This document shows positions 1-64,000 of a stretch of DNA of 64,000 nucleotides, piece after piece (positions within the stretch are counted from its first letter, which is position 1; every line of letters begins with the position of its first letter). The notes beneath the pieces were generated by a model, which worked only from the letters and a program-made list of their open reading frames with translations, was not told the origin of the DNA and searched no databases. This DNA is from Bacillus sp. NP157 (GTDB lineage: Bacteria > Pseudomonadota > Gammaproteobacteria > Xanthomonadales > Rhodanobacteraceae): NCBI GenBank assembly GCA_018889975.1, contig CP076546.1:3038001-3102000 (forward strand). Reading direction: 5' to 3'. Both the position numbers and the translations under genes were made by a program.

Positions 1-891
1 GCTGGTCAGCAGGTTGTTGAAGTCGTGAGCGATGCCACCGGTGAGCTTGCCCAGCGCATCCATCTTCTGCGCCTGCACGAGCTGCGATTCGGTGCGCTCG
101 CGGACGGCGATCTCCACGGCCAGCTGGGAGGTCGCCGAGTCGATCTGTTCCAGCTGCTCGCGTTCGCGGCGGCGCTGGTCGGTCACGTCTTCGACCGAAA
201 CCATGCCGGCGTGGTCACGATAGGGCGTGACCCGCCATTCGGTCTCGCGGATGCCATCGCGCGAATGCATGCAGAGCACGCCGCGCCAGCGGCGCATGCC
301 ATCGAGGGCGGCGCGCATCGCATCGAGCAGGTCGTTCTGGTCGGGTTCGAAACAGGCTTCGAGGTCGCCGCCGGAGCGCTCGAGCAAGCGGGCGAAGGCG
401 TCGTTGCTCTCGATGACGTTGAGGCTGCCATCGACCACGGCCATCGGCGCACCGATGGTGGTGAAGATCTCGCGCACCCGTGCCTCGGATTCGCGCAGCG
501 CCCGCTCGGTATCGCGCACGCGCAACAGGGTGCGGATGGTCGCCAGCAGCACGCCCGGATCGACCGGATGCGGCAGGTAACCGTCGGCGCCGTTGTCGAG
601 GCCGGCGATCAGGTCCGCCGTGTCGATCGAGGCTGCGGAGACGTGCACCACCGGAAGCAACTGGGTGTCCGGGTTCGCGCGCAGGTCGCGGACGATGTCG
701 AAGCCGCTCATGTCCGGCAGGTTCACGTCGAGCACGATCGCATCGATATCGTTCGCGCCGAGCATGGCCAGGCCGTCGGTGCCGGTGCCGGCTTCCAGCA
801 CGGTGTAACCGCCACGCTCCAGGGTGCGGCGCAGCGCATAGCGCGTGGGGACATTGTCGTCGACGACGAGGATCGTGTCAGGCGTCGCCAT
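1..891 (-). CDS. Response regulator-PAS-histidine kinase hybrid (3' truncated by window)
   Basis: This frame is open from the ATG at 891 to the window edge, so the C-terminus is missing. A receiver domain spans about residues 1-120, with acidic pocket VVDD at 9-12 and phospho-acceptor D55 (IVLDVNLPDMSG). A PAS-like domain follows at about 140-260. The last visible residues (GGIAHDFNNLLTS) are the H-box of a histidine kinase of the type often found in hybrid sensors; the ATPase domain would lie outside. The start overlaps the stop of the upstream kinase gene by 14 bases, so it belongs to the stressosome operon. Inference: it is a signalling output of that module. The input signal is unknown. 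Confidence 0.85.
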   Translation of the reverse strand, partial: MATPDTILVVDDNVPTRYALRRTLERGGYTVLEAGTGTDGLAMLGANDIDAIVLDVNLPDMSGFDIVRDLRANPDTQLLPVVHVSAASIDTADLIAGLDNGADGYLPHPVDPGVLLATIRTLLRVRDTERALRESEARVREIFTTIGAPMAVVDGSLNVIESNDAFARLLERSGGDLEACFEPDQNDLLDAMRAALDGMRRWRGVLCMHSRDGIRETEWRVTPYRDHAGMVSVEDVTDQRRREREQLEQIDSATSQLAVEIAVRERTESQLVQAQKMDALGKLTGGIAHDFNNLLTS

Positions 892-1726
892 CGGCAGCCT
901 CCATGGCCAGTTCCAGCGGCAGCAGGACGTGGAACACCGAGCCCTCACCGACGGTGCTGGAAAGGCCGACCTCGCCACCCAGCAGGTGGGCGAACTTGCG
1001 GCAGATCGACAGGCCAAGGCCGGTGCCACGCAGGCGCTTTTGCAACGGCGAATCGACCTGGGTGAAGTCTTCGAACAGCAAGGGCTGCAGGTCATCGGGG
1101 ATGCCGATGCCGGTATCGCGCACCGAGAAGCGGACGTGGTCGTTGCCTTCGAGCGTGGCAGACACCCGCACTTCGCCACGCGGGGTGAACTTCAGCGCGT
1201 TGGAGATGAAGTTACGCAGGATCTGGGCGAGCTTCTTGTCATCGGTGTACAGCCGCGGCATGCCCTGCGGATCCTCGAAGATGAGGTCCGCGTCGGTGCC
1301 GTCGACGATCGGACGGAACATGCCGCGCAAGGCGGCGAACAGGTCCATCAGCTCGAACCAGGCAGGCGAGATGGTGATCCGGCCGGCCTCGATCTTTGCG
1401 AGGTCGAGCAGGTCGTCGACCATGTCGCTGAGCTCGCGCGCCGCACCGCTGACGAAGCCCACCTGCTTGCGCTGTTCGTCGTTGAGCGGGCCATCGAGCT
1501 CGTCGGTCAACAGCCGCGCGATGCTGAGGATGGAACCCAGCGGCGTGCGGAATTCGTGGCTCATGTAGCTGAGGAAGCGGCTCTTCAGCTCACTCGCCTG
1601 GCGCAGCTGGTCGGCCTGGTTGTCCAGTTCCGAGTACAGCGCCAGCACGCCCTGGTTGGTCTCGTCCAGTTCGGCGCGCAGTGCCGCGTTCTCCGCCTGC
1701 AGGCGATCGGTGTCAGCGTCGGTCAT
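878..1726 (-). CDS. Histidine kinase downstream of the stressosome genes
   Basis: A 282-residue soluble kinase. An N-terminal coiled coil (about 5-50) leads into an H-box with H57 (SYMSHEFRTPLGS), then a HATPase domain with N-box (NFISNALKF), G1 (DTGIGI) and G2 (GTGLGLSI). No membrane segment or sensor domain is visible, so the signal probably comes from a partner protein. A longer frame opens at 1768, but the ATG at 1726 has a GGAGG six bases upstream and gives the same 14-base overlap with its upstream neighbour as its own stop has with the hybrid regulator gene. Operon position suggests that RsbT or the stressosome controls it; that is inference. Confidence 0.88.
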   Translation of the reverse strand: MTDADTDRLQAENAALRAELDETNQGVLALYSELDNQADQLRQASELKSRFLSYMSHEFRTPLGSILSIARLLTDELDGPLNDEQRKQVGFVSGAARELSDMVDDLLDLAKIEAGRITISPAWFELMDLFAALRGMFRPIVDGTDADLIFEDPQGMPRLYTDDKKLAQILRNFISNALKFTPRGEVRVSATLEGNDHVRFSVRDTGIGIPDDLQPLLFEDFTQVDSPLQKRLRGTGLGLSICRKFAHLLGGEVGLSSTVGEGSVFHVLLPLELAMEAADGDA

Positions 1727-2735
1727 GGCTGGCCTCCAGTCGGATGGCGAAAACGGTGACATCGTCACGGCCTCGGCAGAAGTCGCGATGCAGCACCGAG
1801 GTAATCACGGAGGGATGGCGGAACAGCAAGCCCGGATAGTCGCGCAGGTTCCAGCGCGACTGCAGGCCATCGGAAAACATCACCAGCAGCTTACCGGTGG
1901 AATCCGGGAAATCGAACGCCTGCGCCGCGCGCGCTTTCGCGCCCACGATGCCGGGATGGGAAGCCAGGCCACGCGACTGCTCGGCAGTTTGCAGCGAGCC
2001 GGAGATGTTGCCGATCCCCACGTAGCGAAGTGCACCGCCGGGGCGATCGAAGCTGGCGAGGGCGACCGCGCCGCCGCGGGTGCCGGTCATCGCATCGTTG
2101 AGGCTGGCCATCAGCCCGATGGACTCGGCGTACGGATCGGCACACCACGCCGCGACGCACGCCTGCGCCGCATCATTGGCGGCGAAGCCGTGGCCAAGGC
2201 CATCGACCAGGAGCACGCTGATGCGATCGTCGCGCAAAGCCATGGCCCAGCCGTCGCCACAGACGGTTTCGTCGTGCAGCCGCTGCTGGCTTGCGCCGAA
2301 GCGGATGTCGGCCCTGGCGAATCCACGCGGATACATGCGCGCGAGCACCACGGCACCCCGATGGTCGGCGTGCAGGTCGAGGACGTCGGCCTGGCGCTGG
2401 ATGGCGCCGAGGCCTTCGCCGCGCGAGCCGGCCGTGGAGTAGCCGTCGGGCATGCACTGCGCCATGTCGAAACCGGGGCCACGATCGACGCCGATCACCT
2501 CGACGCCGCGCGCGCCATTGCCGGGCACCACGTTGATGTGGATCTCGCCACGGCCGGCGTGGCGGAACACGTTGGTGGCCAGCTCGGTCGTCACGAGGGC
2601 GACGCGTGCCGCGTCGGTCTCGTCGAAACCGGCCACCACGGCCGCCTGGCTTGCCTCGCGACGCGCCTGGCCGACCTGGCTTGCATCTTCGATCGCCACG
2701 ACGAGCGTCTGCTGGCCGGGATGGGTCACGTCCAT
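1713..2735 (-). CDS. RsbX-like PP2C phosphatase with N-terminal RsbW/RsbT-type ATPase domain
   Basis: 340 residues with two domains. Residues about 1-140 resemble a GHKL anti-sigma/switch kinase (TTELATNVFRHAG as N-box, DRGPGFD as G1, GSRGEGLGAI as G2). Residues about 145-335 are a SpoIIE/RsbX-type PP2C phosphatase with metal-binding aspartates in LLVDGLGHG, FSDGL and GRDDVTV. In Bacillus, RsbX dephosphorylates RsbR and RsbS to reset the stressosome. Here that activity appears fused to a second kinase-like domain, which classical RsbX (about 200 residues) lacks. It overlaps rsbT by 10 bases. Domain assignment is strong; the exact substrates are inferred from family and position. Confidence 0.85.
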   Translation of the reverse strand: MDVTHPGQQTLVVAIEDASQVGQARREASQAAVVAGFDETDAARVALVTTELATNVFRHAGRGEIHINVVPGNGARGVEVIGVDRGPGFDMAQCMPDGYSTAGSRGEGLGAIQRQADVLDLHADHRGAVVLARMYPRGFARADIRFGASQQRLHDETVCGDGWAMALRDDRISVLLVDGLGHGFAANDAAQACVAAWCADPYAESIGLMASLNDAMTGTRGGAVALASFDRPGGALRYVGIGNISGSLQTAEQSRGLASHPGIVGAKARAAQAFDFPDSTGKLLVMFSDGLQSRWNLRDYPGLLFRHPSVITSVLHRDFCRGRDDVTVFAIRLEASHDRR

Positions 2736-3127
2736 TTGCAGATCGTCACGCGCGTTCCCGTGCCGGGGGCACTCTCCAGAGAGAATTCGTCGACCAGGCG
2801 GCGCGCACCGGTCAGGCCCAGTCCAAGGCCGTTGCCCGAGGTCCAGCCATCGGTCATGGCCAGCTTCATGTCGGCAATGCCGGGCCCTTCGTCGCGGAAA
2901 ACCAGGCGCAGGCCCTTGCGGGTGCCCTCTTCCAACAGCTGCCAGTCCATGTCGCCGCCGCCACCGTAGATCACGGTGTTGCGGGCGAGCTCACTGGCCG
3001 CGGTGATCAGCTTGGTCTGGTCGACCAGGCGCAGGCCGGCTTCGACCGCGAGTTTGCGCACCAGCTGGCGCGCGAGCACGACGTCCTGTTCGATGCGTAC
3101 GGGATGCGTGCCATGCGACGCGGTCAT
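2726..3127 (-). CDS. rsbT: Stressosome switch kinase RsbT
   Basis: A 133-residue GHKL-fold serine/threonine kinase of normal RsbT length. The N-box is SELARNTV (N50), G1 is DEGPGI (79-84) and G2 is GNGLGLGL (about 99-106). RsbT phosphorylates RsbR and RsbS and is then released to act on a downstream target. A GTG at 3130 would add one residue, but the ATG at 3127 forms a TGATG coupling with the rsbS stop and is preferred. No rsbU/sigma-B pair is present in the window, so the Gram-positive target is replaced here by something else, probably the linked phosphatase or kinases (inference). Confidence 0.92.
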   Translation of the reverse strand: MTASHGTHPVRIEQDVVLARQLVRKLAVEAGLRLVDQTKLITAASELARNTVIYGGGGDMDWQLLEEGTRKGLRLVFRDEGPGIADMKLAMTDGWTSGNGLGLGLTGARRLVDEFSLESAPGTGTRVTICKWT

Positions 3128-3486
3128 CACGAAAGCACGCGTGCGCGCAGCAGGTGCATGCCACGCTCCACGTTCAGGGCGGTGAGCACGCCGGGCAGTG
3201 TGAGTCCCAGTTCGACCAGGGTGATCGCGACGGCAGGCTGCATGCCGACCAGCACGGTCGAGGCGTCCATCACCTTCGACAGCCCGGAGATCGTGCCGAT
3301 CATCCGGCCGATGAACGAGTCGACGATGTCCAGGGCGGAAATGTCGATGAGGACGCCCTTCGCCGAGGTCTTGCTGATCATGTTGGAGAGGTCGTCCTGC
3401 AGGGTCAGCGCAAGCTGGTCATGCATGTCGACCTGGATGGTGACGAGGAGGAACTCGCCCATGCGCAGGATCGGGATGCGCTCCAT
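3127..3486 (-). CDS. rsbS: Stressosome scaffold protein RsbS (STAS domain)
   Basis: A single STAS domain of 119 residues, the usual RsbS size. The diagnostic phospho-site motif is present as ISALDIVDSFIGR, with S57 equivalent to the RsbT-phosphorylated serine of Bacillus RsbS. RsbS co-assembles with RsbR into the megadalton stressosome and sequesters RsbT until phosphorylated. The gene lies 3 bases after rsbR and is translationally coupled to rsbT. Very confident by motif, size and gene order. Confidence 0.93.
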   Translation of the reverse strand: MERIPILRMGEFLLVTIQVDMHDQLALTLQDDLSNMISKTSAKGVLIDISALDIVDSFIGRMIGTISGLSKVMDASTVLVGMQPAVAITLVELGLTLPGVLTALNVERGMHLLRARVLS

Positions 3487-3489
3487 GGG

Positions 3490-4347
3490 TCAGGCTGCCT
3501 TCGTGACCTGGAAGCCGGTCCGCTTCAGCGCCAGCGACAGCGCATCGGCAAGGTTAGCCTTGGTGACGATGCCCTGCAGGTCGAGGCCAAGGTGCACGAT
3601 GGTCTGCGCGATCTGCGGACGCACGCCGCTGATGATCGCATCGGCGCCCATCAGGCGGATCGCGGTGACCGTCTTCAGCAGGTGCTGCGCCACCAGCGTA
3701 TCCACCGTAGGCACGCCGGTGATGTCGATGATCGCGATCTCCGAACCGGTGTCGACGATCCGTTGCAGCAGCGATTCCATGACCACCTGGGTGCGCTGCG
3801 AATCCAGCGTGCCGATCATCGGCAGTGCGAGCACGCCGTCCCACAGCTTCACCACCGGCGTGGACAACTCAAGCAGTTCTTCCTGCTGGCGGTTGATCAC
3901 TTCCTCGCGGGACTTCTGGTAGGTCTTGATCGTATGCAGGCCCAGTCCGTCGAGCAGCTCGGATACGGCCCAGGTCTGCGAGGCAAGCGAAGCGGAATCG
4001 TCCGCGTACTCGCTCTGGAGCAGGTCGAAGATGGGGCGCTTCAGCGAGAAGATGAAGTTCGCCGTGCTGCCCGAATCGAAGCCCTGCACCGCGCGGGAGC
4101 GCGAGAGCTTCTCGAGGAAGCCGCGGGTCTCGCTCCATTCGTTGCTGGCGATGCTGCCGGCGTCGCCCGTGGCCGAGCCGGCGACCAGCAGGCGAAGGAA
4201 GTCACGCGTCTGCGCCTCGAACTCCGCCGCGCTGATGCGCGAATCGCGCGACGCGCCGGTCGACTCGAGGTTGGCCGACCAGCCAGCCAGCAGGGTCGGC
4301 TCGTTCTTGCGGATGGAATCGATGGTGCGCTGGCTGAGTGCGGACAT
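3490..4347 (-). CDS. rsbR: Stressosome sensor RsbR (RsbRD-type N-domain plus STAS)
   Basis: 285 residues. The N-terminal about 155 residues look helical and RsbRD-like, with no PAS, haem-globin or LOV motif. A linker helix (about 140-165) joins a C-terminal STAS domain (about 168-280). By motif, T217 (GVPTVDT) and T249 (RPQIAQT) are equivalents of the two RsbT-phosphorylated threonines of RsbR. The ATG at 4347 is chosen because AAGGGGG lies just upstream; a longer frame from 4395 has no such site. It is the first gene of the stressosome operon, transcribed away from the response regulator at 4487. The sensed signal cannot be read from the sequence. Confidence 0.9.
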   Translation of the reverse strand: MSALSQRTIDSIRKNEPTLLAGWSANLESTGASRDSRISAAEFEAQTRDFLRLLVAGSATGDAGSIASNEWSETRGFLEKLSRSRAVQGFDSGSTANFIFSLKRPIFDLLQSEYADDSASLASQTWAVSELLDGLGLHTIKTYQKSREEVINRQQEELLELSTPVVKLWDGVLALPMIGTLDSQRTQVVMESLLQRIVDTGSEIAIIDITGVPTVDTLVAQHLLKTVTAIRLMGADAIISGVRPQIAQTIVHLGLDLQGIVTKANLADALSLALKRTGFQVTKAA

Positions 4348-4486
4348 TGGGAACCCCCTTGGTAAAGCACTATGATGCGGCGCACACGCGTGCAATGGAA
4401 TAGCGCGACCGGGATGGCTCCTGTTGACACGCCTTTCACGCAGCGCACGTTATCTGCCTCATCGATCATTGACCAAAAGCGCTCCC

Positions 4487-4840
4487 ATGCCGACTGAACC
4501 CCTGGTTGTCCTCCTTGTCGAGGACGACGACACCATCCGCGAAATCTCCGCCATGATCCTCGAGGGCGAAGGCCACGTCGTGCATACCGCGGCCAACGGC
4601 GATGCCGCCGAACGCTGGCTGGAAACGGGCAAGGCCGACGTGCTTTTCACCGACGTGCGCATGCCGGGCTCGGTATCGGGACAGGAACTGGCCACGCGGC
4701 ATTCGGACATGCGCGTGCTGGTCACCTCGGGGGAAGTCCGCGAGCAGCACGACTGGCTGTCCTCGCGGATGGAATACCTGGCCAAGCCGTATGACCGGAA
4801 GTCGCTGCTGGCGGCCGTGGGGCGGGTGGCTGGGGGTTAG
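4487..4840 (+). CDS. Single-domain response regulator (CheY-like)
   Basis: 117 residues forming only a receiver domain. The acidic pocket is EDDD (12-15), the phospho-acceptor is D56 (LFTDVRMPG), the switch threonine region is VTSGE and the conserved lysine sits in LAKPYD. No output domain is present, so it likely works by protein contact or in a phosphorelay. It is divergent from the stressosome operon across 139 bases and could take phosphate from the two kinases there (inference). The ATG at 4487 begins MPTEPLVVLLVEDD; the open frame upstream to 4424 has no supporting features. Confidence 0.85.
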   Translation: MPTEPLVVLLVEDDDTIREISAMILEGEGHVVHTAANGDAAERWLETGKADVLFTDVRMPGSVSGQELATRHSDMRVLVTSGEVREQHDWLSSRMEYLAKPYDRKSLLAAVGRVAGG

Positions 4841-4841
4841 G

Positions 4842-5591
4842 TCAGGGTTTGTGCCCAGGCCTGGCCTTCTGGGTGGCGATCCAGCCGAGCTCCGCTTCTG
4901 ACTTCGGTTCGTTGGGGATGACCTTCAGGCACTCGCGGTAGGCTTTCTCGGCATCGTCGAAGCGGCCCAGCTCCGCCAGGTCGTAGCCCTGGCCACGCCA
5001 GGCCTTGCAGGTGAATTCGTTTTTCATCGCGTCCGGCCAGTCGTCCATCAGTGGCACGTTGTCGACCATGGACGTGTAGAGCGCCAGCGATTCCTGGGTG
5101 CGGTGCTCGGTCTGGTAGACGTACGCCAGTTCGCCCTGGAACTGAGCGTCGTTCGGCGAGAGCGCCAGCGCTTTTTTCAGTTCGGCCTCCGCTTCCGGGT
5201 ACCGGGCCATCTCGGCGTACGCGTAACCGCGTGCCCAGTACGCCATGCCCCATGCCGGGCCGAGCGCGACGGCGCTGCGTTTGTCGGTACCGTCCCCGAT
5301 GTCTTTCGCCGCGCCGCCCAGGTAGATGAGCGTCTGCGTGAAGCCTCGCGCGGAATACATGCGCTTGTCGCTGTGCCCGTACTTGGTTTCATAGCGACTG
5401 ACCACGTCGGTCAACGGGCCGTCGATCGCCGCCTGGATCTGGCCGGCTTCGATCATCTTGACGCCCTTGAGCACTTCCACCAGGTCCGGATCGGCCTGCG
5501 TGTCCTTCGGCTTCGCTGGCTGCGCGGCGCAACCGGCCAGCGCCAATGCCGCGCACGCGAACGCGGCGCGCACTATCGTCGAGTACTGCAT
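4842..5591 (-). CDS. TPR-repeat lipoprotein
   Basis: 249 residues with a lipoprotein signal peptide ending in LAGC (C21), so the mature protein is lipid-anchored, probably in the outer membrane. Tetratricopeptide-like helical repeats are visible from about 120 to 235, for example around AWGMAYWARGYAYAEMARYPEAE and again near RGQGYDLAELGRFDDAEKAYRECL (quoted in part). TPR lipoproteins serve as periplasmic assembly scaffolds; no specific partner is indicated. It is convergent with the response regulator with only one base between stops. The function is otherwise unknown. Confidence 0.8.
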   Translation of the reverse strand: MQYSTIVRAAFACAALALAGCAAQPAKPKDTQADPDLVEVLKGVKMIEAGQIQAAIDGPLTDVVSRYETKYGHSDKRMYSARGFTQTLIYLGGAAKDIGDGTDKRSAVALGPAWGMAYWARGYAYAEMARYPEAEAELKKALALSPNDAQFQGELAYVYQTEHRTQESLALYTSMVDNVPLMDDWPDAMKNEFTCKAWRGQGYDLAELGRFDDAEKAYRECLKVIPNEPKSEAELGWIATQKARPGHKP

Positions 5592-5632
5592 CCTTTTTCC
5601 CCTGTTCCCTGCGTGCGGTGGAACCGGCCAGG

Positions 5633-6016
5633 TCAGGCCCGGTCGATGATCCTGCTTATCTTGCCATCGGCGAAGCTGAAGAGGGTGGTGCCCTGCATCT
5701 CGACGATGGTGCCCGCGCCCGGGCCATCCGGGATGTCCTCGGCGATTTCACCGTGGAAGTCGATGGTGGCGATGACGTCCCCGGCGGCTTCCTCCAGCGA
5801 CACGATGGTCTGTTCGCGCGCGGCGAACAGCTGCGCGCCGACGCGGGCGAGCTTTTCCAGGTCGGCCTTGCCAATGGTGGCGACGCTCAGCTCGCCGCCC
5901 TGGTGGTGCTCGAAGCGGACGTCGTCGGTCAGCGCGGCGAGCATCGCCGCGATGTCGAAGTGGTTGTACGCGGCAAGGTAGATCTCGATCAGTTGCCGGC
6001 GGGCGGGGTCGATCAT
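5633..6016 (-). CDS. NTF2-like (SnoaL-type) protein
   Basis: 127 residues with the pattern of the cone-shaped NTF2/SnoaL fold: an N-terminal helix (RRQLIEIYLAAYNHFD), the turn IAAMLAALTDDVRFEHHQGG, and a C-terminal sheet ending FADGKISRIIDRA. Members include isomerases, hydrolases and binding proteins, so the activity cannot be assigned. No signal peptide is seen, so it is cytoplasmic. It lies between a TPR lipoprotein gene and a LysR regulator gene on the same strand, 18 bases after the latter's stop, and could be co-transcribed with the regulator. Confidence 0.75.
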   Translation of the reverse strand: MIDPARRQLIEIYLAAYNHFDIAAMLAALTDDVRFEHHQGGELSVATIGKADLEKLARVGAQLFAAREQTIVSLEEAAGDVIATIDFHGEIAEDIPDGPGAGTIVEMQGTTLFSFADGKISRIIDRA

Positions 6017-6034
6017 GTCAATCTCCGTTGGCGC

Positions 6035-6934
6035 TTACGTCGCGTGGCGGTCGCGCAGGAAGTCCACGAACACGCGCAACTTGCGCGGCATGTGCACACG
6101 GCTCGGATAGTACAAGTGGAACGCGCCATACGTCGGCCAGTAGTCCATTAGTACTGGCACCAGCGTTCCCGAGGCGAAGTCCGCGGCAACCATCTCCTCG
6201 ATGTGGCAGCCGATGCCCAGGCCGTCACGCGCTGCCGCCAGCAGCAGTTCGCCGTCATTGCTGACCATGCTGGGGCCGGCCTCCACCTCGACGATCCGGC
6301 CGTCGACCAGGAACTCCCAGCGCTGCACGCTTCGGTCATGGTCCAGGCGGATGCAGACGCAGCGATGCGCAAGCAGCTCGGCAGGCGTCCGCGGCACGCC
6401 ATGCCGCGCGACGTACCCGGGCGAGGCGAAGACGACGATACGGTTCGGCCGGCCGATGGGCACGGCGACCACGTCGTTGGCCAGGCTTTCGCCCAGGCGG
6501 AAGCCTGCATCGAAGCCATGCGAGACCAGGTCCAGGAAGCGGTTGTCGCAGTGCAGTTCGACGGTGACGTCGGGATACGCCTCGGCGAACGCCGCCAGGT
6601 GCGGCATGACCACGATGTCCGCCACCACCCGCGACAGGTTGATGCGGAGGAGCCCAGCGGGGCTTTCCCGCGCGTCATTGACGGTATCCACGGCGCGTTC
6701 GATGGCGCCCAGGCCCGCTGCCGCCTCGTCGAGGAAGCGCTGGCCGATCTCGGTGACGCCTACCCGGCGGGTGCTTCGATCGAGCAGGCGCACGCCCAGC
6801 CTGGCTTCCAGCCCGCGGACGCTCTGCGACAGGGCCGACGGCGAGACGCCGAGTTCGCGCGCCGCGCGGGTGAAGCTGGCGTGGTGTGCTACGCGGGCAA
6901 AGGCCGCGATGGCGGGCAGTAGGTCGTTCGGCAT
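6035..6934 (-). CDS. LysR-family transcriptional regulator
   Basis: 299 residues. The N-terminal winged helix-turn-helix (about 1-60) carries the LysR signature AAFARVAHHASFTRAARELG followed by SPSALSQSVRGLEARLG; the rest is the periplasmic-binding-protein-like effector domain. The start is the ATG at 6934; the frame runs on to 7114 but covers the divergent promoter and the start of the neighbouring gene. It is divergent from an aldo/keto reductase gene, the classic arrangement in which a LysR protein controls its neighbour and itself (inference). The effector is unknown. Confidence 0.9.
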   Translation of the reverse strand: MPNDLLPAIAAFARVAHHASFTRAARELGVSPSALSQSVRGLEARLGVRLLDRSTRRVGVTEIGQRFLDEAAAGLGAIERAVDTVNDARESPAGLLRINLSRVVADIVVMPHLAAFAEAYPDVTVELHCDNRFLDLVSHGFDAGFRLGESLANDVVAVPIGRPNRIVVFASPGYVARHGVPRTPAELLAHRCVCIRLDHDRSVQRWEFLVDGRIVEVEAGPSMVSNDGELLLAAARDGLGIGCHIEEMVAADFASGTLVPVLMDYWPTYGAFHLYYPSRVHMPRKLRVFVDFLRDRHAT

Positions 6935-7047
6935 CGTCCGCGTCGTTATGAAGCCCTGCTTCAAAGAGTATGCCGACGAAGCCCGTTTATCCAGCCTAAT
7001 CCGAAGCCTAAGGTGTGCGCTCCCCTTCCCCACCGTGAGGCACCACC
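6935..7047. promoter_or_regulatory. Divergent control region between LysR and aldo/keto reductase genes
   Basis: 113 bases separate the two divergent starts. A direct repeat of AGCCTAA (6993-6999 and 7005-7011, 12-base period) lies close to the aldo/keto reductase start. No convincing T-N11-A LysR box or sigma-70 pair could be fixed by eye. A GTGAGG ribosome-binding site precedes the ATG at 7048. Confidence 0.4.
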
Positions 7048-8112
7048 ATGGCCATGCATCTCGACGACTACACCACCCTGGGCCGGTCTGGCCTGCGCGT
7101 GAGCCCCGTTTCACTCGGCGCGATGACGTTCGGAGAGACCTGGGGCTGGGGCGCCAGCGAAGCCGAGTCGCGCAGCATGCTCGACACCTACATGGAGCGC
7201 GGCGGCAACTTCATCGACACGGCCAACTTCTACACCGGCGGCACCTCGGAAACGATGCTCGGCAAGTTCCTTGCCGGCCGCCGCGATCGCGCCGTCATCG
7301 CCAGCAAGTACAGCCTCAACGTCGAACCCGGCAACGTCAACGCGGGCGGCAACCACCGCCGCAACATGGTCCGCGCCGTGGAAGACAGCCTGCGCCGGCT
7401 CGGCACCGATTACATCGATCTTTACTACCTGCACGTGTGGGACTACACCACGCCCATCGAGGAAATCATGCGTGGCTTCGACGACCTGGTCCGCTCCGGC
7501 AAGATCGTCTACGCCGGTATTTCCGATGCACCGGCGTGGGAAGTCTCGCGCATGCAGATGCTGGCGGAACTGCGCGGATGGTCGCCGTTCGTCGCGCTGC
7601 AGATCGAATACAGCCTGATCGCGCGCACCGTGGAGCACGAACTGTTGCCGATGGCCGACGCACTCGACCTCGCCGTGCTGGCCTGGTCGCCGCTGGGTAG
7701 CGGCGTGCTGTCCGGCAAATACAGCCGGGCCGACGTCGAAGCGCACAAGGGCAAGGACATGTTCACCGGTGGCCGCGCCGCGGTGGCGTCGGGCATGGGT
7801 GCGCTCAGCGAGGCCAACCTGGATATCGTCGACGTACTCAAGACCGTTGCCGAGGAGGTCGGGCATTCCCCCGCCCAGACGGCTATCGCGTGGCTATTGG
7901 CGAAGCAGGCGCCACGGGTGATCCCCATCCTCGGCGCGCGGACGGCGAAGCAGTTCGAGGAAAACCTCGCCGCGTTGGAAGTGAGCTTCACCGACGCACA
8001 GATGCAACGCCTGGATGAGGCCAGCGCCATCGATCCGATCTTCCCGCACCGCTTCCTGCCGCAGGTGCTGGCGCAGGTGCTGGCCGGCGCCAGCGTCACG
8101 CGAAGCTGGTGA
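7048..8112 (+). CDS. Aldo/keto reductase
   Basis: 354 residues with the (beta/alpha)8 aldo/keto reductase pattern. The catalytic tetrad is intact: D57 and Y62 in FIDTANFYTGG, K87 in IASKYS and H129 in YYLHVWD. The cofactor region near the C-terminus (IPILGARTAKQFEENLAAL) fits NADP(H) binding. These enzymes reduce aldehydes and ketones in the cytoplasm; the substrate is not predictable. The gene is divergent from a LysR regulator, which probably controls it. It resembles the YdhF/YajO-like groups of bacterial AKRs in length, but subfamily is not resolved. Confidence 0.9.
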   Translation: MAMHLDDYTTLGRSGLRVSPVSLGAMTFGETWGWGASEAESRSMLDTYMERGGNFIDTANFYTGGTSETMLGKFLAGRRDRAVIASKYSLNVEPGNVNAGGNHRRNMVRAVEDSLRRLGTDYIDLYYLHVWDYTTPIEEIMRGFDDLVRSGKIVYAGISDAPAWEVSRMQMLAELRGWSPFVALQIEYSLIARTVEHELLPMADALDLAVLAWSPLGSGVLSGKYSRADVEAHKGKDMFTGGRAAVASGMGALSEANLDIVDVLKTVAEEVGHSPAQTAIAWLLAKQAPRVIPILGARTAKQFEENLAALEVSFTDAQMQRLDEASAIDPIFPHRFLPQVLAQVLAGASVTRSW

Positions 8113-8225
8113 TGCACTGTCCGCCGGGTGTCCGCGGACACCCGGCGGCGCGCTGCAACCCGCGCCGCGCCGTGCTGGCCCGTCACTTGCAGTAGCGTCC
8201 CCCGGACCCCACGGAGACGCCACGC

Positions 8226-9584
8226 ATGGCACGTTACCCACGGATGCTCGCCTTTTCCGCGCTGCTCGCCACGATGGCGGCGCAGGCGACCGACACCCCC
8301 ACGCTGCGATACACGATCAAGCCCGTGCTCGCGAACGATGCGCTCACGGCACTGGACGTCACCCTTGATACGCAGGTCGGCAGCGATGGCACGCTGGCGC
8401 TCAAGCTCGGCGGGAAACCCGAGGCCATTCGTTCCGATGCCACCCTGGACACGGGCACGGCGGGCATCGTCACGTTGAAAGCCGCGCCCGGTGCCCGCGT
8501 TTCCCTGCACTACCGCAAGGGCGGTGCCGCCGACCTCAACGGTGACATCGCGGTCGAGCCGCTGCTCACTGCTGGCTGGGCCCACGGTCCCTGCGGCGGC
8601 ATGCTCGCGGTGCCCAACGACGCCACGCCGCGCCTCGTCGAGCTGGGGTGGACACTGCCGAAGGGCTGGCGTGGTGTATCGAGCGTCACGCCAGGCAAGC
8701 CGGTGGCGGGCAAGGACCTGGCTTGGGCGACCTGCATGGTCGGCAGCCACCTGGCCGACGTGACCCGCCCAATCGGCACGAAAGGCACCCTGCATGTGTA
8801 CACCGCCGATCCGGCGGCGGCGACGCCGCTGGTCGACCTCGTCGCCAAAGCGCTGGCGATCATCGCCCGCGAAGCCGGCGGCAGCGGCGTGGACTACCCG
8901 ATGTTCGTCAGCACCGTGAACGAACCCGGCGAGGGCTTCTCGGAATGGAACGCGGGCGGGTTCATGGCGGTGATGCAAAGGCCGGGCGCGGACGTGAAGC
9001 AGATGCTCAGCCCGATCCTGCAGGACTACTCCACGCTGGTGGCACCGCCGACGAAGGATCCATCGATCGCCTGGTACACGAAGGGCTTGCGGTCGTACCT
9101 CGCCATCAACGACCTGCTGGCAGCGGGCACGCTCTCGCGTCGCGACGTGGCCAGCTACCTGGACAACGTCAGCGAAACCTACGGCAACTCGGCGTTTCGC
9201 CGGGCGAGCAATGCGCAGGTCGCCAGCGACTGGGAGACGTCGCCGGACATCCAGGCACTGCCGGCGCTGCGCGGGGTGCTGTTCGGCTGGTTGCTGGATG
9301 CGCAGCTGCGCCAGGCCACGGGCGGCAAGGCCTGCCTTGCCGATGTGCTGCACAAGATCCCACTGGACAGCGCCGATCCCGCCGCGGCGCTGGTGGCCGG
9401 CGTCAAGGCGACGGGCGGCGGCGATATCGCCCCACTGGTCGACCGCTACATCGTCCGCGGCGAGTTGTTGCAGCTGCCGCCCGGCGCGCTGGGGCCATGC
9501 ATGAGCGTGACCACGGCCCAGGACGGCTACGGCTGGCAGGTGCAACGCATCACCGACACCTGCACCGCCTCCACCACCCCGTAG
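8226..9584 (+). CDS. Secreted M61-like (glycyl aminopeptidase-fold) protein, apparently without catalytic zinc site
   Basis: 452 residues with a signal peptide (cleavage near AAQA, about residue 20), so periplasmic or secreted. The body resembles M61 glycyl aminopeptidase-like proteins: an N-terminal beta domain, then a helical region with EGFSEWNAGGFMAVMQ, TKGLRSYLAINDLLAAGTLSRRD and a late RQATGGKACLADVL segment (all typical positions in that family). The HExxH zinc motif expected between these parts is absent, so peptidase activity is doubtful. A GGAG lies eight bases before the ATG. The stop codon is the TAG of a REP-like repeat. Family assignment is moderate. Confidence 0.65.
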   Translation: MARYPRMLAFSALLATMAAQATDTPTLRYTIKPVLANDALTALDVTLDTQVGSDGTLALKLGGKPEAIRSDATLDTGTAGIVTLKAAPGARVSLHYRKGGAADLNGDIAVEPLLTAGWAHGPCGGMLAVPNDATPRLVELGWTLPKGWRGVSSVTPGKPVAGKDLAWATCMVGSHLADVTRPIGTKGTLHVYTADPAAATPLVDLVAKALAIIAREAGGSGVDYPMFVSTVNEPGEGFSEWNAGGFMAVMQRPGADVKQMLSPILQDYSTLVAPPTKDPSIAWYTKGLRSYLAINDLLAAGTLSRRDVASYLDNVSETYGNSAFRRASNAQVASDWETSPDIQALPALRGVLFGWLLDAQLRQATGGKACLADVLHKIPLDSADPAAALVAGVKATGGGDIAPLVDRYIVRGELLQLPPGALGPCMSVTTAQDGYGWQVQRITDTCTASTTP

Positions 9585-9602
9585 GAGCGCGCCTGCGCGC
9601 GA
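9581..9602 (+). repeat. REP-like palindrome, copy 1
   Basis: GTAGGAGCGCGC followed by CTGCGCGCGA. The TAG in its left end is the stop codon of the M61-like gene. It pairs with an inverted copy at 9687-9708, giving a REPIN-like doublet about 130 bases long. Confidence 0.85.
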
Positions 9603-9686
9603 TCGGGGATGGCGCGGCGCCTGTCCCCGGCGCCTGACACCTGTGGTCTTTTTCCCGTAGGCGATCCTGCGGGTATGGGAAGACTT

Positions 9687-9708
9687 TCGCGCGCAGGCGC
9701 GCTCCTAC
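9687..9708 (-). repeat. REP-like palindrome, copy 2 (inverted partner of copy 1)
   Basis: The exact reverse complement of the unit at 9581-9602, ending in GCTCCTAC. The two units bracket an 84-base spacer in the gap before cycA; in RNA they could fold into one long hairpin that may act as a terminator for the upstream gene. Confidence 0.85.
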
Positions 9709-9753
9709 GGAGATGGGTGTGGGGTTGGGGGCCGCGGTTTGCCGGGAGCGGCC

Positions 9754-11169
9754 ATGGCGTCTATGGTGCAGGCTTCCGCCATGCATGAGTTGCCGATGAA
9801 CCAGCCGCAGGAATCGAACCCCGACCACCTCAGGCGCAGCCTGTCCAATCGCCACCTGCAGCTCATCGCCATCGGCGGCGCCATCGGCACGGGCCTGTTC
9901 ATGGGCTCGGGCAAGACGATCAGCCTGGCCGGACCCTCGATCCTGTTCGTCTACCTGATCATCGGCGTGATGCTGTTCTTCGTCATGCGCGCGATGGGCG
10001 AGCTGCTGCTGTCGAACCTCGATTACAAGTCCTTCATCGATTTCTCGACCGACCTGCTCGGACCGTGGGCGGGTTTCTTCTGCGGCTGGACCTACTGGTT
10101 CTGCTGGATCATCACCGCCATCGCGGACGTGATCGCCATCGCCAACTACGCGCAGTTCTGGTTCCCGACCCTGGCGCCATGGGTACCCGCGGTGCTTTGC
10201 GTACTCCTGCTGCTGACCCTGAACCTGACCACCGTGCGCCTGTTCGGCGAGCTCGAGTTCTGGTTTGCACTGATCAAGATCATCGCCATCTGCGCGCTCG
10301 TGGTCACCGGCTTCGGCATGGTGGCCTGGGCGTTCCGTTCGCCGGACGGGCATGTCGCGTCGCTGGCCAACCTGTGGAACGACGGCGGCATGTTCCCGAT
10401 GGGCATGAACGGCTTCTTCGCCGGGTTCCAGATCGCCGTGTTCGCGTTCGTCGGCATTGAACTGGTCGGCACCACCGCGGCCGAAACCGCCGACCCGGAG
10501 CGCAACCTGCCGAAGGCGATCAACTCGATCCCCGTGCGCATCATCATTTTCTACGTGCTCGCCCTGGTGGTGATCATGGCGGTGACGCCGTGGCGCCAGG
10601 TGTTGCCCGGCAAGAGTCCGTTCGTGGAACTGTTCGTACTCGCCGGCATTCCGGCGGCGGCCAGCCTGATCAACTTCGTGGTGCTCACCTCGGCGACGTC
10701 GTCGGCGAACAGCGGCATCTTCTCGACCAGCCGCATGCTCTACGGCCTGGCCGAGGAAGACCACGCGCCGCGCACGTTCAAGCGCCTGTCGTCGCGTGCG
10801 GTGCCCTCGCGCGGCCTGCTGTTCTCGTGCGTGTGCCTGCTTGGCGGCGCCCTGCTGGTGCGCGTGGTGCCGAACCTGGTGACCGCATTCACCCTGGTCA
10901 CCACGCTGTCCGCGATCCTCTTCATGTTCGTCTGGTCGCTGATTCTCTGCTCGTACATCGCCTATCGGAAGAAGCGCCCCGAGCTGCATGCGGTGTCGTC
11001 GTACAAGATGCCCGGCGGCGTGCTGATGTGCTGGGTCTGCCTTGCGTTCTTCGCCTTCGTGCTGGTGTTGCTGACGCTGGAGAGCGATACGAGGCAGGCG
11101 CTGATTGCCAGCCCGGTGTGGTTTGCGATTTTGGGGGTGGGGTACTTGTGGAGGCGGAAGCGGGTTTGA
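9754..11169 (+). CDS. cycA: D-serine/D-alanine/glycine:H+ symporter CycA
   Basis: A 12-helix amino-acid permease (APC superfamily). It follows remembered E. coli CycA closely through most of its length, including HLQLIAIGGAIGTGLFMGSG, TISLAGPSILFVY, SFIDFSTDLLGPWAGFF, AGFQIAVFAFVGIELVGTTA and KMPGGVLMCWVC. It imports D-serine, D-alanine, glycine and L-alanine across the inner membrane. The frame opens at 9739; the ATG at 9754 has GGGAG upstream and is chosen, but 9796 (MNQPQESNP) also fits the family N-terminus. A REP doublet precedes it. Confidence 0.93.
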   Translation: MASMVQASAMHELPMNQPQESNPDHLRRSLSNRHLQLIAIGGAIGTGLFMGSGKTISLAGPSILFVYLIIGVMLFFVMRAMGELLLSNLDYKSFIDFSTDLLGPWAGFFCGWTYWFCWIITAIADVIAIANYAQFWFPTLAPWVPAVLCVLLLLTLNLTTVRLFGELEFWFALIKIIAICALVVTGFGMVAWAFRSPDGHVASLANLWNDGGMFPMGMNGFFAGFQIAVFAFVGIELVGTTAAETADPERNLPKAINSIPVRIIIFYVLALVVIMAVTPWRQVLPGKSPFVELFVLAGIPAAASLINFVVLTSATSSANSGIFSTSRMLYGLAEEDHAPRTFKRLSSRAVPSRGLLFSCVCLLGGALLVRVVPNLVTAFTLVTTLSAILFMFVWSLILCSYIAYRKKRPELHAVSSYKMPGGVLMCWVCLAFFAFVLVLLTLESDTRQALIASPVWFAILGVGYLWRRKRV

Positions 11170-11270
11170 GGGGGCTTTGGCGGTGCTGGGGTGAGGGATT
11201 GGGGTTTTAGGGGGTAGCTCGGCTGGGGTTGCTTTGGTTTCCAGGTGGTAGCTGGGGTGAGGGGTTGCCT

Positions 11271-11292
11271 TCGCGCGCGGGCGCGCTCCTAC
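11271..11292 (-). repeat. REP-like palindrome, copy 3 (single unit, variant)
   Basis: TCGCGCGCGGGCGCGCTCCTAC, a one-base variant (GGG for AGG in the loop) of the family. It sits in the G/T-rich 240-base gap between cycA and the autotransporter barrel gene, where nothing else could be assigned. Confidence 0.75.
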
Positions 11293-11409
11293 ACGGATGT
11301 GAAGGGGTTTGGGGGGTCTTCACGGAGGGTGGCATGGGCATTGCTGCCTTCAGGGAGAGGGAGTCGGCACGTCGGTTTCCCGTCGCATCACTACGGGAAC
11401 CCAGCGCCC

Positions 11410-12423
11410 ATGGCCTTGCACCGCCCTGCCGCATCGCGGCCAAAACTGACCCTCCTCGCCGCCTTCGGCGCGGGCGCCGGCCTCTTGCTGGCGCATCCGG
11501 CCCACGCGGCGACGGACGATGGCAGCCTGCTGACCTCGAACCGCAGTGCCCTGCTCGACGATGGCCGGCAGATCCGTGCGTCGATCCTTCGCCATTCGTT
11601 GATCCAGGCGGCCGGTGGCGCGCGCGACGATGGCCTGTGGACCTCGACCTGGGGCCACTGGGGCGACCATGACGGCGATGCCCGGACGGACCGCCTGCGC
11701 AGCAATGGTGGCGGCGTGGTCGGTGGCGTCGACCGCGAGGTCGGCGATATCCATATCGGCGCCATCGCCGGCGCGGGGAACCTCACCGCACGCGCGCCGG
11801 GCGGGAACATCCAGTCACAGTCCTCCGTGGTCGGCGCTTACGTGGCGACCGAACGCGGCCACTGGGAATGGCAGGGCGGCGTCAGCTATAGCTGGAGCCA
11901 GATGGACAGCCACCGGCGCACCTCCGCCGGCGTGGCCTCCGCCCGCTACAACGGCGGCATCGCCCAGGCCTGGGTCGACGGCGGTTATCGCTTCAACACC
12001 GCGCGCGGGTCCATCACGCCCTTCGCCAACCTCGCCCGCGCCCAGCTCTTCCAGGACGCCGTGGATGAAAGCAACGCCCTGGACGCGCTGCACGCGGACG
12101 GCACGCATGGCCATGTCGACATCGGCACGCTCGGTGTACGCGGCGCCATGAGCTTCCAGGACGGCGTTGTCGGCCATGCCGGCATCGGCTACCAGCATGC
12201 ATGGGGCGACGATGTGCGCCCCACCGACCACCAGCGACTCGTCGTCGGCGGTGACCCGATGCAGGCGATCGGCGTGCCGACTCCGCGCAACGCCGCCGTC
12301 GCCGACCTCGGCATCGCATTCGCGACGAGCAAGGGCACCTCGGTCGACGCCAGCTATCGCGGGATGTTCGGCGGCGGCGCGAAGGACCAGGGCTTGCGGG
12401 TCAGCGTCACCATCAAGTGGTGA
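11410..12423 (+). CDS. Stand-alone autotransporter beta-barrel domain protein
   Basis: 337 residues. A signal peptide ends near AHPAHAA (about residue 34). The rest is an autotransporter (type V) barrel: DDGLWTSTWGHWGDHDGD, then alternating strands with AYVATERGHWEWQGGVSYSW, DGGYRFNTARGSITPFANLA and the C-terminal strand ending in KW, a BAM-recognised aromatic end. No passenger domain of note precedes the barrel; only about 70 residues separate them. It is therefore an outer-membrane barrel, not a classical secreted adhesin. The ATG at 11410 is chosen because the signal peptide starts there. Confidence 0.8.
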   Translation: MALHRPAASRPKLTLLAAFGAGAGLLLAHPAHAATDDGSLLTSNRSALLDDGRQIRASILRHSLIQAAGGARDDGLWTSTWGHWGDHDGDARTDRLRSNGGGVVGGVDREVGDIHIGAIAGAGNLTARAPGGNIQSQSSVVGAYVATERGHWEWQGGVSYSWSQMDSHRRTSAGVASARYNGGIAQAWVDGGYRFNTARGSITPFANLARAQLFQDAVDESNALDALHADGTHGHVDIGTLGVRGAMSFQDGVVGHAGIGYQHAWGDDVRPTDHQRLVVGGDPMQAIGVPTPRNAAVADLGIAFATSKGTSVDASYRGMFGGGAKDQGLRVSVTIKW

Positions 12424-12444
12424 CACCGCCCGTTGCGTCGACCG

Positions 12445-12930
12445 TCAACGTCGGCCGCGGCTGGCGAGGTTCACGTCCAGCGCCTGGTGCACGGCCGGCA
12501 GCGCCGTGAGGTCGAACGCATAGGGGAAGAACGACGGTGCACGCATGTGCAGGGTCGGATGCGTGGCGAGCAGGCCCTCGAACGCGCGCCGGGTCGGCGT
12601 GCTGCGCGGGACGAAGGTAAATGTGCCGTTGACGCATTCGCGGCGGAAGGCGAGGCGCTGGCCTTCGATATCGAACACGGCACTGCGGCCAATCGATCCC
12701 GCCGCGCAATTGGAACGCTGCGGCAGCTCGCGGAACCCGTAGGAGACGCGGTGGGTCGGACGGTCGACGTAGGCGACCAGGCCCAGCTGGGCGCCGTGCT
12801 GGTCCGGCAACAGGTAAACACCGCGACCCTGGTCCCACCCATCGAACTCAGTGGCCGTGGCGGCGGTGGCGAAGGTGCACAGCGCGAGGACGCCGGCGAC
12901 CAGGGTGGACATCCGTGAAGCACGTGACAT
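12445..12930 (-). CDS. Small secreted protein of unknown function
   Basis: 161 residues with an N-terminal signal peptide (TLVAGVLALCTFATAATA, cleavage about residue 26). The mature part has two cysteines (in RSNCAAG and RRECVNG) that could form a disulphide. No known domain is recognised. It is convergent with the autotransporter barrel gene, with 21 bases between stops, and stands alone on its strand. Probably periplasmic; no function can be proposed. Confidence 0.65.
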   Translation of the reverse strand: MSRASRMSTLVAGVLALCTFATAATATEFDGWDQGRGVYLLPDQHGAQLGLVAYVDRPTHRVSYGFRELPQRSNCAAGSIGRSAVFDIEGQRLAFRRECVNGTFTFVPRSTPTRRAFEGLLATHPTLHMRAPSFFPYAFDLTALPAVHQALDVNLASRGRR

Positions 12931-13001
12931 GGGGGTGGCTCCTGCCAGTGGGGTGATCCGTATATAGCACCGTGCCGCAAGTTCTTGCTACCGCACCGCA
13001 T

Positions 13002-13502
13002 TCAGTGCGAGAGCAGCGCACCCTCGCCGATGGCGGCGGCGATGAAGGCCTCGGCATCGTCCGGCGAGACCAGCACCTTGCGCCCGCTCGGCGGCTGGAT
13101 GACCACCCCATGGTCGCGGTGCCGCGCCGCCACCTTCACCATGCCGAGCCGGCGCGAATAGAACAGGCCATCGAAGGCGAAGAAGCCGCCGTTGCCGAAG
13201 ACGCGCACGAGGCCCTTGAAGGCGTCGCTGTCCGCATGGATCACCGCGCCGCGCAGCTCCACGGTGGAGCGCCCGACCTGGCGGCGGATCACCAGCCGGC
13301 CGTTGGCCATCTCGTAGCGCAAGGGTGACAGCGCATAAGAGAGCGCCAGTGCGAGCGTGAGGATGCCGGCCAGGGGCACCCCGAGCACCGCCGGGGCATC
13401 CCGACTCATCACGATGGCGACGGCCCCGATGACGATCATCACGGTGGAAATGCCGATCCAGCGCACGGTGTTGGACATGGTGGTGTTGAAGGTCTTGGCC
13501 AC
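13002..13502 (-). CDS. Membrane protein with PH-like (bPH) domain
   Basis: 166 residues. Two hydrophobic segments (about 14-34 and 38-58) are followed by a beta-rich domain (RYEMANGRLVIRRQVG...ELRGAVIHADSD) and a C-terminal helix (SPDDAEAFIAAA). This is the layout of bacterial PH-domain or STM3941-like membrane proteins. A GTG at 13502 with GGAAG upstream is used as the start; the ATG at 13478 is an alternative. The cellular role of the family is not established. Confidence 0.65.
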   Translation of the reverse strand: MAKTFNTTMSNTVRWIGISTVMIVIGAVAIVMSRDAPAVLGVPLAGILTLALALSYALSPLRYEMANGRLVIRRQVGRSTVELRGAVIHADSDAFKGLVRVFGNGGFFAFDGLFYSRRLGMVKVAARHRDHGVVIQPPSGRKVLVSPDDAEAFIAAAIGEGALLSH

Positions 13503-13611
13503 GCGTCGCTTCCTTCAGCCAGGGCATCGCCCGGCGCACGCAGCCATTCTAGAGAGGCCGCAACGAGGTGTCTTTACGAACGTGCGCGGCGGCACGGCAT
13601 GTCGGTATCTG

Positions 13612-13629
13612 TGTAGGCGTGCACCTACA
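13612..13629. promoter_or_regulatory. Interrupted palindrome in the gap before the Mrr-like gene
   Basis: TGTAGG and CCTACA arms separated by six bases, in a 281-base gap (13503-13783) upstream of the Mrr-like gene. A weak -10-like CATACACT follows at about 13658. The palindrome could be an operator; no regulator is linked. Confidence 0.3.
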
Positions 13630-13783
13630 GCTTTCGATGTAGCAAGTCGGTACATTTCCATACACTGAGGCGACACGTCGCGGGGGCGACGGCGGCCAGG
13701 GAAACCGGGGGGAGCCGGATGACACAGGACAGGATTTCTAACAGGCGACACCACGCACGAATCCATCCCGGGCGGCGTGCATC

Positions 13784-14470
13784 GTGAGCGCCAGCTTCAA
13801 ACCCGTGCGCCACCGTTACGAAGACGCCCTTGCGCGTCTTCCGTGGCGCGATGTCGTGGAGCGCGTCGCCGCGTACTTCACTGGCCTCGGCTACGTGGTC
13901 GAAACCGCCGACAACCAGGTCCAGGGCATCGACCTGGTCCTGCGCCACGGTGACGAGACCACCCTCGTGCTGTGCAAGCACTGGCCGGCGTTCCAGATTC
14001 CCGCGGACGACGTCCACCGGCTGATCGGCCAGATGGCGCCCGCCGGCGCGACGGGCGCCATCCTCGTGACCTCCGGTGAGTTCTCGCGCACCGCCGTGGA
14101 GGCCGCCTCGCGCTTTCGCCATGTGCGCCTCATCGATGGCCGCGCCCTGCGTGCCCTGCTCGGTCCGCTGGAGATCGCGTCGACGCTGCATCGCGCGCAC
14201 CCGGCATCGGCCGGATGGGCGCCCGTGCATGGCAGCGCACCGGCCCGCCCCTCGCCGGCCAGCCGTGCCGCCGCCACCGCCGCGGTGGCCGCCGTGCTGG
14301 TGATGGCCGCGGCCATGCTCACCCTCTACACCTGGTACATCCGCGAGATCCACGTGGCCCAGGCCGGCGCCGGCCGGGCCCAGGCGGTGTACCAGCAGGC
14401 AGGCGGACCACCCGCACCACCCCCGTTCGCGGCCGAGCGGACGCTGCCCGGAAAGGCCAGCGAACCCTGA
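13784..14470 (+). CDS. Membrane-anchored Mrr-like restriction endonuclease-fold protein
   Basis: 228 residues. An N-terminal Mrr_cat-like nuclease fold (about 18-130) contains D50 (VQGIDLVLR) and K65 (TLVLCKHW), then GQMAPAGATGAILVTSGEFS, a stretch typical of Mrr-like proteins. The usual QxK of the D...QxK active site reads LCK, so catalysis is uncertain. A transmembrane helix (about 163-184) and a short proline-rich tail follow, which anchors it to the inner membrane. It starts with GTG. Type IV restriction enzymes cut modified DNA, but membrane-tethered relatives are not well characterised. No methyltransferase is adjacent. Confidence 0.7.
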   Translation: MSASFKPVRHRYEDALARLPWRDVVERVAAYFTGLGYVVETADNQVQGIDLVLRHGDETTLVLCKHWPAFQIPADDVHRLIGQMAPAGATGAILVTSGEFSRTAVEAASRFRHVRLIDGRALRALLGPLEIASTLHRAHPASAGWAPVHGSAPARPSPASRAAATAAVAAVLVMAAAMLTLYTWYIREIHVAQAGAGRAQAVYQQAGGPPAPPPFAAERTLPGKASEP

Positions 14471-14500
14471 GCGCAGGGCCATCCGTGCGATCATGTGCGG

Positions 14501-15871
14501 ATGAATGCCTTCAGCCAGCTCGACCTTTCCCCTGCCCTGCTCGCCGCCATCGAGACCATCGGCTACACCGAGATGACCCCCGTGCAGCGCGAGAGCCTGC
14601 CGCCCATCCTCGCCGGCCGCGACGTGATGGCCGAGGCCCGCACGGGTAGCGGCAAGACCGCCGCCTTCGGCCTGGGCCTGCTCCAGCGGCTGGATCCCTC
14701 GGAAATCCGCCTGCAGGCGCTGGTGCTCTGCCCCACGCGCGAGCTGGCCGACCAGGTGGCGAAATCGATCCGCCGCCTGGCCACCAACATCCCCAACGTG
14801 AAGCTGCTGACCCTGTGCGGCGGCATGCCGCTCGGCCCGCAGCTGGCGTCGCTGGAGCACGACCCGCACATCGTCGTCGGCACGCCGGGCCGTGTGCAGG
14901 AGCACCTCAAGCGCGGCAGCCTGCACGGCGGCGGCATCAGGACGTTCGTGCTCGACGAAGCCGACCGGATGCTCGACATGGGCTTCGAAGAAGCCATCGA
15001 CGACATCATCAAGCGCATCTCGAAGCACCACCAGACCCTGCTGTTCTCGGCGACGTATCCGGACGAGATCCGCACCGTCAGCGGCCGCGTGCAGAAGGAT
15101 CCGGTCATCGTCACCATCGACGAGCCGCACAACGAAACCACGATCGAGCAGCGACTGGTGGAAGTGGAGCCGGCACTGAAGACCGACGTGCTGGCACGGA
15201 TCCTCAACCACGAAAAGCCCGAATCCGCGCTGGTGTTCTGCAACATGCGCAAGGACACCGACGAGCTCGCCGCGGCGCTGGACAAGCTCGGTTTCAGCGC
15301 ACTGGCCCTGCATGGCGACCTCGACCAGCGCGACCGCGACGAAGCCCTCGTGCGCTTCGCCAACCGCAGCTGCAACGTGCTGGTCGCGACCGACGTCGCC
15401 GCGCGCGGCCTCGACATCGTCGGCCTGCCGATGGTGGTCAGCTACGACGTCGCCCACGACCCCGACACCCACGTGCACCGCAGCGGCCGCACCGGACGCG
15501 CGGGTGCCAGCGGCCTGTCGATCACCCTCGCCAGTTCGCGCGAGCTGGCCAAGGTACGCACGATCGAAGAACGCGTCGGCACGACGTTCTCGCGTTACCC
15601 GGCCAAGCCGGGCGACGGGCGCAAGGTGCTCAACCTCGCACCGATGAAGACGCTGGTGATCGATGCGGGGCGCAAGGACAAGCTGCGCCCCGGCGACATC
15701 CTCGGTGCACTGACCGGCGATGCGGGCCTGAACGCGAACGACATCGGCAAGATCGACGTCTACGCGACCCGGGCTTACGTCGCGATCAAGCGCGACCTCG
15801 CCAACAAGGCGCTCAACCGCCTGCGCGAAGGCAAGATCAAGGGCCGCAACTTCCGCGTCCGTTCGATCTGA
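14501..15871 (+). CDS. dbpA: ATP-dependent RNA helicase DbpA
   Basis: A 456-residue DEAD-box helicase. Visible motifs are Q (YTEMTPVQRESLP), I (ARTGSGKTAAFGLGLLQ), Ia/Ib, II (DEAD), III (SAT), IV-VI (ALVFCN, ATDVAARGLDI, HRSGRTGRAG). The C-terminal about 75 residues form the DbpA-type RRM (KDKLRPGDILGALTGDAGL, GKIKGRN), which binds hairpin 92 of 23S rRNA and targets the helicase to 50S assembly. The ATG at 14501 gives MNAFSQLDLS, like E. coli DbpA; a GTG two codons earlier is possible. Identification is strong. Confidence 0.94.
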   Translation: MNAFSQLDLSPALLAAIETIGYTEMTPVQRESLPPILAGRDVMAEARTGSGKTAAFGLGLLQRLDPSEIRLQALVLCPTRELADQVAKSIRRLATNIPNVKLLTLCGGMPLGPQLASLEHDPHIVVGTPGRVQEHLKRGSLHGGGIRTFVLDEADRMLDMGFEEAIDDIIKRISKHHQTLLFSATYPDEIRTVSGRVQKDPVIVTIDEPHNETTIEQRLVEVEPALKTDVLARILNHEKPESALVFCNMRKDTDELAAALDKLGFSALALHGDLDQRDRDEALVRFANRSCNVLVATDVAARGLDIVGLPMVVSYDVAHDPDTHVHRSGRTGRAGASGLSITLASSRELAKVRTIEERVGTTFSRYPAKPGDGRKVLNLAPMKTLVIDAGRKDKLRPGDILGALTGDAGLNANDIGKIDVYATRAYVAIKRDLANKALNRLREGKIKGRNFRVRSI

Positions 15872-15895
15872 TCCCCCTGCGCAACGCCTCCGGCG

Positions 15896-17410
15896 TCAGG
15901 CGTTGGCCAGGCGCTCGGCGGCTTCCAGGGCGGCCCTGTCGCGATTGACGGTGGCGACGGCCAGTTCGCGGCCGTCCTTCAGGAAGCGCACCTCGGCATC
16001 CTTGCCCTCGATGGATCCGAGCACGTCGATGCTGTCCCAGGCCTCCGCGTGGCCGACGTAGCGGATGCTGGTGTCGTAGTGCATGCTCCAGAAGAACGGC
16101 GCTTCGTTGTAGATCTCGTCGATGTCGAGCATCGCCGCGGCAGCGACCTGGCCGTGGCGCTGGGCCACGACCCAGTGTTCGACGCGCTGGCGGCTATCGT
16201 CCAGGCCGGGGAAACGTGCGATGTCGCCCGCCGCATAGATGGCTTCGTCCGACGTACGCATCGTCGCGTCGACCAGCACGCCACGGTCGATGTCCAGGCC
16301 GGCGGCTTCGGCAAGCGCCAGCCGCGGCCGCACGCCGAGGCCGAGCACGACCTTCGTGGCTTTCACCGTGCTGCCGTCATCGAGCGTCACCGCGCCATCG
16401 ACGTAACCGGTCGCCTTGCGACCAAGGTGGAACACCACGCCATGATCTTCATGGAGCGTACGGATCATCTCGCCGAGCGCCGGACCCAGCACCCGTTGCA
16501 GGGGCACCTTGTCCGGGCCGATCACGTGCACCTCCACCTTGCGCTCGCGCAACGCGGCGGCGACTTCCATGCCGATGAAGCTGCTGCCGAGCACGGCGAC
16601 CGGCCCACCGCCTTCCAGCGAAGCGATGATCGCCTGCGCATCCTGGATGCTGCGCACGGTGAACACCGCCGGGTCGTCGAAGCCCGGGCCATCGGGGCGG
16701 ATCGGCTCGGCGCCGGTGCACAGCAGCAAGGTGTCGTAAGCCAGCCGTTCGCCCGTCCCCAGGGTGACGGTGCAGTGCTCGGCGTTGACGTGGTCGACGG
16801 TGACGTCGAGGCGCAGGTCGATGTCCTGCTCTTCGTAGAAGCCGCGATCCTTCAACGGCATCCACGCCGGCTCCGCCGTGCCTGCGAGGTAATCCTTCGA
16901 GACATTGGGCCGGTCGTAAGGCGGATCCACGTCGTCGCTCAAAAGCGTGATGCGACCATCGAAGCCCAGCTCGCGCAGGCGCTGCGCGGCGGCAAAACCC
17001 GCGGCCCCGCCACCGATGATCACGATGTCGCGCGAGGGCGTATCGGTCGGCTCGGCCGGGTCGGCGGCCGGCAGCTTCTCGTGGATCGACAGCATGCCGT
17101 CACGCTCGTCGACCCTCCAGCGATCGACCGGGGACAGCGCCGGCGCACGCACGGCGCGGCCGCTGCGCAGGTCGAAGCAGGCATGGTGCAGCGGGCAGTG
17201 GACCATGTCGCCGCTGCGCAGGCCGTCCGCGAGGTTGCCGCCGTAGTGGCTGCAGCTGCTGCTGATCGCGGCGAAGCCATCGGCGACGCGACCGAGGATG
17301 ACACCCTCGTCGCCCACGTGGCCGGCAAGCACGCCCTCCGCGGGAACGCTGTCGGCGCGGACGCCCTGGGTGAAGTCAGGGCCGGTGGGCTTCTCGGACG
17401 ACTCGGACAT
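15896..17410 (-). CDS. FAD-dependent oxidoreductase with N-terminal Rieske domain
   Basis: 504 residues. The N-terminal Rieske [2Fe-2S] domain has ligands C53/H55 (CSHYGG) and C72/H75 (CPLHH). A pyridine-nucleotide-disulphide-type flavoprotein follows, with an FAD-binding GGGAAG at 133-138 and a second Rossmann motif (AVLGSSFIGMEVA, about 270) for NAD(P)H; the C-terminal domain is of ferredoxin-reductase type. This resembles AIFM3-like and ferredoxin reductase-Rieske fusions, which pass electrons from NADH to an iron-sulphur acceptor. It is convergent with dbpA, 24 bases apart. The physiological partner is unknown. Confidence 0.88.
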   Translation of the reverse strand: MSESSEKPTGPDFTQGVRADSVPAEGVLAGHVGDEGVILGRVADGFAAISSSCSHYGGNLADGLRSGDMVHCPLHHACFDLRSGRAVRAPALSPVDRWRVDERDGMLSIHEKLPAADPAEPTDTPSRDIVIIGGGAAGFAAAQRLRELGFDGRITLLSDDVDPPYDRPNVSKDYLAGTAEPAWMPLKDRGFYEEQDIDLRLDVTVDHVNAEHCTVTLGTGERLAYDTLLLCTGAEPIRPDGPGFDDPAVFTVRSIQDAQAIIASLEGGGPVAVLGSSFIGMEVAAALRERKVEVHVIGPDKVPLQRVLGPALGEMIRTLHEDHGVVFHLGRKATGYVDGAVTLDDGSTVKATKVVLGLGVRPRLALAEAAGLDIDRGVLVDATMRTSDEAIYAAGDIARFPGLDDSRQRVEHWVVAQRHGQVAAAAMLDIDEIYNEAPFFWSMHYDTSIRYVGHAEAWDSIDVLGSIEGKDAEVRFLKDGRELAVATVNRDRAALEAAERLANA

Positions 17411-17566
17411 GGCGGGCTCCTGGTGGGCATCGCGCGGGCGCCCGAAGCAGCGGGTGTCTTAAAAAAACGGCGCCGCCGAGTCTGGTCTGCCCGGGGCGCC
17501 GGGGATTGAAGGAATCCGACGCCGATGGTGGCGAATGCCGCGTGTGCGAAGTGTCAGCGTCCGCCG

Positions 17567-18790
17567 TTACAGGACGACGCAGCAATTGCGGCCGGCACGC
17601 TTCGCGGCGTAGAGGGCCCGGTCGGCCCGGTCGAAGGCGAACGCCGCGCGCTCGCCCGGGGCAAACCGGGTGATCCCGCCGGACATGGTCACCGTCACCG
17701 GCTTCTGGCTGGCGTGGAAGGCCAGCCCGGCCACCGTGGCACAGACCGCCCGCGCGACCACCAGGGCATCGTCGGCGGTGTAGCCGGCGAACACGACGAC
17801 GAATTCCTCGCCACCGTAGCGGGCGACGAACGCGCGCCCTTCCAGCTCGCGGGCCAGCGTCGTGCCGACGATACGCAGCACCGCGTCGCCGGCGCCATGG
17901 CCGAAGCTGTCGTTGATCACCTTGAAGTGATCGATGTCGAACGCGCCGATGCAGGCGATGGCCTGCCCTTCGCCGACCTGCACTTCCAGTTCCGCCACGC
18001 GCTGTTCGTAGGCGAGCCGGTTCGGCAGCCCGGTGAGCGGATCGGTCAGTGCGAGGGCGTGCTCCCGGCGCAGCGAATCCTGCAACGAGGTGGCCTGCGT
18101 CTCCAGTTCTTCCACGCGATCGCGCATGCGCTCGGCGCGCTCGCGGTACGACGCGGTGCGCGCATCCTCGCGTTCGCGGTAGTCGCGGAAATGCTGGTCG
18201 ATCATCCCCAGCCGCCGGGTGACCTCGGCCTGCAGCGCAGCGACATCGGTCGCCTCGCGGGTCTGCTCGCTGAGCAGGCGCATCTCTTCGCGAACCTGAT
18301 CGCCAAGGTCGCGCCCTGGCTCCGTGTGCGCAGCGGCGTCTTCCAGCTCCGCCGCGAGGTAACGGGTCATGTCGCCGAGGCGTCCGCTGACTTCAGCCAG
18401 CAACGACTGCAGCTGGGCCACGTCGGAACGCAGGGCGGCGATGGTTTCGCGTGCGTCGTCGGCCACGGCGGGTGCCGGCGCCGCCTCGACGGTTGTCGCG
18501 GGCGACTCCAGCGCCGCGTCGGCGACGGCCACGCGCGGCTCCAGCAGCGCCACGGCTTCGGCCAGGCCATCCAGCAAGGGTTCCAGCGCCTGCGGCGTCG
18601 CCGCCTGGCGCAAGGCCTCGACGAGGCGGTCGAGCAGGCGGTCGGCGGCGTCGCTCTGGCCACGGGCCAGCGCGGCCAGGCGCAATACGACGCGGCGCAA
18701 GCCCTCTTCCACGGCGCGGAAGTCGCGCTCGTCGAGCTCCATGCGCTCGAGGGCGAGATGGTATTTACGCTCCCAGACGTCCTGCTCCAC
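17567..18790 (-). CDS. Diguanylate cyclase (GGDEF) with long coiled-coil N-terminus
   Basis: 407 residues, cytoplasmic. About 240 N-terminal residues are helical with heptad-like content (REDARTASYRERAERMRDRV and similar), then a GGDEF domain with the active-site motif GGEEF at about 326-330, substrate residues in DIDHFKVINDSFGHGAGD and the LTDPLTGLPNR entry. The inhibitory RxxD I-site is absent. It makes c-di-GMP. The frame continues upstream into the barrel gene, so the GTG at 18790 with GGGG six bases ahead is chosen. It follows the c-di-GMP phosphodiesterase block on the same strand. Confidence 0.85.
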   Translation of the reverse strand: MEQDVWERKYHLALERMELDERDFRAVEEGLRRVVLRLAALARGQSDAADRLLDRLVEALRQAATPQALEPLLDGLAEAVALLEPRVAVADAALESPATTVEAAPAPAVADDARETIAALRSDVAQLQSLLAEVSGRLGDMTRYLAAELEDAAAHTEPGRDLGDQVREEMRLLSEQTREATDVAALQAEVTRRLGMIDQHFRDYREREDARTASYRERAERMRDRVEELETQATSLQDSLRREHALALTDPLTGLPNRLAYEQRVAELEVQVGEGQAIACIGAFDIDHFKVINDSFGHGAGDAVLRIVGTTLARELEGRAFVARYGGEEFVVVFAGYTADDALVVARAVCATVAGLAFHASQKPVTVTMSGGITRFAPGERAAFAFDRADRALYAAKRAGRNCCVVL

Positions 18791-18818
18791 GCGATGCCCC
18801 GTGTTCAACGAAGATGCC

Positions 18819-18836
18819 GCGGGCCGTGCGGCCCGC
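18819..18836 (-). terminator. Intergenic GC hairpin between barrel gene and diguanylate cyclase gene
   Basis: A perfect 7-bp stem (GCGGGCC / GGCCCGC) with a 4-base loop lies between the barrel gene stop (18861) and the cyclase start (18790). No U-run follows, so it may be a weak terminator or an mRNA-stability hairpin. Confidence 0.4.
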
Positions 18837-18860
18837 GTGGTGACGATATGCCGGCCACGG

Positions 18861-20042
18861 TCAGTACAACAACCGCGCCAGCAACTGCACCTGGTTGCCG
18901 CGCTCGCGCGGGCCCAGGCCAAAATCCTCGCGGCCGGCGCGGCTCGCGTCCACGTGCAGCCATTCGGCCGTCAGCCGCAGCCAGGCCAGCGGACGCCAGT
19001 TCAGTGCGCCGGTGAGTGCATGGCCGCGCTCGCCGGCACGCCACGTGCGGAAGGTTTCGTAGCGCAGCGTCGGTCGCCAGGCGCCGCGGTTCCACCCGGC
19101 CAGCAGGAATGCCGTCTGGAAGCGGTAACGGAAGCAGCGTATCGGCGGGCAGGCTTCGGTGTCGCCATCCATGCCCTGCGAGATCCATGTCACCGGGCCG
19201 GTCTCCAGTTCGGCGCCCAGCGACCAGAAGCGGGTGCGCCAGGCGAAGAGGTGGTCGCCGTCGTTGTACAGCCGCGAGGCGACCGGGTCGCCGCGGTTGT
19301 CATAATGCAACGCACGCACCTCGAAGCCGCGCGCGGCCTTCCAGCTGCCATCCGCGTACCAGCCCGTGCGCCCACCGATCGACTGGAACGGCGCGTAGTT
19401 CTCGTGCGGGCCCTCGTCGTTCGGTTCGGGCAGGCGGCCGCCGACGCCCATCGTCACGTCGCTGAGCGACCAGCCACGCGCCGCCAGCGACTGGCCGGCG
19501 ACGTCGTTATGCCGGAACAGGCCGCCGCCGAAGGTCGCCGTGCCGCTTTCACCGCGCCACTCCTCGCGAATGTCGCCGCCGATGCCGCGCAATTCCTCGC
19601 CCACCCAGCTGTTCAACGCCGAGGGGGTGATCGTCCAGGGACTGGTCCAGCCGATGCCGTCGTTTTCCAGCGAGATGGGCAGGAAATAGATGCCGCCTTT
19701 CAGCGACAGGCGCCATGCCGACAACGACACCGGCCGGTAGCGCACGTAGGCTTCGGGGACCTGGACGTCGTTGCGGTCGGTGCGCTGCAGCTGCACGTCG
19801 GCCAGCGCGAACACCGAGGGTGTCACCTGCGCCGTGACGACGAGGCCCGCCGCGCCGAAGCGCAAGCCGTGTGCGTTATCGCCATAGCGGGTGCGGCCTG
19901 GGCCGCTGTCGATGAAGCTGGTGCTGTCGGGTGCGTCGACCAGCCGCGCATCGGCGAAGGCATGCACCTTCACGTCCTGGGCAACGGCGGCGGCAGGAAT
20001 GGCGATGGCGAAGGCGGCGGCGAGGACAAGGCGCCGGATCAC
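18861..20042 (-). CDS. Outer-membrane beta-barrel (porin-like) protein of the cupredoxin/EAL operon
   Basis: 393 residues. A signal peptide (RRLVLAAAFAIAIPAAAVAQD, cut near residue 21) is followed by alternating amphipathic strands with many aromatic girdle residues and a C-terminal strand ending LLARLLY, typical of outer-membrane barrels. No solute specificity can be read. The GTG at 20042 overlaps the stop of the EAL gene as GTGA and has GGTGGAG upstream; the longer frame from 20132 lies inside that gene. Co-transcription with the EAL gene suggests a shared task. Confidence 0.8.
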   Translation of the reverse strand: MIRRLVLAAAFAIAIPAAAVAQDVKVHAFADARLVDAPDSTSFIDSGPGRTRYGDNAHGLRFGAAGLVVTAQVTPSVFALADVQLQRTDRNDVQVPEAYVRYRPVSLSAWRLSLKGGIYFLPISLENDGIGWTSPWTITPSALNSWVGEELRGIGGDIREEWRGESGTATFGGGLFRHNDVAGQSLAARGWSLSDVTMGVGGRLPEPNDEGPHENYAPFQSIGGRTGWYADGSWKAARGFEVRALHYDNRGDPVASRLYNDGDHLFAWRTRFWSLGAELETGPVTWISQGMDGDTEACPPIRCFRYRFQTAFLLAGWNRGAWRPTLRYETFRTWRAGERGHALTGALNWRPLAWLRLTAEWLHVDASRAGREDFGLGPRERGNQVQLLARLLY

Positions 20043-22375
20043 GCTCCACCCGGGCCCGGCGCCGCCAGGCGCCCCATGAAGGCAGCGAAATCCACCGGAC
20101 GGCCCACGTGATAGCCCTGGACATGGTCGCAACCCACCTCGGTGAGGAACGCCATGGTTGGCTCGTCTTCCACGCCTTCGGCCGTCACCCGGTAACCCAG
20201 GCGATGGCCGAGTTCCACCAGCGAACGCACGATGGTCCGATCGGTGGTATCGCTGGCGAGGTGCTGGACGAACATCTTGTCGATCTTCAGTTCCCGGACG
20301 GGCAGGCGGCGCAGGTAGGCGAACGAGGTCTGGCCGATGCCAAAATCGTCGATCGCCATGTCGATACCCATATCGGCTAGCCGGCGCAGGACTTGAAGCG
20401 CGGCTTCCGGCTCGCCGATCACGGCGCTTTCGGTCACTTCCAGGGCGATGGCCGAGGCGGGGACGCCATGCGCGTGGAGCAGCTCGGCGACCCGGTCAGG
20501 CAGGCCGGGGTCGCCGATGTCCCGTGCGGACAGGTTCAGCGAGACGCGGACCGCATGCCCGGCATGCGCCAGTTCGGCAGCGCGCGCGATGCCGTGGGCC
20601 AGCACCCAGCGGGTCAGCCGGCCGATGTTGCCGGTCTCCTCGGCCACGGTGATGAACAGGTCCGGCGCGACCATGCCGCGGCCGGGCCGGTGCCAGCGGA
20701 TCAGTGCCTCGACCTCGTCGATCTCGCCGTCGGCCAGGCGCAGCTTGGGCTGGAACCACAGCTCCAGCGCATCGGCATCGATGGCCGCGCGCAGTTCGCT
20801 CATCAGCGACAGCCGTTCCGGGCGATGCGGATCCGCCTGCGGGTCGTAGACGTCGACGCCGCGGGTCGATTTCAGCGCGGCGAACTCGGCGACCTCGGCG
20901 CGACGCAGCAGCGGCGCGGCGCGCTCGCCATGCGCGGGCGCCAGCGCGATGCCGACCGCCGGGCCCATGTCCATGCTGACATCGGCTTCCTGGTAGGGCT
21001 GGCCGAGCGCGTCGACCATGCGGAACGCTGCGGCAATCGCTTCGGCGCGATCCGCGCCGCGCAGCCACACGGCGAACTGGGTATCGGTCGCGCGGCCGAC
21101 GAAGTGCTGGCCGGAGACCTGGCACAGGCGCTGGCCGGCGTCGCGCATCAACCGGTCGGCGAGCGCGTGACCCACCGTCTTCACGATGTCGGGCAGGCGG
21201 GTAATGCCGACGATCAGCAACGCGCCCACCTGGCCCGGCAGCGCGACCAGGTCGGCATCGATCGCGTCTTCGCTCGCCGCGCGATTGGGCAGGCCGGTCA
21301 CCTCGTCGTGCAGGGCCTGGTGGCGGATGCGCAGTTCGCGCTCGCGCACGGCGTCGCCCATCGTGCGAAAGGCGTTGGCCAGCTCGCCGATCTCGTCGCG
21401 CCGACGTACCTCGGGGGCATCGTGGTAGTCACCGCCGGCGATCCGCCGTGCCGATTCGGCGAGCGCCTCGACCGGACGCGAGACGCCGCGCGCCACCAGC
21501 CACGCGACCAGCAAGCCGGCGACCAGCGCGAGCAATAGCAGGGCCAGCCACGCGTTCCACACCGGCTGGAACGGCTGCAGGGCATCGTCCAGCGAGTAGC
21601 CGAGCACGGCGTAGACCGCGCCGCCGCCACGCGGCTGGCTCAGCGGCTGGGCCAGCACCAGGTATTCGCGGCCGCCCATGCGCGCCAGCGTCGGCTCCGA
21701 CGGCAGGCCGTGGCCGCGACCGGTGAACTGTGCCGTGAGTTCGGAATGCGAGGTGCCACGCGCGATCACCGCGTAGCCATCATGCGAGGGCGTGGCCAGC
21801 TCCACGTCGCGCGGCAACGCCGAGAGCTGCTGCATGTGCGCGATGAGCGCGTCGTCGACCGGGATGCTGGCGACGACAAGCCCGACCGGCTGCGGTGCGT
21901 AGATCGGCAGGACCACGACCCACGAAGCCTTGCCGTTGGCCACGGCCACCGCGGCGGTGCGCTCATCGTAGGCACGCGCCAGCAGGTCGGGGAAGGCGAA
22001 ACGCTTGCCTTCGTCCGTGCCCGCGGTATCCACCTGCACGGTCCCGTCCAGGTGCAGCAGCTGCATGCGCGCGGCGCCCACCCGGCGGCCGTGGTTGCGC
22101 AGCACCGAGAGGATGGTGTCGCGGTCGCTTGCGGCGATGGCCGAGCGCAGGCCGTAGTCGAGCGACATGATCTGCACGCCACTGGCGACGCTGGCCGAGA
22201 GATCGTTCATCTGCGCCACGAACGCATGCGCGTTGGCGCTGAGCTGGCGGCCGCCTTCCTTGACCAGTTCGCGGCGCGCCACGGTATAGCCCAGCACGGC
22301 CGTCACGCCCTGGACGAGGATCAGCGTGGCGACGAAAAACAGCGCCAGGCGCGTGCGGAAGCCGGGTACCCGCAT
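20039..22375 (-). CDS. Membrane Cache-HAMP-GGDEF-EAL c-di-GMP phosphodiesterase
   Basis: 778 residues. A transmembrane helix (about 8-30) precedes a periplasmic dCache-like sensor (about 31-270), a second helix (about 275-297), HAMP, GGDEF and EAL. The GGDEF motif is lost (RATDTQFAVW at its place), so this domain is probably catalytically dead. The EAL domain keeps EALIRW, the NLS asparagine, EVTES, DDFGIGQTS, LKIDKMFV, AEGVED and VQGYHVGRP, so c-di-GMP hydrolysis is expected. It sits between a cupredoxin-like gene and a barrel gene, which suggests a sensor tied to periplasmic copper or redox state (inference). Confidence 0.9.
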   Translation of the reverse strand: MRVPGFRTRLALFFVATLILVQGVTAVLGYTVARRELVKEGGRQLSANAHAFVAQMNDLSASVASGVQIMSLDYGLRSAIAASDRDTILSVLRNHGRRVGAARMQLLHLDGTVQVDTAGTDEGKRFAFPDLLARAYDERTAAVAVANGKASWVVVLPIYAPQPVGLVVASIPVDDALIAHMQQLSALPRDVELATPSHDGYAVIARGTSHSELTAQFTGRGHGLPSEPTLARMGGREYLVLAQPLSQPRGGGAVYAVLGYSLDDALQPFQPVWNAWLALLLLALVAGLLVAWLVARGVSRPVEALAESARRIAGGDYHDAPEVRRRDEIGELANAFRTMGDAVRERELRIRHQALHDEVTGLPNRAASEDAIDADLVALPGQVGALLIVGITRLPDIVKTVGHALADRLMRDAGQRLCQVSGQHFVGRATDTQFAVWLRGADRAEAIAAAFRMVDALGQPYQEADVSMDMGPAVGIALAPAHGERAAPLLRRAEVAEFAALKSTRGVDVYDPQADPHRPERLSLMSELRAAIDADALELWFQPKLRLADGEIDEVEALIRWHRPGRGMVAPDLFITVAEETGNIGRLTRWVLAHGIARAAELAHAGHAVRVSLNLSARDIGDPGLPDRVAELLHAHGVPASAIALEVTESAVIGEPEAALQVLRRLADMGIDMAIDDFGIGQTSFAYLRRLPVRELKIDKMFVQHLASDTTDRTIVRSLVELGHRLGYRVTAEGVEDEPTMAFLTEVGCDHVQGYHVGRPVDFAAFMGRLAAPGPGGA

Positions 22376-22385
22376 GCGTGGGGGC

Positions 22386-23030
22386 TCAGTAACCGATGTG
22401 CTCGCGATCCATCGGCCCGCGCGGGTTCGGCAACAGCGCGAGCACGAAACGCACGGTGTTCGGCGAGGTCTCCACTACCGTCACGCCCTGGATCGGCAGG
22501 GTGATGCCCGGCCGCAGCTGCGGGTGCCACGCGTGCGCCTTGTACTGGCCCGCCGGCACGCCATCGATCGTCGCCCTGCCCTTCGCATCGGTCACTGCCA
22601 TCTCCTGGTCCTTCGTGACGTACAGGTACGTAAGCATGTGGTCATGGATGTTGCAGCCGACCGCGGCATTGCCCTGGTGCTTCATTTCCAGCGGCGTGGA
22701 ACTCTCACCGGGCGCGAGCATGTATTCGAACTTTTCCAGTTCCGAAAACGAGTACACGTGGTGGCGGGTGATGTCGCTGTTGCGGAACACGACGCGGTCG
22801 CCGACGCGTAACGCCGTGACGTACGGGATGAAGGTTTCATCCTTCTGGTCGACGTAGCGTGTTTCGGCCGGGGCCGTGCGCGCGGGCGTCCCGGGGTTCG
22901 GCGCCAGCGTCACGACGGCATCGGCGATCGGCTTGCCGGCGGGGTCCACCACCTCGATGGCGACGCGGCCCGCGAAGGCGGGTGCGGAGGCGAGCATGGA
23001 AAGCGTTGCGACGGCGAGCAGGCAGCGCAT
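22386..23030 (-). CDS. Periplasmic cupredoxin-like protein (methylamine-utilisation-like)
   Basis: 214 residues with a signal peptide cut after APAFA (residue 20). A plastocyanin/azurin-like fold is indicated by VGDRVVFRNSDITRHHVYSF and by a type-1 copper ligand set: H90/H91, C126, H129 and M132 (CxxHxxM). A carboxypeptidase-regulatory-like beta segment (TDAKGRATIDGVPAGQYKAHAWHP) follows. Relatives are often labelled 'methylamine utilisation protein', though no mau genes are nearby. It is the first gene of a three-gene unit with the EAL phosphodiesterase, 10 bases apart. Role: probably a periplasmic copper/electron-transfer or sensing protein. Confidence 0.82.
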   Translation of the reverse strand: MRCLLAVATLSMLASAPAFAGRVAIEVVDPAGKPIADAVVTLAPNPGTPARTAPAETRYVDQKDETFIPYVTALRVGDRVVFRNSDITRHHVYSFSELEKFEYMLAPGESSTPLEMKHQGNAAVGCNIHDHMLTYLYVTKDQEMAVTDAKGRATIDGVPAGQYKAHAWHPQLRPGITLPIQGVTVVETSPNTVRFVLALLPNPRGPMDREHIGY

Positions 23031-23075
23031 GGGGTTCCCCCTTGGACGGGGCCCTAGCCTAGCCCAGATGGATGC

Positions 23076-23279
23076 TTAACCGCGAACGGGGCGCAGCATC
23101 CGGCAAATGCCCGCGAGGGGGCGCGATGGGCCGCAGGGATCGCTGTGGAACGGATCCGGCCGGTAGCGCAAGGCCACGCTGTCGAACGAGGGCTGGCCGA
23201 GGCCACCCGCACTGCCACAGGCCATGGCGAGCAAGAGGCCCACGAGGAGTGCCTTGATGGTGCTGCGCCTGGCTGGCAT
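23076..23279 (-). CDS. Small secreted protein, 67 residues
   Basis: A short frame with a clear signal peptide (STIKALLVGLLLAMACGSAGG) and a GGGGGGA ribosome-binding site about eight bases before the ATG. The mature part is about 45 residues with two cysteines (SDPCGPS, GICRML). The lipobox is poor (AMAC), so it is more likely soluble. It lies between the ABC exporter gene and the cupredoxin gene on the same strand, so it may belong to either unit. No homologue is recognised. Confidence 0.5.
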   Translation of the reverse strand: MPARRSTIKALLVGLLLAMACGSAGGLGQPSFDSVALRYRPDPFHSDPCGPSRPLAGICRMLRPVRG

Positions 23280-23313
23280 ATCGGCGGTCCCCCCGCATTC
23301 GTTGGCATCGACG

Positions 23314-25011
23314 TTAGGCCGGCCAGCGTGAAGGAACAATAGTCCGAATGGCTGGGGGCGCCTCGACCAGGGCATGCGTCGAGCCCACGCGCACGTGAAC
23401 GTCGGCGAGCGCGGCGACCGCCTCGCGGTGCGACACAACCACGATCATCGCCTCGGGCAGGCTCGCGCGCACGGCGGTGAGCACGGCCAGCTCCGACGCC
23501 GCATCCAGTGCGCTGGTCGCCTCGTCGAGCACAGCCAGCGCCGGCCGGCGCAGGATCACCTGGGCGAGCAACAGCCTTTGCAGTTCACCACCGGACAAGC
23601 GGCTGCCCGCGGCGTGCACGGGCAGGTCGAGCCCCTCCATGGACCCATCGATGCGCCGGTCCATGCCGACGACGCGCAGCACGGCATGCAGGGCCGCGTC
23701 GCCAGCGGCCGGATCGGCCCAGGCCAGCACCTCGCGCACCGTGCATTGCCACGGTCGCACGCCTTGCCCGACATACGCACCGCGGGCGACGAGCGCCTGC
23801 CATGCGGCGAAATCGAGCGGCACGCCGTCCCGGCGCGCGCGGAACACGTCGGGGGGCGCCATTCCCGCGAGCACGTCGACCAGGGTGGTCTTGCCGATGC
23901 CGGAGTCCCCACTGACCAGCACGAGCTCACCCGGGCGCAGCCACAACCCTTCCAGGGTCAACCCGTCGCGCGGGGGACGGACACGGAGCTGTTCGATCAG
24001 CACGTCGCCGCTGCGCGTGGTGGCGTCCGTGCCGATCGACGGGTTCGGCGCGGCCGGCAGGCCCATGTAGCGCTGCCACAGGGCCAGTGCCGGTTCGGCC
24101 GAGCGCAACTGCTGGAAACCCTGGCGGGTCGAGACCAGGTAAGGCAACAACCGCCCCAGCAACAGGCCGACCGCGACCAGCGCCGCGCCGTCCATGCTGC
24201 GCCAGCGATCGGCGAGCAGGAACAGCGCGGGGATACCCAGCGCGGCACCGACCTCGAGCACCAGCCGGCTCGACGCCACCAGTTCCAGCTGGCGGCGGTA
24301 ACCGTCGCCCAGCCGCTGCGAGACGTCGCCATAGCTCGCCTTCTCCGCGGCCTCGCGACCGAACGAACGCACGTGGCGCAGGCGCCGGGGAAAGTCCTCG
24401 CTATGCCAGAACAGGCCGGTCATGTCGGCGACGTAGCGCCGGCTCACCTCGGCCTGCTCGCGACCGGTGACGCGCGAGGTGAGCACGATGACCAGCAAGA
24501 GCACGGGGATCGCCAGCATCAGTGGCGGTGAAATCCAGAAGGCGAACAGCAGGCTCACCAGCGAGGTCAGCACGGCCACGGCCAACTGCTGCATCGCGCT
24601 GAAACCCTGGACCAGGATCTCGCCGTTGTAGGTGAGCACGTTGGCGATCTCGGCCGAGCTCGCATCGGCCAGGCCAGGCAAGGGCACCTCGAGCAGGTGG
24701 CCGTGCACCATGCCGCGCAGGCGCACGGCGAACCGGGCGACCTGGGCCGCACCCAGCCGTGCCGATTGCCAGCGCAACAGCGCGAACACGACGCCGGCCA
24801 CGGCGAACCCCGCCGCATTTACGCCGATGTTCGCGCTCGCCAGCGGCAACGCATGCCCAGGCTGCACCAGCGGCACCAACAACAACGCCGACACGCTGCC
24901 GCTCACCGCCGCGCCCACCGACAACAACGCATAGACCGCCAACGACACACGCTCGGCGCGCGGCAGCAACGCCAGTAGCCCACGCCACGCCGAGCCCGAC
25001 CCCACGCTCAC
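23314..25011 (-). CDS. ABC exporter, fused permease and ATPase
   Basis: 565 residues: a six-helix transmembrane domain (about 20-290) then an ABC ATPase with Walker A (SGDSGIGKTTL), signature (LSGGELQRLLLAQ), Walker B (LAVLDEATSAL) and H-loop (VVVSHRE). This half-transporter layout is typical of peptide, siderophore and lipid exporters and of the D protein of lasso-peptide loci. No N-terminal C39 peptidase is present. The start overlaps the HprK-like gene stop as ATGA, so the two are translationally coupled. Substrate: probably the product of the linked tailoring cluster (inference). Confidence 0.88.
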   Translation of the reverse strand: MSVGSGSAWRGLLALLPRAERVSLAVYALLSVGAAVSGSVSALLLVPLVQPGHALPLASANIGVNAAGFAVAGVVFALLRWQSARLGAAQVARFAVRLRGMVHGHLLEVPLPGLADASSAEIANVLTYNGEILVQGFSAMQQLAVAVLTSLVSLLFAFWISPPLMLAIPVLLLVIVLTSRVTGREQAEVSRRYVADMTGLFWHSEDFPRRLRHVRSFGREAAEKASYGDVSQRLGDGYRRQLELVASSRLVLEVGAALGIPALFLLADRWRSMDGAALVAVGLLLGRLLPYLVSTRQGFQQLRSAEPALALWQRYMGLPAAPNPSIGTDATTRSGDVLIEQLRVRPPRDGLTLEGLWLRPGELVLVSGDSGIGKTTLVDVLAGMAPPDVFRARRDGVPLDFAAWQALVARGAYVGQGVRPWQCTVREVLAWADPAAGDAALHAVLRVVGMDRRIDGSMEGLDLPVHAAGSRLSGGELQRLLLAQVILRRPALAVLDEATSALDAASELAVLTAVRASLPEAMIVVVSHREAVAALADVHVRVGSTHALVEAPPAIRTIVPSRWPA

Positions 25012-26135
25012 CCCGCCCCCACCCGTAGGAGCGCGCCCGCGCGCGACAGCTCCTCGCGACCACCCACCCCCTCACCATCATCCGCAGAACCATCCACACC
25101 AAAACCACCCACACCAACACCATCAAAAAACCGCCCCACCAACGCATCCAGCGAAGCCCGCGGATCCACCCCCCGCCGCAACACCCACACCCCACGCGAC
25201 ACCGCACAGTCGACAAACCGCCGCCACCCCAGTTGTCCGCTGGCATAAGGCTGATCCTCGCTGAGCCGGGCAATCGCCTGCTCCCGCGGCAACGCCTCGA
25301 GCAATTCACCCTCCGCTGCTTCGCTCGAAAGCAAGACCGTCGCCACGATCTCCAAAGGCGCCGATGCCGGCCTGAAACCCTCGCCACGCAGGTCGATCTC
25401 GAACTTCTCCACGCCACTGCGTCGCCGGATCCGCGGAGCGGCCCGTACCCGGCGACGCGCCGACGCATCCAGCCAGGCAAGGCTCCCGTCGGCCACGTGC
25501 AGGTAGTTCGGCACGCCCGTCGCGCGCAGGCGGATCGGATCGACGAACACGCCGTCTTCCGCCAGCACGTCGTATCCGTCGAGGGCCGCCTGCAAGGTCA
25601 AGGTGGATTTACCCGCGCCCGAAGGGCCTAACAGCAACACGCCGCGGCCTTCGCTGCCGATGCACGCGGCGTGCAACGGCACGAGGTCCTGGCCGCGCGC
25701 GGCGAGCAGGTAAACCGCGAACTCGATCATCTCGTAGCGCACGTAGTAGGCATCGGCCAGCCGGTCGGCCGACACCGCGACCACCGCGCGACGCTGGCCG
25801 GGGATCACCGTGATGAAATTCGTGTCGTCGACGATGCCGACCAGCACGCCGCCACCCGAGGTCATCTTCACCGTCGGCGGCGGACCGGGCGGCGGGTTGC
25901 TTCGCGCGGGCAACAGGCGCAGTTCGACATGGAACACCGGCGGCACGGGGCCCAGCCGATGCGCCGGTAGCTTGTCGTAGGCCTCGCCGGCCATCGCCAG
26001 CAACGCTTCGCTGTTGCTGGCGAAGACGAACGAGGCACCGAGTGCCGGCCAGCTGCGCGCATACGGCAGGCGCAGGCGTTCCCCGAAGGGATCGATGGCG
26101 AAGTCGCGGGTGGTGCTGTCGTCGGTCGTGGCCAT
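25008..26135 (-). CDS. HPr-kinase-like (HprK-related) kinase
   Basis: 375 residues. An N-terminal about 145-residue domain precedes an HprK/PEPCK-type kinase core with VPLHAA (H155), P-loop GPSGAGKS (170-177) and AEDGVFVD. It lacks the full HPr kinase architecture. Such HprK-like proteins occur in RiPP loci (one phosphorylates a lasso-peptide terminus in paeninodin clusters) and in exopolysaccharide loci. The last residues (SRAGALLRVGAG) are encoded by a REP-like repeat, so the C-terminus has been extended by that element. The start at 26135 (MATTDDSTTR) is the most natural; the frame upstream crosses the palindrome. Confidence 0.78.
   Translation of the reverse strand: MATTDDSTTRDFAIDPFGERLRLPYARSWPALGASFVFASNSEALLAMAGEAYDKLPAHRLGPVPPVFHVELRLLPARSNPPPGPPPTVKMTSGGGVLVGIVDDTNFITVIPGQRRAVVAVSADRLADAYYVRYEMIEFAVYLLAARGQDLVPLHAACIGSEGRGVLLLGPSGAGKSTLTLQAALDGYDVLAEDGVFVDPIRLRATGVPNYLHVADGSLAWLDASARRRVRAAPRIRRRSGVEKFEIDLRGEGFRPASAPLEIVATVLLSSEAAEGELLEALPREQAIARLSEDQPYASGQLGWRRFVDCAVSRGVWVLRRGVDPRASLDALVGRFFDGVGVGGFGVDGSADDGEGVGGREELSRAGALLRVGAG
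25025..25046 (+). repeat. REP-like palindrome, copy 4 (translated as the HprK C-terminus)
   Basis: GTAGGAGCGCGC then CCGCGCGCGA. On the coding strand of the HprK-like gene the unit is read through as SRAGALLR, just before the stop at 25008. This shows insertion into, or extension of, the 3' end of that gene. Confidence 0.85.
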
Positions 26136-26158
26136 CGTCGCGGTCGCCGGGGTGAACC

Positions 26159-26239
26159 GCCGTAGGTGCCTTCCCGGCCGGGGAAGGTTGTGCCGTGGCC
26201 CGGTCGCAACCTCCCCATGGCGGCACGGCACTTACCGGC
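26159..26239. repeat. Nested inverted repeat, site A, in the HprK / radical SAM divergent promoter region
   Basis: Outer arms are GCCGTAGGTGCC (26159-26170) and GGCACTTACCGGC (26227-26239). Inner arms are GGGGAAGGTTGTG (26180-26192) and CGCAACCTCCCC (26205-26216). It lies about 23 bases from the HprK-like ATG and about 43 bases from the radical SAM ATG. A near-copy with the same arm order is found at 50594-50683. Possible regulator-binding site or structured leader. Confidence 0.6.
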
Positions 26240-26282
26240 ATACCTGCCGCGGCCATGGCCGCTTCATCCGGGCCTTTGTCAC

Positions 26283-27719
26283 ATGCTGAATATCCAGGTC
26301 GGCCATGCCTACTTCCTGCGCTACGACCGCAAGCAGTGGGAACGTGGCAAGCCCTACCCGCCCCTGGCGACGATCCAGGTGGCTGCCCTGCTGCGCCGCA
26401 TGGGCCATGCGGTCAGCCTGTTCGACGCCATGCTGGCCGAAGGCGTCGAGGACTATGCGCCGGCGCTGGACGCCCATGCGCCCGAGCTGGTCGTTTTCTA
26501 TGAAGACAATTTTAACTACCTGACCAAGATGTGCCTCGGTCGCATGCGCGAAGCCGCCTGCCAGATGATCGGCGAAGCGAAGGCACGCGGTGCACGGGTG
26601 TTGGTCGCCGGTTCCGATGCGTCCGACCATCCCGAGGCTTTCCTCGCCGCCGGCGCCGATGCCGTGCTCACGGGCGAAGGCATCGCCGCCCTCGTCGACC
26701 TGGTCCGCCGGCTCGAACGCGATCCCGGCCAGGACAACGACGCCTGGACCGATGGCCTTGCCGGCATCGCGACGCGTGCGCCCGCCGCGAGCCGCAAGAT
26801 ACGCCTGGGCGTGGTGCCGCCGGATGCGCGCATCAGCGGCCTGCCCGCGTGGGACCTCGTCGACATGCCGCGCTATCGCACGCTGTGGATGGAGCGCCAC
26901 GGCTATTTCAGCCTGAACATGGCCGCCTCGCGCGGCTGCCCGTTCCGCTGCAACTGGTGTGCGAAACCGATCTGGGGCAACCACTACAACCAGCGGCCCG
27001 CGCAGGAAGTCGCCGCGGAGATGACCTACCTGAAGCAGGCGTTCGCACCCGACCATATCTGGATGGCCGACGACATCTTCGGTTTCCACGTCGACTGGGT
27101 CAGCGACTTCGCCGCGGCGTTGCAGGCCAGCGACGGCTCCATTCCCTTCATGATCCAGACCCGCGCCGACCTTTCCAGCGAACGCATGGCGACCGCGCTC
27201 GCCGCCGCGGGATGCGTGGAAGCATGGATCGGCGCGGAAAGCGGCAGTCAGCGCGTGCTCGACCGGATGACCAAGGGCACCCGCGTGCCCGACCTCATCG
27301 CGGCACGCCATCGCCTCGGCGCGCATGGGATCCGTGTCGGCTTCTTCATCCAGCTGGGCTACCTGGGCGAGGAACTCGACGACCTGCTCGCCACGCGCGC
27401 ACTCGTTCGCGACGCCACGCCGGACGACATCGGCGTGAGCGTGTCGTATCCGCTGCCGGGCACGAAGTTCTTCGAGGAAGTGCGTGCGCAGCTGGGTCGC
27501 AAGACCCACTGGGAACAGAGCGACGACCTGGCGATGATGTTCCGCGGGGCCTACGACACGGCCTTCTATCGCGAGGTGCGCGACCTGTTGCATCGCGAGG
27601 TGACCGCGCCCGGCGCCGCGCTCGACGCCAGCTGGGCCGACCTGCTCTCGCGCGAAGCCGAACACCGCCACGCAGAACCCACGGTAGCGGGCTGGGCAAT
27701 GCAGGCATCGGGAACTTGA
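26283..27719 (+). CDS. B12-binding-type radical SAM enzyme (tailoring candidate)
   Basis: 478 residues. The N-terminal about 150 residues have the Rossmann-like B12-binding domain pattern (YPPLATIQVAALLRRMGHAV, then VLVAGSDASDHPEAFLAAG, VLTGEG), though no DxHxxG motif is seen. The radical SAM core has the [4Fe-4S] site C219-x3-C223-x2-C226 (RGCPFRCNWC) and later GAESGSQRVLDRMTKG. Relatives (BchE/hopanoid-like class) carry out methylations, cyclisations or other C-H chemistry. The ATG at 26283 follows the palindrome; the frame from 26166 is non-coding upstream. It is coupled to the nucleotidyltransferase gene (2-base gap). Substrate unknown. Confidence 0.85.
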   Translation: MLNIQVGHAYFLRYDRKQWERGKPYPPLATIQVAALLRRMGHAVSLFDAMLAEGVEDYAPALDAHAPELVVFYEDNFNYLTKMCLGRMREAACQMIGEAKARGARVLVAGSDASDHPEAFLAAGADAVLTGEGIAALVDLVRRLERDPGQDNDAWTDGLAGIATRAPAASRKIRLGVVPPDARISGLPAWDLVDMPRYRTLWMERHGYFSLNMAASRGCPFRCNWCAKPIWGNHYNQRPAQEVAAEMTYLKQAFAPDHIWMADDIFGFHVDWVSDFAAALQASDGSIPFMIQTRADLSSERMATALAAAGCVEAWIGAESGSQRVLDRMTKGTRVPDLIAARHRLGAHGIRVGFFIQLGYLGEELDDLLATRALVRDATPDDIGVSVSYPLPGTKFFEEVRAQLGRKTHWEQSDDLAMMFRGAYDTAFYREVRDLLHREVTAPGAALDASWADLLSREAEHRHAEPTVAGWAMQASGT

Positions 27720-27721
27720 GC

Positions 27722-28930
27722 ATGCTGCCGCCGCTGCCGACGCTGAAGCACGGGCTTTCGCGCACTACCGAAGCCCTGGCCGCCGAACTGGCACTGGCCC
27801 GCGCTGGCTCGCCCGAGCCGGACTGGACCGCGCTGGAATGGCGCCTGGCCAGCGCCGCCGCCGTCGCGCATGGCGTCTCGCCGCTGCTCGCGGGATTCTC
27901 CACATGGGCGCAGCCGGGCTGGCAGGCCTTCCTCGCCGCGCAGCGCGAGCATGTCGAGATCCGCCAGCAACGCATCGCCTCGCTGGTCGCGCGCATCGAC
28001 GCGCGTGCCCGGCGGATGGGCTTGCCGCTGCTCGCACTGAAGGGCGTGGCGCTGCATGGACTCGGCATCTACGTCGCCGGCGAACGGCCCATGGCCGACA
28101 TCGACCTGTTGATCCGCCCGCGCGATGCGGGCGTGGTCGACGCCTTGCTGGCCGAGCTCGGTTACCAGGAATCGTTCCGGCAGTGGAAACACCGGGTGTT
28201 CAAGCCCGTCGACGGCGTGGCCGTACGCGGCCTCGGCGAACACCGCGACGCGCCGGTCAATATCGAGGTGCACACCCGCATCCACGAACGGCTGCCGATC
28301 CACACCGTCGACATCACCGACACGGTTTGGCCCGACGACGCCGCGCCAGGCATCAATCCGTATCCCTCTCGCGGCGCCCTGATGGCGCACCTGCTGCTGC
28401 ACGCCGCGGGCAATATCTGCGGCCGCAGCCTGCGCCTGCTCCACCTGCACGACATCGCCCAGCTCGCCCGGCGCATGCGCCGCGACGAATGGGACGTGCT
28501 GTGGGCCTCGGGCGAGCGACCGTGGTGGGCCTGGCCGCCACTACGCGTCGCCGCGATGTATTTCCCCGGTACGATTCCACGCATGGTGCTCGACCGCCTG
28601 CGTCGCACCTGCCCGCCACTGCTGCGGCTCGCCGCGCGCCGGCAGACCCTCACCAGCGTCTCCTGCTCCGCACTGTGGCTCAACCTCCTCCCCGGCGCCG
28701 AGTGGTCGCGCACCCCCGCCGACATCACCCGCCTGCTTATCAACCGCGTGCGGCCGACCCAGGAAAGCCGCGACGAACGCGCCGACATGCTGCGCACCCA
28801 GGTATGGCTGCAAGGCCAGGACTGGGTCCGCCGCGGCCACGTCACCCGCCTCATCACCGGCCTCACCCGCCCCGTCCCCCGCATGGACACCCTCTACGTC
28901 ATCCGCGCCGCCTTGGCCGAACACGCCTAG
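27722..28930 (+). CDS. Nucleotidyltransferase-family protein (PF14907-like)
   Basis: 402 residues. The core contains LLALKGVALHGLGIYVAGERPMADIDLLIRP (quoted for its position at about 100-130; the DID pair is the metal site), then NIEVHTRIHERLP and a helical tail with a double-histidine segment (LLHLHDIAQLARRM). This is the pattern of the uncharacterised NTP_transf_5 family, which recurs in lasso-peptide and exopolysaccharide loci together with HprK-like kinases and ABC exporters. It follows the radical SAM gene by two bases, so it is in the same operon. The reaction is unknown; nucleotidyl transfer to a peptide or sugar is the inference. Confidence 0.8.
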   Translation: MLPPLPTLKHGLSRTTEALAAELALARAGSPEPDWTALEWRLASAAAVAHGVSPLLAGFSTWAQPGWQAFLAAQREHVEIRQQRIASLVARIDARARRMGLPLLALKGVALHGLGIYVAGERPMADIDLLIRPRDAGVVDALLAELGYQESFRQWKHRVFKPVDGVAVRGLGEHRDAPVNIEVHTRIHERLPIHTVDITDTVWPDDAAPGINPYPSRGALMAHLLLHAAGNICGRSLRLLHLHDIAQLARRMRRDEWDVLWASGERPWWAWPPLRVAAMYFPGTIPRMVLDRLRRTCPPLLRLAARRQTLTSVSCSALWLNLLPGAEWSRTPADITRLLINRVRPTQESRDERADMLRTQVWLQGQDWVRRGHVTRLITGLTRPVPRMDTLYVIRAALAEHA

Positions 28931-29269
28931 CCCCCGCCGAACACGACGATTCTCATGTAGGAGCGCGCCTGCGCGCGACTTCGTCAGCTGAAGCGTGTTG
29001 GATACGCGCTGCTCGTACACGGATGGTCACGACACTCTTTTGACCGATTTTCTTAGCGATCATTCTTGCTACGCATTTATCGCTTCCTAGATCACATGCG
29101 GATACAAGCGAATTTATGCCGCGTGAGTCATCGCGATGCAGAAACTTCTCACCATAGAATAATTCCGAAAACGTCATTGCCGTTACGCCGATCACGCTGC
29201 ACCGAAAGACGAGCCCGCGCGGGATGTCTAGACTTCGCGCCCTTCGTAACGATCGATTCGGAGCACCGT
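28931..29269. other. 339-base gap before the RHS gene
   Basis: It begins with a REP-like unit and then turns A/T-rich, marking the left edge of the island. A TTGACC (29040-29045) could be a -35 box, but no good -10 follows at the right distance. GGAG at 29260 serves the RHS start. No gene is supported here. Confidence 0.5.
28957..28978 (+). repeat. REP-like palindrome, copy 5
   Basis: A consensus single unit (GTAGGAGCGCGC then CTGCGCGCGA) 26 bases after the nucleotidyltransferase stop. It lies at the boundary between high-GC DNA and the RHS island. Confidence 0.85.
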
Positions 29270-32200
29270 GTGCCAAGGAACCGCTTTTGCCGAACGGCTG
29301 TCGCCACCCTTTCAGCTATCGCCTCGTCGCAGGCGCTCGCCGTCGATGTCGACGCCTCCTTCGAGTACCAGATTCTTCAGAACGGCCAGCCGGCACGCTA
29401 CCTGAGCGATGTGAATCAAGCCGCCACGGAGATTGTCTCCATTGCGTGCGAGAAGTATCAATTCACAGGCTGCGAGCTGACGGGCGTCAGCTTTTTCAAT
29501 TCCCTTTACACCGCCGCCTATAACTACATAGACCAGAATGGCGCTCATTACCGCTCTACCGTGTGGGGCTACCGCTACTACGCGTGCGACGTATCCCCGA
29601 CCCTGTACTTTGTCGAGAAGGACGGCCGGGAATCGGGGCCGTATGCCAATCGCACCCGCACTCCGCCCCCACTAGGCGGCAGGCCGGTGTGCCGACTGAC
29701 CCTTGACCCGGGCTCTGACGTGGAAAAGCAGTCGGAGCTTGGACGCGGCGACTGTCGAACCCGGCCCAACGCTGGCAATCCAATCAATGTAGGACTAGGC
29801 AACAAGTACCAAGAGGTTGTCGATATCTTGCCCACGAGCGCATCACCGCTTCAGTGGTCGCGCTTTTACAACAGCGGAATCGTGCGGGATGGCGCGAAAG
29901 CAGCGAACGACGGAACACTGGTCGAACCGACGCTGTCGCGGCTTGGCAACCGTTGGCGGGGTACCTATGACAGGTCGATCGTGCAGGTCGACGGAGCCAG
30001 GCACGTTCGCTTGATGCGGCACACGGGCGAGCGAATCGACTTCGTCGAGGAGGATGGTCATTACCGGAGCACGGTCGATCCTAGAGGCATGCTCGTTCGC
30101 GACGGAAGCTCCTGGCAGTACCACGACGGAAACGTCGATATCGAGCGCTACGATGCCGAAGGTCGTCTGACAGATCTGAACCCTGGCACGTCACAGCATG
30201 TTCGCTTCCGGTATTCCGAGGAATTGATGGAGGCGACCGACCTGCAAGGACGATCGCTTGCGTTCAGCTATGACGAGCTCGGTCGTATCGCTAGCATCCG
30301 CGATCGATCAGGCGTGTCTGTCAGCTACACCTATGCCGAAGATTCCGAAAGGTCGGCCGACCTCCTATCGGCCACCTATCCGGACGGCACCTCACATCAA
30401 TACAAGTACAACGAGCGATCCTACGCTGCCATCGATTTGCCTCACGCCCTCACAGGCATCGTTGACGAAACCGGAAAACGGTTCGCCAGCTTCTACTATG
30501 ACGAGACTGGCCGAGCCATTCGCAGCGAACACGCGAATGGGGTGGCAAGGACGTCGCTCAACCGAGAGGCCGATGGCACGGTAAACGTCACTGGCCCAAT
30601 GGGCGCCGTCAACACGTTTCGATATGCTGATGTCAAGGGCGTTCGACGTCTCGTGGGCGTCGACCAGCCAGAAGGATCTGGCTGCGGTGCTGCGTTCTCC
30701 AAGCTTGACTATCACGCCGACGGCACGCTGAGGAGCACCGTCGACTTCGACGGCCAGGTTACCGATTACACCCACGACAGTAACGGACACGAGGTCAGTC
30801 GTACCGAGGCCTCTGGCACTCCCATAGCACGTTCAATCCGCACAGAGTGGAGTGCTGACCTATCGCTCCCGACAAAGATCACCCTGCCCGGCCGGGAGGA
30901 ACGCCTCACCTACGATGACGCCGGCAACCTCACCCGGCGTGAGCTGTGGGCCGCCATCGATCCGGCGGTAAAAGATGCCCCGCTGTCGCTTTCGCGGTCG
31001 TGGAAATTCACGTATGACGTCGATGGACGCCTCCTCATGGAAGAAGGACCGCGCAGCGATACCACGACGCCCGGCCTTCTCCAGCGCTACACCTACCATG
31101 CCTCGGCGGCTGCAAACTGCGGCAGCGGTTCGGCCTGCGACTATCGGAAGGGTGATCTATGGACGGTCGAAAACGCCCTCGGTCACAAGCATGAAATCCT
31201 TCGATTCGACGCATCCGGTCGCGTCCTCACCGAGCGGCTAGCATCAGGCACCCAGGTCGAAAGCCAGTACACCCCGCGCGGCTGGCTTCTGTCGCGCACG
31301 GAAACACACACCGACGGCACCGTTGCCACGACCTCGTTGACCTACAACGAACGTGGCGACGTGACGTCGATCACGGATGCCGATGGCGTCAAGCTCACCT
31401 TCGAATACGATGCCGCCGGCCGCCTCATCATGGTGGCTAACCCGTCCAACCATCGCCTGATGTTTGAACTGGACAAGGCTGGCAACCGCATTCGTGAAAC
31501 GGGCTATGACTCGTTCTTCCTGAAGACCCAGCTCACCCGCACGTTCGACGCCCTCGGCCGCATGGAGACTGAGCAGGGCGAGGGTATCGGACGCTTCACC
31601 TTTACCTACGACGAAGTGGGCCGTCCGACGGGCGTGGTCGACGGCGATGGTCGTCGCAGCAGCACCTCATACGATGCGCTCGGTCGCCTGCGAGAGGCTG
31701 TCGGCGACCTCGGCGGAAAAGAGGCTAGCGTCAATGCCACTCATGACCCTCTGGATCAGGTGACATCGATCGTTGATCCCGACGCCGTCACCACCCGATA
31801 CCTCACCACGGGGCTGGGCGACCTTGCCAGCGTCGAAAGCCCGGATGGGGGCGAAGCCTACGATGAGCACGACGCTGCCGGCTTGGTGAGCAAACACGAA
31901 GGCGCGGGTGGCGTTGGCAGCTTCACCCTGACTCGTGACGCCCTCGGCCGCCCGCTGAAGATGGCGTATCTCGACCCTTCGACTGATGCGACCTACACGT
32001 ACGACATGCCCGATAGCGCTTGCCCTGGCGACAAACGCAACGCCATCGGCCATCTGTCGGCAATGTCCACCGCCAGGGGTTCGACGTTGCTGTGCTACGA
32101 CGCAGCCGGGAACGTGACACGGCGAATCCAGCGCTGGGGTACGACGCTCAAGATAGCGAACTACGCCTACACCAAGGCCGGGCGCCTCGCTTCCATGGGC

Positions 32201-33769
32201 GTGGACGGTGGCGCGATGGTGTTGTATCGCTATGACATCGACGGCAAGGTCAATGGCGTGAAGGTCGAACAGGCTGGCGTATCCACCGACCTCATTACAA
32301 AAGTCGCCTACCGCCCCTTCGACAATATCGAGAGCTGGACGTACGGCAACGGTTACACGTTCTTGAACAGCCGTGACAAGGCCGGACGCGTCACGGCCTG
32401 GGGTGGTCTGGACCCCAACGGATCAAACTATTGGCTCGACCCGTCTCCTGGCGGCGACATCCGGGCGGACGTCACCCGAGGGGCCGCCTACGCCTTCAAT
32501 CACAACGGACTGGGCTATCTGGATGAAGTGAGGGACTACAACACCGGGTCTAACCTGCTGTCGTTCGACTACAACGCCAGCGGCGACCGCCTGGCTCTCA
32601 GGAACGGCGGTGTCACGGACACATACGTTTATCAGCCAGGCACCCATCGACTGACCATGGCCGAGGGCAAGGCCCGTCGCTACGACGACGCGGGCAACCT
32701 CATCGCACTCGGCGATGCCACCCTGACCTACGATGGCGCGGCGCGCCTGGCCTCCGCCAGCGAACAGGGCCGGACCGTTGTGAGCTACGGCTACGATGGC
32801 GAGGGTAACCGCATCGCCCGTACCGTCGCATCGGCCGGGAAGACGACCCTGACCCTGTTCGATGAGGAGGGACGCTGGCTTGCCGACTATGACGAGCTCG
32901 GAAGGGTCTCCAAGCAAGCGGTTTGGATGGACGAGCTGCTCGTTGGCCTCGTCGTCGACGGCAAGCTGTACTACGTGGGACCCGATCACCTCGGCTCCCC
33001 TCGCGAGATCCTCGACCCCGTTCGAAACACGATTGTGTGGCGGTGGTGGCACAACCGCGATCCGTTCGGGTCGACGCATCCTGAAGAAGACCCGGACGGC
33101 GATGGGGCAATGTTTACCTTCGATCTTCGTTTCCCCGGCCAGCGCTATGACAATGTGACGGGCCTGCATGCCAATGGAGCCCGGGACTACGATCCGTCGG
33201 TAGGCCGCTACATCCAGGTTGATCCGATTGGTCTGTCCGGCGGACTGAATCCGTATGTGTACGTCACCAATAGGCCGCTGACTGCTATCGACCCATTGGG
33301 CTTAGTGAAGTGGGATGGATACGTCGAAACGTTTTCCATCTCCCCCCTTCTCGCCGCAGGCGCTTACAAGTTTGGTCTGATATCGGAGTGTATCGATGGA
33401 CGACGTGCTGCCGTCATGGTTAATGCGGCGGGACTTGGGATCGGACTAGGATTCAAGATCTCACCAACGGTATCCGGTGCCGGCTCTACCGTCAGCTTCG
33501 AAGACCGCATGAGCCACATCGATCCGAACATTCTCAACGGGTGGTTTGTAGCCTACAGTGCTGGCGCGGCCGTACATCGTGGGTATGGTCTATCAACGTT
33601 CCAGCTCGGCGGAGTCGGACGTCAGCTCGCCAAACCTGAAAAGTCTGGCGCTTTCGCAAAACCGTCCTTCGGTCCCGAGAGAGGCTTCGAGCTTGGCGCG
33701 GGAGTCATAGCCGGCCGCAGCAGTGTCGACAAAGTCGAATGGACGCAGTGCGGTTGCGCAGCCAGATGA
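29270..33769 (+). CDS. Secreted RHS-repeat protein, candidate polymorphic toxin
   Basis: 1499 residues from a GTG with GGAG six bases upstream. A signal peptide (NRFCRTAVATLSAIASSQALA) precedes a short N-domain, a DUF6531-like motif (NPINVGLGNKYQEV, RFYNSG) and a long array of YD/RHS repeats (YDEAGRL-like). The RHS core ends in the canonical hyper-conserved stretch RYIQVDPIGLSGGLNPYVYV and DPLGL at residue 1341. The variable C-terminal domain is 154 residues, glycine-rich (AAGLGIGLGFKISP) with no toxin motif recognised. Base use is more A/T-rich than its neighbours. Candidate immunity genes follow directly. Export by Sec, rather than type VI effector loading, is suggested by the signal peptide. 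Confidence 0.88.
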   Translation: MPRNRFCRTAVATLSAIASSQALAVDVDASFEYQILQNGQPARYLSDVNQAATEIVSIACEKYQFTGCELTGVSFFNSLYTAAYNYIDQNGAHYRSTVWGYRYYACDVSPTLYFVEKDGRESGPYANRTRTPPPLGGRPVCRLTLDPGSDVEKQSELGRGDCRTRPNAGNPINVGLGNKYQEVVDILPTSASPLQWSRFYNSGIVRDGAKAANDGTLVEPTLSRLGNRWRGTYDRSIVQVDGARHVRLMRHTGERIDFVEEDGHYRSTVDPRGMLVRDGSSWQYHDGNVDIERYDAEGRLTDLNPGTSQHVRFRYSEELMEATDLQGRSLAFSYDELGRIASIRDRSGVSVSYTYAEDSERSADLLSATYPDGTSHQYKYNERSYAAIDLPHALTGIVDETGKRFASFYYDETGRAIRSEHANGVARTSLNREADGTVNVTGPMGAVNTFRYADVKGVRRLVGVDQPEGSGCGAAFSKLDYHADGTLRSTVDFDGQVTDYTHDSNGHEVSRTEASGTPIARSIRTEWSADLSLPTKITLPGREERLTYDDAGNLTRRELWAAIDPAVKDAPLSLSRSWKFTYDVDGRLLMEEGPRSDTTTPGLLQRYTYHASAAANCGSGSACDYRKGDLWTVENALGHKHEILRFDASGRVLTERLASGTQVESQYTPRGWLLSRTETHTDGTVATTSLTYNERGDVTSITDADGVKLTFEYDAAGRLIMVANPSNHRLMFELDKAGNRIRETGYDSFFLKTQLTRTFDALGRMETEQGEGIGRFTFTYDEVGRPTGVVDGDGRRSSTSYDALGRLREAVGDLGGKEASVNATHDPLDQVTSIVDPDAVTTRYLTTGLGDLASVESPDGGEAYDEHDAAGLVSKHEGAGGVGSFTLTRDALGRPLKMAYLDPSTDATYTYDMPDSACPGDKRNAIGHLSAMSTARGSTLLCYDAAGNVTRRIQRWGTTLKIANYAYTKAGRLASMGVDGGAMVLYRYDIDGKVNGVKVEQAGVSTDLITKVAYRPFDNIESWTYGNGYTFLNSRDKAGRVTAWGGLDPNGSNYWLDPSPGGDIRADVTRGAAYAFNHNGLGYLDEVRDYNTGSNLLSFDYNASGDRLALRNGGVTDTYVYQPGTHRLTMAEGKARRYDDAGNLIALGDATLTYDGAARLASASEQGRTVVSYGYDGEGNRIARTVASAGKTTLTLFDEEGRWLADYDELGRVSKQAVWMDELLVGLVVDGKLYYVGPDHLGSPREILDPVRNTIVWRWWHNRDPFGSTHPEEDPDGDGAMFTFDLRFPGQRYDNVTGLHANGARDYDPSVGRYIQVDPIGLSGGLNPYVYVTNRPLTAIDPLGLVKWDGYVETFSISPLLAAGAYKFGLISECIDGRRAAVMVNAAGLGIGLGFKISPTVSGAGSTVSFEDRMSHIDPNILNGWFVAYSAGAAVHRGYGLSTFQLGGVGRQLAKPEKSGAFAKPSFGPERGFELGAGVIAGRSSVDKVEWTQCGCAAR

Positions 33770-33957
33770 GCAAGCTTCTCAGAGTGATTCACGCGGCATT
33801 CGCTGGTTCAATCGCTTCACTTATCCTTGTCATCGTGCCCTGGCAATTGGCGACTGAGTGGGAATACTTGAGGGCATGGAATTTGTCAGATATCCATCGA
33901 TTCCTGCCAGTCGTGTATCTGACGGCTTTCGTTATCAGCTATCGGCGCAAGCGATGA
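33766..33957 (+). CDS. Small two-helix membrane protein, candidate immunity protein
   Basis: 63 residues, starting at an ATGA overlap with the RHS stop. Two hydrophobic segments (about 8-26 and 45-58) separated by a polar loop (ATEWEYLRAWNLSD) indicate an inner-membrane hairpin. A clear paralogue makes up the last 65 residues of the protein at 34147-34872. Position immediately after the variable RHS tip is the standard place of an immunity gene, so it may protect against the RHS C-terminal domain (inference). Confidence 0.7.
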   Translation: MSKLLRVIHAAFAGSIASLILVIVPWQLATEWEYLRAWNLSDIHRFLPVVYLTAFVISYRRKR

Positions 33958-34146
33958 AACGATCAAAGTCACCATCGTCTTGTCTAACAATGGTCGGCTG
34001 GCCAGTAGCAGGACACACTAATATCTAATTCGCATTGCGCCTCTAGAGCTGGTGATCTTCTCTCAAGCGGACTGCGATTGTAATGACAACTCGAGCGTGG
34101 CCGCAGAGAACATACTCCGCGGCCACCGCCTCGTCACGAAACCCAG

Positions 34147-34872
34147 ATGTCCAGGCACGACTCTCCTCTCGATCCTATGCGACGCATTCTCATCGCAACG
34201 CTATCGCAAAGAGGTTTCCGATCGATACCCGTGCGAAAACATATGCCGGGCGCTCGGCTGCAGATGAAGCTCTTTCCATTCGGTCTTCTTGTTCGCCGCC
34301 GCGAGGAGAAGATCGATGTCATCGAGATACAGGCGGATAAGTACGATTCGAGACGATTCCAGGTAGTGCTCTACGCACAAGAAGTTCCGAGATTAATCGA
34401 GATCGAATCAGCAAAAGATGTGGACTTCTTTGAAATTGCCACGCCAGACTCACAGTACCGATTGTGCGCAACAAGGTGGGGAAGGCATTTCTTCGGCCCA
34501 GCCCGATTCAAGAAAATTCTCGACAAGCCGGGCTCAGCCACCCTTACGGCGCGTACTATCGAGTCGCTCATTCCGCAAGTCGATGACGTCCTTATCCGTA
34601 ACCGCGTCGGACCGAACATCAAAATGATCGGGCCGAAACTCGTATCGAATGAAGACAACGCATATTCGCTCAGAATGAGTAATTTTCTGAAACTAATTCA
34701 CACGGGATTCGCTGCATCGATCGCTGCGCCCATCCTTGTCATCGTGCCTTCACAGGTCGCGTCTGAGTTGGGTTACCTCAGGTCGCGGCATCTGTCAGTA
34801 ATCGACTCGCTCCTCCCCGTTTTCTATGTGGTGACGTATGCGATCGCCTTAGAAAGAAGAAGTGAAGCGTGA
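34147..34872 (+). CDS. DUF4304-like protein fused to a copy of the small membrane protein
   Basis: 241 residues. Residues about 10-170 resemble DUF4304, a family seen among immunity proteins (DPMRRILIATLSQRGF, then KIDVIEIQADKYDSRRFQVVL). The last 65 residues, from M177 (34675), are clearly homologous to the 63-residue protein at 33766: MSNFLKLIHTGFAASIAAP aligns with MSKLLRVIHAAFAGSIASL. Either this is a true fusion, or two genes lie in one open frame with an internal start at 34675. No strong ribosome-binding site precedes 34147 or 34177. DUF4304 assignment is moderate. Confidence 0.6.
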   Translation: MSRHDSPLDPMRRILIATLSQRGFRSIPVRKHMPGARLQMKLFPFGLLVRRREEKIDVIEIQADKYDSRRFQVVLYAQEVPRLIEIESAKDVDFFEIATPDSQYRLCATRWGRHFFGPARFKKILDKPGSATLTARTIESLIPQVDDVLIRNRVGPNIKMIGPKLVSNEDNAYSLRMSNFLKLIHTGFAASIAAPILVIVPSQVASELGYLRSRHLSVIDSLLPVFYVVTYAIALERRSEA

Positions 34873-34983
34873 AAGCCAAAACTTCCAGCTCTTATAGCTT
34901 GAACCTGAACTATCAGTGCTCTGCACACCGGTGAAGCACGCCCAGTCGGACTAAGCGGGCAAAGGCGACCCCGTGAGAATAGA

Positions 34984-35018
34984 ATTTTTCTGAAAAATGC
35001 GCGCCGTCGCGCGCATTT
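34984..35018. terminator. Strong hairpin, likely (bidirectional) terminator
   Basis: A perfect 10-bp stem (AAATGCGCGC 34995-35004 / GCGCGCATTT 35009-35018) with a 4-base loop. On the minus strand it is followed by a T5 run, so it fits a terminator for the gene at 35288-35686; on the plus strand it would end the immunity transcript less strongly. A second small stem (ATTTTT / AAAAAT) overlaps it. Confidence 0.55.
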
Positions 35019-35115
35019 GCGTTCGGAAACCTCACAATCAGCCCACACGCCACGACCTCGCGGCTCGCTTGATCCAAGCGCGGCACCATCGCCCCGGCAC
35101 CTAGGAAAAACAAAC

Positions 35116-35217
35116 ATGAGATGGAATGAATCAAGTTTCTTCATTCGTCTGCTGAATGGCATCATTGACGCAGTCCTCGACGGCTTGATCCGCTGCGCCA
35201 CCACTCTCTTCGATTGA
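35116..35217 (+). CDS. Possible 33-residue peptide
   Basis: ATG with AGGA about ten bases upstream encodes MRWNESSFFIRLLNGIID and a further 15 residues ending CATTLFD. The middle is an amphipathic or weakly hydrophobic helix (IIDAVLDGLIRCATTLF), a pattern seen in small membrane-active peptides. There is no homologue in memory, and the length makes chance possible. Confidence 0.3.
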   Translation: MRWNESSFFIRLLNGIIDAVLDGLIRCATTLFD

Positions 35218-35287
35218 CCGCGTCCCGCGCGAACCATTGTCGCGCGGCATCGTCATCTTGGTTGATTCTCATCACCCGACGAGTCTT

Positions 35288-35686
35288 TTAGAAGATCCTC
35301 CACCATTGCTTCGGCTGCTCCGCCTCAGGAAAGCTGCCAGGTGGCCAATACCTACCGGACATCAAGTCGTAGGCCGCAAGTCCATGTCGATGGGCGACGT
35401 CACGGATGACGGTCCATAGCTCATCGCCCCATTCGACCTTCACGAAAAAGAACACCATTCCCCTGCCCCGCTGCACTTCGTCGACCCATGGCGTAGCGTC
35501 GTTGAAGTAATAGCGATCAAAGCCAGGATCAGGATAGACCTGCATGATCTCGTCATAGAAGGCGTCCAGAGCGGGGTGATCGCGGATGCAGAGATCTTCG
35601 TCATCACACAGCGCATCGATGCGCACGTCAGCTTGCTTTTGCGTCAACGGGCTATGGGGATACCAAACGGCTGCCTGAAACTCCAT
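35288..35686 (-). CDS. Hypothetical cytoplasmic protein, possible orphan immunity protein
   Basis: 132 residues, acidic and aromatic-rich, with no signal peptide or membrane segment. The segment WTVIRDVAHRHGLAAYDLMSG is a pattern seen in small single-domain proteins near toxin loci, but the family is not named with confidence. It sits at the right edge of the RHS island, opposite in strand to the RHS gene, with the hairpin at 34995 downstream. Function unknown; immunity to an RHS tip is a guess from position. Confidence 0.6.
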   Translation of the reverse strand: MEFQAAVWYPHSPLTQKQADVRIDALCDDEDLCIRDHPALDAFYDEIMQVYPDPGFDRYYFNDATPWVDEVQRGRGMVFFFVKVEWGDELWTVIRDVAHRHGLAAYDLMSGRYWPPGSFPEAEQPKQWWRIF

Positions 35687-35823
35687 GCGCTACCTTCGTC
35701 CTCTGAATGGGCGGACGATTCTGACGTAAGGTCGGTGTGATTCGGCGACAGCGCGCCTCTTTTCCGAAATGTTCTATGTGCAGATTTCGAACCGGCGTCA
35801 GGGGGATTCGCGGCTGGGTGCGG

Positions 35824-35845
35824 TCGCGCGCAGGCGCGCTCCTAC
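35824..35845 (-). repeat. REP-like palindrome, copy 6
   Basis: The inverted unit ends GCTCCTAC; its TAG (read on the minus strand at 35844-35842) is the stop codon of the terminal glycosyltransferase gene of the polysaccharide operon. Confidence 0.85.
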
Positions 35846-36948
35846 AGGGGGTGGTGGGTTAACGCTTCGTAGTGGCTGAGGAACGCGGTGGCGGTGGCGT
35901 CGGCGTCTTCGCGCATGGCGCGGCGTTGTGCTTCGGTGGCGAGGCGGAGGCGTAGCGCTTCGTCATGCGCGACCGTGGCGATGGCCAGGGCGAGGCCTTC
36001 GGCATCACCTGGGGCTGCCGTCAGGGCGGCAGTGCCTTCCCACTCCACGAAATGGCCTACGGCCGTGCCGACCGAAGGCACGCCGAGGACGGCGGCTTCG
36101 AGCAACACCAGCGGCCCTGCCTCGTGCCGCGAGGACATGACGAGCAGGTCGGCATCCAGCAGCAGCGGGCGCAACGCTGCTTGCGTGCGAAAGCCGAGGA
36201 ACGCCACCCGGTCGGCGATGCCGAGTTCGCGCGCGAGGTCGTGCACGCGGCCGCCCAGCGTATCGACGCCGATCATCTGCATGGTGAACGGCACGCCCCG
36301 CTGGGCGAGGATCGCCAGTGCATGCAGCAGGGTTGCCTGGTCCTTGACCAGGTTGAGGCTGGCGACGTGGAGCAGGCGCAGCGGTGCAGCGGCGCGCGGC
36401 CGCGGTGTCGCAAGCGGCCAACGCGAGACGTCCACGCCAAGGGGAATCCGCCCGGCGCTGACGCCAAGGCCACGCAACGAGGCAAGGATCGGTTCGCTCG
36501 CCGCCGTCACCAACGCAGCGCGCCGCAGCACCACCGATTCACTGATCCGGCTACGCAAACGCCGCCGCCCGCCGTAGCCGATGTCGTCGAGCGCCACCAG
36601 CTCGCCACCCGCGATATGCACCGCGTAAGGCACGCGAAGCAGCACGGACGACATCGCGGCCACCTGCCCGCAAGCGCCGGAGAACAGGGCCTGCAGCACG
36701 TCGAAACGCGCGAGCCGGTGCTCGCGGCGTATCGCCATCACCGAGCGCCACCGCGTCCATCCCTCACCGATGTTATGGACCTGCGCACCACGGAGCTCCC
36801 ACCGCGCGGGCCGCGGCTCCTGGTGGAACACGAACACATGCACCTCGTGCAGCCGCGCGAGCCGTTCGACCAGCGCAAGGAACGCCGGTATCACCCGCTC
36901 CTCGCCGCCACGGTCGACGCCGCCGGGAAGCACGATGCCTATCTTCAT
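35842..36948 (-). CDS. Glycosyltransferase family 4 protein (last gene of the polysaccharide operon)
   Basis: 368 residues of GT-B fold. The N-domain opens MKIGIVLPGGVDRGGEERV; the C-domain has LLHVASLNLVKDQATLLHAL and the GT4 nucleotide-sugar signature region SSRHEAGPLVLLEAAVLGVPSVG with its ExxxxxxxE glutamates. It adds a sugar to a lipid-linked repeat unit at the cytoplasmic face. The ATG at 36948 overlaps the upstream glycosyltransferase stop as ATGA; the frame extending to 38352 is a shadow. Stop codon supplied by a REP unit. Sugar specificity unknown. Confidence 0.9.
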   Translation of the reverse strand: MKIGIVLPGGVDRGGEERVIPAFLALVERLARLHEVHVFVFHQEPRPARWELRGAQVHNIGEGWTRWRSVMAIRREHRLARFDVLQALFSGACGQVAAMSSVLLRVPYAVHIAGGELVALDDIGYGGRRRLRSRISESVVLRRAALVTAASEPILASLRGLGVSAGRIPLGVDVSRWPLATPRPRAAAPLRLLHVASLNLVKDQATLLHALAILAQRGVPFTMQMIGVDTLGGRVHDLARELGIADRVAFLGFRTQAALRPLLLDADLLVMSSRHEAGPLVLLEAAVLGVPSVGTAVGHFVEWEGTAALTAAPGDAEGLALAIATVAHDEALRLRLATEAQRRAMREDADATATAFLSHYEALTHHPL

Positions 36949-38069
36949 GCGCGCAGCCGTCGCGCATCGACCAGCGATGCATACGCCGAGGCCCAACGCC
37001 GACCGAGCGCCAGGAACGAGAGGTGGGCGCGGAAGTGCTCGCTGACCAGTTGCCGCGGCACCAGCTGGGTCGCCGCGCCTATCAAGGCCTGTCCGCAACG
37101 CACCGCGTCCCCGGGCGGAAACAGCTTCCCGACCGACCCGTTGCCGGTGAGTTCGCGGAACGACGGGATGTCGCTTACCACCGGTGTCGCGCCACACGCC
37201 ATCGCTTCGAGCAGGGCGAAACCGCAGCTCTCCGCGTGGCTGCCACTGATGTAGATGTCGGCGGCGCGCATCAGTGTTTCCACTTCCGCGTGGGCCAGCC
37301 GCCCGAGCAAGGTCACCCGGCTGGCGAGGCGCTCGTCGCCTTCGATCCGCGCACGCACGGCATCGCCCAGCGGCGCATTCCCATACGCCATGTACAGGCG
37401 AGCGCCGGGCGACACCGCGGCCAGGCGCGCGAAACCATCGAGCACCGTCAGCGGATCCTTGTTTTCGTTCAGATGCCCGACCCAGGCGATGGCGGGTGCA
37501 CCAACGACCTTCGCCATCACCCGCGCGGCGTCGCGACTCCCCGGCGTAAAGCGGCTGCTCGATTCGGGAATGGCGAATACGCGCGTGCCCGGCGGCAACA
37601 GTCCGCCCGCGCGAAAACGCAGGGCCAGCGGCGCGGCGGTAAACGCGACGGCATCCACGCTGCGCAGCCAGCGCCGCCAGGCCGGACGCCGCCACCACGC
37701 GGGAACACGATCGGCATGGTCCTGCAGGAGGATCGGCAACAACGGCAGCTCCTGCGCGATCGCATGGGCCTCCTCCGCGCACGCCATGCTGTGGATATGC
37801 AGCACGTCGGGGACCTGCCCGCGCAACAGATGGGCGACATGGCGGCCCCGCGCGCGCGGCGATGCATACGCACGCAGGTCGACGAAGCGGTAGTCGATGC
37901 CCTGGCGAACGAAACGGGCATCGTGGTCGGCCGCCTGCAACACGGAGACCCACACCCCACCCGCCGCGACCGCCTCGGGGATATCCGCCAGCGACGGCCA
38001 GTGCTCGAACAGGGCCTCCGCTGGCATGCCTGCGGGTGCCGGATGCAGGTTGAGCTGGACGACGCGCAT
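36945..38069 (-). CDS. Glycosyltransferase family 4 protein
   Basis: 374 residues, GT-B fold. The start is MRVVQLNLHPAPAGMPAE. The donor-binding half has WVGHLNENKDPLTVLDGFARL and SGSHAESCGFALLEAMACGATPV with the EX7E-type glutamates (quoted around their positions). It likely adds one residue of the repeat unit on undecaprenyl diphosphate. It lies 12 bases after the radical SAM gene and is coupled to the next glycosyltransferase. Acceptor and donor unknown. Confidence 0.9.
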   Translation of the reverse strand: MRVVQLNLHPAPAGMPAEALFEHWPSLADIPEAVAAGGVWVSVLQAADHDARFVRQGIDYRFVDLRAYASPRARGRHVAHLLRGQVPDVLHIHSMACAEEAHAIAQELPLLPILLQDHADRVPAWWRRPAWRRWLRSVDAVAFTAAPLALRFRAGGLLPPGTRVFAIPESSSRFTPGSRDAARVMAKVVGAPAIAWVGHLNENKDPLTVLDGFARLAAVSPGARLYMAYGNAPLGDAVRARIEGDERLASRVTLLGRLAHAEVETLMRAADIYISGSHAESCGFALLEAMACGATPVVSDIPSFRELTGNGSVGKLFPPGDAVRCGQALIGAATQLVPRQLVSEHFRAHLSFLALGRRWASAYASLVDARRLRA

Positions 38070-38081
38070 GGGCGGCGGCGC

Positions 38082-39587
38082 CTAGATGCCGGACACCTGG
38101 GGCAGCCGCAGCTTCACCAGTCGGTTGGCCAGGTTCAGCTCCCACGGCTTGTCGTACTGGCGGCGCTGGTAGCGCCACGACGCCATCGCGCTGAGGCCGC
38201 GCTTCGCCCACGAGGGCGAACGCAGGTCCTGCACCGTGGGGAACCGGCACCGCAGCACGGTGACGAAATCCTGGATGCGCCGGCGCAGGTCGTCGGTCAG
38301 CCACGGCGCATCCGCGTGGCATGCGTAGTCGACCCAGCGCTTCTCGGTCCATTCCTCGGGCGAGGCCGGGAACACCATCGGTTCGCCGTGCAGGTCGAGC
38401 AGGGGCATCGACGCGCGCTTGCCGCGATCCTTCTCATGCTTGCTGCTCTCCGGCAGCGGCGTGTAGACGTAGACGATGATCTCCGAGGCCGGGTTGATCC
38501 GCTTCAGCTCGCGGATGAACTCGAAGGTGTGCTCGGTCTCTTCCTCGGTGTTTTCCGGGGGCGCGACCATGAAGGACAGTTCGGGGATCACCCCGTGGCG
38601 CCGGCACAACTCGGCCACTTCCAGCGTCTGGTCGGGCCGCGTGCCCTTGCGGATCTCCTTCAGCATCGCGCCGCTGGGTGACTCGGCGCCGATATAGGCC
38701 ATCCGCAGCCGGCTCTTGCGGACCAGCTTCCAGCTGCTCTCCGAAAGCTTCAGCAAGGCGTCGCTGCGGGCGTAGCACCACCAGGGCAGCTCGTGCTTCG
38801 CCATCACTTCCAGCAAGGGGATCATGTCCTCTTCGCGATCGAAGAAGTTGTGGTCGAAGTACTGGATGGAGTCCGCGCCCAGCTGGTGCTTGAGGTAGGA
38901 CAGGTCGCGGTCGAGTCGCGCGGCGGCGGGCAACTGGGTCATCCCGCCGAACATCGCCGCCACCCCGCAGAAGGTGCAACGGAAGCGGCAGCCGATCGCG
39001 GCCTGGTGCGCGGCGGTGCGCTGGCCAAGGAAGGTACGCGCGAGGTAACGACGCGGATCGCCGAGCTTCTCGTACGGCAGGACGATGCCCGGGTCACCGA
39101 GGGCGAAATGCCGGTTGGGATTGTGCACGGCGTGGCCGTTCGCGTCGCGCCAGGACAGCCCGGCGATCCGCGAGACATCGCGATCGGGGCGCTCGAGTGC
39201 CGCGATCAGGTCGGGCAGCGTCTCCTCGCCCTGCCCGCGCACGGCGTAGTCGACGTACGGCGCGGCCAGCGTGGTATCGGTGTAAAGCGTGGGGAAATAG
39301 CCGCCCCAGATGATCGGCAGCGAAGGATGGTGCTCGCGGATCGCCTTCGACACGGCGATCGATGGCGCCATCTGCGGGCCACCCATGACGCTGATGCCGA
39401 CCGCGTCGACCGGCTTCGTGGCGATCGCCCGCAGCGTGGCGTCGACGATGTCGCGATCCATGTTGCCGTCGACGATCGTGCTCTCGCCGCGCCGGTCCAG
39501 CGCCGCGGACAGGTTGAGCAGCGCAAGCGGAAAGCGTGCGCTTTGTCGCGAGGTGATCGTCGGGTTGACCAGCAAGGTGTGCGACAT
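38082..39587 (-). CDS. B12-binding-type radical SAM enzyme in the polysaccharide operon
   Basis: 501 residues. A B12-binding Rossmann domain (about 1-130: PLALLNLSAALDRRGE, GISVMGGPQMAPS, IIWGGYFPTLYTD, VRGQGEETL) precedes a radical SAM core with cluster ligands C200, C204 and C207 (GCRFRCTFC) and a late GAESPSGAMLKEIRKG. It belongs to the same broad class as the enzyme at 26283 but is not a close copy. Radical SAM enzymes are unusual in O-antigen/capsule operons; C-methylation or another C-H modification of a sugar or lipid is possible. It neighbours a methyltransferase gene. Confidence 0.85.
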   Translation of the reverse strand: MSHTLLVNPTITSRQSARFPLALLNLSAALDRRGESTIVDGNMDRDIVDATLRAIATKPVDAVGISVMGGPQMAPSIAVSKAIREHHPSLPIIWGGYFPTLYTDTTLAAPYVDYAVRGQGEETLPDLIAALERPDRDVSRIAGLSWRDANGHAVHNPNRHFALGDPGIVLPYEKLGDPRRYLARTFLGQRTAAHQAAIGCRFRCTFCGVAAMFGGMTQLPAAARLDRDLSYLKHQLGADSIQYFDHNFFDREEDMIPLLEVMAKHELPWWCYARSDALLKLSESSWKLVRKSRLRMAYIGAESPSGAMLKEIRKGTRPDQTLEVAELCRRHGVIPELSFMVAPPENTEEETEHTFEFIRELKRINPASEIIVYVYTPLPESSKHEKDRGKRASMPLLDLHGEPMVFPASPEEWTEKRWVDYACHADAPWLTDDLRRRIQDFVTVLRCRFPTVQDLRSPSWAKRGLSAMASWRYQRRQYDKPWELNLANRLVKLRLPQVSGI

Positions 39588-39611
39588 GGCGGATTCGTCT
39601 GGCTCGTGGCG

Positions 39612-40313
39612 TCAGGTAGCGTGGCGGGTGAGGCGAAACACCAGCGCCACGGGAACATCGAGGGCAACGCGGTCGAAACGCGCGCCCGACGGGATGTCGG
39701 CGGGATCAAGCATCGGCTCGGCGACGTGGTCGATGCGCAGCCCGGCCGCGGCACAGGCGTCGTGCCACGCGCTGTAGTGATGGATGGCGTGGCGCACGGC
39801 GTAGCGCTCGTCGCCCACGCGGAAATCGCGTTGCCAGCCGAGTGCCGCGCCGATCGGATGGAAGTCGCTGACCAGTACCGTGGCGCCTGGCCGGGCGATC
39901 CGGGCCAGCTCGCGCAGCACGGCGGCAAGGTCGGGGACGTGGCCCACGGCGAGGCCGCAGAGCACGACGTCGGCGCTGGCATCCGGCACGGGCAACGTGC
40001 GCAGGTCGCCCTGGGCGAGCGCGATCCGCGCGCTTGCCGGGGTGTCGGCGAAGACGCCGGCGGCGCGGGCCAGCATCGGTGCCGACAGGTCCACGCCGAC
40101 TAGCGTCGTGGCGCCGCGCGCCAGGGCATGACGCAGGTAGCGGCCACTGCCGCAGCCCGCGTCGACCACGCTGCGTCCGGCGAGCGAGGCGGGAAGCTGG
40201 CCGAGCATCGCCCGCTCCTCCGCGTGCATCAGCGGGTTGTGCGCGTGCGCGGGATACGAGGCAGCCCACAAGGCATACGCCGGTGCGGGATCGAGCACGG
40301 GTGCGCCGCCCAT
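39612..40313 (-). CDS. Class I SAM-dependent methyltransferase
   Basis: 233 residues. Motif I is VVDAGCGSGRYL, followed by VGVDLSAPMLARA (motif II acid), QGDLRTLPVPDASADVVLCG and LRELARIARPGATVLVSDF (all UbiE/Methyltransf_11 features). It probably methylates a small molecule or glycan. The ATG at 40313 is 2 bases past the amidohydrolase stop. Substrate unknown; linkage to the radical SAM enzyme and amidohydrolase suggests one modification branch. Confidence 0.85.
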   Translation of the reverse strand: MGGAPVLDPAPAYALWAASYPAHAHNPLMHAEERAMLGQLPASLAGRSVVDAGCGSGRYLRHALARGATTLVGVDLSAPMLARAAGVFADTPASARIALAQGDLRTLPVPDASADVVLCGLAVGHVPDLAAVLRELARIARPGATVLVSDFHPIGAALGWQRDFRVGDERYAVRHAIHHYSAWHDACAAAGLRIDHVAEPMLDPADIPSGARFDRVALDVPVALVFRLTRHAT

Positions 40314-40314
40314 G

Positions 40315-41490
40315 TCAGTGCACCCGCTCGAAGCCGGGCTCGAGCGCCATCAGCGCATCGTCGGCGAGACGCGCATCGACCAGCTTCGGCCGACCGTCGA
40401 GCATGACCGCCACGGCGTCGACGCCCGCCGCTTCGAACCAGTCGGCGAAGTCCGGATCGGCCACGCACGGCATCCCGCCGCGCACCACCGCGCGCAGGTC
40501 GGCACGGCGCAGCCCGTCGAGGGCGCTCGTGGGTTCGCCACCGCGATCGGTCACGACGATGAAGTCGGCTTGCGCACCGACGGCCAGTGCGCCGTGTCCA
40601 TGCAGCCGAAGGATGCGTGCCGCGTCGCACGTCGCCAGGCCTAGCAGGGTTGCCGCCGGCAGCACATCGCGCACCGCATGCATCTCGTCGAGCAGGTCCC
40701 GTGCGCCGGAAAGCCGCGAATCGCTGCCGAGTGCAAGGCACCCCGCCGCGGCCAGTCGCCGTGGATCGAGCGTGACGCCGAGCAGGCTGCGGTTACTCAC
40801 CGGACACCAGACCACGGCGGCGCCACGCGCCACCACGCGATCCATGTCCGCGCCGCTGAGGCCGACGCCATGCACCAGCACGCTGTTCGAGGCGAGGCAA
40901 CCGAGGTTGTCGAGGGATTGCAGCTCACCACGGGCCACCTCGTCGCTGCCTTCGGCCAGGTGGATCAGCCACGGGCGATCCGCTGGCGTCGCCGAGAAAC
41001 TCTCGCGCACCGGCGGACCAAAGGCGGGGCCGGCCAGGGCGTAGCTCCAGCCATGCCCGCGCAGCAGGCCGATGGGGAAGTCGGCGGCGTCCAGCGCGGC
41101 GTGCCAGGGATCGTGGTGCGCCACGACGGTCGTGCCGGCGAGCAGGTTCTTCAACGCACCATGACGCAGGCGCAGCGCCTTGGGCAAGGCGATGGCGGCT
41201 TTCACGGCAGGCTCGTCGAAGTGCGCCTGGAAGGCGTCGATCCACGCGTAGCTGTTCGGAAAGGGCGCGCCCTCGCGCAATGGCGGCACGCAGTTCACCT
41301 GGAGGTGTTCGTGTGCATTGACCAGCCCGGGGAGCACGAAGTGGTCGCGCAGGTCGACATCGAACGCACGTTCCGCCACCCCTGCCGAAAAGCGCGTGCC
41401 GGCCACGCCGGGAAGCACGGGCGCATCGCCCGCGGCCGTCACGGCGCGGGCGCCACGCAGACGCACGGCATGGGCGGCGCGGGCGTTCAA
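40315..41490 (-). CDS. Amidohydrolase-family protein (cytosine deaminase/chlorohydrolase-like)
   Basis: 391 residues with the metal-dependent hydrolase layout: a beta sandwich, then LPGLVNAHEHLQVN (HxH metal pair), a second histidine in VVAHHDPWH, IHLAEG, a further histidine in VLVHGVGL, and the catalytic Asp in LALGSDSRLSG. All expected metal ligands look present, so it is probably active. It removes an amine, halide or acyl group, or opens a ring; the substrate is unknown. Such enzymes are not standard in polysaccharide operons. Its start overlaps the upstream methyltransferase stop (41487-41490). Confidence 0.82.
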   Translation of the reverse strand: MNARAAHAVRLRGARAVTAAGDAPVLPGVAGTRFSAGVAERAFDVDLRDHFVLPGLVNAHEHLQVNCVPPLREGAPFPNSYAWIDAFQAHFDEPAVKAAIALPKALRLRHGALKNLLAGTTVVAHHDPWHAALDAADFPIGLLRGHGWSYALAGPAFGPPVRESFSATPADRPWLIHLAEGSDEVARGELQSLDNLGCLASNSVLVHGVGLSGADMDRVVARGAAVVWCPVSNRSLLGVTLDPRRLAAAGCLALGSDSRLSGARDLLDEMHAVRDVLPAATLLGLATCDAARILRLHGHGALAVGAQADFIVVTDRGGEPTSALDGLRRADLRAVVRGGMPCVADPDFADWFEAAGVDAVAVMLDGRPKLVDARLADDALMALEPGFERVH

Positions 41491-42323
41491 CGCCGATGCA
41501 TCACGATCAGGAAGTGGTCGCCCATGTCGCGCAACAGCGGCAGGCCACCGAGGCGGTCGTCGAGCTTGCCCAGCCGCTCGTAGAAGGCCGGGCGCCGACG
41601 CACCCGCTCGACCATGTACGGCGGCGGCAGGAACAGGCTGAGCGCGCTATAGCGACTCAGCGCGAAATCCTTCGCGAACGCCGCATAGAACTCGCGCGGC
41701 ATGTAGTAGTAGGTCCAGATGGTGTGGCGGTTCATGCCCACGGGCGTGACGCCACGCGCGCCGCGCACGGCGGCGCGGCGGAAGCGGCCGCGCACGGCGT
41801 AGTGGCCGACTTCCCACGGGCAGATCCGGCCCATCACCGAGAAGACCAGGGTGCCGCCGGGGCGCAGCAATCTCGCGCACTGTCCGGCCACGGCGGCGAG
41901 GTCGGGCGCGCAGTTGAGTGGACCGAAGTTCGAATAGATCCCGTCGAACTCGCCCTCGATGCGTTCCAGCTCCTGCACGCCCACGTGGACGGCCTCGAGG
42001 CGGTCGGCCACGCCGGCCTCCTGCGCCCGCTGGCGGGCCCGCTCCACCATCCGCGGCGACCAGTCGCTGGCGGTCACCCGGAAGCGGCTGCGGGCGAATT
42101 CCACCGCATCGATGCCCGTGCCGCAGCCCAGGTCGAGCAGGCGCGAACCGGCCGGCAATTCCTCGCGCACGGTGGACCACAGGGTCTGGCGCATGCGCTG
42201 GATCAGTTCGTTGTTGCCGCGCGGGCCGTCGTAGTCGGCGGCCACGCTGTCGAAGGCTTCCTGCGTCTCGCGCAGGCGGGTATCAAGCGGCGTCGGCGTC
42301 GCCAGTTCGTGCCGTAGGTTCAT
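41487..42323 (-). CDS. Class I SAM-dependent methyltransferase
   Basis: 278 residues. The SAM-binding motif is RLLDLGCGTGIDAVEFA, with TASDWSPRMVERARQ and LNCAPDLAAVAGQCARLLRPGG. The C-terminal third (RHTIWTYYYMPREF, LPPPYMVERVRRRP) is an extra lid. The ATG at 42323 has GGAG six bases upstream; an ATG at 42338 has none. It overlaps the chain-length gene by 41 bases. Probably an O- or N-methyltransferase for a sugar or a lipid; substrate unknown. Confidence 0.82.
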   Translation of the reverse strand: MNLRHELATPTPLDTRLRETQEAFDSVAADYDGPRGNNELIQRMRQTLWSTVREELPAGSRLLDLGCGTGIDAVEFARSRFRVTASDWSPRMVERARQRAQEAGVADRLEAVHVGVQELERIEGEFDGIYSNFGPLNCAPDLAAVAGQCARLLRPGGTLVFSVMGRICPWEVGHYAVRGRFRRAAVRGARGVTPVGMNRHTIWTYYYMPREFYAAFAKDFALSRYSALSLFLPPPYMVERVRRRPAFYERLGKLDDRLGGLPLLRDMGDHFLIVMHRR

Positions 42324-43182
42324 CACGCTCTCCGCCATGCCGGTCTACTACCCAGTGAGTGCCGGAAGCGGGCGCGAGGGTTGAACGCTGGCGTGCATCG
42401 ATGGCGACGGCCACCAGCGCGCCCATGAACAGGCCGCCCAGCACGCCCAGCCCGGCCACCAGCGGCACCATCGGCGCCACCGGATCGTCGGAGACGTGGA
42501 TCGGCCAGGGCATCGAGGTCTCGAAGGTGTAGTTGTCGGCCAGCCGCGCGCTGATGTCGCTGCGCGCCTGCTGCAGGTTGCGGATGCCCTCGTCGGTGCT
42601 GGCCAGGGACAGGCTGGCGACCGCGGCATCGCCGCGCCCCGCATTCACCGCTTCGCGCAGGCGCGCACGGTCGGCCATGGCCTGGGCAAGCTCGGCGTCG
42701 ACTTCATCCAGCCGCTGGTGCGCGGCGGACAGCGGCAGCTTGCCCAGCGCGTCGTGGATCGCCTTGAGCCGTGCCAGCGTCGCCAGCGCCAGCTGCCGGG
42801 CATCTTCGGCCGAGTAGGCGCGCAGCTGCAGGTGGATCAGGTTGGCATACGGTTCCGGGTCGAGCTTCATGCTGGCGGCATAGAGCCGCGCCGCCCGATC
42901 CTTCGGCGGGATGCCGATGGCCGAGACCACGTCGTCGCGGAAGGTATCGGTCTTCATCCGCTCCATCACGCGCAGCAGGGGCTCCACCTTGGGGTCCTGT
43001 CCGGCGGGTGCCGCGGCGACCTGGCCGATCTGGATCCAGGCCTCCGCCTCCCACTGCCGCTTCGCCGTGGCCAGGTACGCCGCCGCGAGCGCGACGATCA
43101 CCAAAAAAGTGCCAACGAACCACCAGCGTTGCCGGCGCACCAGCCGCCACATGTCGATCAGGTAAACCTCGTCCTGTTGCAT
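42283..43182 (-). CDS. Wzz-like chain-length determinant (PCP) protein
   Basis: 299 residues. A short cytoplasmic start (MQQDEVYLIDMWRLVRRQRW) leads to TM1 (about 21-40), a periplasmic helical region with coiled-coil content (about 45-235), and TM2 (about 240-265) before a short tail. This is the polysaccharide co-polymerase layout that sets chain length in Wzx/Wzy pathways. The kinase domain of Wzc-type proteins is absent. The ATG at 43182 is preferred over the longer frame to 43245, which enters the polymerase gene. Confidence 0.82.
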   Translation of the reverse strand: MQQDEVYLIDMWRLVRRQRWWFVGTFLVIVALAAAYLATAKRQWEAEAWIQIGQVAAAPAGQDPKVEPLLRVMERMKTDTFRDDVVSAIGIPPKDRAARLYAASMKLDPEPYANLIHLQLRAYSAEDARQLALATLARLKAIHDALGKLPLSAAHQRLDEVDAELAQAMADRARLREAVNAGRGDAAVASLSLASTDEGIRNLQQARSDISARLADNYTFETSMPWPIHVSDDPVAPMVPLVAGLGVLGGLFMGALVAVAIDARQRSTLAPASGTHWVVDRHGGERDEPTARTGDADAA

Positions 43183-43195
43183 CGTCGTTGCGCCA

Positions 43196-44326
43196 TCAAG
43201 GGGAAGGGAGCAGTTGCCGGCGATGCGGCAACCAGGCAGAGACAAGCTGCAGCAGCAGGCACAGGCCGATGAAACCGAAGTTCATCCAGATAAAGGCCTG
43301 CGGCGCGAACGGCGCCATGACACACACATAGGCCATGCGCAGGAAGATCAGCAGCGGGAACAGCGACAGGGGCCGGCTGAGCAGGCGCACGCTCCAGCGC
43401 ATCAGCGCATACAGGGTCACCAGGGCGGCGAGCGCACCGAGCGGACCGAAGGCCATGAGGAAGGGCAGGAATTCGGTGCCGACGTTGACGTTGTAGGCAT
43501 CCAGCGGGATGTCGGTACCCGCCGTGGCGATGGAGCCACGCATCGGCACCAGCTGGTTCAGCAGGAAATCCGCGTTGCGGTAATCCTTCGCGAGGATGGC
43601 CGCGAAGTTGTACGGCCCGGCGCTGATGTACAGCAGCAGCCACTGGATGCCAGCCGGCATCGCGTTGTAGAAGGCACCGAATGGCAGCGCCACGGTGGCC
43701 ACCGAGCCAGAACGCAGCATGCCCAGGACCGAGAACGCCGTCGTGCCGACCAGGCCGAGCACGCCTACCGCACGCCACGGCAAGGGCCGCGCCGCGTCGC
43801 GCCGGAATATCGTGACCAGTGCCAGCGCGATCACCGCCGCGAAGATGCGGTTGCGGTCGACCACCAGCACGGGGAACAACAAGCCGGCACCGACCAGCAG
43901 GTAGCGCAACGGTCGATGATGGGTGCACAGGATGCCGATCACCGGCAGGGTCCAGCACAGGTCGGAAAGCCGGCGGATATGCTCGTGCCCGCCTTCCATC
44001 GTCGCGTACGACGACGGATCGTGGATCAGCGCCACCGGGAACAGCAGCAGGTCGAGCGCGCAGAAGACCAGCACGCCCGCGGCGAACGCCAGGCCGACGA
44101 AGCCTTCGCGGGTGCCGGCGTAGTCGCGCGCACGCAGCACGTGCCACGGCGGCAGGCGGTCGCGGCTGAACAGGTCGGCGACGATCAGCCCGACCGCGCC
44201 GGTGGCGAGCAGGAACAGGCCGCCTGCATACCCTGCCGGCAGCTGGAACACGCAGGCGCTGACCGCGCAGGCCAGTAGCAACGGCCAGGCCAGGTAGGTC
44301 GACGGCAGCCGCAGCAGCGCCCTCAT
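43196..44326 (-). CDS. Wzy-like polysaccharide polymerase
   Basis: 376 residues, about 10-12 transmembrane helices and a large periplasmic loop between late helices (DIPLDAYNVNVGTEF area), typical of O-antigen polymerases. Sequence conservation in this family is low, so the call rests on topology and context between flippase, chain-length protein and glycosyltransferases. The ATG at 44326 overlaps the GT2 stop as ATGA. It would join undecaprenyl-linked repeat units in the periplasm. Confidence 0.75.
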   Translation of the reverse strand: MRALLRLPSTYLAWPLLLACAVSACVFQLPAGYAGGLFLLATGAVGLIVADLFSRDRLPPWHVLRARDYAGTREGFVGLAFAAGVLVFCALDLLLFPVALIHDPSSYATMEGGHEHIRRLSDLCWTLPVIGILCTHHRPLRYLLVGAGLLFPVLVVDRNRIFAAVIALALVTIFRRDAARPLPWRAVGVLGLVGTTAFSVLGMLRSGSVATVALPFGAFYNAMPAGIQWLLLYISAGPYNFAAILAKDYRNADFLLNQLVPMRGSIATAGTDIPLDAYNVNVGTEFLPFLMAFGPLGALAALVTLYALMRWSVRLLSRPLSLFPLLIFLRMAYVCVMAPFAPQAFIWMNFGFIGLCLLLQLVSAWLPHRRQLLPSP

Positions 44327-45246
44327 GCCTGTTCCGGATGCGGGTGCGCGCCAGCCGGGCGAATCGCCGCCCACCCGCGCAGGAGTACGAAACACGCCAT
44401 GCGCATCGCCACGCTCGAGGGGCGCCCTTGCAGGAAGGCGATCTTCGCGCCGATGTAATGGATCTGCGCACGCAGCAGCGTGCGGCACGGCTCGTCGAAC
44501 AAGCCGATCCTGCGGATGGCGACCTGGCGTGACTCTTCCAGGTTCACGATCCGCGTCGCCCGGTGCCGGGTCTTGCTGAGGTTGGCACCGTGCAGCCGGT
44601 AGGCACACACCGGCACGTCGATGAAGCCCAGCGCATCGCGCGCGGCCAGGCGCAGGAACAGGTCCCAGTCATCGATGCGCAGGCCTTCGGTCCAGCGCGC
44701 GACGGTTTCCAGCGCACTGCGCCGGAGCAGCGCGACCGGGCCGCCGATCGCCCAGCGCGTGATCACGGCGCGGCGGATGCCCGGCTCGCTCGCGTACAGG
44801 CGCTTGTCGGCACCGTGCAGGTCTGTCATGCCGCTGGCATGCAGGCGACGGCCTTCGCGATCGACCACCACCGAATCGCCGATCACGGCGCCTTTGCCGG
44901 GATGCCGCTGCAGGTAGCGGACCTGGGCTTCGAGGCCACCCGGCAACAGGTAATCGTCGCTCGCGCCAAGCCGGAGGAATTCACCGCGCGCACGCGCAGC
45001 CAGCTCGTTGAGGGTCGCGGTGATGCCTTTGTTGGCGTGCTGCGCGAACTCGATGGCCACCTCGTGCCCATGCCGGTCGATCCACGCGAGGATCCGTTCG
45101 CTGGTCTTGTCGGTGGAGCCGTCGTCGATGACGACGATCTCCTTGGACGGATAGGGATCCTCCAGCACGCTGTCCAGGCAACGCTCGACGAAATCCTCGT
45201 GGTTATAGGCGGGGATCAGCACGGAAACCAGCGGCCACGTGTTCAT
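44323..45246 (-). CDS. Glycosyltransferase family 2 protein
   Basis: 307 residues, GT-A fold. Opens VSVLIPAYNHEDFVERCLDSVL, then EIVVIDDGSTDKTSERI, a DxD-like region in RLGASDDYLLPGG and the acid in GLRIDDWDLFLRLA (catalytic ED-like position). It transfers a sugar to the repeat unit on the cytoplasmic side. The ATG at 45246 overlaps the flippase stop as ATGA; the longer frame to 46515 is a shadow of the flippase gene. Donor unknown. Confidence 0.9.
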   Translation of the reverse strand: MNTWPLVSVLIPAYNHEDFVERCLDSVLEDPYPSKEIVVIDDGSTDKTSERILAWIDRHGHEVAIEFAQHANKGITATLNELAARARGEFLRLGASDDYLLPGGLEAQVRYLQRHPGKGAVIGDSVVVDREGRRLHASGMTDLHGADKRLYASEPGIRRAVITRWAIGGPVALLRRSALETVARWTEGLRIDDWDLFLRLAARDALGFIDVPVCAYRLHGANLSKTRHRATRIVNLEESRQVAIRRIGLFDEPCRTLLRAQIHYIGAKIAFLQGRPSSVAMRMACFVLLRGWAAIRPAGAHPHPEQA

Positions 45247-46499
45247 GCAGGCAAGCCCCCGAGGTAGCGGCGTACGACGACAAGGTTGAAGACCAGGTAA
45301 GCGAGGTAGTTGACGGCGAAGGCGAGCATCGCTCCAGGCAGCCCGTAGCGCGCCGTGAACACGTAGACCAGGACCAGGTAACTGGCGGCGAACACGCACT
45401 CGGACACGATGAACAGCCGGGTCATCGCCTTGGCCAGCATCAGGTAGGACAGCACGAAGGCCGCGATCTTCACCACGTCGCCGACCAGCTGCGCGGCGTA
45501 GAGGTCGTTGGCCGGATCGAAGTCCGCGTTGAACAGCAGCCGGGTGATCCAGCCACGCAGGATGTAAACGAGCGCGGCACTCGCCGCGACGGCGGGCAGC
45601 AGCACGCGTGCCGCGCCGCGGAGTTCGCCGAGCAGCGCGGGGCGTTCGTGCAGGGAGGCCAGCCGCGGCAGGTAATAGATGTTGATCGCGGTGGTGAAGA
45701 ACAGCAGGTAGGCGTCCGACACGCGCGTGACCGCCTGCCAGTAGCCGACCTGCTCCCAGCCGAAGCTGCCGGCCAGGTGGTCGCGCACGGCAATGTTCAC
45801 CAGCGGCGGCAACAGCGCGGAGGACAGGCTCATCAGCGAGAACGCCGCCAGCCGGCGGGTCATCTCCGGATCGAAGCGCACGCTGAGCATGCCGCGGCGG
45901 AAATATGGGCTGCGCCACCACGCCGGCAGCCCGACCAGCAGCCAGAACAACTGGCCCAGCACGATCGCCAGCAACGCGCCGTACAGCCCGAACCAGCGAG
46001 CCAGGCACAGCGCCAGCGCCACGCTGAGCAGGGAACCGGCGACCTGGACCAAAGCGAGCCGGCGCACGTCCATGAAGCCGTTGATCACGGCGAGCACGTA
46101 GTTCACCAGCGCGATGCCGAGCTGGGCGATGGCCAGCACGCGGATCAGGCTGTCGTACGTGGGATCGCCGAGCAGCCACGTCGCCAGCGGGCGGGCGAAC
46201 AGCAAGGCGGCGCAGGCCATCACGCAGGCGGCGACCATGGCGTAACCGAGCGCCGACGACAGCAGCCGCGACAGGCGGGCCGGGTCGTCGCGGTATTCGG
46301 CGACGTACTTCACCACCCCCGCGCTGATCCCCCCACCGGCGAGCACTGCCAGCAGCGACATCAGGCTCATGAATTGGCCAAGCCGACCCACGCCCACCGG
46401 GCCGGCCAGCCAGGCCACCAGTTTCACCAGCACCAGCGCCGTGGCCAGGCGCGCCGCCGTGCCGATCGCCGACCATGCGCCCGCACGAAGGATATTCAT
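45243..46499 (-). CDS. Wzx-like lipid-linked oligosaccharide flippase
   Basis: 418 residues with about 12 transmembrane helices; opens with [20 protein letters not shown] and has the MATE/MOP-like [22 protein letters not shown] segment of polysaccharide flippases. It carries undecaprenyl-linked units across the inner membrane. Coupled at both ends (ATGA with the DegT aminotransferase gene and with the GT2 gene). The polysaccharide biosynthesis protein family assignment is firm; the cargo is unknown. Confidence 0.87.
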
Positions 46500-47611
46500 G
46501 CGGCCTCCTCGGCAAACGCCGCGCAGGCCGCGATCACCTGCTCCACCTGTGCATCGCTGAGCGCCGGGTTCAACGGCAGGCTCAACACCTCGCGGTGGAT
46601 CCGTTCGGTCAGCGGCAGGCTGAGCTGCGCCAGTTCGGCATACGCCAGCTGGCGATGTGGCGGCACCGGGTAGTGCACCTGGGCCTGGACGCCCAGCGCT
46701 GCGAGGTGCCGTTGCAACGCATCGCGCCAGCTGCAGCGAACGACGAACAGGTGCCACGCGTGGGCTTCCTCGCGTACCGCCGCCGGCAACCGGATGCCGG
46801 GATGACGGATGCCGTCGCGATACCGCGCGGCGATCGCGCGGCGACGCGACGTATCGGCGTCGAGGTAACGCAGCTTCACCCGCAACATCGCGGCCTGGAT
46901 CTCGTCCAGGCGCGAATTGATGCCCCGCACGGGGTGGTGATACTTCTGCGCGGATCCATAATTGCGCAGCGCGGCGACGCGCGCGGCCAGCGCATCGTCG
47001 TCGGTGGCGACCGCGCCTCCGTCACCCAGTGCGCCGAGGTTCTTGCCCGGGAAGAAGCTGAAGGCTGCCGCGTGGCCGAAGCTGCCGGCGCGTGCACCGT
47101 CCCAGCTCGCACCATGTGCCTGCGCCGCATCCTCCAGCACCAGCAGGCCACGCCGGCTGGCGATGTCCCCGAGCGCGGCCATGTCCGCCAGTTGCCCGTA
47201 GAGATGCACCGGCATGATGACCCGCGTCCGCGGACCGATCGCGGCTTCGACCCGCGCGGGATCGAGATTGAACGTCGCCGGGTCGGGCTCGACCGGCACC
47301 GGGCGCAGCCCGTTCTCGCTGATGGCGAGGAAGCTCGCGATGAAGGTGTTCGCCGGCACGATGACTTCGTCGCCTTCGGCCAGCGCGCCCATCCCGCGCC
47401 ACGCCCGCAGCACCAGCGACAGCGCATCCAGGCCGTTGCCGGTGCCGACGACGTGGCGGACGCCACACCACGCGGCGAATTCACGTTCGAAGGCGGCCAG
47501 TTCATCGCCCAGCAGGTACCAGCCCGAATCGATCACGCGTGCCACCGCGGCCTTCAGCTCGTCGGCATGGCGGGCGTTGACCTCGCGCAGGCTCAGGAAG
47601 GGGACGTCCAT
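46496..47611 (-). CDS. DegT/DnrJ/EryC1 aminotransferase (FdtB-like, dTDP-3-keto-sugar transaminase)
   Basis: 371 residues, PLP-dependent. The cofactor lysine is K190 ([17 protein letters not shown]), with D161/Q164 ([10 protein letters not shown]) on the PLP ring and GTGNGLDAL for the phosphate. FdtB-type enzymes aminate dTDP-3-keto-6-deoxy sugars at C3 to make dTDP-Fuc3N or -Qui3N. The call is favoured by an FdtA-like isomerase and an acetyltransferase in the same operon. The ATG at 47611 forms TGATG with the upstream stop. Sugar stereochemistry is not decided. Confidence 0.83.
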
Positions 47612-48543
47612 CACAGCAGCCACTCGTAGCGGTCATGCACGACCGCATGCGCGCCGAACGATTCCTTCTGCGCCACCAGCCCGGGATTGAGCACCCTTCC
47701 CTCGTCCTCGGTGGAGATGCCAAAGCTCAGGCGGGCCCGGTCGGCATAGACCTCGCCGATCAGCTCGGCCAGCAACAGGCTCAGCGCGCCGGTCTCGCGC
47801 CCAACATCGGAGGCCGCGAGGTATTGCGTATGCACGGTATGGCCGAAATCGAAGATGATCGCCCCGGCGAGCAATTCGCCATCGCGGTGCGCTTCGTGCA
47901 GCACGATCTGGCCCGGGAAGCGGTCGTGCAGGAGCGCGAGCTCCGCGGCGCTGTGGGTCGGTTCGACGCCGTGGCGGCGTAGCGTCCCGACCAGCAGGGC
48001 GTGGAACGGCGCGATGTCGTCGCCTACGCGCGTTCCCACACAAGCTTTGCGCGCACGGGCCACGGCACGCCGGCGCATGCCGGTCATCTCCGGGCGATCA
48101 CGCGGCACCAGCATCGACGACAGGTCGCGGCGAACCACCGATGCACCGACCCGGTGCAAGGCGTAAAGATCTTCCTCGGCGGCGGTGGCGTGGAAGACGT
48201 GCGGGACCGGTTTGTAGACCAGCCGTCGCACGCCGAGGCCGCGGTAATGCTGGCCCACGGCACGAAAGGCGGCGAGCGTGGCCTCCGCGCGTAGCGCCGG
48301 CGTCGCCACCATGCCGCCATAGGTCAGGCCCGCATGGCTGGACACGGTGTCGCCGTCGCGATTGGCCGGGAGCACGGCGAGCAGCTCGCCCTCCTCTTCC
48401 ACCAGCAGCGAGGCGTCGCTGAAGCGGGCGGCGTGGTAATCCATGTACGCACGCCGGTGCAGGAACGTGCCATTGCGCGAACGCGCCACCAGCGCATCCC
48501 AGCGAGCCTCGTCGGCGGGCACATACGGCCTAACCGCCAGCAT
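47611..48543 (-). CDS. FemAB/GNAT-like acyltransferase
   Basis: 310 residues. The fold pattern of FemAB-type double-GNAT proteins is seen: [24 protein letters not shown] at the start, LTYGGMV, and a C-terminal [26 protein letters not shown] followed by [11 protein letters not shown]. FemAB relatives transfer amino acids or acyl groups; in polysaccharide loci they probably decorate an amino sugar. The ATG at 48543 is used; it overlaps the upstream gene by 14 bases. Substrate unknown. Confidence 0.75.
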
Positions 48544-49459
48544 GCGCCGCCTCCGCGAGGCCGAAGCCATCCACGCCCATGTCGTTGCCGTTGTAGAACA
48601 TCAGCGTGCGGTCCGCCTGCTGCAACAGCGCGGGATAGCAGATCGTCCGCGAGTCCCAGCCACGCTCGGACAGGGAGAGCCCGAACAGCTCGTCGTGGCG
48701 TTCCCAGCGCACCCCGTCGACGCTGGTCGCGCAGCCCGGGAAATAGCCCCCACGGGTGTCGCCACGCGTGAAGTACATGACGTAGCCGCCGTCCTGGCGG
48801 TAGACCCGTGGCCGGCCGATCCGGTATTCGTTGCCGCGTGGCAGCAGGCAGGCCTCGTCGCGCAGCGGCTTCGCGGCGAAGTCGTCGGTCTCCAGGTAAC
48901 GGATGTGATAGCGCGGATACGGCTGCCCCGCGATGCTCTCCCAGCCGTCGCCGGCGGCGTACCAGACGCGCCACAAGCCGTCTTCGCGCACCACCGAGTG
49001 GATCGCCGCGATGCTGCTGCGGCCCGGCGCCCGATCGAGCACCGGCGTCTCCTGTGCGCGCACGAAGGATTCGCCACCGTCGTTGGAGATCGCAAGGCCG
49101 GTGAACGCGAGGAACTTGGCGCGGGCCACGCGCTGGAAGCCGACGTAGAACAGGTGCAGGCCACCCGGGCCATCGACGAGGTCACCGAGGATCATCCCGT
49201 TATCGTCGAAGCATCCCGCCCGGCCCACGTCCAGCACCGGCGTTTCGCTGACACGGACCAGTTGCTCGGGCCGGTCGGCGCGCAGGTCGACGTAGCCGAT
49301 GCGACCCACGCCCTCGTCGTCGCGGAAACTTGCGTAGACGCGGATGGTCGCGTCGTCCAGGCGCCACGGTGTCGGGGTCAGCGCGGAGTGGCGCATCCAG
49401 CCGCCCACGCCCTGGCGCAGGGTATCAAAGACCAGGCCGCGCTTGATCCATGCGGTCAT
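48530..49459 (-). CDS. Five-bladed beta-propeller (GH43/GH32-like) protein of the polysaccharide operon
   Basis: 309 residues with repeated propeller blades, each with a WY/F-rich strand and Asp: DDATIRVYASFRDDEG, GGLHLFYVGFQ, DGLWRVWYAAGDGW, GGYVMYFTRGDTRGG. The fold is that of GH43/GH32-type glycosidases, but the pair of acidic catalytic residues cannot be assigned, and no signal peptide is present, so it is cytoplasmic. Such proteins recur in O-antigen loci without known role. It follows the acetyltransferase gene by 9 bases. Confidence 0.7.
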   Translation of the reverse strand: MTAWIKRGLVFDTLRQGVGGWMRHSALTPTPWRLDDATIRVYASFRDDEGVGRIGYVDLRADRPEQLVRVSETPVLDVGRAGCFDDNGMILGDLVDGPGGLHLFYVGFQRVARAKFLAFTGLAISNDGGESFVRAQETPVLDRAPGRSSIAAIHSVVREDGLWRVWYAAGDGWESIAGQPYPRYHIRYLETDDFAAKPLRDEACLLPRGNEYRIGRPRVYRQDGGYVMYFTRGDTRGGYFPGCATSVDGVRWERHDELFGLSLSERGWDSRTICYPALLQQADRTLMFYNGNDMGVDGFGLAEAAHAGG

Positions 49460-49468
49460 GCGTCCTCC

Positions 49469-50134
49469 TCAGAGCGCCACGTCGAGGCTGGACTTGCCGG
49501 GCAAGGCCTTCGCGGGCGAACCCACGTAAACCAGGCCGGGTTCGGTATCGCGAACGACCAGCGCACCCGCGCCGATGACGTTGTCCGCGGCCACGCGCAC
49601 GCGATCGTTGAAGGTCGCGTTGACACCGACGAAGCTGTTCGTACCGATCTCGCAGTAGCCCGACACCACGGCATGCGAAGCCATGAACACATTGTCGTGG
49701 AGGATCGCGCGGTGGCCGATGTGGTTACCGCTCCACAGGATGCAGTTGTCGCCGATGGTGGTGAACGGCTGGATCACGTTGTTCTCGAAGATGAAGCAGT
49801 GTTCGCCCACCTGGGCGTTGCGCCAGACGAACGCACGCGAACTGATGTAACGGGCGAAGCGATAACCGCGCCGCTTCAGGTCGAGGTAAAACCGCGTACG
49901 CAGTCGATTCAGGCCGCTCGCGGGGATGGCGACGAAGATGTCCACCTCGTCCTGCGGATAGATCGATTCGATGTCTTCGTAGGCGATGACAGGCAGGCCG
50001 TCGACCGTCTCGCCATCCAGCCACGCACGCTCCACCGCGAACGCCACGACCTCGCGGCCGGCGTCGTGGGTGAAGTATTCGCGCGCGATGAGCGCGAATT
50101 CGCCCGCACCGACGAGGACTAGCGGCCGGGCCAT
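49469..50134 (-). CDS. NeuD/FdtC-like left-handed beta-helix acetyltransferase
   Basis: 221 residues. An N-terminal Rossmann-like domain (LVLVGAGEFALIAREYF, VDIFVAIP) is followed by hexapeptide repeats (QVGEHCFIFENNVIQPF, IGDNCILWSGNHIGHRA, IGTNSFVGVNATFNDRV, IGAGALVV) ending VGSPAKAL. These enzymes acetylate sugar amines with acetyl-CoA. With FdtA- and FdtB-like neighbours, it could make dTDP-3-acetamido-3,6-dideoxyhexose, though the classic FdtC is a smaller hexapeptide protein and this one has a NeuD-like N-domain. The start overlaps the fdtA stop by 16 bases. Confidence 0.78.
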   Translation of the reverse strand: MARPLVLVGAGEFALIAREYFTHDAGREVVAFAVERAWLDGETVDGLPVIAYEDIESIYPQDEVDIFVAIPASGLNRLRTRFYLDLKRRGYRFARYISSRAFVWRNAQVGEHCFIFENNVIQPFTTIGDNCILWSGNHIGHRAILHDNVFMASHAVVSGYCEIGTNSFVGVNATFNDRVRVAADNVIGAGALVVRDTEPGLVYVGSPAKALPGKSSLDVAL

Positions 50135-50556
50135 GCGGCAGCGACCTCGGCAAAGGCAGGCGCGTGCGCCTCGCGCAGGAACTGGTCGTAATCGGCGATG
50201 TAGTCGCTGGGGTCGTAGGCCTGGTCGGCCAGCACCATCACCACGCAGTCGTCGCTGAAGTGATGCAGTTCGCGCCACACCATCGGGCCGATCAGCACCC
50301 CGCTGGCGGGATCGTCGAGCGTGACCTCGGCGGGACCACTGCCGTCGTCGAGCAGGAAGGTCACCGAACCGCGCACGGCCACGGCGAGCTGGGTCAGCGT
50401 GCGGTGGGCGTGCTGGCCACGGCGTACCTCGCCCTGGGTGGAGAAGATGTAATACACGCGGCGGATATCGAAGGGTACGTCGCGCATCCCCTCGAGGGCC
50501 ACGAGCATGCCCCGGCTATCGCCGTGGATCTGGAATGGGATGCGAGCGATATCCAT
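50119..50556 (-). CDS. fdtA: FdtA-like dTDP-4-keto-6-deoxyhexose 3,4-ketoisomerase (WxcM-like cupin)
   Basis: 145 residues, a single cupin. Diagnostic pieces: GDSRGMLVALEG, DIRRVYYIFSTQGEVRRGQHAHR (histidine pair of the active site) and LDDPASGVLIGPMVWRELHHFS. It moves the keto group of dTDP-4-keto-6-deoxyglucose from C4 to C3 for later amination by FdtB. It is the first gene of the operon; the ATG at 50556 begins MDIARIPFQIHG, and the palindrome at 50594-50683 lies just upstream. The rml genes for the precursor are not in the window. Confidence 0.87.
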   Translation of the reverse strand: MDIARIPFQIHGDSRGMLVALEGMRDVPFDIRRVYYIFSTQGEVRRGQHAHRTLTQLAVAVRGSVTFLLDDGSGPAEVTLDDPASGVLIGPMVWRELHHFSDDCVVMVLADQAYDPSDYIADYDQFLREAHAPAFAEVAAAWPGR

Positions 50557-50593
50557 GGCGTGTCCCGGCTTCTGGTGGCTTCCGCGGTCGTCT

Positions 50594-50683
50594 GCCATGA
50601 GTGCGGGCGGCGCCGGGAAAGGTTGCGCACGCCACGGACCGGCACGCGCCGCAACCTTCCGCGAAGGCGCTGGCACTCATGGC
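50594..50683. repeat. Nested inverted repeat, site B, upstream of fdtA and cytochrome b561
   Basis: Perfect outer arms GCCATGAGTGC (50594-50604) and GCACTCATGGC (50673-50683). Inner arms GGGAAAGGTTGCG (50615-50627) and CGCAACCTTCC (50650-50660). It starts 38 bases before the fdtA ATG and ends 44 bases before the cytochrome b561 ATG. The arm order and sequence match site A at 26159-26239. Confidence 0.65.
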
Positions 50684-50726
50684 CATGCGTCGCCCGACTG
50701 GCGGGCGCCCTGGGGAACGACCTGCG

Positions 50727-51281
50727 ATGGCCTGGAACACCCACGACGAACGCCCGGTGCCCTATCCGCGCCCCTTGCGTGCCGTGCATTGGCTGACCGC
50801 GCTCTGCGTCGTTGGCGCCGCCACCGTCGTACTGGTACGCGACGAGGTTTCCAGCAAGCCGCTGCGCATGTGGCTGCTCGAAGGCCATCGTCATTTCGGC
50901 CTGCTGGTGCTGGTGCTGTTCGTTATCCGCGTGGTGTTGCGGGCGCGTACCGGCCGGCTGCCGCACGTCGCCATGCCGGCCGCGATGCGTTACGCCGCCA
51001 TCGCGACGCACGTGGCGCTCTACCTGCTGTTGCTCGGGATGCCGCTGGTCGGCTGGGCGATGAGCAGCGCCGGCGACCACGACGTGCATTTCTTCGGCCT
51101 GACCCTGCCGCGCCTGCTGGCACCCGACGACGACCTCGCCGACCGCCTGCAGGCACTCCATGTCGACGCCGCCTGGGTGCTGCTGGTGCTGGTCTGCCTG
51201 CACATCGGCGCGGCGCTCTTCCACCATTTCGGCCGCCGCGACGGCCTGCTGCACCGGATGTGGCCGCGCAAGGGCCACTGA
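50727..51281 (+). CDS. Cytochrome b561-family membrane protein
   Basis: 184 residues with four transmembrane helices. Haem-ligand histidines are expected at LRAVHWLTAL, GHRHFGLLVL, IATHVALYLL and CLHIGAALFHHF, all with the usual b561 spacing. Such proteins pass electrons between the quinone pool and periplasmic carriers. The ATG at 50727 is used; the frame upstream crosses the palindrome. The next genes encode a cytochrome-porin and a cytochrome c (38 and 18 base gaps), so it is probably the membrane link of that chain (inference). Confidence 0.87.
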   Translation: MAWNTHDERPVPYPRPLRAVHWLTALCVVGAATVVLVRDEVSSKPLRMWLLEGHRHFGLLVLVLFVIRVVLRARTGRLPHVAMPAAMRYAAIATHVALYLLLLGMPLVGWAMSSAGDHDVHFFGLTLPRLLAPDDDLADRLQALHVDAAWVLLVLVCLHIGAALFHHFGRRDGLLHRMWPRKGH

Positions 51282-51318
51282 CCGCCCCCGGCCACGCCAT
51301 CACAAGGAGTTCGAGACG

Positions 51319-52668
51319 ATGCCAGCCCTACCCTTCCGACGTCGACCGCGCGCCCACGGCCACGCTGGCTGGTGGTCGGCGCTTGCCCTGCTGCTGTCGC
51401 TGCTGAGCCACCCTGCCCAGGCGATCCCGGCTTATGCACGGCAGACCGGCTCGGCCTGCGCGGATTGCCACGCCGGCGCCTACGGCCCGGCGCTCACCCC
51501 GTATGGCATGCGCTTCAAGCTCAACGGCTACACCGATACGGATGGCCAGGGCACCAAGATCCCGGTCGCCGCCCAGCTGACCGAAACCCATAGCAGCCCG
51601 GCGCGCGGTCCCAGCGACACCACGCTGACCGAGGGCGACCTCTACCTGGCCGGCCGGGTCACCGACAACGTCGGCGGCTACGTCAAGGTCGAGGCCGACC
51701 ACACCGGGCACAACACGTACAACACGAAGCTGAGCACGGTGGACCTGCGCTACGTCGCCAAGGAACTGAAGATCGCCGGCAAGGACACCACGATCGGCGT
51801 GAGCGTGAACAACAGCATCGGTTTCGACGATCCCATCGCCGCCCTGCCGAATGCCTCGCTGATCGGCCCGGGCGGCGGCACCGGCACGCTGTTGAATCCC
51901 AGCAGCCCCAATTCGCCGGCGAACCGGGTGATCGGCACGACGGTCTACGCGCTGTTCGACAAGGACTGGTATGCCGAGGCGGGCACCTATCGCTCGCTTG
52001 CGCAGTCCACCCAGGACCACCTCGGTTACAGCATCGGCGGCGACCCCGGCAAGCTCAGCAACACCGGCTACTTCCGCCTCGCGTACATGAAAGACCTGAA
52101 GCGACAGTTCTTCTCGGCCGGCGTGGTCGCGCTGACGACCAAGCGCCAGCTGCCGCGCGCGGGATCGCGCGACGACATCAACGACTACGGCTACGACCTC
52201 ACGTACCAATACCTGGGTAACCGCGAGCACATCGTCCAGGCCAGCTACGTCAACATCTACGAACACCGCGACTACGGACAGCCGCCGCCGAATCCCGCCG
52301 TGCCCGGCACGTTCGATTCAAATAACGGGTCGGCGCGCGACCAGGTGGCGACGCTGGCCTACACGTTCCGGCAAACCTATGGCGTGGTGCTCTCGCACCT
52401 GAAGAGCACCGGTAGCCAGAGCGCCGCGCGCTACCCGCCGTTCGGCGACCCGAACACCACCAGCAACCTCTACACCGTGTTCTGGGCACCGTTCGGCAAG
52501 GACGACAGCTGGACCACGAAAGCCAACTTCAAGCTTGCCGCCACCTGGTTCCGCTTCACCCGATTCAACGGACGCAGCAGCAACGTGTTCGGCGTACCCG
52601 CAGGCGCACGCAATACCAATGCGTCCGACCTCAACGCCTTCTCGATCTCCGCGAGCATCGCCTTCTAA
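51319..52668 (+). CDS. Fused monohaem cytochrome-porin (Cyc2-like)
   Basis: 449 residues. A signal peptide ends at AQA (residue 35). The mature N-terminus IPAYARQTGSACADCHAG carries one CxxCH haem site (C47, C50, H51), followed by ALTPYGMRFKLNGYTDTDG. The remaining about 370 residues alternate as amphipathic strands (YLAGRVTDNVGGYVKVEADH, NYTYQYLGNREHIV-like) and end ISASIAF, an outer-membrane barrel. This one-haem plus porin layout is that of the Cyc2 iron-oxidase family and related fused cytochrome-porins. RBS AAGGAG lies 13 bases before the ATG. Iron oxidation is not proven by sequence. Confidence 0.8.
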   Translation: MPALPFRRRPRAHGHAGWWSALALLLSLLSHPAQAIPAYARQTGSACADCHAGAYGPALTPYGMRFKLNGYTDTDGQGTKIPVAAQLTETHSSPARGPSDTTLTEGDLYLAGRVTDNVGGYVKVEADHTGHNTYNTKLSTVDLRYVAKELKIAGKDTTIGVSVNNSIGFDDPIAALPNASLIGPGGGTGTLLNPSSPNSPANRVIGTTVYALFDKDWYAEAGTYRSLAQSTQDHLGYSIGGDPGKLSNTGYFRLAYMKDLKRQFFSAGVVALTTKRQLPRAGSRDDINDYGYDLTYQYLGNREHIVQASYVNIYEHRDYGQPPPNPAVPGTFDSNNGSARDQVATLAYTFRQTYGVVLSHLKSTGSQSAARYPPFGDPNTTSNLYTVFWAPFGKDDSWTTKANFKLAATWFRFTRFNGRSSNVFGVPAGARNTNASDLNAFSISASIAF

Positions 52669-52685
52669 GCACAGGAATACGACGC

Positions 52686-53087
52686 GTGACTTCCCCAGCC
52701 CGACCCACCCTGCCCGCGCGCCTCGCCGCCGCGGGCCTCCTCGCCACCTGCCTGCTGGCCGCGTTGCCAGCGGCCGCCGGCGATGCCAAGGCAGGCCAGG
52801 ATGTATTCAAGTCCGAATGCTCCGAGTGCCACAGCGTCGCCCAGGGGCGCAACAAGAAAGGACCCAGCCTGTTCGGCATCGTCGGCCGCAAGTCCGGCAG
52901 CATCGAGGGCTACGCGTACTCCGACGCCCTGCAACACGTCGGCTGGACCTGGTCGCCGGAACAGTTGCACACGTATCTTTCGCAGCCCGCGAAACAGGCC
53001 AACCCAGGCACCAAGATGAAATACGATGGCCTCGACAATGCAAAGGACCTCGACGACCTGCTGGCCTACCTGGCCACCCTCCACTGA
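52686..53087 (+). CDS. Class I cytochrome c (monohaem, periplasmic)
   Basis: 133 residues with a signal peptide (LLATCLLAALPAAAG, cut near 31). The haem site is C45-SE-C48-H49 and the sixth ligand is M111 (GTKMKY). Length and features fit the cytochrome c2/c550 type, a soluble periplasmic electron carrier. It starts with GTG, 18 bases after the cytochrome-porin stop. It would shuttle electrons between the outer-membrane cytochrome and the inner-membrane b561 or an oxidase (inference). Confidence 0.92.
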   Translation: MTSPARPTLPARLAAAGLLATCLLAALPAAAGDAKAGQDVFKSECSECHSVAQGRNKKGPSLFGIVGRKSGSIEGYAYSDALQHVGWTWSPEQLHTYLSQPAKQANPGTKMKYDGLDNAKDLDDLLAYLATLH

Positions 53088-53141
53088 CGAGGGCAAGGGC
53101 GTCGGGGCCACGCAAGGGCGGGCCATGCGCAAGATGACGTG

Positions 53142-53909
53142 ATGTTGGACATCGCTTCCCCAGGCAAGCCAGGCGGGGAGCCGGCACGCTGCCACGCTTC
53201 GGCGTCGCGGCGACGTCGGCTCGTGGCCGCGTTCTGCACGGCATCCGCGGCGTTTACGGCGCAGGCCGGCGACTGGACCGGCACGGCGGCGGTGAGTTCG
53301 CAGCTGGTCGATCGTGGCGTCGCGGTCACGCCGCCGGGCGCCGTGGCGCAGGGTGCCGTCAGCTGGGTCTCGCGCGACGGCTGGTCGCTGGGCGTGTCGG
53401 CGAGCTACCAGACCCACTCGCCGGGCCGCGTCGCCGAGACCCTGGCCCAGGTCGCCCGGGCCTGGTCGCTGACCGACGACTGGCAGATGCAGGCCAGCCT
53501 GCTGCACTACCGCTACCCGGGTAACAACGCGGGTGCGCGCACCTACGACCGCACCGAGCTGGGCGTGTCGTGGATCTGGCGCGACGTGCTGACCCTGGGT
53601 GCCTCGGCGATCCAGCTCGCCCACCGTGGCGGCGGCCCGCGTGGTGCCGCCGACGTCGGTTTCCGCTGGCCGTTGCTGCCACACCTCTCGGCCACCGCCG
53701 GGGCAGGCATCGCGCAATACCTTGCGCCGCTGTATCGCTACTATGGCCAGGGCAGCCGGCCTGACCGCTACCGTTATGGCCACGCCGGCCTGGTCTGGCA
53801 GGACGGCCCATGGCGCCTGGAGCTGATCCACGTCTTCACCGACCGCCAGCTCAGCCGGGGCGAACGCGGCATTTCGCCCTGGGTCGGCACCGTGGCATGG
53901 TCATTCTGA
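53142..53909 (+). CDS. TIGR02001-like outer-membrane protein
   Basis: 255 residues. The N-terminus is a signal peptide (RRLVAAFCTASAAFTAQAG); the mature part opens DWTGTAAVSSQLVDRGVAV and proceeds through short beta hairpins with SLGVSASYQTHSPGR, a pattern like the Gcw_chp/TIGR02001 family of small barrels. The C-terminal strand ends VAWSF. The ATG at 53142 follows a GTG three bases upstream. It is 54 bases after the cytochrome c gene, so it may be part of the same operon. Function unknown; surface porin likely. Confidence 0.72.
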   Translation: MLDIASPGKPGGEPARCHASASRRRRLVAAFCTASAAFTAQAGDWTGTAAVSSQLVDRGVAVTPPGAVAQGAVSWVSRDGWSLGVSASYQTHSPGRVAETLAQVARAWSLTDDWQMQASLLHYRYPGNNAGARTYDRTELGVSWIWRDVLTLGASAIQLAHRGGGPRGAADVGFRWPLLPHLSATAGAGIAQYLAPLYRYYGQGSRPDRYRYGHAGLVWQDGPWRLELIHVFTDRQLSRGERGISPWVGTVAWSF

Positions 53910-53975
53910 TGCCATGGCAACCATTGGCCCGTCCCGGTGCACTCACGGGCTGAACCCCGAACGCGACCCGATGCC

Positions 53976-54554
53976 ATGAAAGAGGCCGACTCCGACGCCA
54001 ACGACCGCCTGCTGCTGCAGCGGATGTCCGCGGGCGACCGTGCCGCCCTGGCGGTGATGTACCGCGCCTACCACGGCCGCCTCTGCCGCTTCCTGTCACG
54101 CCTGACCAGGCGCCCGGACATCATGGAAGAGGTGATCAACGACTGTTTCTGGATCGTCTGGCAGAAGGCGGCCAGCTTCCAGGGCGAGAGCCGGGTGTCG
54201 ACCTGGATCATGGGCATCGCCTACCGCTGCGGCCTGAAATCGCTGCGCCAGCACGGCAGCGAGCCGGTCGACGAAGACAGCGTGCCGGAAGACCGGATGC
54301 CGTCGCACGACCCTGGCGACGACCGCGAACTGCGCGACTGGCTGGGCCGCGGGATGGAACGCCTCTCGGCCGACCAGCGCGTGGTGGTCGAGCTGGTCTA
54401 CGGCATCGGCCATTCGCTCGACGACGTCGCCGCGATCATGCAGTGCCCGGTAGGCACGGTGAAAGCACGCCTGTTCCACGCGCGGGTGAAACTGCGCAAC
54501 GTACTATCGGGCCTGGCCGGCGAAACGGCCCCGTCCAAGGAGAACCTGACATGA
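53976..54554 (+). CDS. ECF-type RNA polymerase sigma factor
   Basis: 192 residues. Region 2 (ALAVMYRAYHGRLCRFLSRL, DIMEEVINDCFWIVWQKAASF) and region 4 (LSADQRVVVELVYGIGHSLDDVAAIMQCPVGTVKARLF) are clear, with no region 3, as in ECF sigma factors. It is followed by a zinc-finger anti-sigma factor (ATGA overlap) and a subtilase. The ATG at 53976 is chosen. It would direct a small regulon, likely including this operon; no consensus promoter is confirmed. Confidence 0.92.
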   Translation: MKEADSDANDRLLLQRMSAGDRAALAVMYRAYHGRLCRFLSRLTRRPDIMEEVINDCFWIVWQKAASFQGESRVSTWIMGIAYRCGLKSLRQHGSEPVDEDSVPEDRMPSHDPGDDRELRDWLGRGMERLSADQRVVVELVYGIGHSLDDVAAIMQCPVGTVKARLFHARVKLRNVLSGLAGETAPSKENLT

Positions 54555-55192
54555 CCCGCCCGACCCCAGCCGGCAGGGATTGTGCCCGCGCCTGGGAAGC
54601 GATGCCCTGGATCCTCCAGGCCAGCGCTAGCCACGAACAGGAAGCCTGGCTCGAAGGCCACCTTGCCACCTGCGACGACTGTCGCATCGAATTCGAACAG
54701 CAACGCCGGCTGATGCAGGCCATGCGCCTGCCCGCCGAAACGAAGCTCGACCCGGAGCACGGGCTGCAGCGCCTGTTCGGCCGCCTCGACGTGGACGACC
54801 CGCAGGTCGAACCCGCGCCGCGCGCGGCTGGCGGCGGCTGGCTGCTGCGCACGCTCGCCGCGGCCGTGGTCCTGCAGGCCGTTGGCCTGGGTGCACTCGG
54901 CCTGCGCCTGTGGTCGGAAGAGCCCGCCGCCGGTGCCTATCGCACGCTGAGCGATGCTGCACCGGCCGTGCCGCACGGCGCCATCCACGTCGTGCCCGAC
55001 AAGGGCCTGAGCATGTCGGCGTGGAACAGCGTGCTGCAGGCCCAGCACCTGCGCGTGGTCGGCGGCCCGAATGGCGTCGGCGCCTATACGGTGCTGCCCG
55101 ACGATACGGCGGGTGATGCGAAGCAGGCCGCGGATCGCCTGCGCAGCACGCCCGGCATCCGCTTCGCGGAGCCGGTCGCCGGGACGCCATGA
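54551..55192 (+). CDS. Zinc-finger anti-sigma factor, single-pass
   Basis: 213 residues. The cytoplasmic part has a zinc-binding anti-sigma domain motif H-x3-C-x2-C (HLATCDDC, about 39-46). A transmembrane helix (about 96-116) leads to a periplasmic C-terminus of about 95 residues with no known domain. It binds the sigma factor encoded upstream and would release it after proteolysis or zinc loss. It overlaps the subtilase gene as ATGA. Confidence 0.88.
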   Translation: MTRPTPAGRDCARAWEAMPWILQASASHEQEAWLEGHLATCDDCRIEFEQQRRLMQAMRLPAETKLDPEHGLQRLFGRLDVDDPQVEPAPRAAGGGWLLRTLAAAVVLQAVGLGALGLRLWSEEPAAGAYRTLSDAAPAVPHGAIHVVPDKGLSMSAWNSVLQAQHLRVVGGPNGVGAYTVLPDDTAGDAKQAADRLRSTPGIRFAEPVAGTP

Positions 55193-56484
55193 CCGTTCGC
55201 GCACTCCTGCTGGCCACGGCGCTGGGCGGCCTCGCGGCCTGCGCCGGCACGTCGCCCGGCACCACCGCGACGGGCACGACCACGGCCGTCGCAGCCACGG
55301 CCAGCCCGGCGGCGAGCATGGACAGCTCGCGCGACATCGTCCTGGCCGTCGCCAATCCGCTGGAGCCGGCAGCGACCCATGCCGGTTCCAGCCTGCTCGG
55401 CTATGCCCCCGCGCCGAACTACAGCGCCGGGCAGCGTGCACGCTCGCTGCTTGCCACGTTGCAGAAACAGTACGGCTGGAACGAAGTGGGTGGCTGGCCG
55501 ATCCGGGCGCTGGGGGTGTACTGCATCGTGTTGCGTCCGGCACCGGGCGTCGATCGCGATGCGCTGGTCGCCACCCTGTCGCGCGACCAGCGCGTCGAAC
55601 TGGCCCAGCCGCTGCAGGAATACGCAGTGTATTCGTCGCAGGACGAAACGCATTACAACGATCCGTACACCGACTTGCAGCGTGGTTTCGTCGAAACCCA
55701 TGCCGCGCTCGCGCACACCATGAGCCAGGGCGAAGGCGTGCACGTCGCCGTCGTGGATACCGGCGTCGATACCGCGCACCCGGACCTGAAAGGCCACCTG
55801 GGTGACACCCGCGACGAAGTGGCGAACCGCGATGCCGCGTTCGAGCGTGACCAGCACGGCACCGAGGTCGCCGGCATCATCGCCGCGGTCGGCAACAACC
55901 ATGAAGGCATGGTCGGGATCGCACCGAAGGCATCGGTCAGTGTGTACAAGGCATGCTGGTATGCCGACGGCAAGAACGGCGCACGCTGCAATTCGTTCAC
56001 CCTGGCCAAGGCGCTCGCCGCGGTGAACGACACCGATGCACGCATCGTCAACCTGAGCCTGGGTGGCCCCGCCGACCCACTGCTTGGTCGCCTGCTCGCC
56101 CAGTTGCTATCCCAGGGCCGGATCGTCATCGCCGCATTGCCCCCCGACGGCAATGCGGGTGGCTTCCCGGACAGCGCGCCCGGGGTGATCGTGGTGCGGA
56201 CCAGCGCCAGCAGCCCGGCACCGCCCGGCGTGGTCAGCGCACCCGGCAACGACATCCTCACCACCCAGCCCGGTGGCGGCTATGACTTCAGCTCGGGCTC
56301 GTCGATGGCCTCCGCGCACGTCAGCGGCATCGTCGCCCTGCTCCTGTCGGTCGCCCCGGGCCTCGACGCCCGCTCTGTCCACGACATCCTGCTGCGTACG
56401 AGCGGCACGACAGGCGGATTGGTACAGGTGGATGCGGCGGCCGCCGTGAATGCGGTGCCGAAGAAGGACATCGCCAAGCGTTGA
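55189..56484 (+). CDS. Subtilisin-family (S8) protease, predicted lipoprotein
   Basis: 431 residues. The signal peptide ends LAAC (C18), so the protein is lipidated. After a spacer and a region (residues about 70-150), the S8 domain shows the triad D190 (VAVVDTGVDTAHPDL), H223 (DQHGTEVAGI) and S372 (GSSMASAHVSG). The usual oxyanion N region (AAGN) reads ALPPDGN, slightly altered. Membrane-linked and coupled to the anti-sigma factor, it may cut the anti-sigma periplasmic tail, or be a regulon output. The first is an appealing inference. Confidence 0.86.
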   Translation: MTVRALLLATALGGLAACAGTSPGTTATGTTTAVAATASPAASMDSSRDIVLAVANPLEPAATHAGSSLLGYAPAPNYSAGQRARSLLATLQKQYGWNEVGGWPIRALGVYCIVLRPAPGVDRDALVATLSRDQRVELAQPLQEYAVYSSQDETHYNDPYTDLQRGFVETHAALAHTMSQGEGVHVAVVDTGVDTAHPDLKGHLGDTRDEVANRDAAFERDQHGTEVAGIIAAVGNNHEGMVGIAPKASVSVYKACWYADGKNGARCNSFTLAKALAAVNDTDARIVNLSLGGPADPLLGRLLAQLLSQGRIVIAALPPDGNAGGFPDSAPGVIVVRTSASSPAPPGVVSAPGNDILTTQPGGGYDFSSGSSMASAHVSGIVALLLSVAPGLDARSVHDILLRTSGTTGGLVQVDAAAAVNAVPKKDIAKR

Positions 56485-56647
56485 GGCTTGCTGGTCGATA
56501 GCAGCATCCTGAAATACCTGGCTACCTGCGCGTCCCGTGGCAGAGCTCTCACGCCGGACGGAAGATCGAATTTTTCAGAATCCTTCCATATACGGGCACC
56601 CCGGGCGTAGGGAACGATGGGCTACCTTAGCAACTGACCACGGCCCA

Positions 56648-57868
56648 ATGAAGTATCTCTTGCCTGTCGCCATCTGCCTCATGGCGGTGTCAATGCAGGT
56701 CAACGCATCTGAGTCGATCAAGGTATCGCTCCATCATCCAACGGCGCCGGGAGCGCCCGGTACGTTGAAGGTCGAGGTCGAATTTACGAATGTGGGCGAC
56801 GAGCCAGCCTATATCTACAGGCCCGAATCTCCGTTCGGCAGAAACGACGACACCCCATCCTCGGACTTCCTGCAGGTGTTCGACTCCTCGGGAAACGCCC
56901 GAAGGTATATCGGCTCGCGTGATCACTGGGGGCGCCCCGAGCCCTCCCACTTCCTTCCGGTCGCCCCCGGAGAATCGATCCGCAAGGAAGTCGACATTGC
57001 CCACGCATATGACTTCGGATCGGGTGGAATGTTCACCGTTCGATACGCAACGATCTACCGCGGCGGGAGGAAAGCGACCGCAGCCCACGCAACCGCATCG
57101 CCCCATGAGACGGAGATGCTTAGCTCGGATGACCTGGTCGTCTTTGCATATCCACCGCGTCAGCAAGCGAGGCAGCAACATACAACTGACCTCCAATGCA
57201 CCGCCGAACAAAGCGAAACGATCGACAAGGCCGTGGCCAAGGCTAAGAGCAGGGCTTTCGCCGCCGGACAAATCCAGAACGCGATGTACATAAGCAAAGG
57301 ATCGATTGACGACCCGTGGTACGAGTACCGTCCGAATAAGCGCTTTGATCGATGGTTCGGAAAGCCTCAAGCCGCAGACCCCCTACCGCATGAAACGGGC
57401 TGGTACGACAGCCTGAACTACCTGGCCATCAGGGGTGTTGATGCAACGTACGGCCGATTGTTTGATATCACCTATTTTGATCCCTTGAAGAAAGCATGCG
57501 GCTGCCCTGGTCGGCCGCCTGAAGCCGTGGCAGCAGCTGAGGACCACAACCTATATGCAATGACGTTCTGTCCGCGATTCTTCACGCTGCCCGAGGACGA
57601 TCCTGTATCGTCACGCACGGGAACTGTCGTCCATGAAATGAGCCATTTTTACGACCACGTTTCCCCTGGTCTTTCCGACTTCGGTTACGGAAAAGCATGC
57701 GCCCAGGACCTCGCCTTGCAGGATAGGGCCACTGCCGTCAAAAACGCAGACAACGTCGAATTCTTTGTCATGGACACGACTCCATACGATGAAGTCGACG
57801 CAACGATAGATGCGATGGGCTCGCACACGGTCCTGCCACCGAGTTGCCAGTTGCCAGGCCTGCCCTGA
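56648..57868 (+). CDS. M35-type (aspzincin) secreted metalloendopeptidase
   Basis: 406 residues. Signal peptide (KYLLPVAICLMAVSMQVNA, cut after residue 20). An Ig-like N-domain (about 25-170) precedes a deuterolysin-type catalytic domain: zinc motif H329-E330-x2-H333 (GTVVHEMSHF) and D344 (GLSDFGYG) as the third ligand, then LALQDRATAVKNADNVEFFV, a pattern of M35 peptidases. These cleave peptide bonds, often at Lys or Arg. The gene is more A/T-rich than its neighbours and alone, which suggests transfer. Start at 56648 (MKYLLPV) fits the signal peptide. Confidence 0.88.
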   Translation: MKYLLPVAICLMAVSMQVNASESIKVSLHHPTAPGAPGTLKVEVEFTNVGDEPAYIYRPESPFGRNDDTPSSDFLQVFDSSGNARRYIGSRDHWGRPEPSHFLPVAPGESIRKEVDIAHAYDFGSGGMFTVRYATIYRGGRKATAAHATASPHETEMLSSDDLVVFAYPPRQQARQQHTTDLQCTAEQSETIDKAVAKAKSRAFAAGQIQNAMYISKGSIDDPWYEYRPNKRFDRWFGKPQAADPLPHETGWYDSLNYLAIRGVDATYGRLFDITYFDPLKKACGCPGRPPEAVAAAEDHNLYAMTFCPRFFTLPEDDPVSSRTGTVVHEMSHFYDHVSPGLSDFGYGKACAQDLALQDRATAVKNADNVEFFVMDTTPYDEVDATIDAMGSHTVLPPSCQLPGLP

Positions 57869-57903
57869 AGTTACGGGGCCAGACTTACGGTAAAATGTGG
57901 CTC

Positions 57904-58890
57904 ATGCGCATCGGCCCCCACACCATTGCGCCTTCCGTGGTCCTCGCGCCCATGGCCGGCGTCACCGACAAGCCCTTCCGACTCCTCTGCAAGCGCATGG
58001 GGGCCGGTCTCGCCGTGTCTGAGATGACAACCGCCGACCCGCGCCTGTGGAACACCCGCAAGTCGCTGCGGCGGATGGACCACGACGGCGAACCCGAGCC
58101 GGTCAGCGTGCAGATCGCCGGCTACGACCCGGGCATGCTCGCCGAGGCCGCGCGTTACAACGCGGACAACGGCGCGCAGATCGTCGACATCAACATGGGG
58201 TGCCCGGCGAAGAAGGTCTGCAACGTGTGGTCGGGCTCGGCCCTGCTGCAGGACGAACCGCTGGTCGCGCGCATCCTCGATGCCGTGGTCAAGGCGGTGG
58301 ACATCCCGGTGACGCTGAAGATCCGCACGGGCTGGGACCGCGATAACCGTAACGCGCTCACCATCGCGCGCATCGCCGAGGACGCCGGCATCGCCGCGCT
58401 GGCCGTGCACGGGCGCACGCGTGCCGACAAATACGAAGGCGATGCGGAATACGCGACCATCGCCGCAGTGAAGGCTAGCGTGTCGATCCCGGTGTTGGCC
58501 AACGGCGACATCACCACGCCCGACAAGGCACGCCAAGTGCTCGCCGCCACCGGTGCCGACGCGGTGATGGTCGGCCGTGGCGCGCAGGGCCGTCCGTGGA
58601 TCTTCCGCGAGATCGCCCATCACCTGGCAACCGGCGGCTACCTGGCCGAGCCCACGCCCGCCGAAGTGCGCGACATCCTGGTCGGCCATCTCGAGCACCT
58701 GTACGCGTTCTATGGCGAGGTCATGGGCGTGCGCATCGCGCGCAAGCACCTGGGCTGGTACGCGAAGGATCGCCCGGAAAACGCGGCGTTTCGCCATGTC
58801 GTCAACCGCGCCGAAGATGCTGTTACGCAGCTTCGGCTCACGCGGGATTATTTCGATGCGCTGGCTGCGGGTACGCCGCTGGCCGCCTGA
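57904..58890 (+). CDS. dusB: tRNA-dihydrouridine synthase DusB
   Basis: 328 residues, FMN-dependent TIM barrel. Opens MRIGPHTIAPSVVLAPMAGVTDKPFR; catalytic cysteine region DINMGCPAKKVCNVWSGSAL; FMN-binding VHGRTRADKYEGDA, PVLANGDITTPDKA, GADAVMVGRGAQGRPWIF. It reduces uridines in the D-loop of tRNA. The ATG at 57904 is preferred over one at 57895 by homology. In many gammaproteobacteria dusB precedes fis; here a REP doublet and an opposed peroxidase gene follow instead. Confidence 0.94.
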   Translation: MRIGPHTIAPSVVLAPMAGVTDKPFRLLCKRMGAGLAVSEMTTADPRLWNTRKSLRRMDHDGEPEPVSVQIAGYDPGMLAEAARYNADNGAQIVDINMGCPAKKVCNVWSGSALLQDEPLVARILDAVVKAVDIPVTLKIRTGWDRDNRNALTIARIAEDAGIAALAVHGRTRADKYEGDAEYATIAAVKASVSIPVLANGDITTPDKARQVLAATGADAVMVGRGAQGRPWIFREIAHHLATGGYLAEPTPAEVRDILVGHLEHLYAFYGEVMGVRIARKHLGWYAKDRPENAAFRHVVNRAEDAVTQLRLTRDYFDALAAGTPLAA

Positions 58891-58902
58891 TCCTACGTTT
58901 AT

Positions 58903-58924
58903 GTAGGAGCGCGCCTGCGCGCGA
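58903..58924 (+). repeat. REP-like palindrome, copy 7
   Basis: A consensus unit 12 bases after the dusB stop. It pairs with the inverted unit at 58971-58992, so the two form a REPIN-like doublet between convergent genes, a natural transcription-end structure for dusB. Confidence 0.85.
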
Positions 58925-58970
58925 TGGCCTTTTGCGGAACGGTGATCCCAGATAGGGTCACGGGAAGATG

Positions 58971-58992
58971 TCGCGCGCAGGCGCGCTCCTAC
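58971..58992 (-). repeat. REP-like palindrome, copy 8 (partner of copy 7)
   Basis: An inverted unit whose TAG (minus strand, 58991-58989) is the stop codon of the Dyp-type peroxidase gene. With copy 7 it makes a structure of about 90 bases with a 46-base spacer. Confidence 0.85.
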
Positions 58993-59915
58993 AGGGAATC
59001 GAGGAAGGTGGCGGAGGGGACGAAGAACAGGCAGCCGGTGACGGCCTTGCTGAAATCGAGCAGGCGGTCGTAGTTCCCGACCGGGTCGCCGATGAACATG
59101 TTTTCCAGCATCCGCTCGATCCGCGCCGGCGCTTTCGCGTAACCGATGAAGTAGGTACCGAATTCGCCCTTGCCGACCTCGCCGAATGGCATGTTGTCGC
59201 GCACGATCTGCAGTTGCTCGCCGTTCTCTTCGATGTTGGTGAGCACGTTGTGCGAGTACGGCGCTTTCTCGCTGTCGCGCAGTTCCACGTCGGATAGCTT
59301 GCGGCGGCCGATGATCTGCTCCTGGCGTTCGACCGGCAGGGCGTTCCACGCCTTCAGGTCATGCAGGTATTTTTGCACCACGACGTAGCTGCCGCCCTTG
59401 AACGCAGGGTCCTCGTCGCCGACCAGCGTAGCCGCCTCGGCGACCCGGTCCACGGGATTCTCGGTGCCATCGACGAATCCCAGCAGGTCGCGCTCGTCGA
59501 AATACTTGAAGCCATGCACCTCGTCGGCCGTGCTGACGTAGGCACCGATCCGCGACATCACCACGCTGGCCAGTTCGAAGCACAGGTCCATGTGCGTCGC
59601 CCGGATGTGGAAGAGGATATCGCCCGGTGTCGACGGCGCATGGTGCGCGCCGGTCAGTTCGCGGAACGGATGGAGCCCCGCAGGTCGCGGCGCGCCGAAC
59701 AGGCGATCCCACGCCGACGCGCCGAAGCCCATGACGCAGGAGAGTTGCCGCTGCGGATGGCGAAAGCCGATCCCGCGCAGCAGCGAGGACATGTCCGCGC
59801 AGAGGTCCTTCACCTCGCCCACCACCCGGTCGTCGTCGCCCAGCGTGACGACCAGGAAGATCGCCGCATGGGTGAGTTTGGCGGTAACAGGCTGCGGCAA
59901 GATATCGGTGGCCAC
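58989..59915 (-). CDS. Dyp-type haem peroxidase (YfeX-like)
   Basis: 308 residues, no signal peptide. Distal motif GFVDGTENP (the conserved Asp), the proximal haem histidine in APYSHNVL and the conserved arginine in QIVRDNMPFGE. Length and motifs fit the class P/YfeX group. Dyp peroxidases use H2O2 to oxidise dyes or other compounds, or porphyrins in YfeX. The stop is supplied by a REP unit. No operon partner is evident; the nearest genes are dusB (convergent) and dctA. Confidence 0.92.
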   Translation of the reverse strand: MATDILPQPVTAKLTHAAIFLVVTLGDDDRVVGEVKDLCADMSSLLRGIGFRHPQRQLSCVMGFGASAWDRLFGAPRPAGLHPFRELTGAHHAPSTPGDILFHIRATHMDLCFELASVVMSRIGAYVSTADEVHGFKYFDERDLLGFVDGTENPVDRVAEAATLVGDEDPAFKGGSYVVVQKYLHDLKAWNALPVERQEQIIGRRKLSDVELRDSEKAPYSHNVLTNIEENGEQLQIVRDNMPFGEVGKGEFGTYFIGYAKAPARIERMLENMFIGDPVGNYDRLLDFSKAVTGCLFFVPSATFLDSL

Positions 59916-59992
59916 GGCAGGATCCTTCAGGCGACGCCGGCGGGGTGCCGGACTTTCCGTCGAGGATACTGCCGGACCGGGGCGGCGTGCTT

Positions 59993-60014
59993 TCGCGCGC
60001 AGGCGCGCTCCTAC
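59993..60014 (-). repeat. REP-like palindrome, copy 9 (single)
   Basis: A consensus inverted unit in the 111-base gap between dctA (stop 60027) and the Dyp peroxidase start, just downstream of dctA. Confidence 0.85.
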
Positions 60015-60026
60015 ATGGGCTGGCCG

Positions 60027-61316
60027 TCAGGCGTTCTTTAGCGTGGCGTCGAGCTTGCTGCGGTCCAGTTCCTTCTCCCACGCGCAGACCACGATGGCGG
60101 CCACGCCGTTGCCGACCAGGTTGGTCATGGCGAGGCCGGTGCCGAGGAAGCGGTGGATGCCGAGGATCAGGACCATGCCGGCCACGGGAACCACGGGGAC
60201 GACGCTGAGGGTGGAGGCGAGCATGACCAGGGCGGCACCGGCGACGCCGGAGGCACCCTTCGAGGTCAGCATGCCGACGATGGCCACGGTGATCTGCTGC
60301 TCGATGCTCAGGTCGATGTTCAGCGCCTGGGCGATGAACAGGATCGACATGGTCAGGTAGATGTTGGTGCCGTCGAGGTTGAACGAGTAACCGGTGGGCA
60401 CGACCAGGCCGACCGTCTCCTTCGGGCAACCCAGTTGCTCCATCTTGCGCATCAGCGGGGCGAGCACGACTTCCGACGAACTGGTGCCGAGCACGATCAA
60501 CAGCTCGTCCTTGATGTACGCGCAGAAGCGCAGGATGCTGAAGCCGCACAGCCGGCCGACGATGCCGAGTATCAACACCACGAAGATGATGCAGACCAGG
60601 TAGAAGCTGCCGATCAGCTCCATCAGCGGCACCAGGGCCACGACGCCATACTTGCCGATGGTGAAGGCGATGGCGCCGAACGCACCGATCGACGACACCG
60701 CAGTGATGTAGTGCACGATCTTGAAGAACACCTGCGCACCGGCTTCGACCACGTCATAGACCGGCTTGCCACGCTCGCCGATGGCCGCGAGCGCGCAACC
60801 GAACAGCACCGAGATCAGCAGGATCGACAGCACGTCGCCCTTCGCGAACGCGTTGACGAAGGTGGTCGGGATGATCGAGAGCAGGAAGTCGATCGACTCG
60901 ATGTTGTGGCCCTGGGCCACGAACGAGGCAACTTCGTTGGCCTTCAGCGTCGACGGGTCGACGTTGAAGCCACTGCCCGGATGGAAGATATGCCCGGCGA
61001 CGAGGCCGAAGAACAGCGCCACGGTCGAGATGACCTCGAAATACAGCAGCGCCTTTCCGCCGACCCGGCCCACCTTGCGCATGTCGCGCATGCCGGCGAT
61101 GCCGGTGACCACCGTGCAGAAGATGATCGGGCCGATCACCATCCGGATCAGCGCGATGAACGCATCGCCGAACGGCTTCATCGCCACTGCGTAGCGCGGC
61201 GACAGGTAGCCCAGGATGACGCCGAGGATCACCGCCACCAGCACCTGCACGTAGAGCTGGCGATAGAAGGGCTTGCGCGGGCGCGCTGGCGGAAGGGTGG
61301 CGGTGTTCTCGGGCAT
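60027..61316 (-). CDS. dctA: C4-dicarboxylate:H+/Na+ symporter DctA
   Basis: 429 residues with DAACS-family features: [49 protein letters not shown] (re-entrant serine-rich loop), [33 protein letters not shown]. It imports succinate, fumarate, malate and similar acids. The ATG at 61316 ([13 protein letters not shown]) is chosen; the frame beyond crosses the next gene. It heads nothing but ends the aromatic-ring catabolic operon, which suggests uptake of a dicarboxylic or aromatic acid intermediate by the same regulon. Confidence 0.92.
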
Positions 61317-61327
61317 GGTCAGGCTCT

Positions 61328-62209
61328 TCAGGCGAAGTCGTACAGGCGCGCGGGGTTGTCGACGAGCAGGCGGTGGCGCAGGGCCTCGTCCGGGCAGAAC
61401 CGGAACATCAGGTCCACCAGGCCGCCGTCGTTCGGCATGTCCTTGGAGATATTCGGGTGCGGGAAGTCCGTCCCCCACAGCACCCGGTCGGGCGCTGCTT
61501 CGATCAGCGCCTGCGCGAACGGGATCGCATCGTCGAACGGGCGCTTGCCGACCGAGACGCGCTCGGCACCGCAGACTTTCACCCACGCCAGCGGATTGTC
61601 GCGCATCAGCGCCAGCAGCAGGCGGAACGGTTCCTGTTCCACGCCCTTGGCGGCCTGGACGCGACCCATGTGGTCGATGACGAAGGGCACGCGGATCTTC
61701 GCCAGCGTGTCCTGCAGCTCCACGATGTCTTCAGCGTCCAGGTGCAGCACCACGTGCCAGCCCATCTCGGCGACGCGGTCGAGCACGCGCCAGAACACCT
61801 GCATGTCCGGACGGCCGCCCAGGTGCTGGACGAAGTTGAAGCGCACGGCACGCACGCCGCCCTGGTTGAGCTCGTCCAGCCCGGCATCGTCGATGCCGTC
61901 GTCCACGATGGCGACACCGCGATAGCGGCCCTTGCCGCGGGCGATGGCGTCGAGCATCGCGGTGTTGTCGGTGCCGTGGCAGCTGGCCTGGACGATGACG
62001 CCGCGATCGAAGCCGAGGAAATCATGCAGCGCGACGAGATGCTCGTACGGCGCGTCCGGCGGGGTGTAGCTGCGGTCCGGCGCGTACGGGAACACGCTGG
62101 CCGGGCCGAAGACGTGGCAGTGTGCATCGCAGGCGTTGGTCGGCATGGCCTGCAGCGGCTTGGTGGGGTTCGGATCCGGCGGCAGGCAGCTCTTGAGCGG
62201 GTTATTCAT
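61328..62209 (-). CDS. ligI: 2-pyrone-4,6-dicarboxylate lactonase (LigI-like amidohydrolase)
   Basis: 293 residues of the amidohydrolase superfamily. Metal/active motif [10 protein letters not shown] (H30, H32), [17 protein letters not shown], and WGTDFPHPN with D248, the position of the catalytic Asp in LigI. It hydrolyses 2-pyrone-4,6-dicarboxylate to 4-carboxy-2-hydroxymuconate/oxalomesaconate in the protocatechuate 4,5-cleavage route. The ATG at 62209 overlaps the ligK stop by 8 bases. A related amidohydrolase with another substrate is possible, but the linked genes fit LigI. Confidence 0.85.
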
Positions 62210-62894
62210 TCGGCAGGTCGTCCACATAGCGCAGGCCGGCTTCTGCCAGGCGCGGGCGCATATCGTAAATATCCAGGCCAAGCTCGCCCGCGGCGAGGCG
62301 TTCGCGCTTGGATTCTTCGTTGAGGGTGCGCTTGCGCGACGCGGCGATGGCGCTGTCCACGCTGGCGTGCGGCACGACGACCACGCCGTCGTCGTCGGCC
62401 ACGATGGCATCGCCCGGCCTGACCAGCTGGCCGCCGATCACCACCGGGACGTTCACCGAACCCAGGGTCGCCTTGACCGTGCCGCGCGCGTGCACGGCGC
62501 GCGACCACACGGGGAAGCCCATGCGGCGCAGCTCCGCGCTGTCGCGCACGCCGGCATCGATGACCAGGCCGACCACGCCACGCGACACCAGCGACGTGGC
62601 CAGCAGGTCGCCGAACATGCCGTCGGTGTTCTCGGTGGTGCAGGCGACGACGAGGATGTCGCCCGGCTTGCACTGCTCGACGGCGACGTGGAGCATCCAG
62701 TTGTCGCCCGGCTGGGCCAGCACGGTAACCGCCGAACCGGCGATCGACACGTCTTGCTGGATCGCGCGGATCGGCGGCTGGAACAGGCCGACCCTGCCCT
62801 GCGCCTCGTGCACGGTCGCCACGCCCATCGACGAGAGCGAATCGGCCTGTTCGGCGCTGATCGAGGGACGGTTGCGAACCACGACGCCGATCAT
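62202..62894 (-). CDS. ligK: 4-carboxy-4-hydroxy-2-oxoadipate aldolase LigK/GalC-like
   Basis: 230 residues of the HMG/CHA aldolase (RraA-like) family. Motifs: MGVATVHEAQG, HVAVEQCKPGDILVV, GMFGDLLATSLVSRGVVGLVIDAGVRD (quoted from its ends; the R-D pair binds pyruvate and metal), and PGDAIVADDDGVVVVP. It splits 4-carboxy-4-hydroxy-2-oxoadipate to pyruvate and oxaloacetate. It overlaps the galB gene by 4 bases. Confidence 0.9.
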   Translation of the reverse strand: MIGVVVRNRPSISAEQADSLSSMGVATVHEAQGRVGLFQPPIRAIQQDVSIAGSAVTVLAQPGDNWMLHVAVEQCKPGDILVVACTTENTDGMFGDLLATSLVSRGVVGLVIDAGVRDSAELRRMGFPVWSRAVHARGTVKATLGSVNVPVVIGGQLVRPGDAIVADDDGVVVVPHASVDSAIAASRKRTLNEESKRERLAAGELGLDIYDMRPRLAEAGLRYVDDLPNE

Positions 62895-63613
62895 GCCAGC
62901 GTTCCCTGGGTCACGTGCGGGAAGACCCGCTGAAAGGCCTCGGCGTACTTGATCTTAAAGTCCGAGTTACGCGATGCCTGCGCGCCACGCTGCAGGCCGA
63001 CGCGGGTGTAGTACTCCCACAGGTGTTCCTGCGCGGCCATGGTTTCGAACGCGGCCTGCTTTTTCTCCCACACCGAGCTGATGTCGAGGAACAGTTCCGG
63101 CTTCCACTCGCACTGTTCCGGCTGGTGCGGTTCGAACAGGAACACCGGTGGCGCGCCGATCACCGGCACCGAGGGCTCATGGCCATGGGCCTGCGCGACC
63201 ACGCGGGCTTCCTGCGCGACGTGCGTAGCCAGCGGGTGGTCGAAGTTATACGGATCTTTCAGCGAATGGCTGAGCACGAACGACGGACGCAGCTCGCGAT
63301 AGACCCTGGCGAGGTGGAAGACGACGTCGAGGTCGGCGCGCATCGGGTAGTCGCCGATGTCGAGGAATTCGACGCTAGCACCGAGGATGCCCGCGGCCGC
63401 CTCGGCCTCGCGGCGGCGGTCGGTCTTCACCTTGTCCATGGTCATGCCGGGCTGGCGCCACAGCTTGGCCGATTCGCCACGTTCGCCGAACGACAGGCAG
63501 ACGATGTGGACCTTCCAGCCCTTCTCGGCGTGCAGGGCGATGGCACCGCCGGCGCGCCAGACGAAGTCGGCGGAGTGGGCGCTGACGATCAGCGCGGTCT
63601 TGTTCTCGGTCAT
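62891..63613 (-). CDS. galB: 4-oxalomesaconate hydratase, GalB-like
   Basis: 240 residues of the PIG-L/LmbE zinc-hydrolase fold used by GalB. The zinc site begins SAHSADFVWRAGG (H13, D16) and ends in the histidine of NFDHPLATHV. LigJ, the alternative hydratase, is an unrelated amidohydrolase, so this is the GalB type. It adds water to 4-oxalomesaconate to form 4-carboxy-4-hydroxy-2-oxoadipate, the LigK substrate, whose gene overlaps it. Expected product is consistent with the next step. Confidence 0.9.
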   Translation of the reverse strand: MTENKTALIVSAHSADFVWRAGGAIALHAEKGWKVHIVCLSFGERGESAKLWRQPGMTMDKVKTDRRREAEAAAGILGASVEFLDIGDYPMRADLDVVFHLARVYRELRPSFVLSHSLKDPYNFDHPLATHVAQEARVVAQAHGHEPSVPVIGAPPVFLFEPHQPEQCEWKPELFLDISSVWEKKQAAFETMAAQEHLWEYYTRVGLQRGAQASRNSDFKIKYAEAFQRVFPHVTQGTLA

Positions 63614-63636
63614 CGGGAAATCTCCGTGGGTAGGGA

Positions 63637-64000
63637 TCAGGCGGCGGGGCCGGCCCAGATAGAAGGGGACACCGGCACGCTGCCGCGCATCAGCAGGCGG
63701 GCGGTCCGCAGCAACGCGGCGCGGACGACGCGGCCCTCGACAAGGCCGAGCTCCACGCTGAATTCGCCGCTGGGGTGTTCGATCGACAGCGTGCGGGTGT
63801 CGCCCTCGCCCGGGTCGGCAAGGTCGTGGGCGACGGTGCCGGGCATCACGGCCGCCGTGGCGACGGTGACGGCACCGAGCACGCCGATCGACGTGTGGCA
63901 GTCGTGCGGAATGAAGGTACGCGTGCCGAGGGCGCCGCCCTGGCGTGGGCGAGAGACCAGGGTGATCTTCGGCACCGGCTTGCCGGAAACGTCGCCGAGG
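63637..64000 (-). CDS. galD: 4-oxalomesaconate tautomerase GalD-like (PrpF family), 5' end outside window
   Basis: Only about 121 C-terminal residues are in the window (frame open to the edge). VSGKPVPKITLVSRPR and the strands THTLSIEHPSGEFSVELGL-like (read around the segment DTRTLSIEHPSG) match the PrpF/GalD fold, as does SIGVLGAVTVATAAVMPGTVA. GalD converts the enol/keto forms of 4-oxalomesaconate for GalB. It lies 23 bases upstream of galB. The call is good by context but partial. Confidence 0.8.
   Translation of the reverse strand, partial: LGDVSGKPVPKITLVSRPRQGGALGTRTFIPHDCHTSIGVLGAVTVATAAVMPGTVAHDLADPGEGDTRTLSIEHPSGEFSVELGLVEGRVVRAALLRTARLLMRGSVPVSPSIWAGPAA

Follow-up and report, generated by a model that had tools for sequence, protein, structure and literature searches.

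An HprK-like kinase and an ABC exporter, encoded divergently from a B12-type radical SAM enzyme (rSAM1) and a nucleotidyltransferase-fold enzyme of family PF14907 (NTase), fairly probably form the left arm of a conserved locus for a surface polysaccharide of Wzx/Wzy type, in which they would decorate the glycan by way of phosphate, with no peptide involved. The genes and their strands are those given in a preliminary description of the window (the whole stretch of 64,000 nucleotides analyzed here), which had delimited the cluster at 23314-28930; this extent holds for the four genes, but not for the unit, which in reality reaches to about 50.7 kb, or to 56.5 kb when its sigma-factor operon is counted. 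Nor do the four genes stand alone: they are the edge of a conserved glycan locus in 21 of 21 loci.

The exporter (23314..25011, reverse strand) is a fused permease and ATPase of MsbA/CydD-like type, recognized by the Pfam models ABC_tran (62.5 bits) and ABC_membrane; against NCBIfam it scores 141.7 bits for CydD and 134.7 bits for MsbA, both far under cut-off. It is found in all 21 loci, truncated by the contig end in one of them (G006). Its gene overlaps by GTGA with that of the kinase (25008..26135, reverse strand), which represents a family of its own within the HprK/PEPCK fold: its fold match is PEPCK/HprK and a Walker A motif is present, but its scores of 19.3-20.4 bits against Hpr_kinase_C (PF07475) and 35.3 bits against HprK-related kinase A (TIGR04352) do not reach the respective cut-offs of 33.3 and, in NCBIfam, 200 bits. 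Residues H155, K176, E193, and D194 are invariant in the family, as are the putative catalytic residues of kinase and NTase alike. The window kinase has 375 residues, compared to 337-366 in 20 relatives, with about 30 extra residues at the C-terminus; this extension is underlain by a REP-like repeat at 25025, and residues 343-375 have a pLDDT below 50. In the other direction, rSAM1 (26283..27719, forward strand) carries the CxxxCxxC motif, its cysteines C219, C223, and C226 being unchanged in 21 of 21 loci; in Pfam it scores 52.7 bits for Radical_SAM and 28.0 for B12-binding, the latter under its cut-off of 32.1, and its matches among PDB profiles are 9ccb (66.4 bits), followed by the apramycin-pathway enzyme AprD4 (6fd2; 55.9 bits). 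The NTase (27722..28930, forward strand) passes the cut-off of NTP_transf_5 (PF14907) with 99.1 over 31.2 bits; a sequence search of the PDB at E 1 returned no match for it, and its top fold match is ANT(2'')-Ia, which nucleotidylates a sugar hydroxyl.

The gene that follows in the window, for a Rhs-repeat protein (29276..33769, forward strand), is inserted within the locus and is left out of the system. It occupies the same position in three of the 21 loci (the window, G010, and G013), 17 have no match, and G001 has a 35% match at another place; 18 loci have no Rhs here, and in 17 of these the gap between the NTase and glycosyltransferase genes is -70 to +92 bp, the remaining one (G027) having a gap of 2145 bp. 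Beyond it, all on the reverse strand, lie the glycan genes, beginning with the GT4-type glycosyltransferase GTa (35842..36930), the glycosyltransferase GTb (36945..38069), the second B12-type radical SAM enzyme rSAM2 (38082..39587), and the SAM methyltransferase MTa (39612..40313), all assigned by Pfam; these are followed by an amidohydrolase (40315..41490; PF01979, 56.3 bits) and a further SAM methyltransferase, MTb (41487..42338; Pfam). The series continues with a Wzz-type chain-length regulator (42283..43245; PF02706, 33.2 bits, cut-off 25.5), a putative Wzy polymerase (43196..44608), whose assignment is weak (TIGR04370, 18.9 bits, cut-off 40), a family 2 glycosyltransferase (44323..45246; PF00535, 84.9 bits), a WzxE-like flippase of Wzx type (45243..46541; NF011679, 285.6 bits, cut-off 325), and a DegT-type sugar aminotransferase (46496..47623; PF01041, 381.2 bits). 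An optional module of FemAB-like acyltransferase, unknown protein, and NeuD-type acetyltransferase (47611..50278), each matched in 10 of 21 loci, precedes the FdtA-type sugar isomerase (50119..50676; PF05523, 152 bits), whose called start is probably too early, the Pfam match covering residues 43-169 only. GTa, GTb, rSAM2, MTa, the amidohydrolase, MTb, Wzz, the Wzy-like protein, Wzx, DegT, and FdtA are present in all 21 loci. The gene set of a Wzx/Wzy locus is hence represented by a WzxE-like flippase, Wzz, a weakly Wzy-like protein, and three glycosyltransferases; since neither Wza nor Wzc occurs among the locus proteins scanned, O-antigen and free polysaccharide are not separable as its product.

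Orthologs of the kinase, rSAM1, and rSAM2, which sits 10 kb from rSAM1, occur in an identical set of 21 among the 61 genomes searched (own included), and in all 21 loci the divergent arrangement of the four genes is retained, at the head of Wzx/Wzy-type polysaccharide genes whose order is conserved as well. The four genes are thus co-conserved, and the search for a shared glycan locus nearby, which had been suggested as a check, succeeds in 21 of 21 cases; its counterpart, a conserved small ORF specific to the locus, yields none. In three of five congeners that lack the locus, the site is empty: the flanking small ORF adjoins dusB, with aligned ends 93-147 bp apart, compared to 34.5 kb in the window. 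The left flank differs in six loci, so that a single insertion site does not hold for all of them. The locus occurs in many soil and plant-associated Xanthomonadales; the named relatives that carry it include Dyella, Rhodanobacter, Frateuria, and Xanthomonas, the gene order being kept across four genera and in Xanthomonas, and the search for relatives also returned Roseateles and some MAGs. Five distant loci all contain the kinase, rSAM1, and MTb, four of them the NTase and three GTa; an ABC match is lacking in three, one of which lies on a contig of 5.8 kb. When the whole phylum was searched with the kinase profile, two of 398 genomes matched at E 1e-15; as five candidates were scored per genome, this only samples the spread outside Xanthomonadales.

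At its far end, the locus is joined by genes on the forward strand. Co-located at 50601..53909 are those for a cytochrome b561, a beta-barrel-like protein with heme motif, a cytochrome c (each matched in 18 of 21 loci), and a TorF-like porin (20 of 21). They are followed by an ECF sigma factor (53937..54554; Pfam Sigma70_r2 and r4_2; NCBIfam sigma70-ECF, 64 bits, cut-off 42.9), found in 20 of 21 loci, the contig of G006 stopping before that point. A putative anti-sigma factor (54443..55192) is weakly indicated by zf-HC2 (18.6 bits, cut-off 22.2) and NF052375 (35.6 bits, cut-off 100), and a subtilase-family protease (55189..56484; PF00082, 121.8 bits; 20 of 21 loci) adjoins the sigma pair.

The four genes and the other units of the locus appear to have one promoter signal in common, of the form CAACCN{16,17}GCACYYA, a string pattern shaped on the window sites themselves. 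Two divergent copies lie in the gap 26136-26282, one towards the kinase and exporter (26163..26190, reverse strand; relaxed form in 19 of 21 loci) and one towards rSAM1 and the NTase (26207..26234, forward strand; relaxed form in 21 of 21); in the divergent pairs of named relatives, the latter is found 71 times out of 72 in its strict and 72 times in its relaxed form. Further copies face the genes from MTb through the amidohydrolase, MTa, rSAM2, and GTb to GTa (42356..42383, reverse strand; 15 of 21 loci), those from FdtA to Wzz (50598..50625, reverse strand; 20 of 21), the cytochrome b561 operon (50652..50679, forward strand; 17 of the 18 loci having the gene), and the ECF gene (53918..53945, forward strand; 11 of 20); at the ECF gene and at MTb, no copy was found in nine of 20 and in six of 21 loci, respectively. 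When a matrix is trained on the kinase-rSAM1 gaps of the 20 other loci (38 sites, with the window and all other sites excluded), these six sites, in front of both divergent arms, two glycan operons, the cytochrome operon, and the ECF sigma gene, come out as the top six of the window (20.6-28.1 bits; next 14.9). Being independent of the window and of the sites tested, this ranking strengthened the regulon claim, and on its account the arm and the glycan genes have the appearance of a single ECF-type regulon. The string pattern itself has nine matches in the 4.88-Mb genome, six of them at the locus; its background is 0-8 matches in family genomes without the locus (8 in G024), compared to 5-18 with it, and a reversed-pattern control gave 0-9 matches, exceeding the pattern itself in G004 (9 over 7). 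An earlier pattern from the gap alone had seven matches in the genome, only two within the locus, and the first pattern, GCAACCN{14,19}GGCAC, had three in the window against 0.56 expected, one of these inside a coding region. An AAC-containing -35-like half is a trait of ECF promoters; it is by this half and by co-location only that the motif may be tied to the ECF factor.

Two alternatives had been raised at the outset, modification of the linked polysaccharide and a RiPP with a distant precursor; the former is supported by the identical genome profiles, the conserved synteny, the empty site, and the shared promoter-like motif, and the latter has gained no support. If the product were a RiPP like the linear polyphosphorylated peptides (LPPs) that PMC13381572 places in capsule loci of Bacillota, with an unrecognized or distant precursor, the kinase would form a serine phosphate, the NTase would add to it, rSAM1 would modify the peptide, and the ABC protein would export it. 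In pseudomycoidin, hexoses on the phosphorylated serine require the nucleotidyltransferase homologue PsmN, and a review leaves open whether they are added by PsmN or by an enzyme of the host (PMC9266682). That enzymes of the same superfamilies modify peptides in the lasso and LPP pathways (PMC9266682, PMC13381572) counts against the glycan reading. No precursor is present in the gaps 26136-26282 and 28931-29269, as the preliminary description had noted; the former holds the two divergent motifs and the latter a REP-like repeat and the edge of the Rhs gene. The PqqD-type leader-binding domain (PF05402) is absent from the window genome; among 26 genomes it has three matches, and it is missing from 19 of the 21 locus genomes, lying in the other two on a different contig or at a distance of 0.7 Mb and thus never close to the locus. 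Small ORFs around the 21 loci (20-150 aa, overlapping genes by no more than 30%) were clustered by BLASTP at 1e-4; the clusters in at least five genomes fall, by coordinates, in other frames of the glycosyltransferase gene at 44323-45246 or in the left flank. The strict LPP leader motif YxxPxVLxHQ has no match in six frames of the 21 locus regions, and seven chosen stretches from six relatives around off-locus sites of the promoter-like motif, among the matches listed, show no shared small ORF by eye. These results, together with the missing ABC match in three of five distant loci (with the contig limit given above for one of them), speak against the peptide reading, which we regard as unlikely.

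One candidate precursor was considered and rejected, a small ORF 3' of the exporter (23076-23279, reverse strand) encoding 67 residues here and 66-67 in relatives, with a start resembling a signal peptide and an end of the form DPCGxxRPxxGICRMLRPVRG. It occurs in 16 of 61 genomes, three of them without the locus, and is missing in eight of 21 with it; it adjoins 11 of the 21 loci, and G014 has a weak match at the opposite border, beside dusB. This small ORF belongs to the flank.

Other explanations dispense with the peptide as well. In the Campylobacter methyl phosphoramidate pathway, a kinase and a cytidylyltransferase make an activated donor; likewise, kinase and NTase could make a small activated donor upstream, to be modified by rSAM1, MTa/MTb, and the amidohydrolase before a transferase attaches it to the polysaccharide. 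We know of no cytidylyltransferase role shown for a PF14907 protein, which weighs against this route, and the ANT(2'')-Ia match suggests action on an acceptor hydroxyl as easily; at the level of sequence it is not separated from our preferred reading, and we judge it rather unlikely. The kinase might instead be a PTS-like regulator, switching the polysaccharide machinery by protein phosphorylation, in line with an effect of PTS HprK on the production of polysaccharide by Xanthomonas campestris (PMC6916182). A separate gene of the genome, however, matches PF07475 with an HMM score of 203.8 bits, compared to 20.4 for this kinase, whose gene moreover overlaps that of the exporter and has the promoter-like motif in common with biosynthesis genes; such a role is very unlikely. 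Finally, the position of the divergent units at one edge of the locus would suit four unrelated passengers beside polysaccharide genes, but the identical 21-genome profile, the order kept in four genera and in Xanthomonas, and the shared promoter-like motif bring this close to refutation. The probable role of the four genes, then, is to decorate a sugar polymer, not to produce a peptide.

In the decoration pathway that we favor, the ECF factor of the locus, held by the putative anti-sigma factor, would turn on the units together. The kinase would phosphorylate a hydroxyl on the locus glycan or on a building block, the NTase would act at that phosphate or at a neighboring sugar hydroxyl, and rSAM1, the methyltransferases, and the amidohydrolase would rebuild a sugar or its substituent; the MsbA-like exporter would move the lipid-linked product or part of it, and no peptide precursor would be needed. 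The order of these steps and the substrate are guesses. We propose more tentatively, at less than even confidence, that the trio of HprK-like kinase, PF14907 NTase, and MsbA-like exporter, which here comes without peptide parts, is a machine for phosphorylating glycans and building phosphodiesters. We know of no role outside peptide pathways for either HprK-like kinases or PF14907 NTases; the gene list and promoter motif make a sugar activity of these enzymes testable, and they define a conserved, ECF-linked surface-glycan locus common to many soil and plant-associated bacteria. If the proposal is true, the trio known from lasso and LPP clusters has a third, peptide-free branch, which could account for the occurrence of the peptide versions within capsule loci, and the regulon makes a phosphoglycan, modified by a B12 radical SAM enzyme, that many Xanthomonadales share.

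Compared to known systems, the kinase shares fold and Walker A with PTS HPr kinase/phosphorylase, but differs in its PF07475 score, which stays under cut-off, and in coexisting with a separate PTS-type gene; the HMM scores argue against its grouping with ordinary PTS kinases, the outcome that had been named at the outset as a refutation. Paeninodin/pseudomycoidin-type lasso clusters likewise combine an HprK-like kinase, a nucleotidyltransferase homologue, and an exporter; among the locus proteins scanned, however, there is no lasso B or C enzyme (macrolactam synthetase and leader-peptidase families), and where lasso kinases carry a His-Lys-Asp-Asp motif (PMC9266682), the residues here, compared by motif description, are His-Lys-Glu-Asp. 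The LPP clusters of Bacillota, as portrayed in PMC13381572, resemble the locus, at superfamily level only, in placing an HprK-like kinase, an NTP transferase, and an MsbA-like exporter in a polysaccharide locus; unlike them, it has radical SAM enzymes, and no RRE was found near it, nor a strict leader motif or precursor, nor, among the locus proteins scanned, the archaeal-type signal peptidase that is an LPP feature. Searches of the open-access literature (subscription papers and preprints being outside their scope) returned no earlier description of the locus. With Wzx/Wzy-dependent O-antigen or exopolysaccharide loci it shares Wzz, Wzx, a Wzy-like protein, three glycosyltransferases, and the DegT/FdtA amino-sugar genes, as well as NeuD, here in 10 of 21 loci. 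O-antigen loci usually vary in gene content, whereas here it is nearly constant across species; and to the Wzx/Wzy core this locus adds an HprK-like kinase, a PF14907 NTase, a further ABC exporter, radical SAM enzymes of B12 type, and the ECF sigma operon linked to it.

The ABC exporter gene (23314-25011, minus strand) overlaps the gene for the HprK-like kinase (25008-26135, minus strand) by GTGA, and the two run divergently from rSAM1, a B12-type radical SAM enzyme (26283-27719, plus strand), and the PF14907 nucleotidyltransferase (NTase; 27722-28930, plus strand), which lie 2 bp apart; ORFs, strands and domain matches agree with the preliminary description of this four-gene arm. The genome is a single contig of 4.88 Mb. 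The kinase is found at E 3.3e-78 or better in 21 of the 61 genomes searched, comprising 18 of the 23 from the same genus (own included) and 3 of the 14 from other genera of the family; among the matches listed, four more are weak (E 2.5e-4 to 7e-4), one being a second match inside a locus genome. rSAM1 and a second B12-type radical SAM enzyme, rSAM2, each occur at E 1e-60 in 21/61 genomes, the identical set.

The arm is co-conserved: the divergent order is kept in 21/21 loci (including genome G006, where a contig end cuts the exporter), with 96-356 bp between kinase and rSAM1. In joined stretches of 17-60 kb from these 21 loci, the arm is always accompanied by the glycosyltransferases GTa and GTb, rSAM2, the methyltransferase MTa, an amidohydrolase, the methyltransferase MTb, Wzz, a Wzy-like protein, Wzx, DegT and FdtA; cytochrome b561, a heme-motif protein and cytochrome c are present in 18 loci, and the ECF factor, anti-sigma factor and subtilase in 20, the contig of G006 stopping before them. 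Gene order is preserved, though with insertions. An Rhs gene separates NTase from GTa in three loci (the window, G010 and G013) and MTb from Wzz in G001; inserts of 1.0-1.8 kb lie at the MTb-Wzz junction in G022 and G003, one of 6 kb ahead of ECF in G008, and one of 2.1 kb 3' of NTase in G027. In the window, the Rhs-repeat gene inserted inside the polysaccharide locus has two small ORFs 3' of it (33739-33957 and 34147-34872; whole stretch 29276-34872), which are similar and possibly represent a duplicated immunity gene. The REP-like palindrome GTAGGAGCGCGCNNGCGCGCGA has nine window copies (25025, 28957, 35824 and six more; none in 100 shuffles); one falls within the end of the kinase gene, and the Rhs stretch is bracketed by two. 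The FemAB-like, unknown and NeuD genes (47611-50278) behave as one module, and its presence in 10/21 loci suggests two forms of an amino-sugar substituent.

Kinase, rSAM1 and rSAM2 are absent genome-wide from five genomes of the same genus. The three of these that were inspected (G011, G012, G018) show an empty site, where the flanking small ORF adjoins dusB, with aligned ends 93-147 bp apart, a distance of 34.5 kb in the window. The left flank differs from the window's in six loci (G015, G004, G017, G032, G034, G027), and the locus is therefore not always at this site. A small ORF at 23076-23279 (minus strand, 66-67 aa), which begins like a signal peptide and ends in a two-cysteine, DPCGxxRPxxGICRMLRPVRG-like segment, is conserved in 16/61 genomes, all of the window's genus, independently of the locus; as a precursor it was rejected, since its distribution and the empty-site genomes assign it to the flank.

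Aligned over 21 loci, the kinase-rSAM1 gap contains two divergent copies of a promoter-like motif, roughly CAACC-N16-GCACTCA. The first pattern derived from it had seven genome matches, two in the locus; a relaxed form revealed sites ahead of MTb, FdtA, cytochrome b561 and the ECF gene in many loci, and the tightened form, CAACCN{16,17}GCACYYA, has nine genome matches, six in the window locus (reversed pattern, three). In 100 shuffles of the window the tightened pattern averages 0.09 matches and never reaches six. As it had been shaped on the tested sites, a matrix test independent of the window was also run. Trained on 38 gap sites from the 20 other loci, with the window and all other sites left out, the matrix ranks the same six sites highest in the 64-kb window (20.6-28.1 bits; next 14.9). 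Near gene starts, the relaxed pattern is present for the kinase in 19/21 loci, rSAM1 in 21/21, MTb in 15/21, FdtA in 20/21, cytochrome b561 in 17/18 and ECF in 11/20. Over 37 genomes, the tightened pattern is matched 5-18 times where the locus is present; of the genomes without it, the five congeners have 1-4 matches and the others in the family 0-8. The reversed control yields 0-9, exceeding the pattern itself in G004; motif counts by themselves are not diagnostic. Among named relatives, 79 kinase genes were analysed, and 72 of them are transcribed divergently from rSAM1; these pairs carry the rSAM1-ward motif in 71/72 (strict) or 72/72 (relaxed) cases and the kinase-ward motif in 30/72 or 52/72, against 12/1381 control stretches (relaxed). 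We infer that arm and glycan genes form one regulon, read by the locus's own ECF factor. Two similar off-locus copies of the promoter-like motif, G007:C1:1940879 (stretch L113) and G009:C1:3658919 (L114), may mark a further regulon member. The genes at 50601-53909 (cytochrome b561, cytochrome c, a heme-motif beta-barrel-like protein and a TorF-like porin) have motif and synteny in common with the glycan locus.

In a phylum-wide sample the kinase is found at E 1e-15 in 2/398 genomes. The best 80 of 125 named relatives, at least 11 of them coinciding with the 21 locus genomes so that the sets overlap, span Luteibacter, Dyella, Rhodanobacter, Frateuria, Pinirhizobacter, 26 Xanthomonas records, one Roseateles and several MAGs. 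One MAG (L127), titled Candidatus Eremiobacteraeota, carries the locus, its rSAM2 sharing 85% identity with the window copy; this MAG is possibly a misassigned bin. All four arm genes are matched in 73 of the best 80, counting L168 and L192, whose exporter matches have just 31-33% identity; seven miss at least one, three of these (L132, L149, L194) lying where the contig ends or is short. As 21 of the 26 Xanthomonas loci keep MTa and GTb without an rSAM2 match (three have rSAM2, two are uninformative), rSAM2 seems dispensable where the arm is retained. In five distant loci (L186, L192, L194, L196, L199) kinase and rSAM1 are not a divergent pair; kinase, rSAM1 and MTb persist in all, NTase in four and GTa in three, and the exporter has a remote match in two and none in three (L194 covering only 5.8 kb). 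An older core may comprise kinase, rSAM1, NTase and MTb, and possibly GTa as well.

No description of the locus was found in the open-access literature searched. Of the two readings offered beforehand, modification of the linked polysaccharide is favoured, and a new RiPP with a distant precursor is unsupported. In pseudomycoidin, according to the review PMC9266682, the kinase phosphorylates a serine and a nucleotidyltransferase homologue is required for the hexoses on it, directly or via a host enzyme; by analogy, kinase and NTase could build a phosphate-linked side group on the glycan, and rSAM1 and the methyltransferases could shape the sugar.

A pathway to a linear polyphosphorylated peptide (LPP), with an unrecognised or distant precursor, appears unlikely. 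PqqD-type domains are lacking from the window genome and occur in 2/21 locus genomes, away from the locus, and searches of the locus regions recovered neither the strict LPP leader motif nor a locus-specific small ORF, the other defining parts looked for. The LPP clusters of Bacillota described in PMC13381572 resemble the locus in their polysaccharide setting and, at superfamily level, in three of the four kinds of enzyme.
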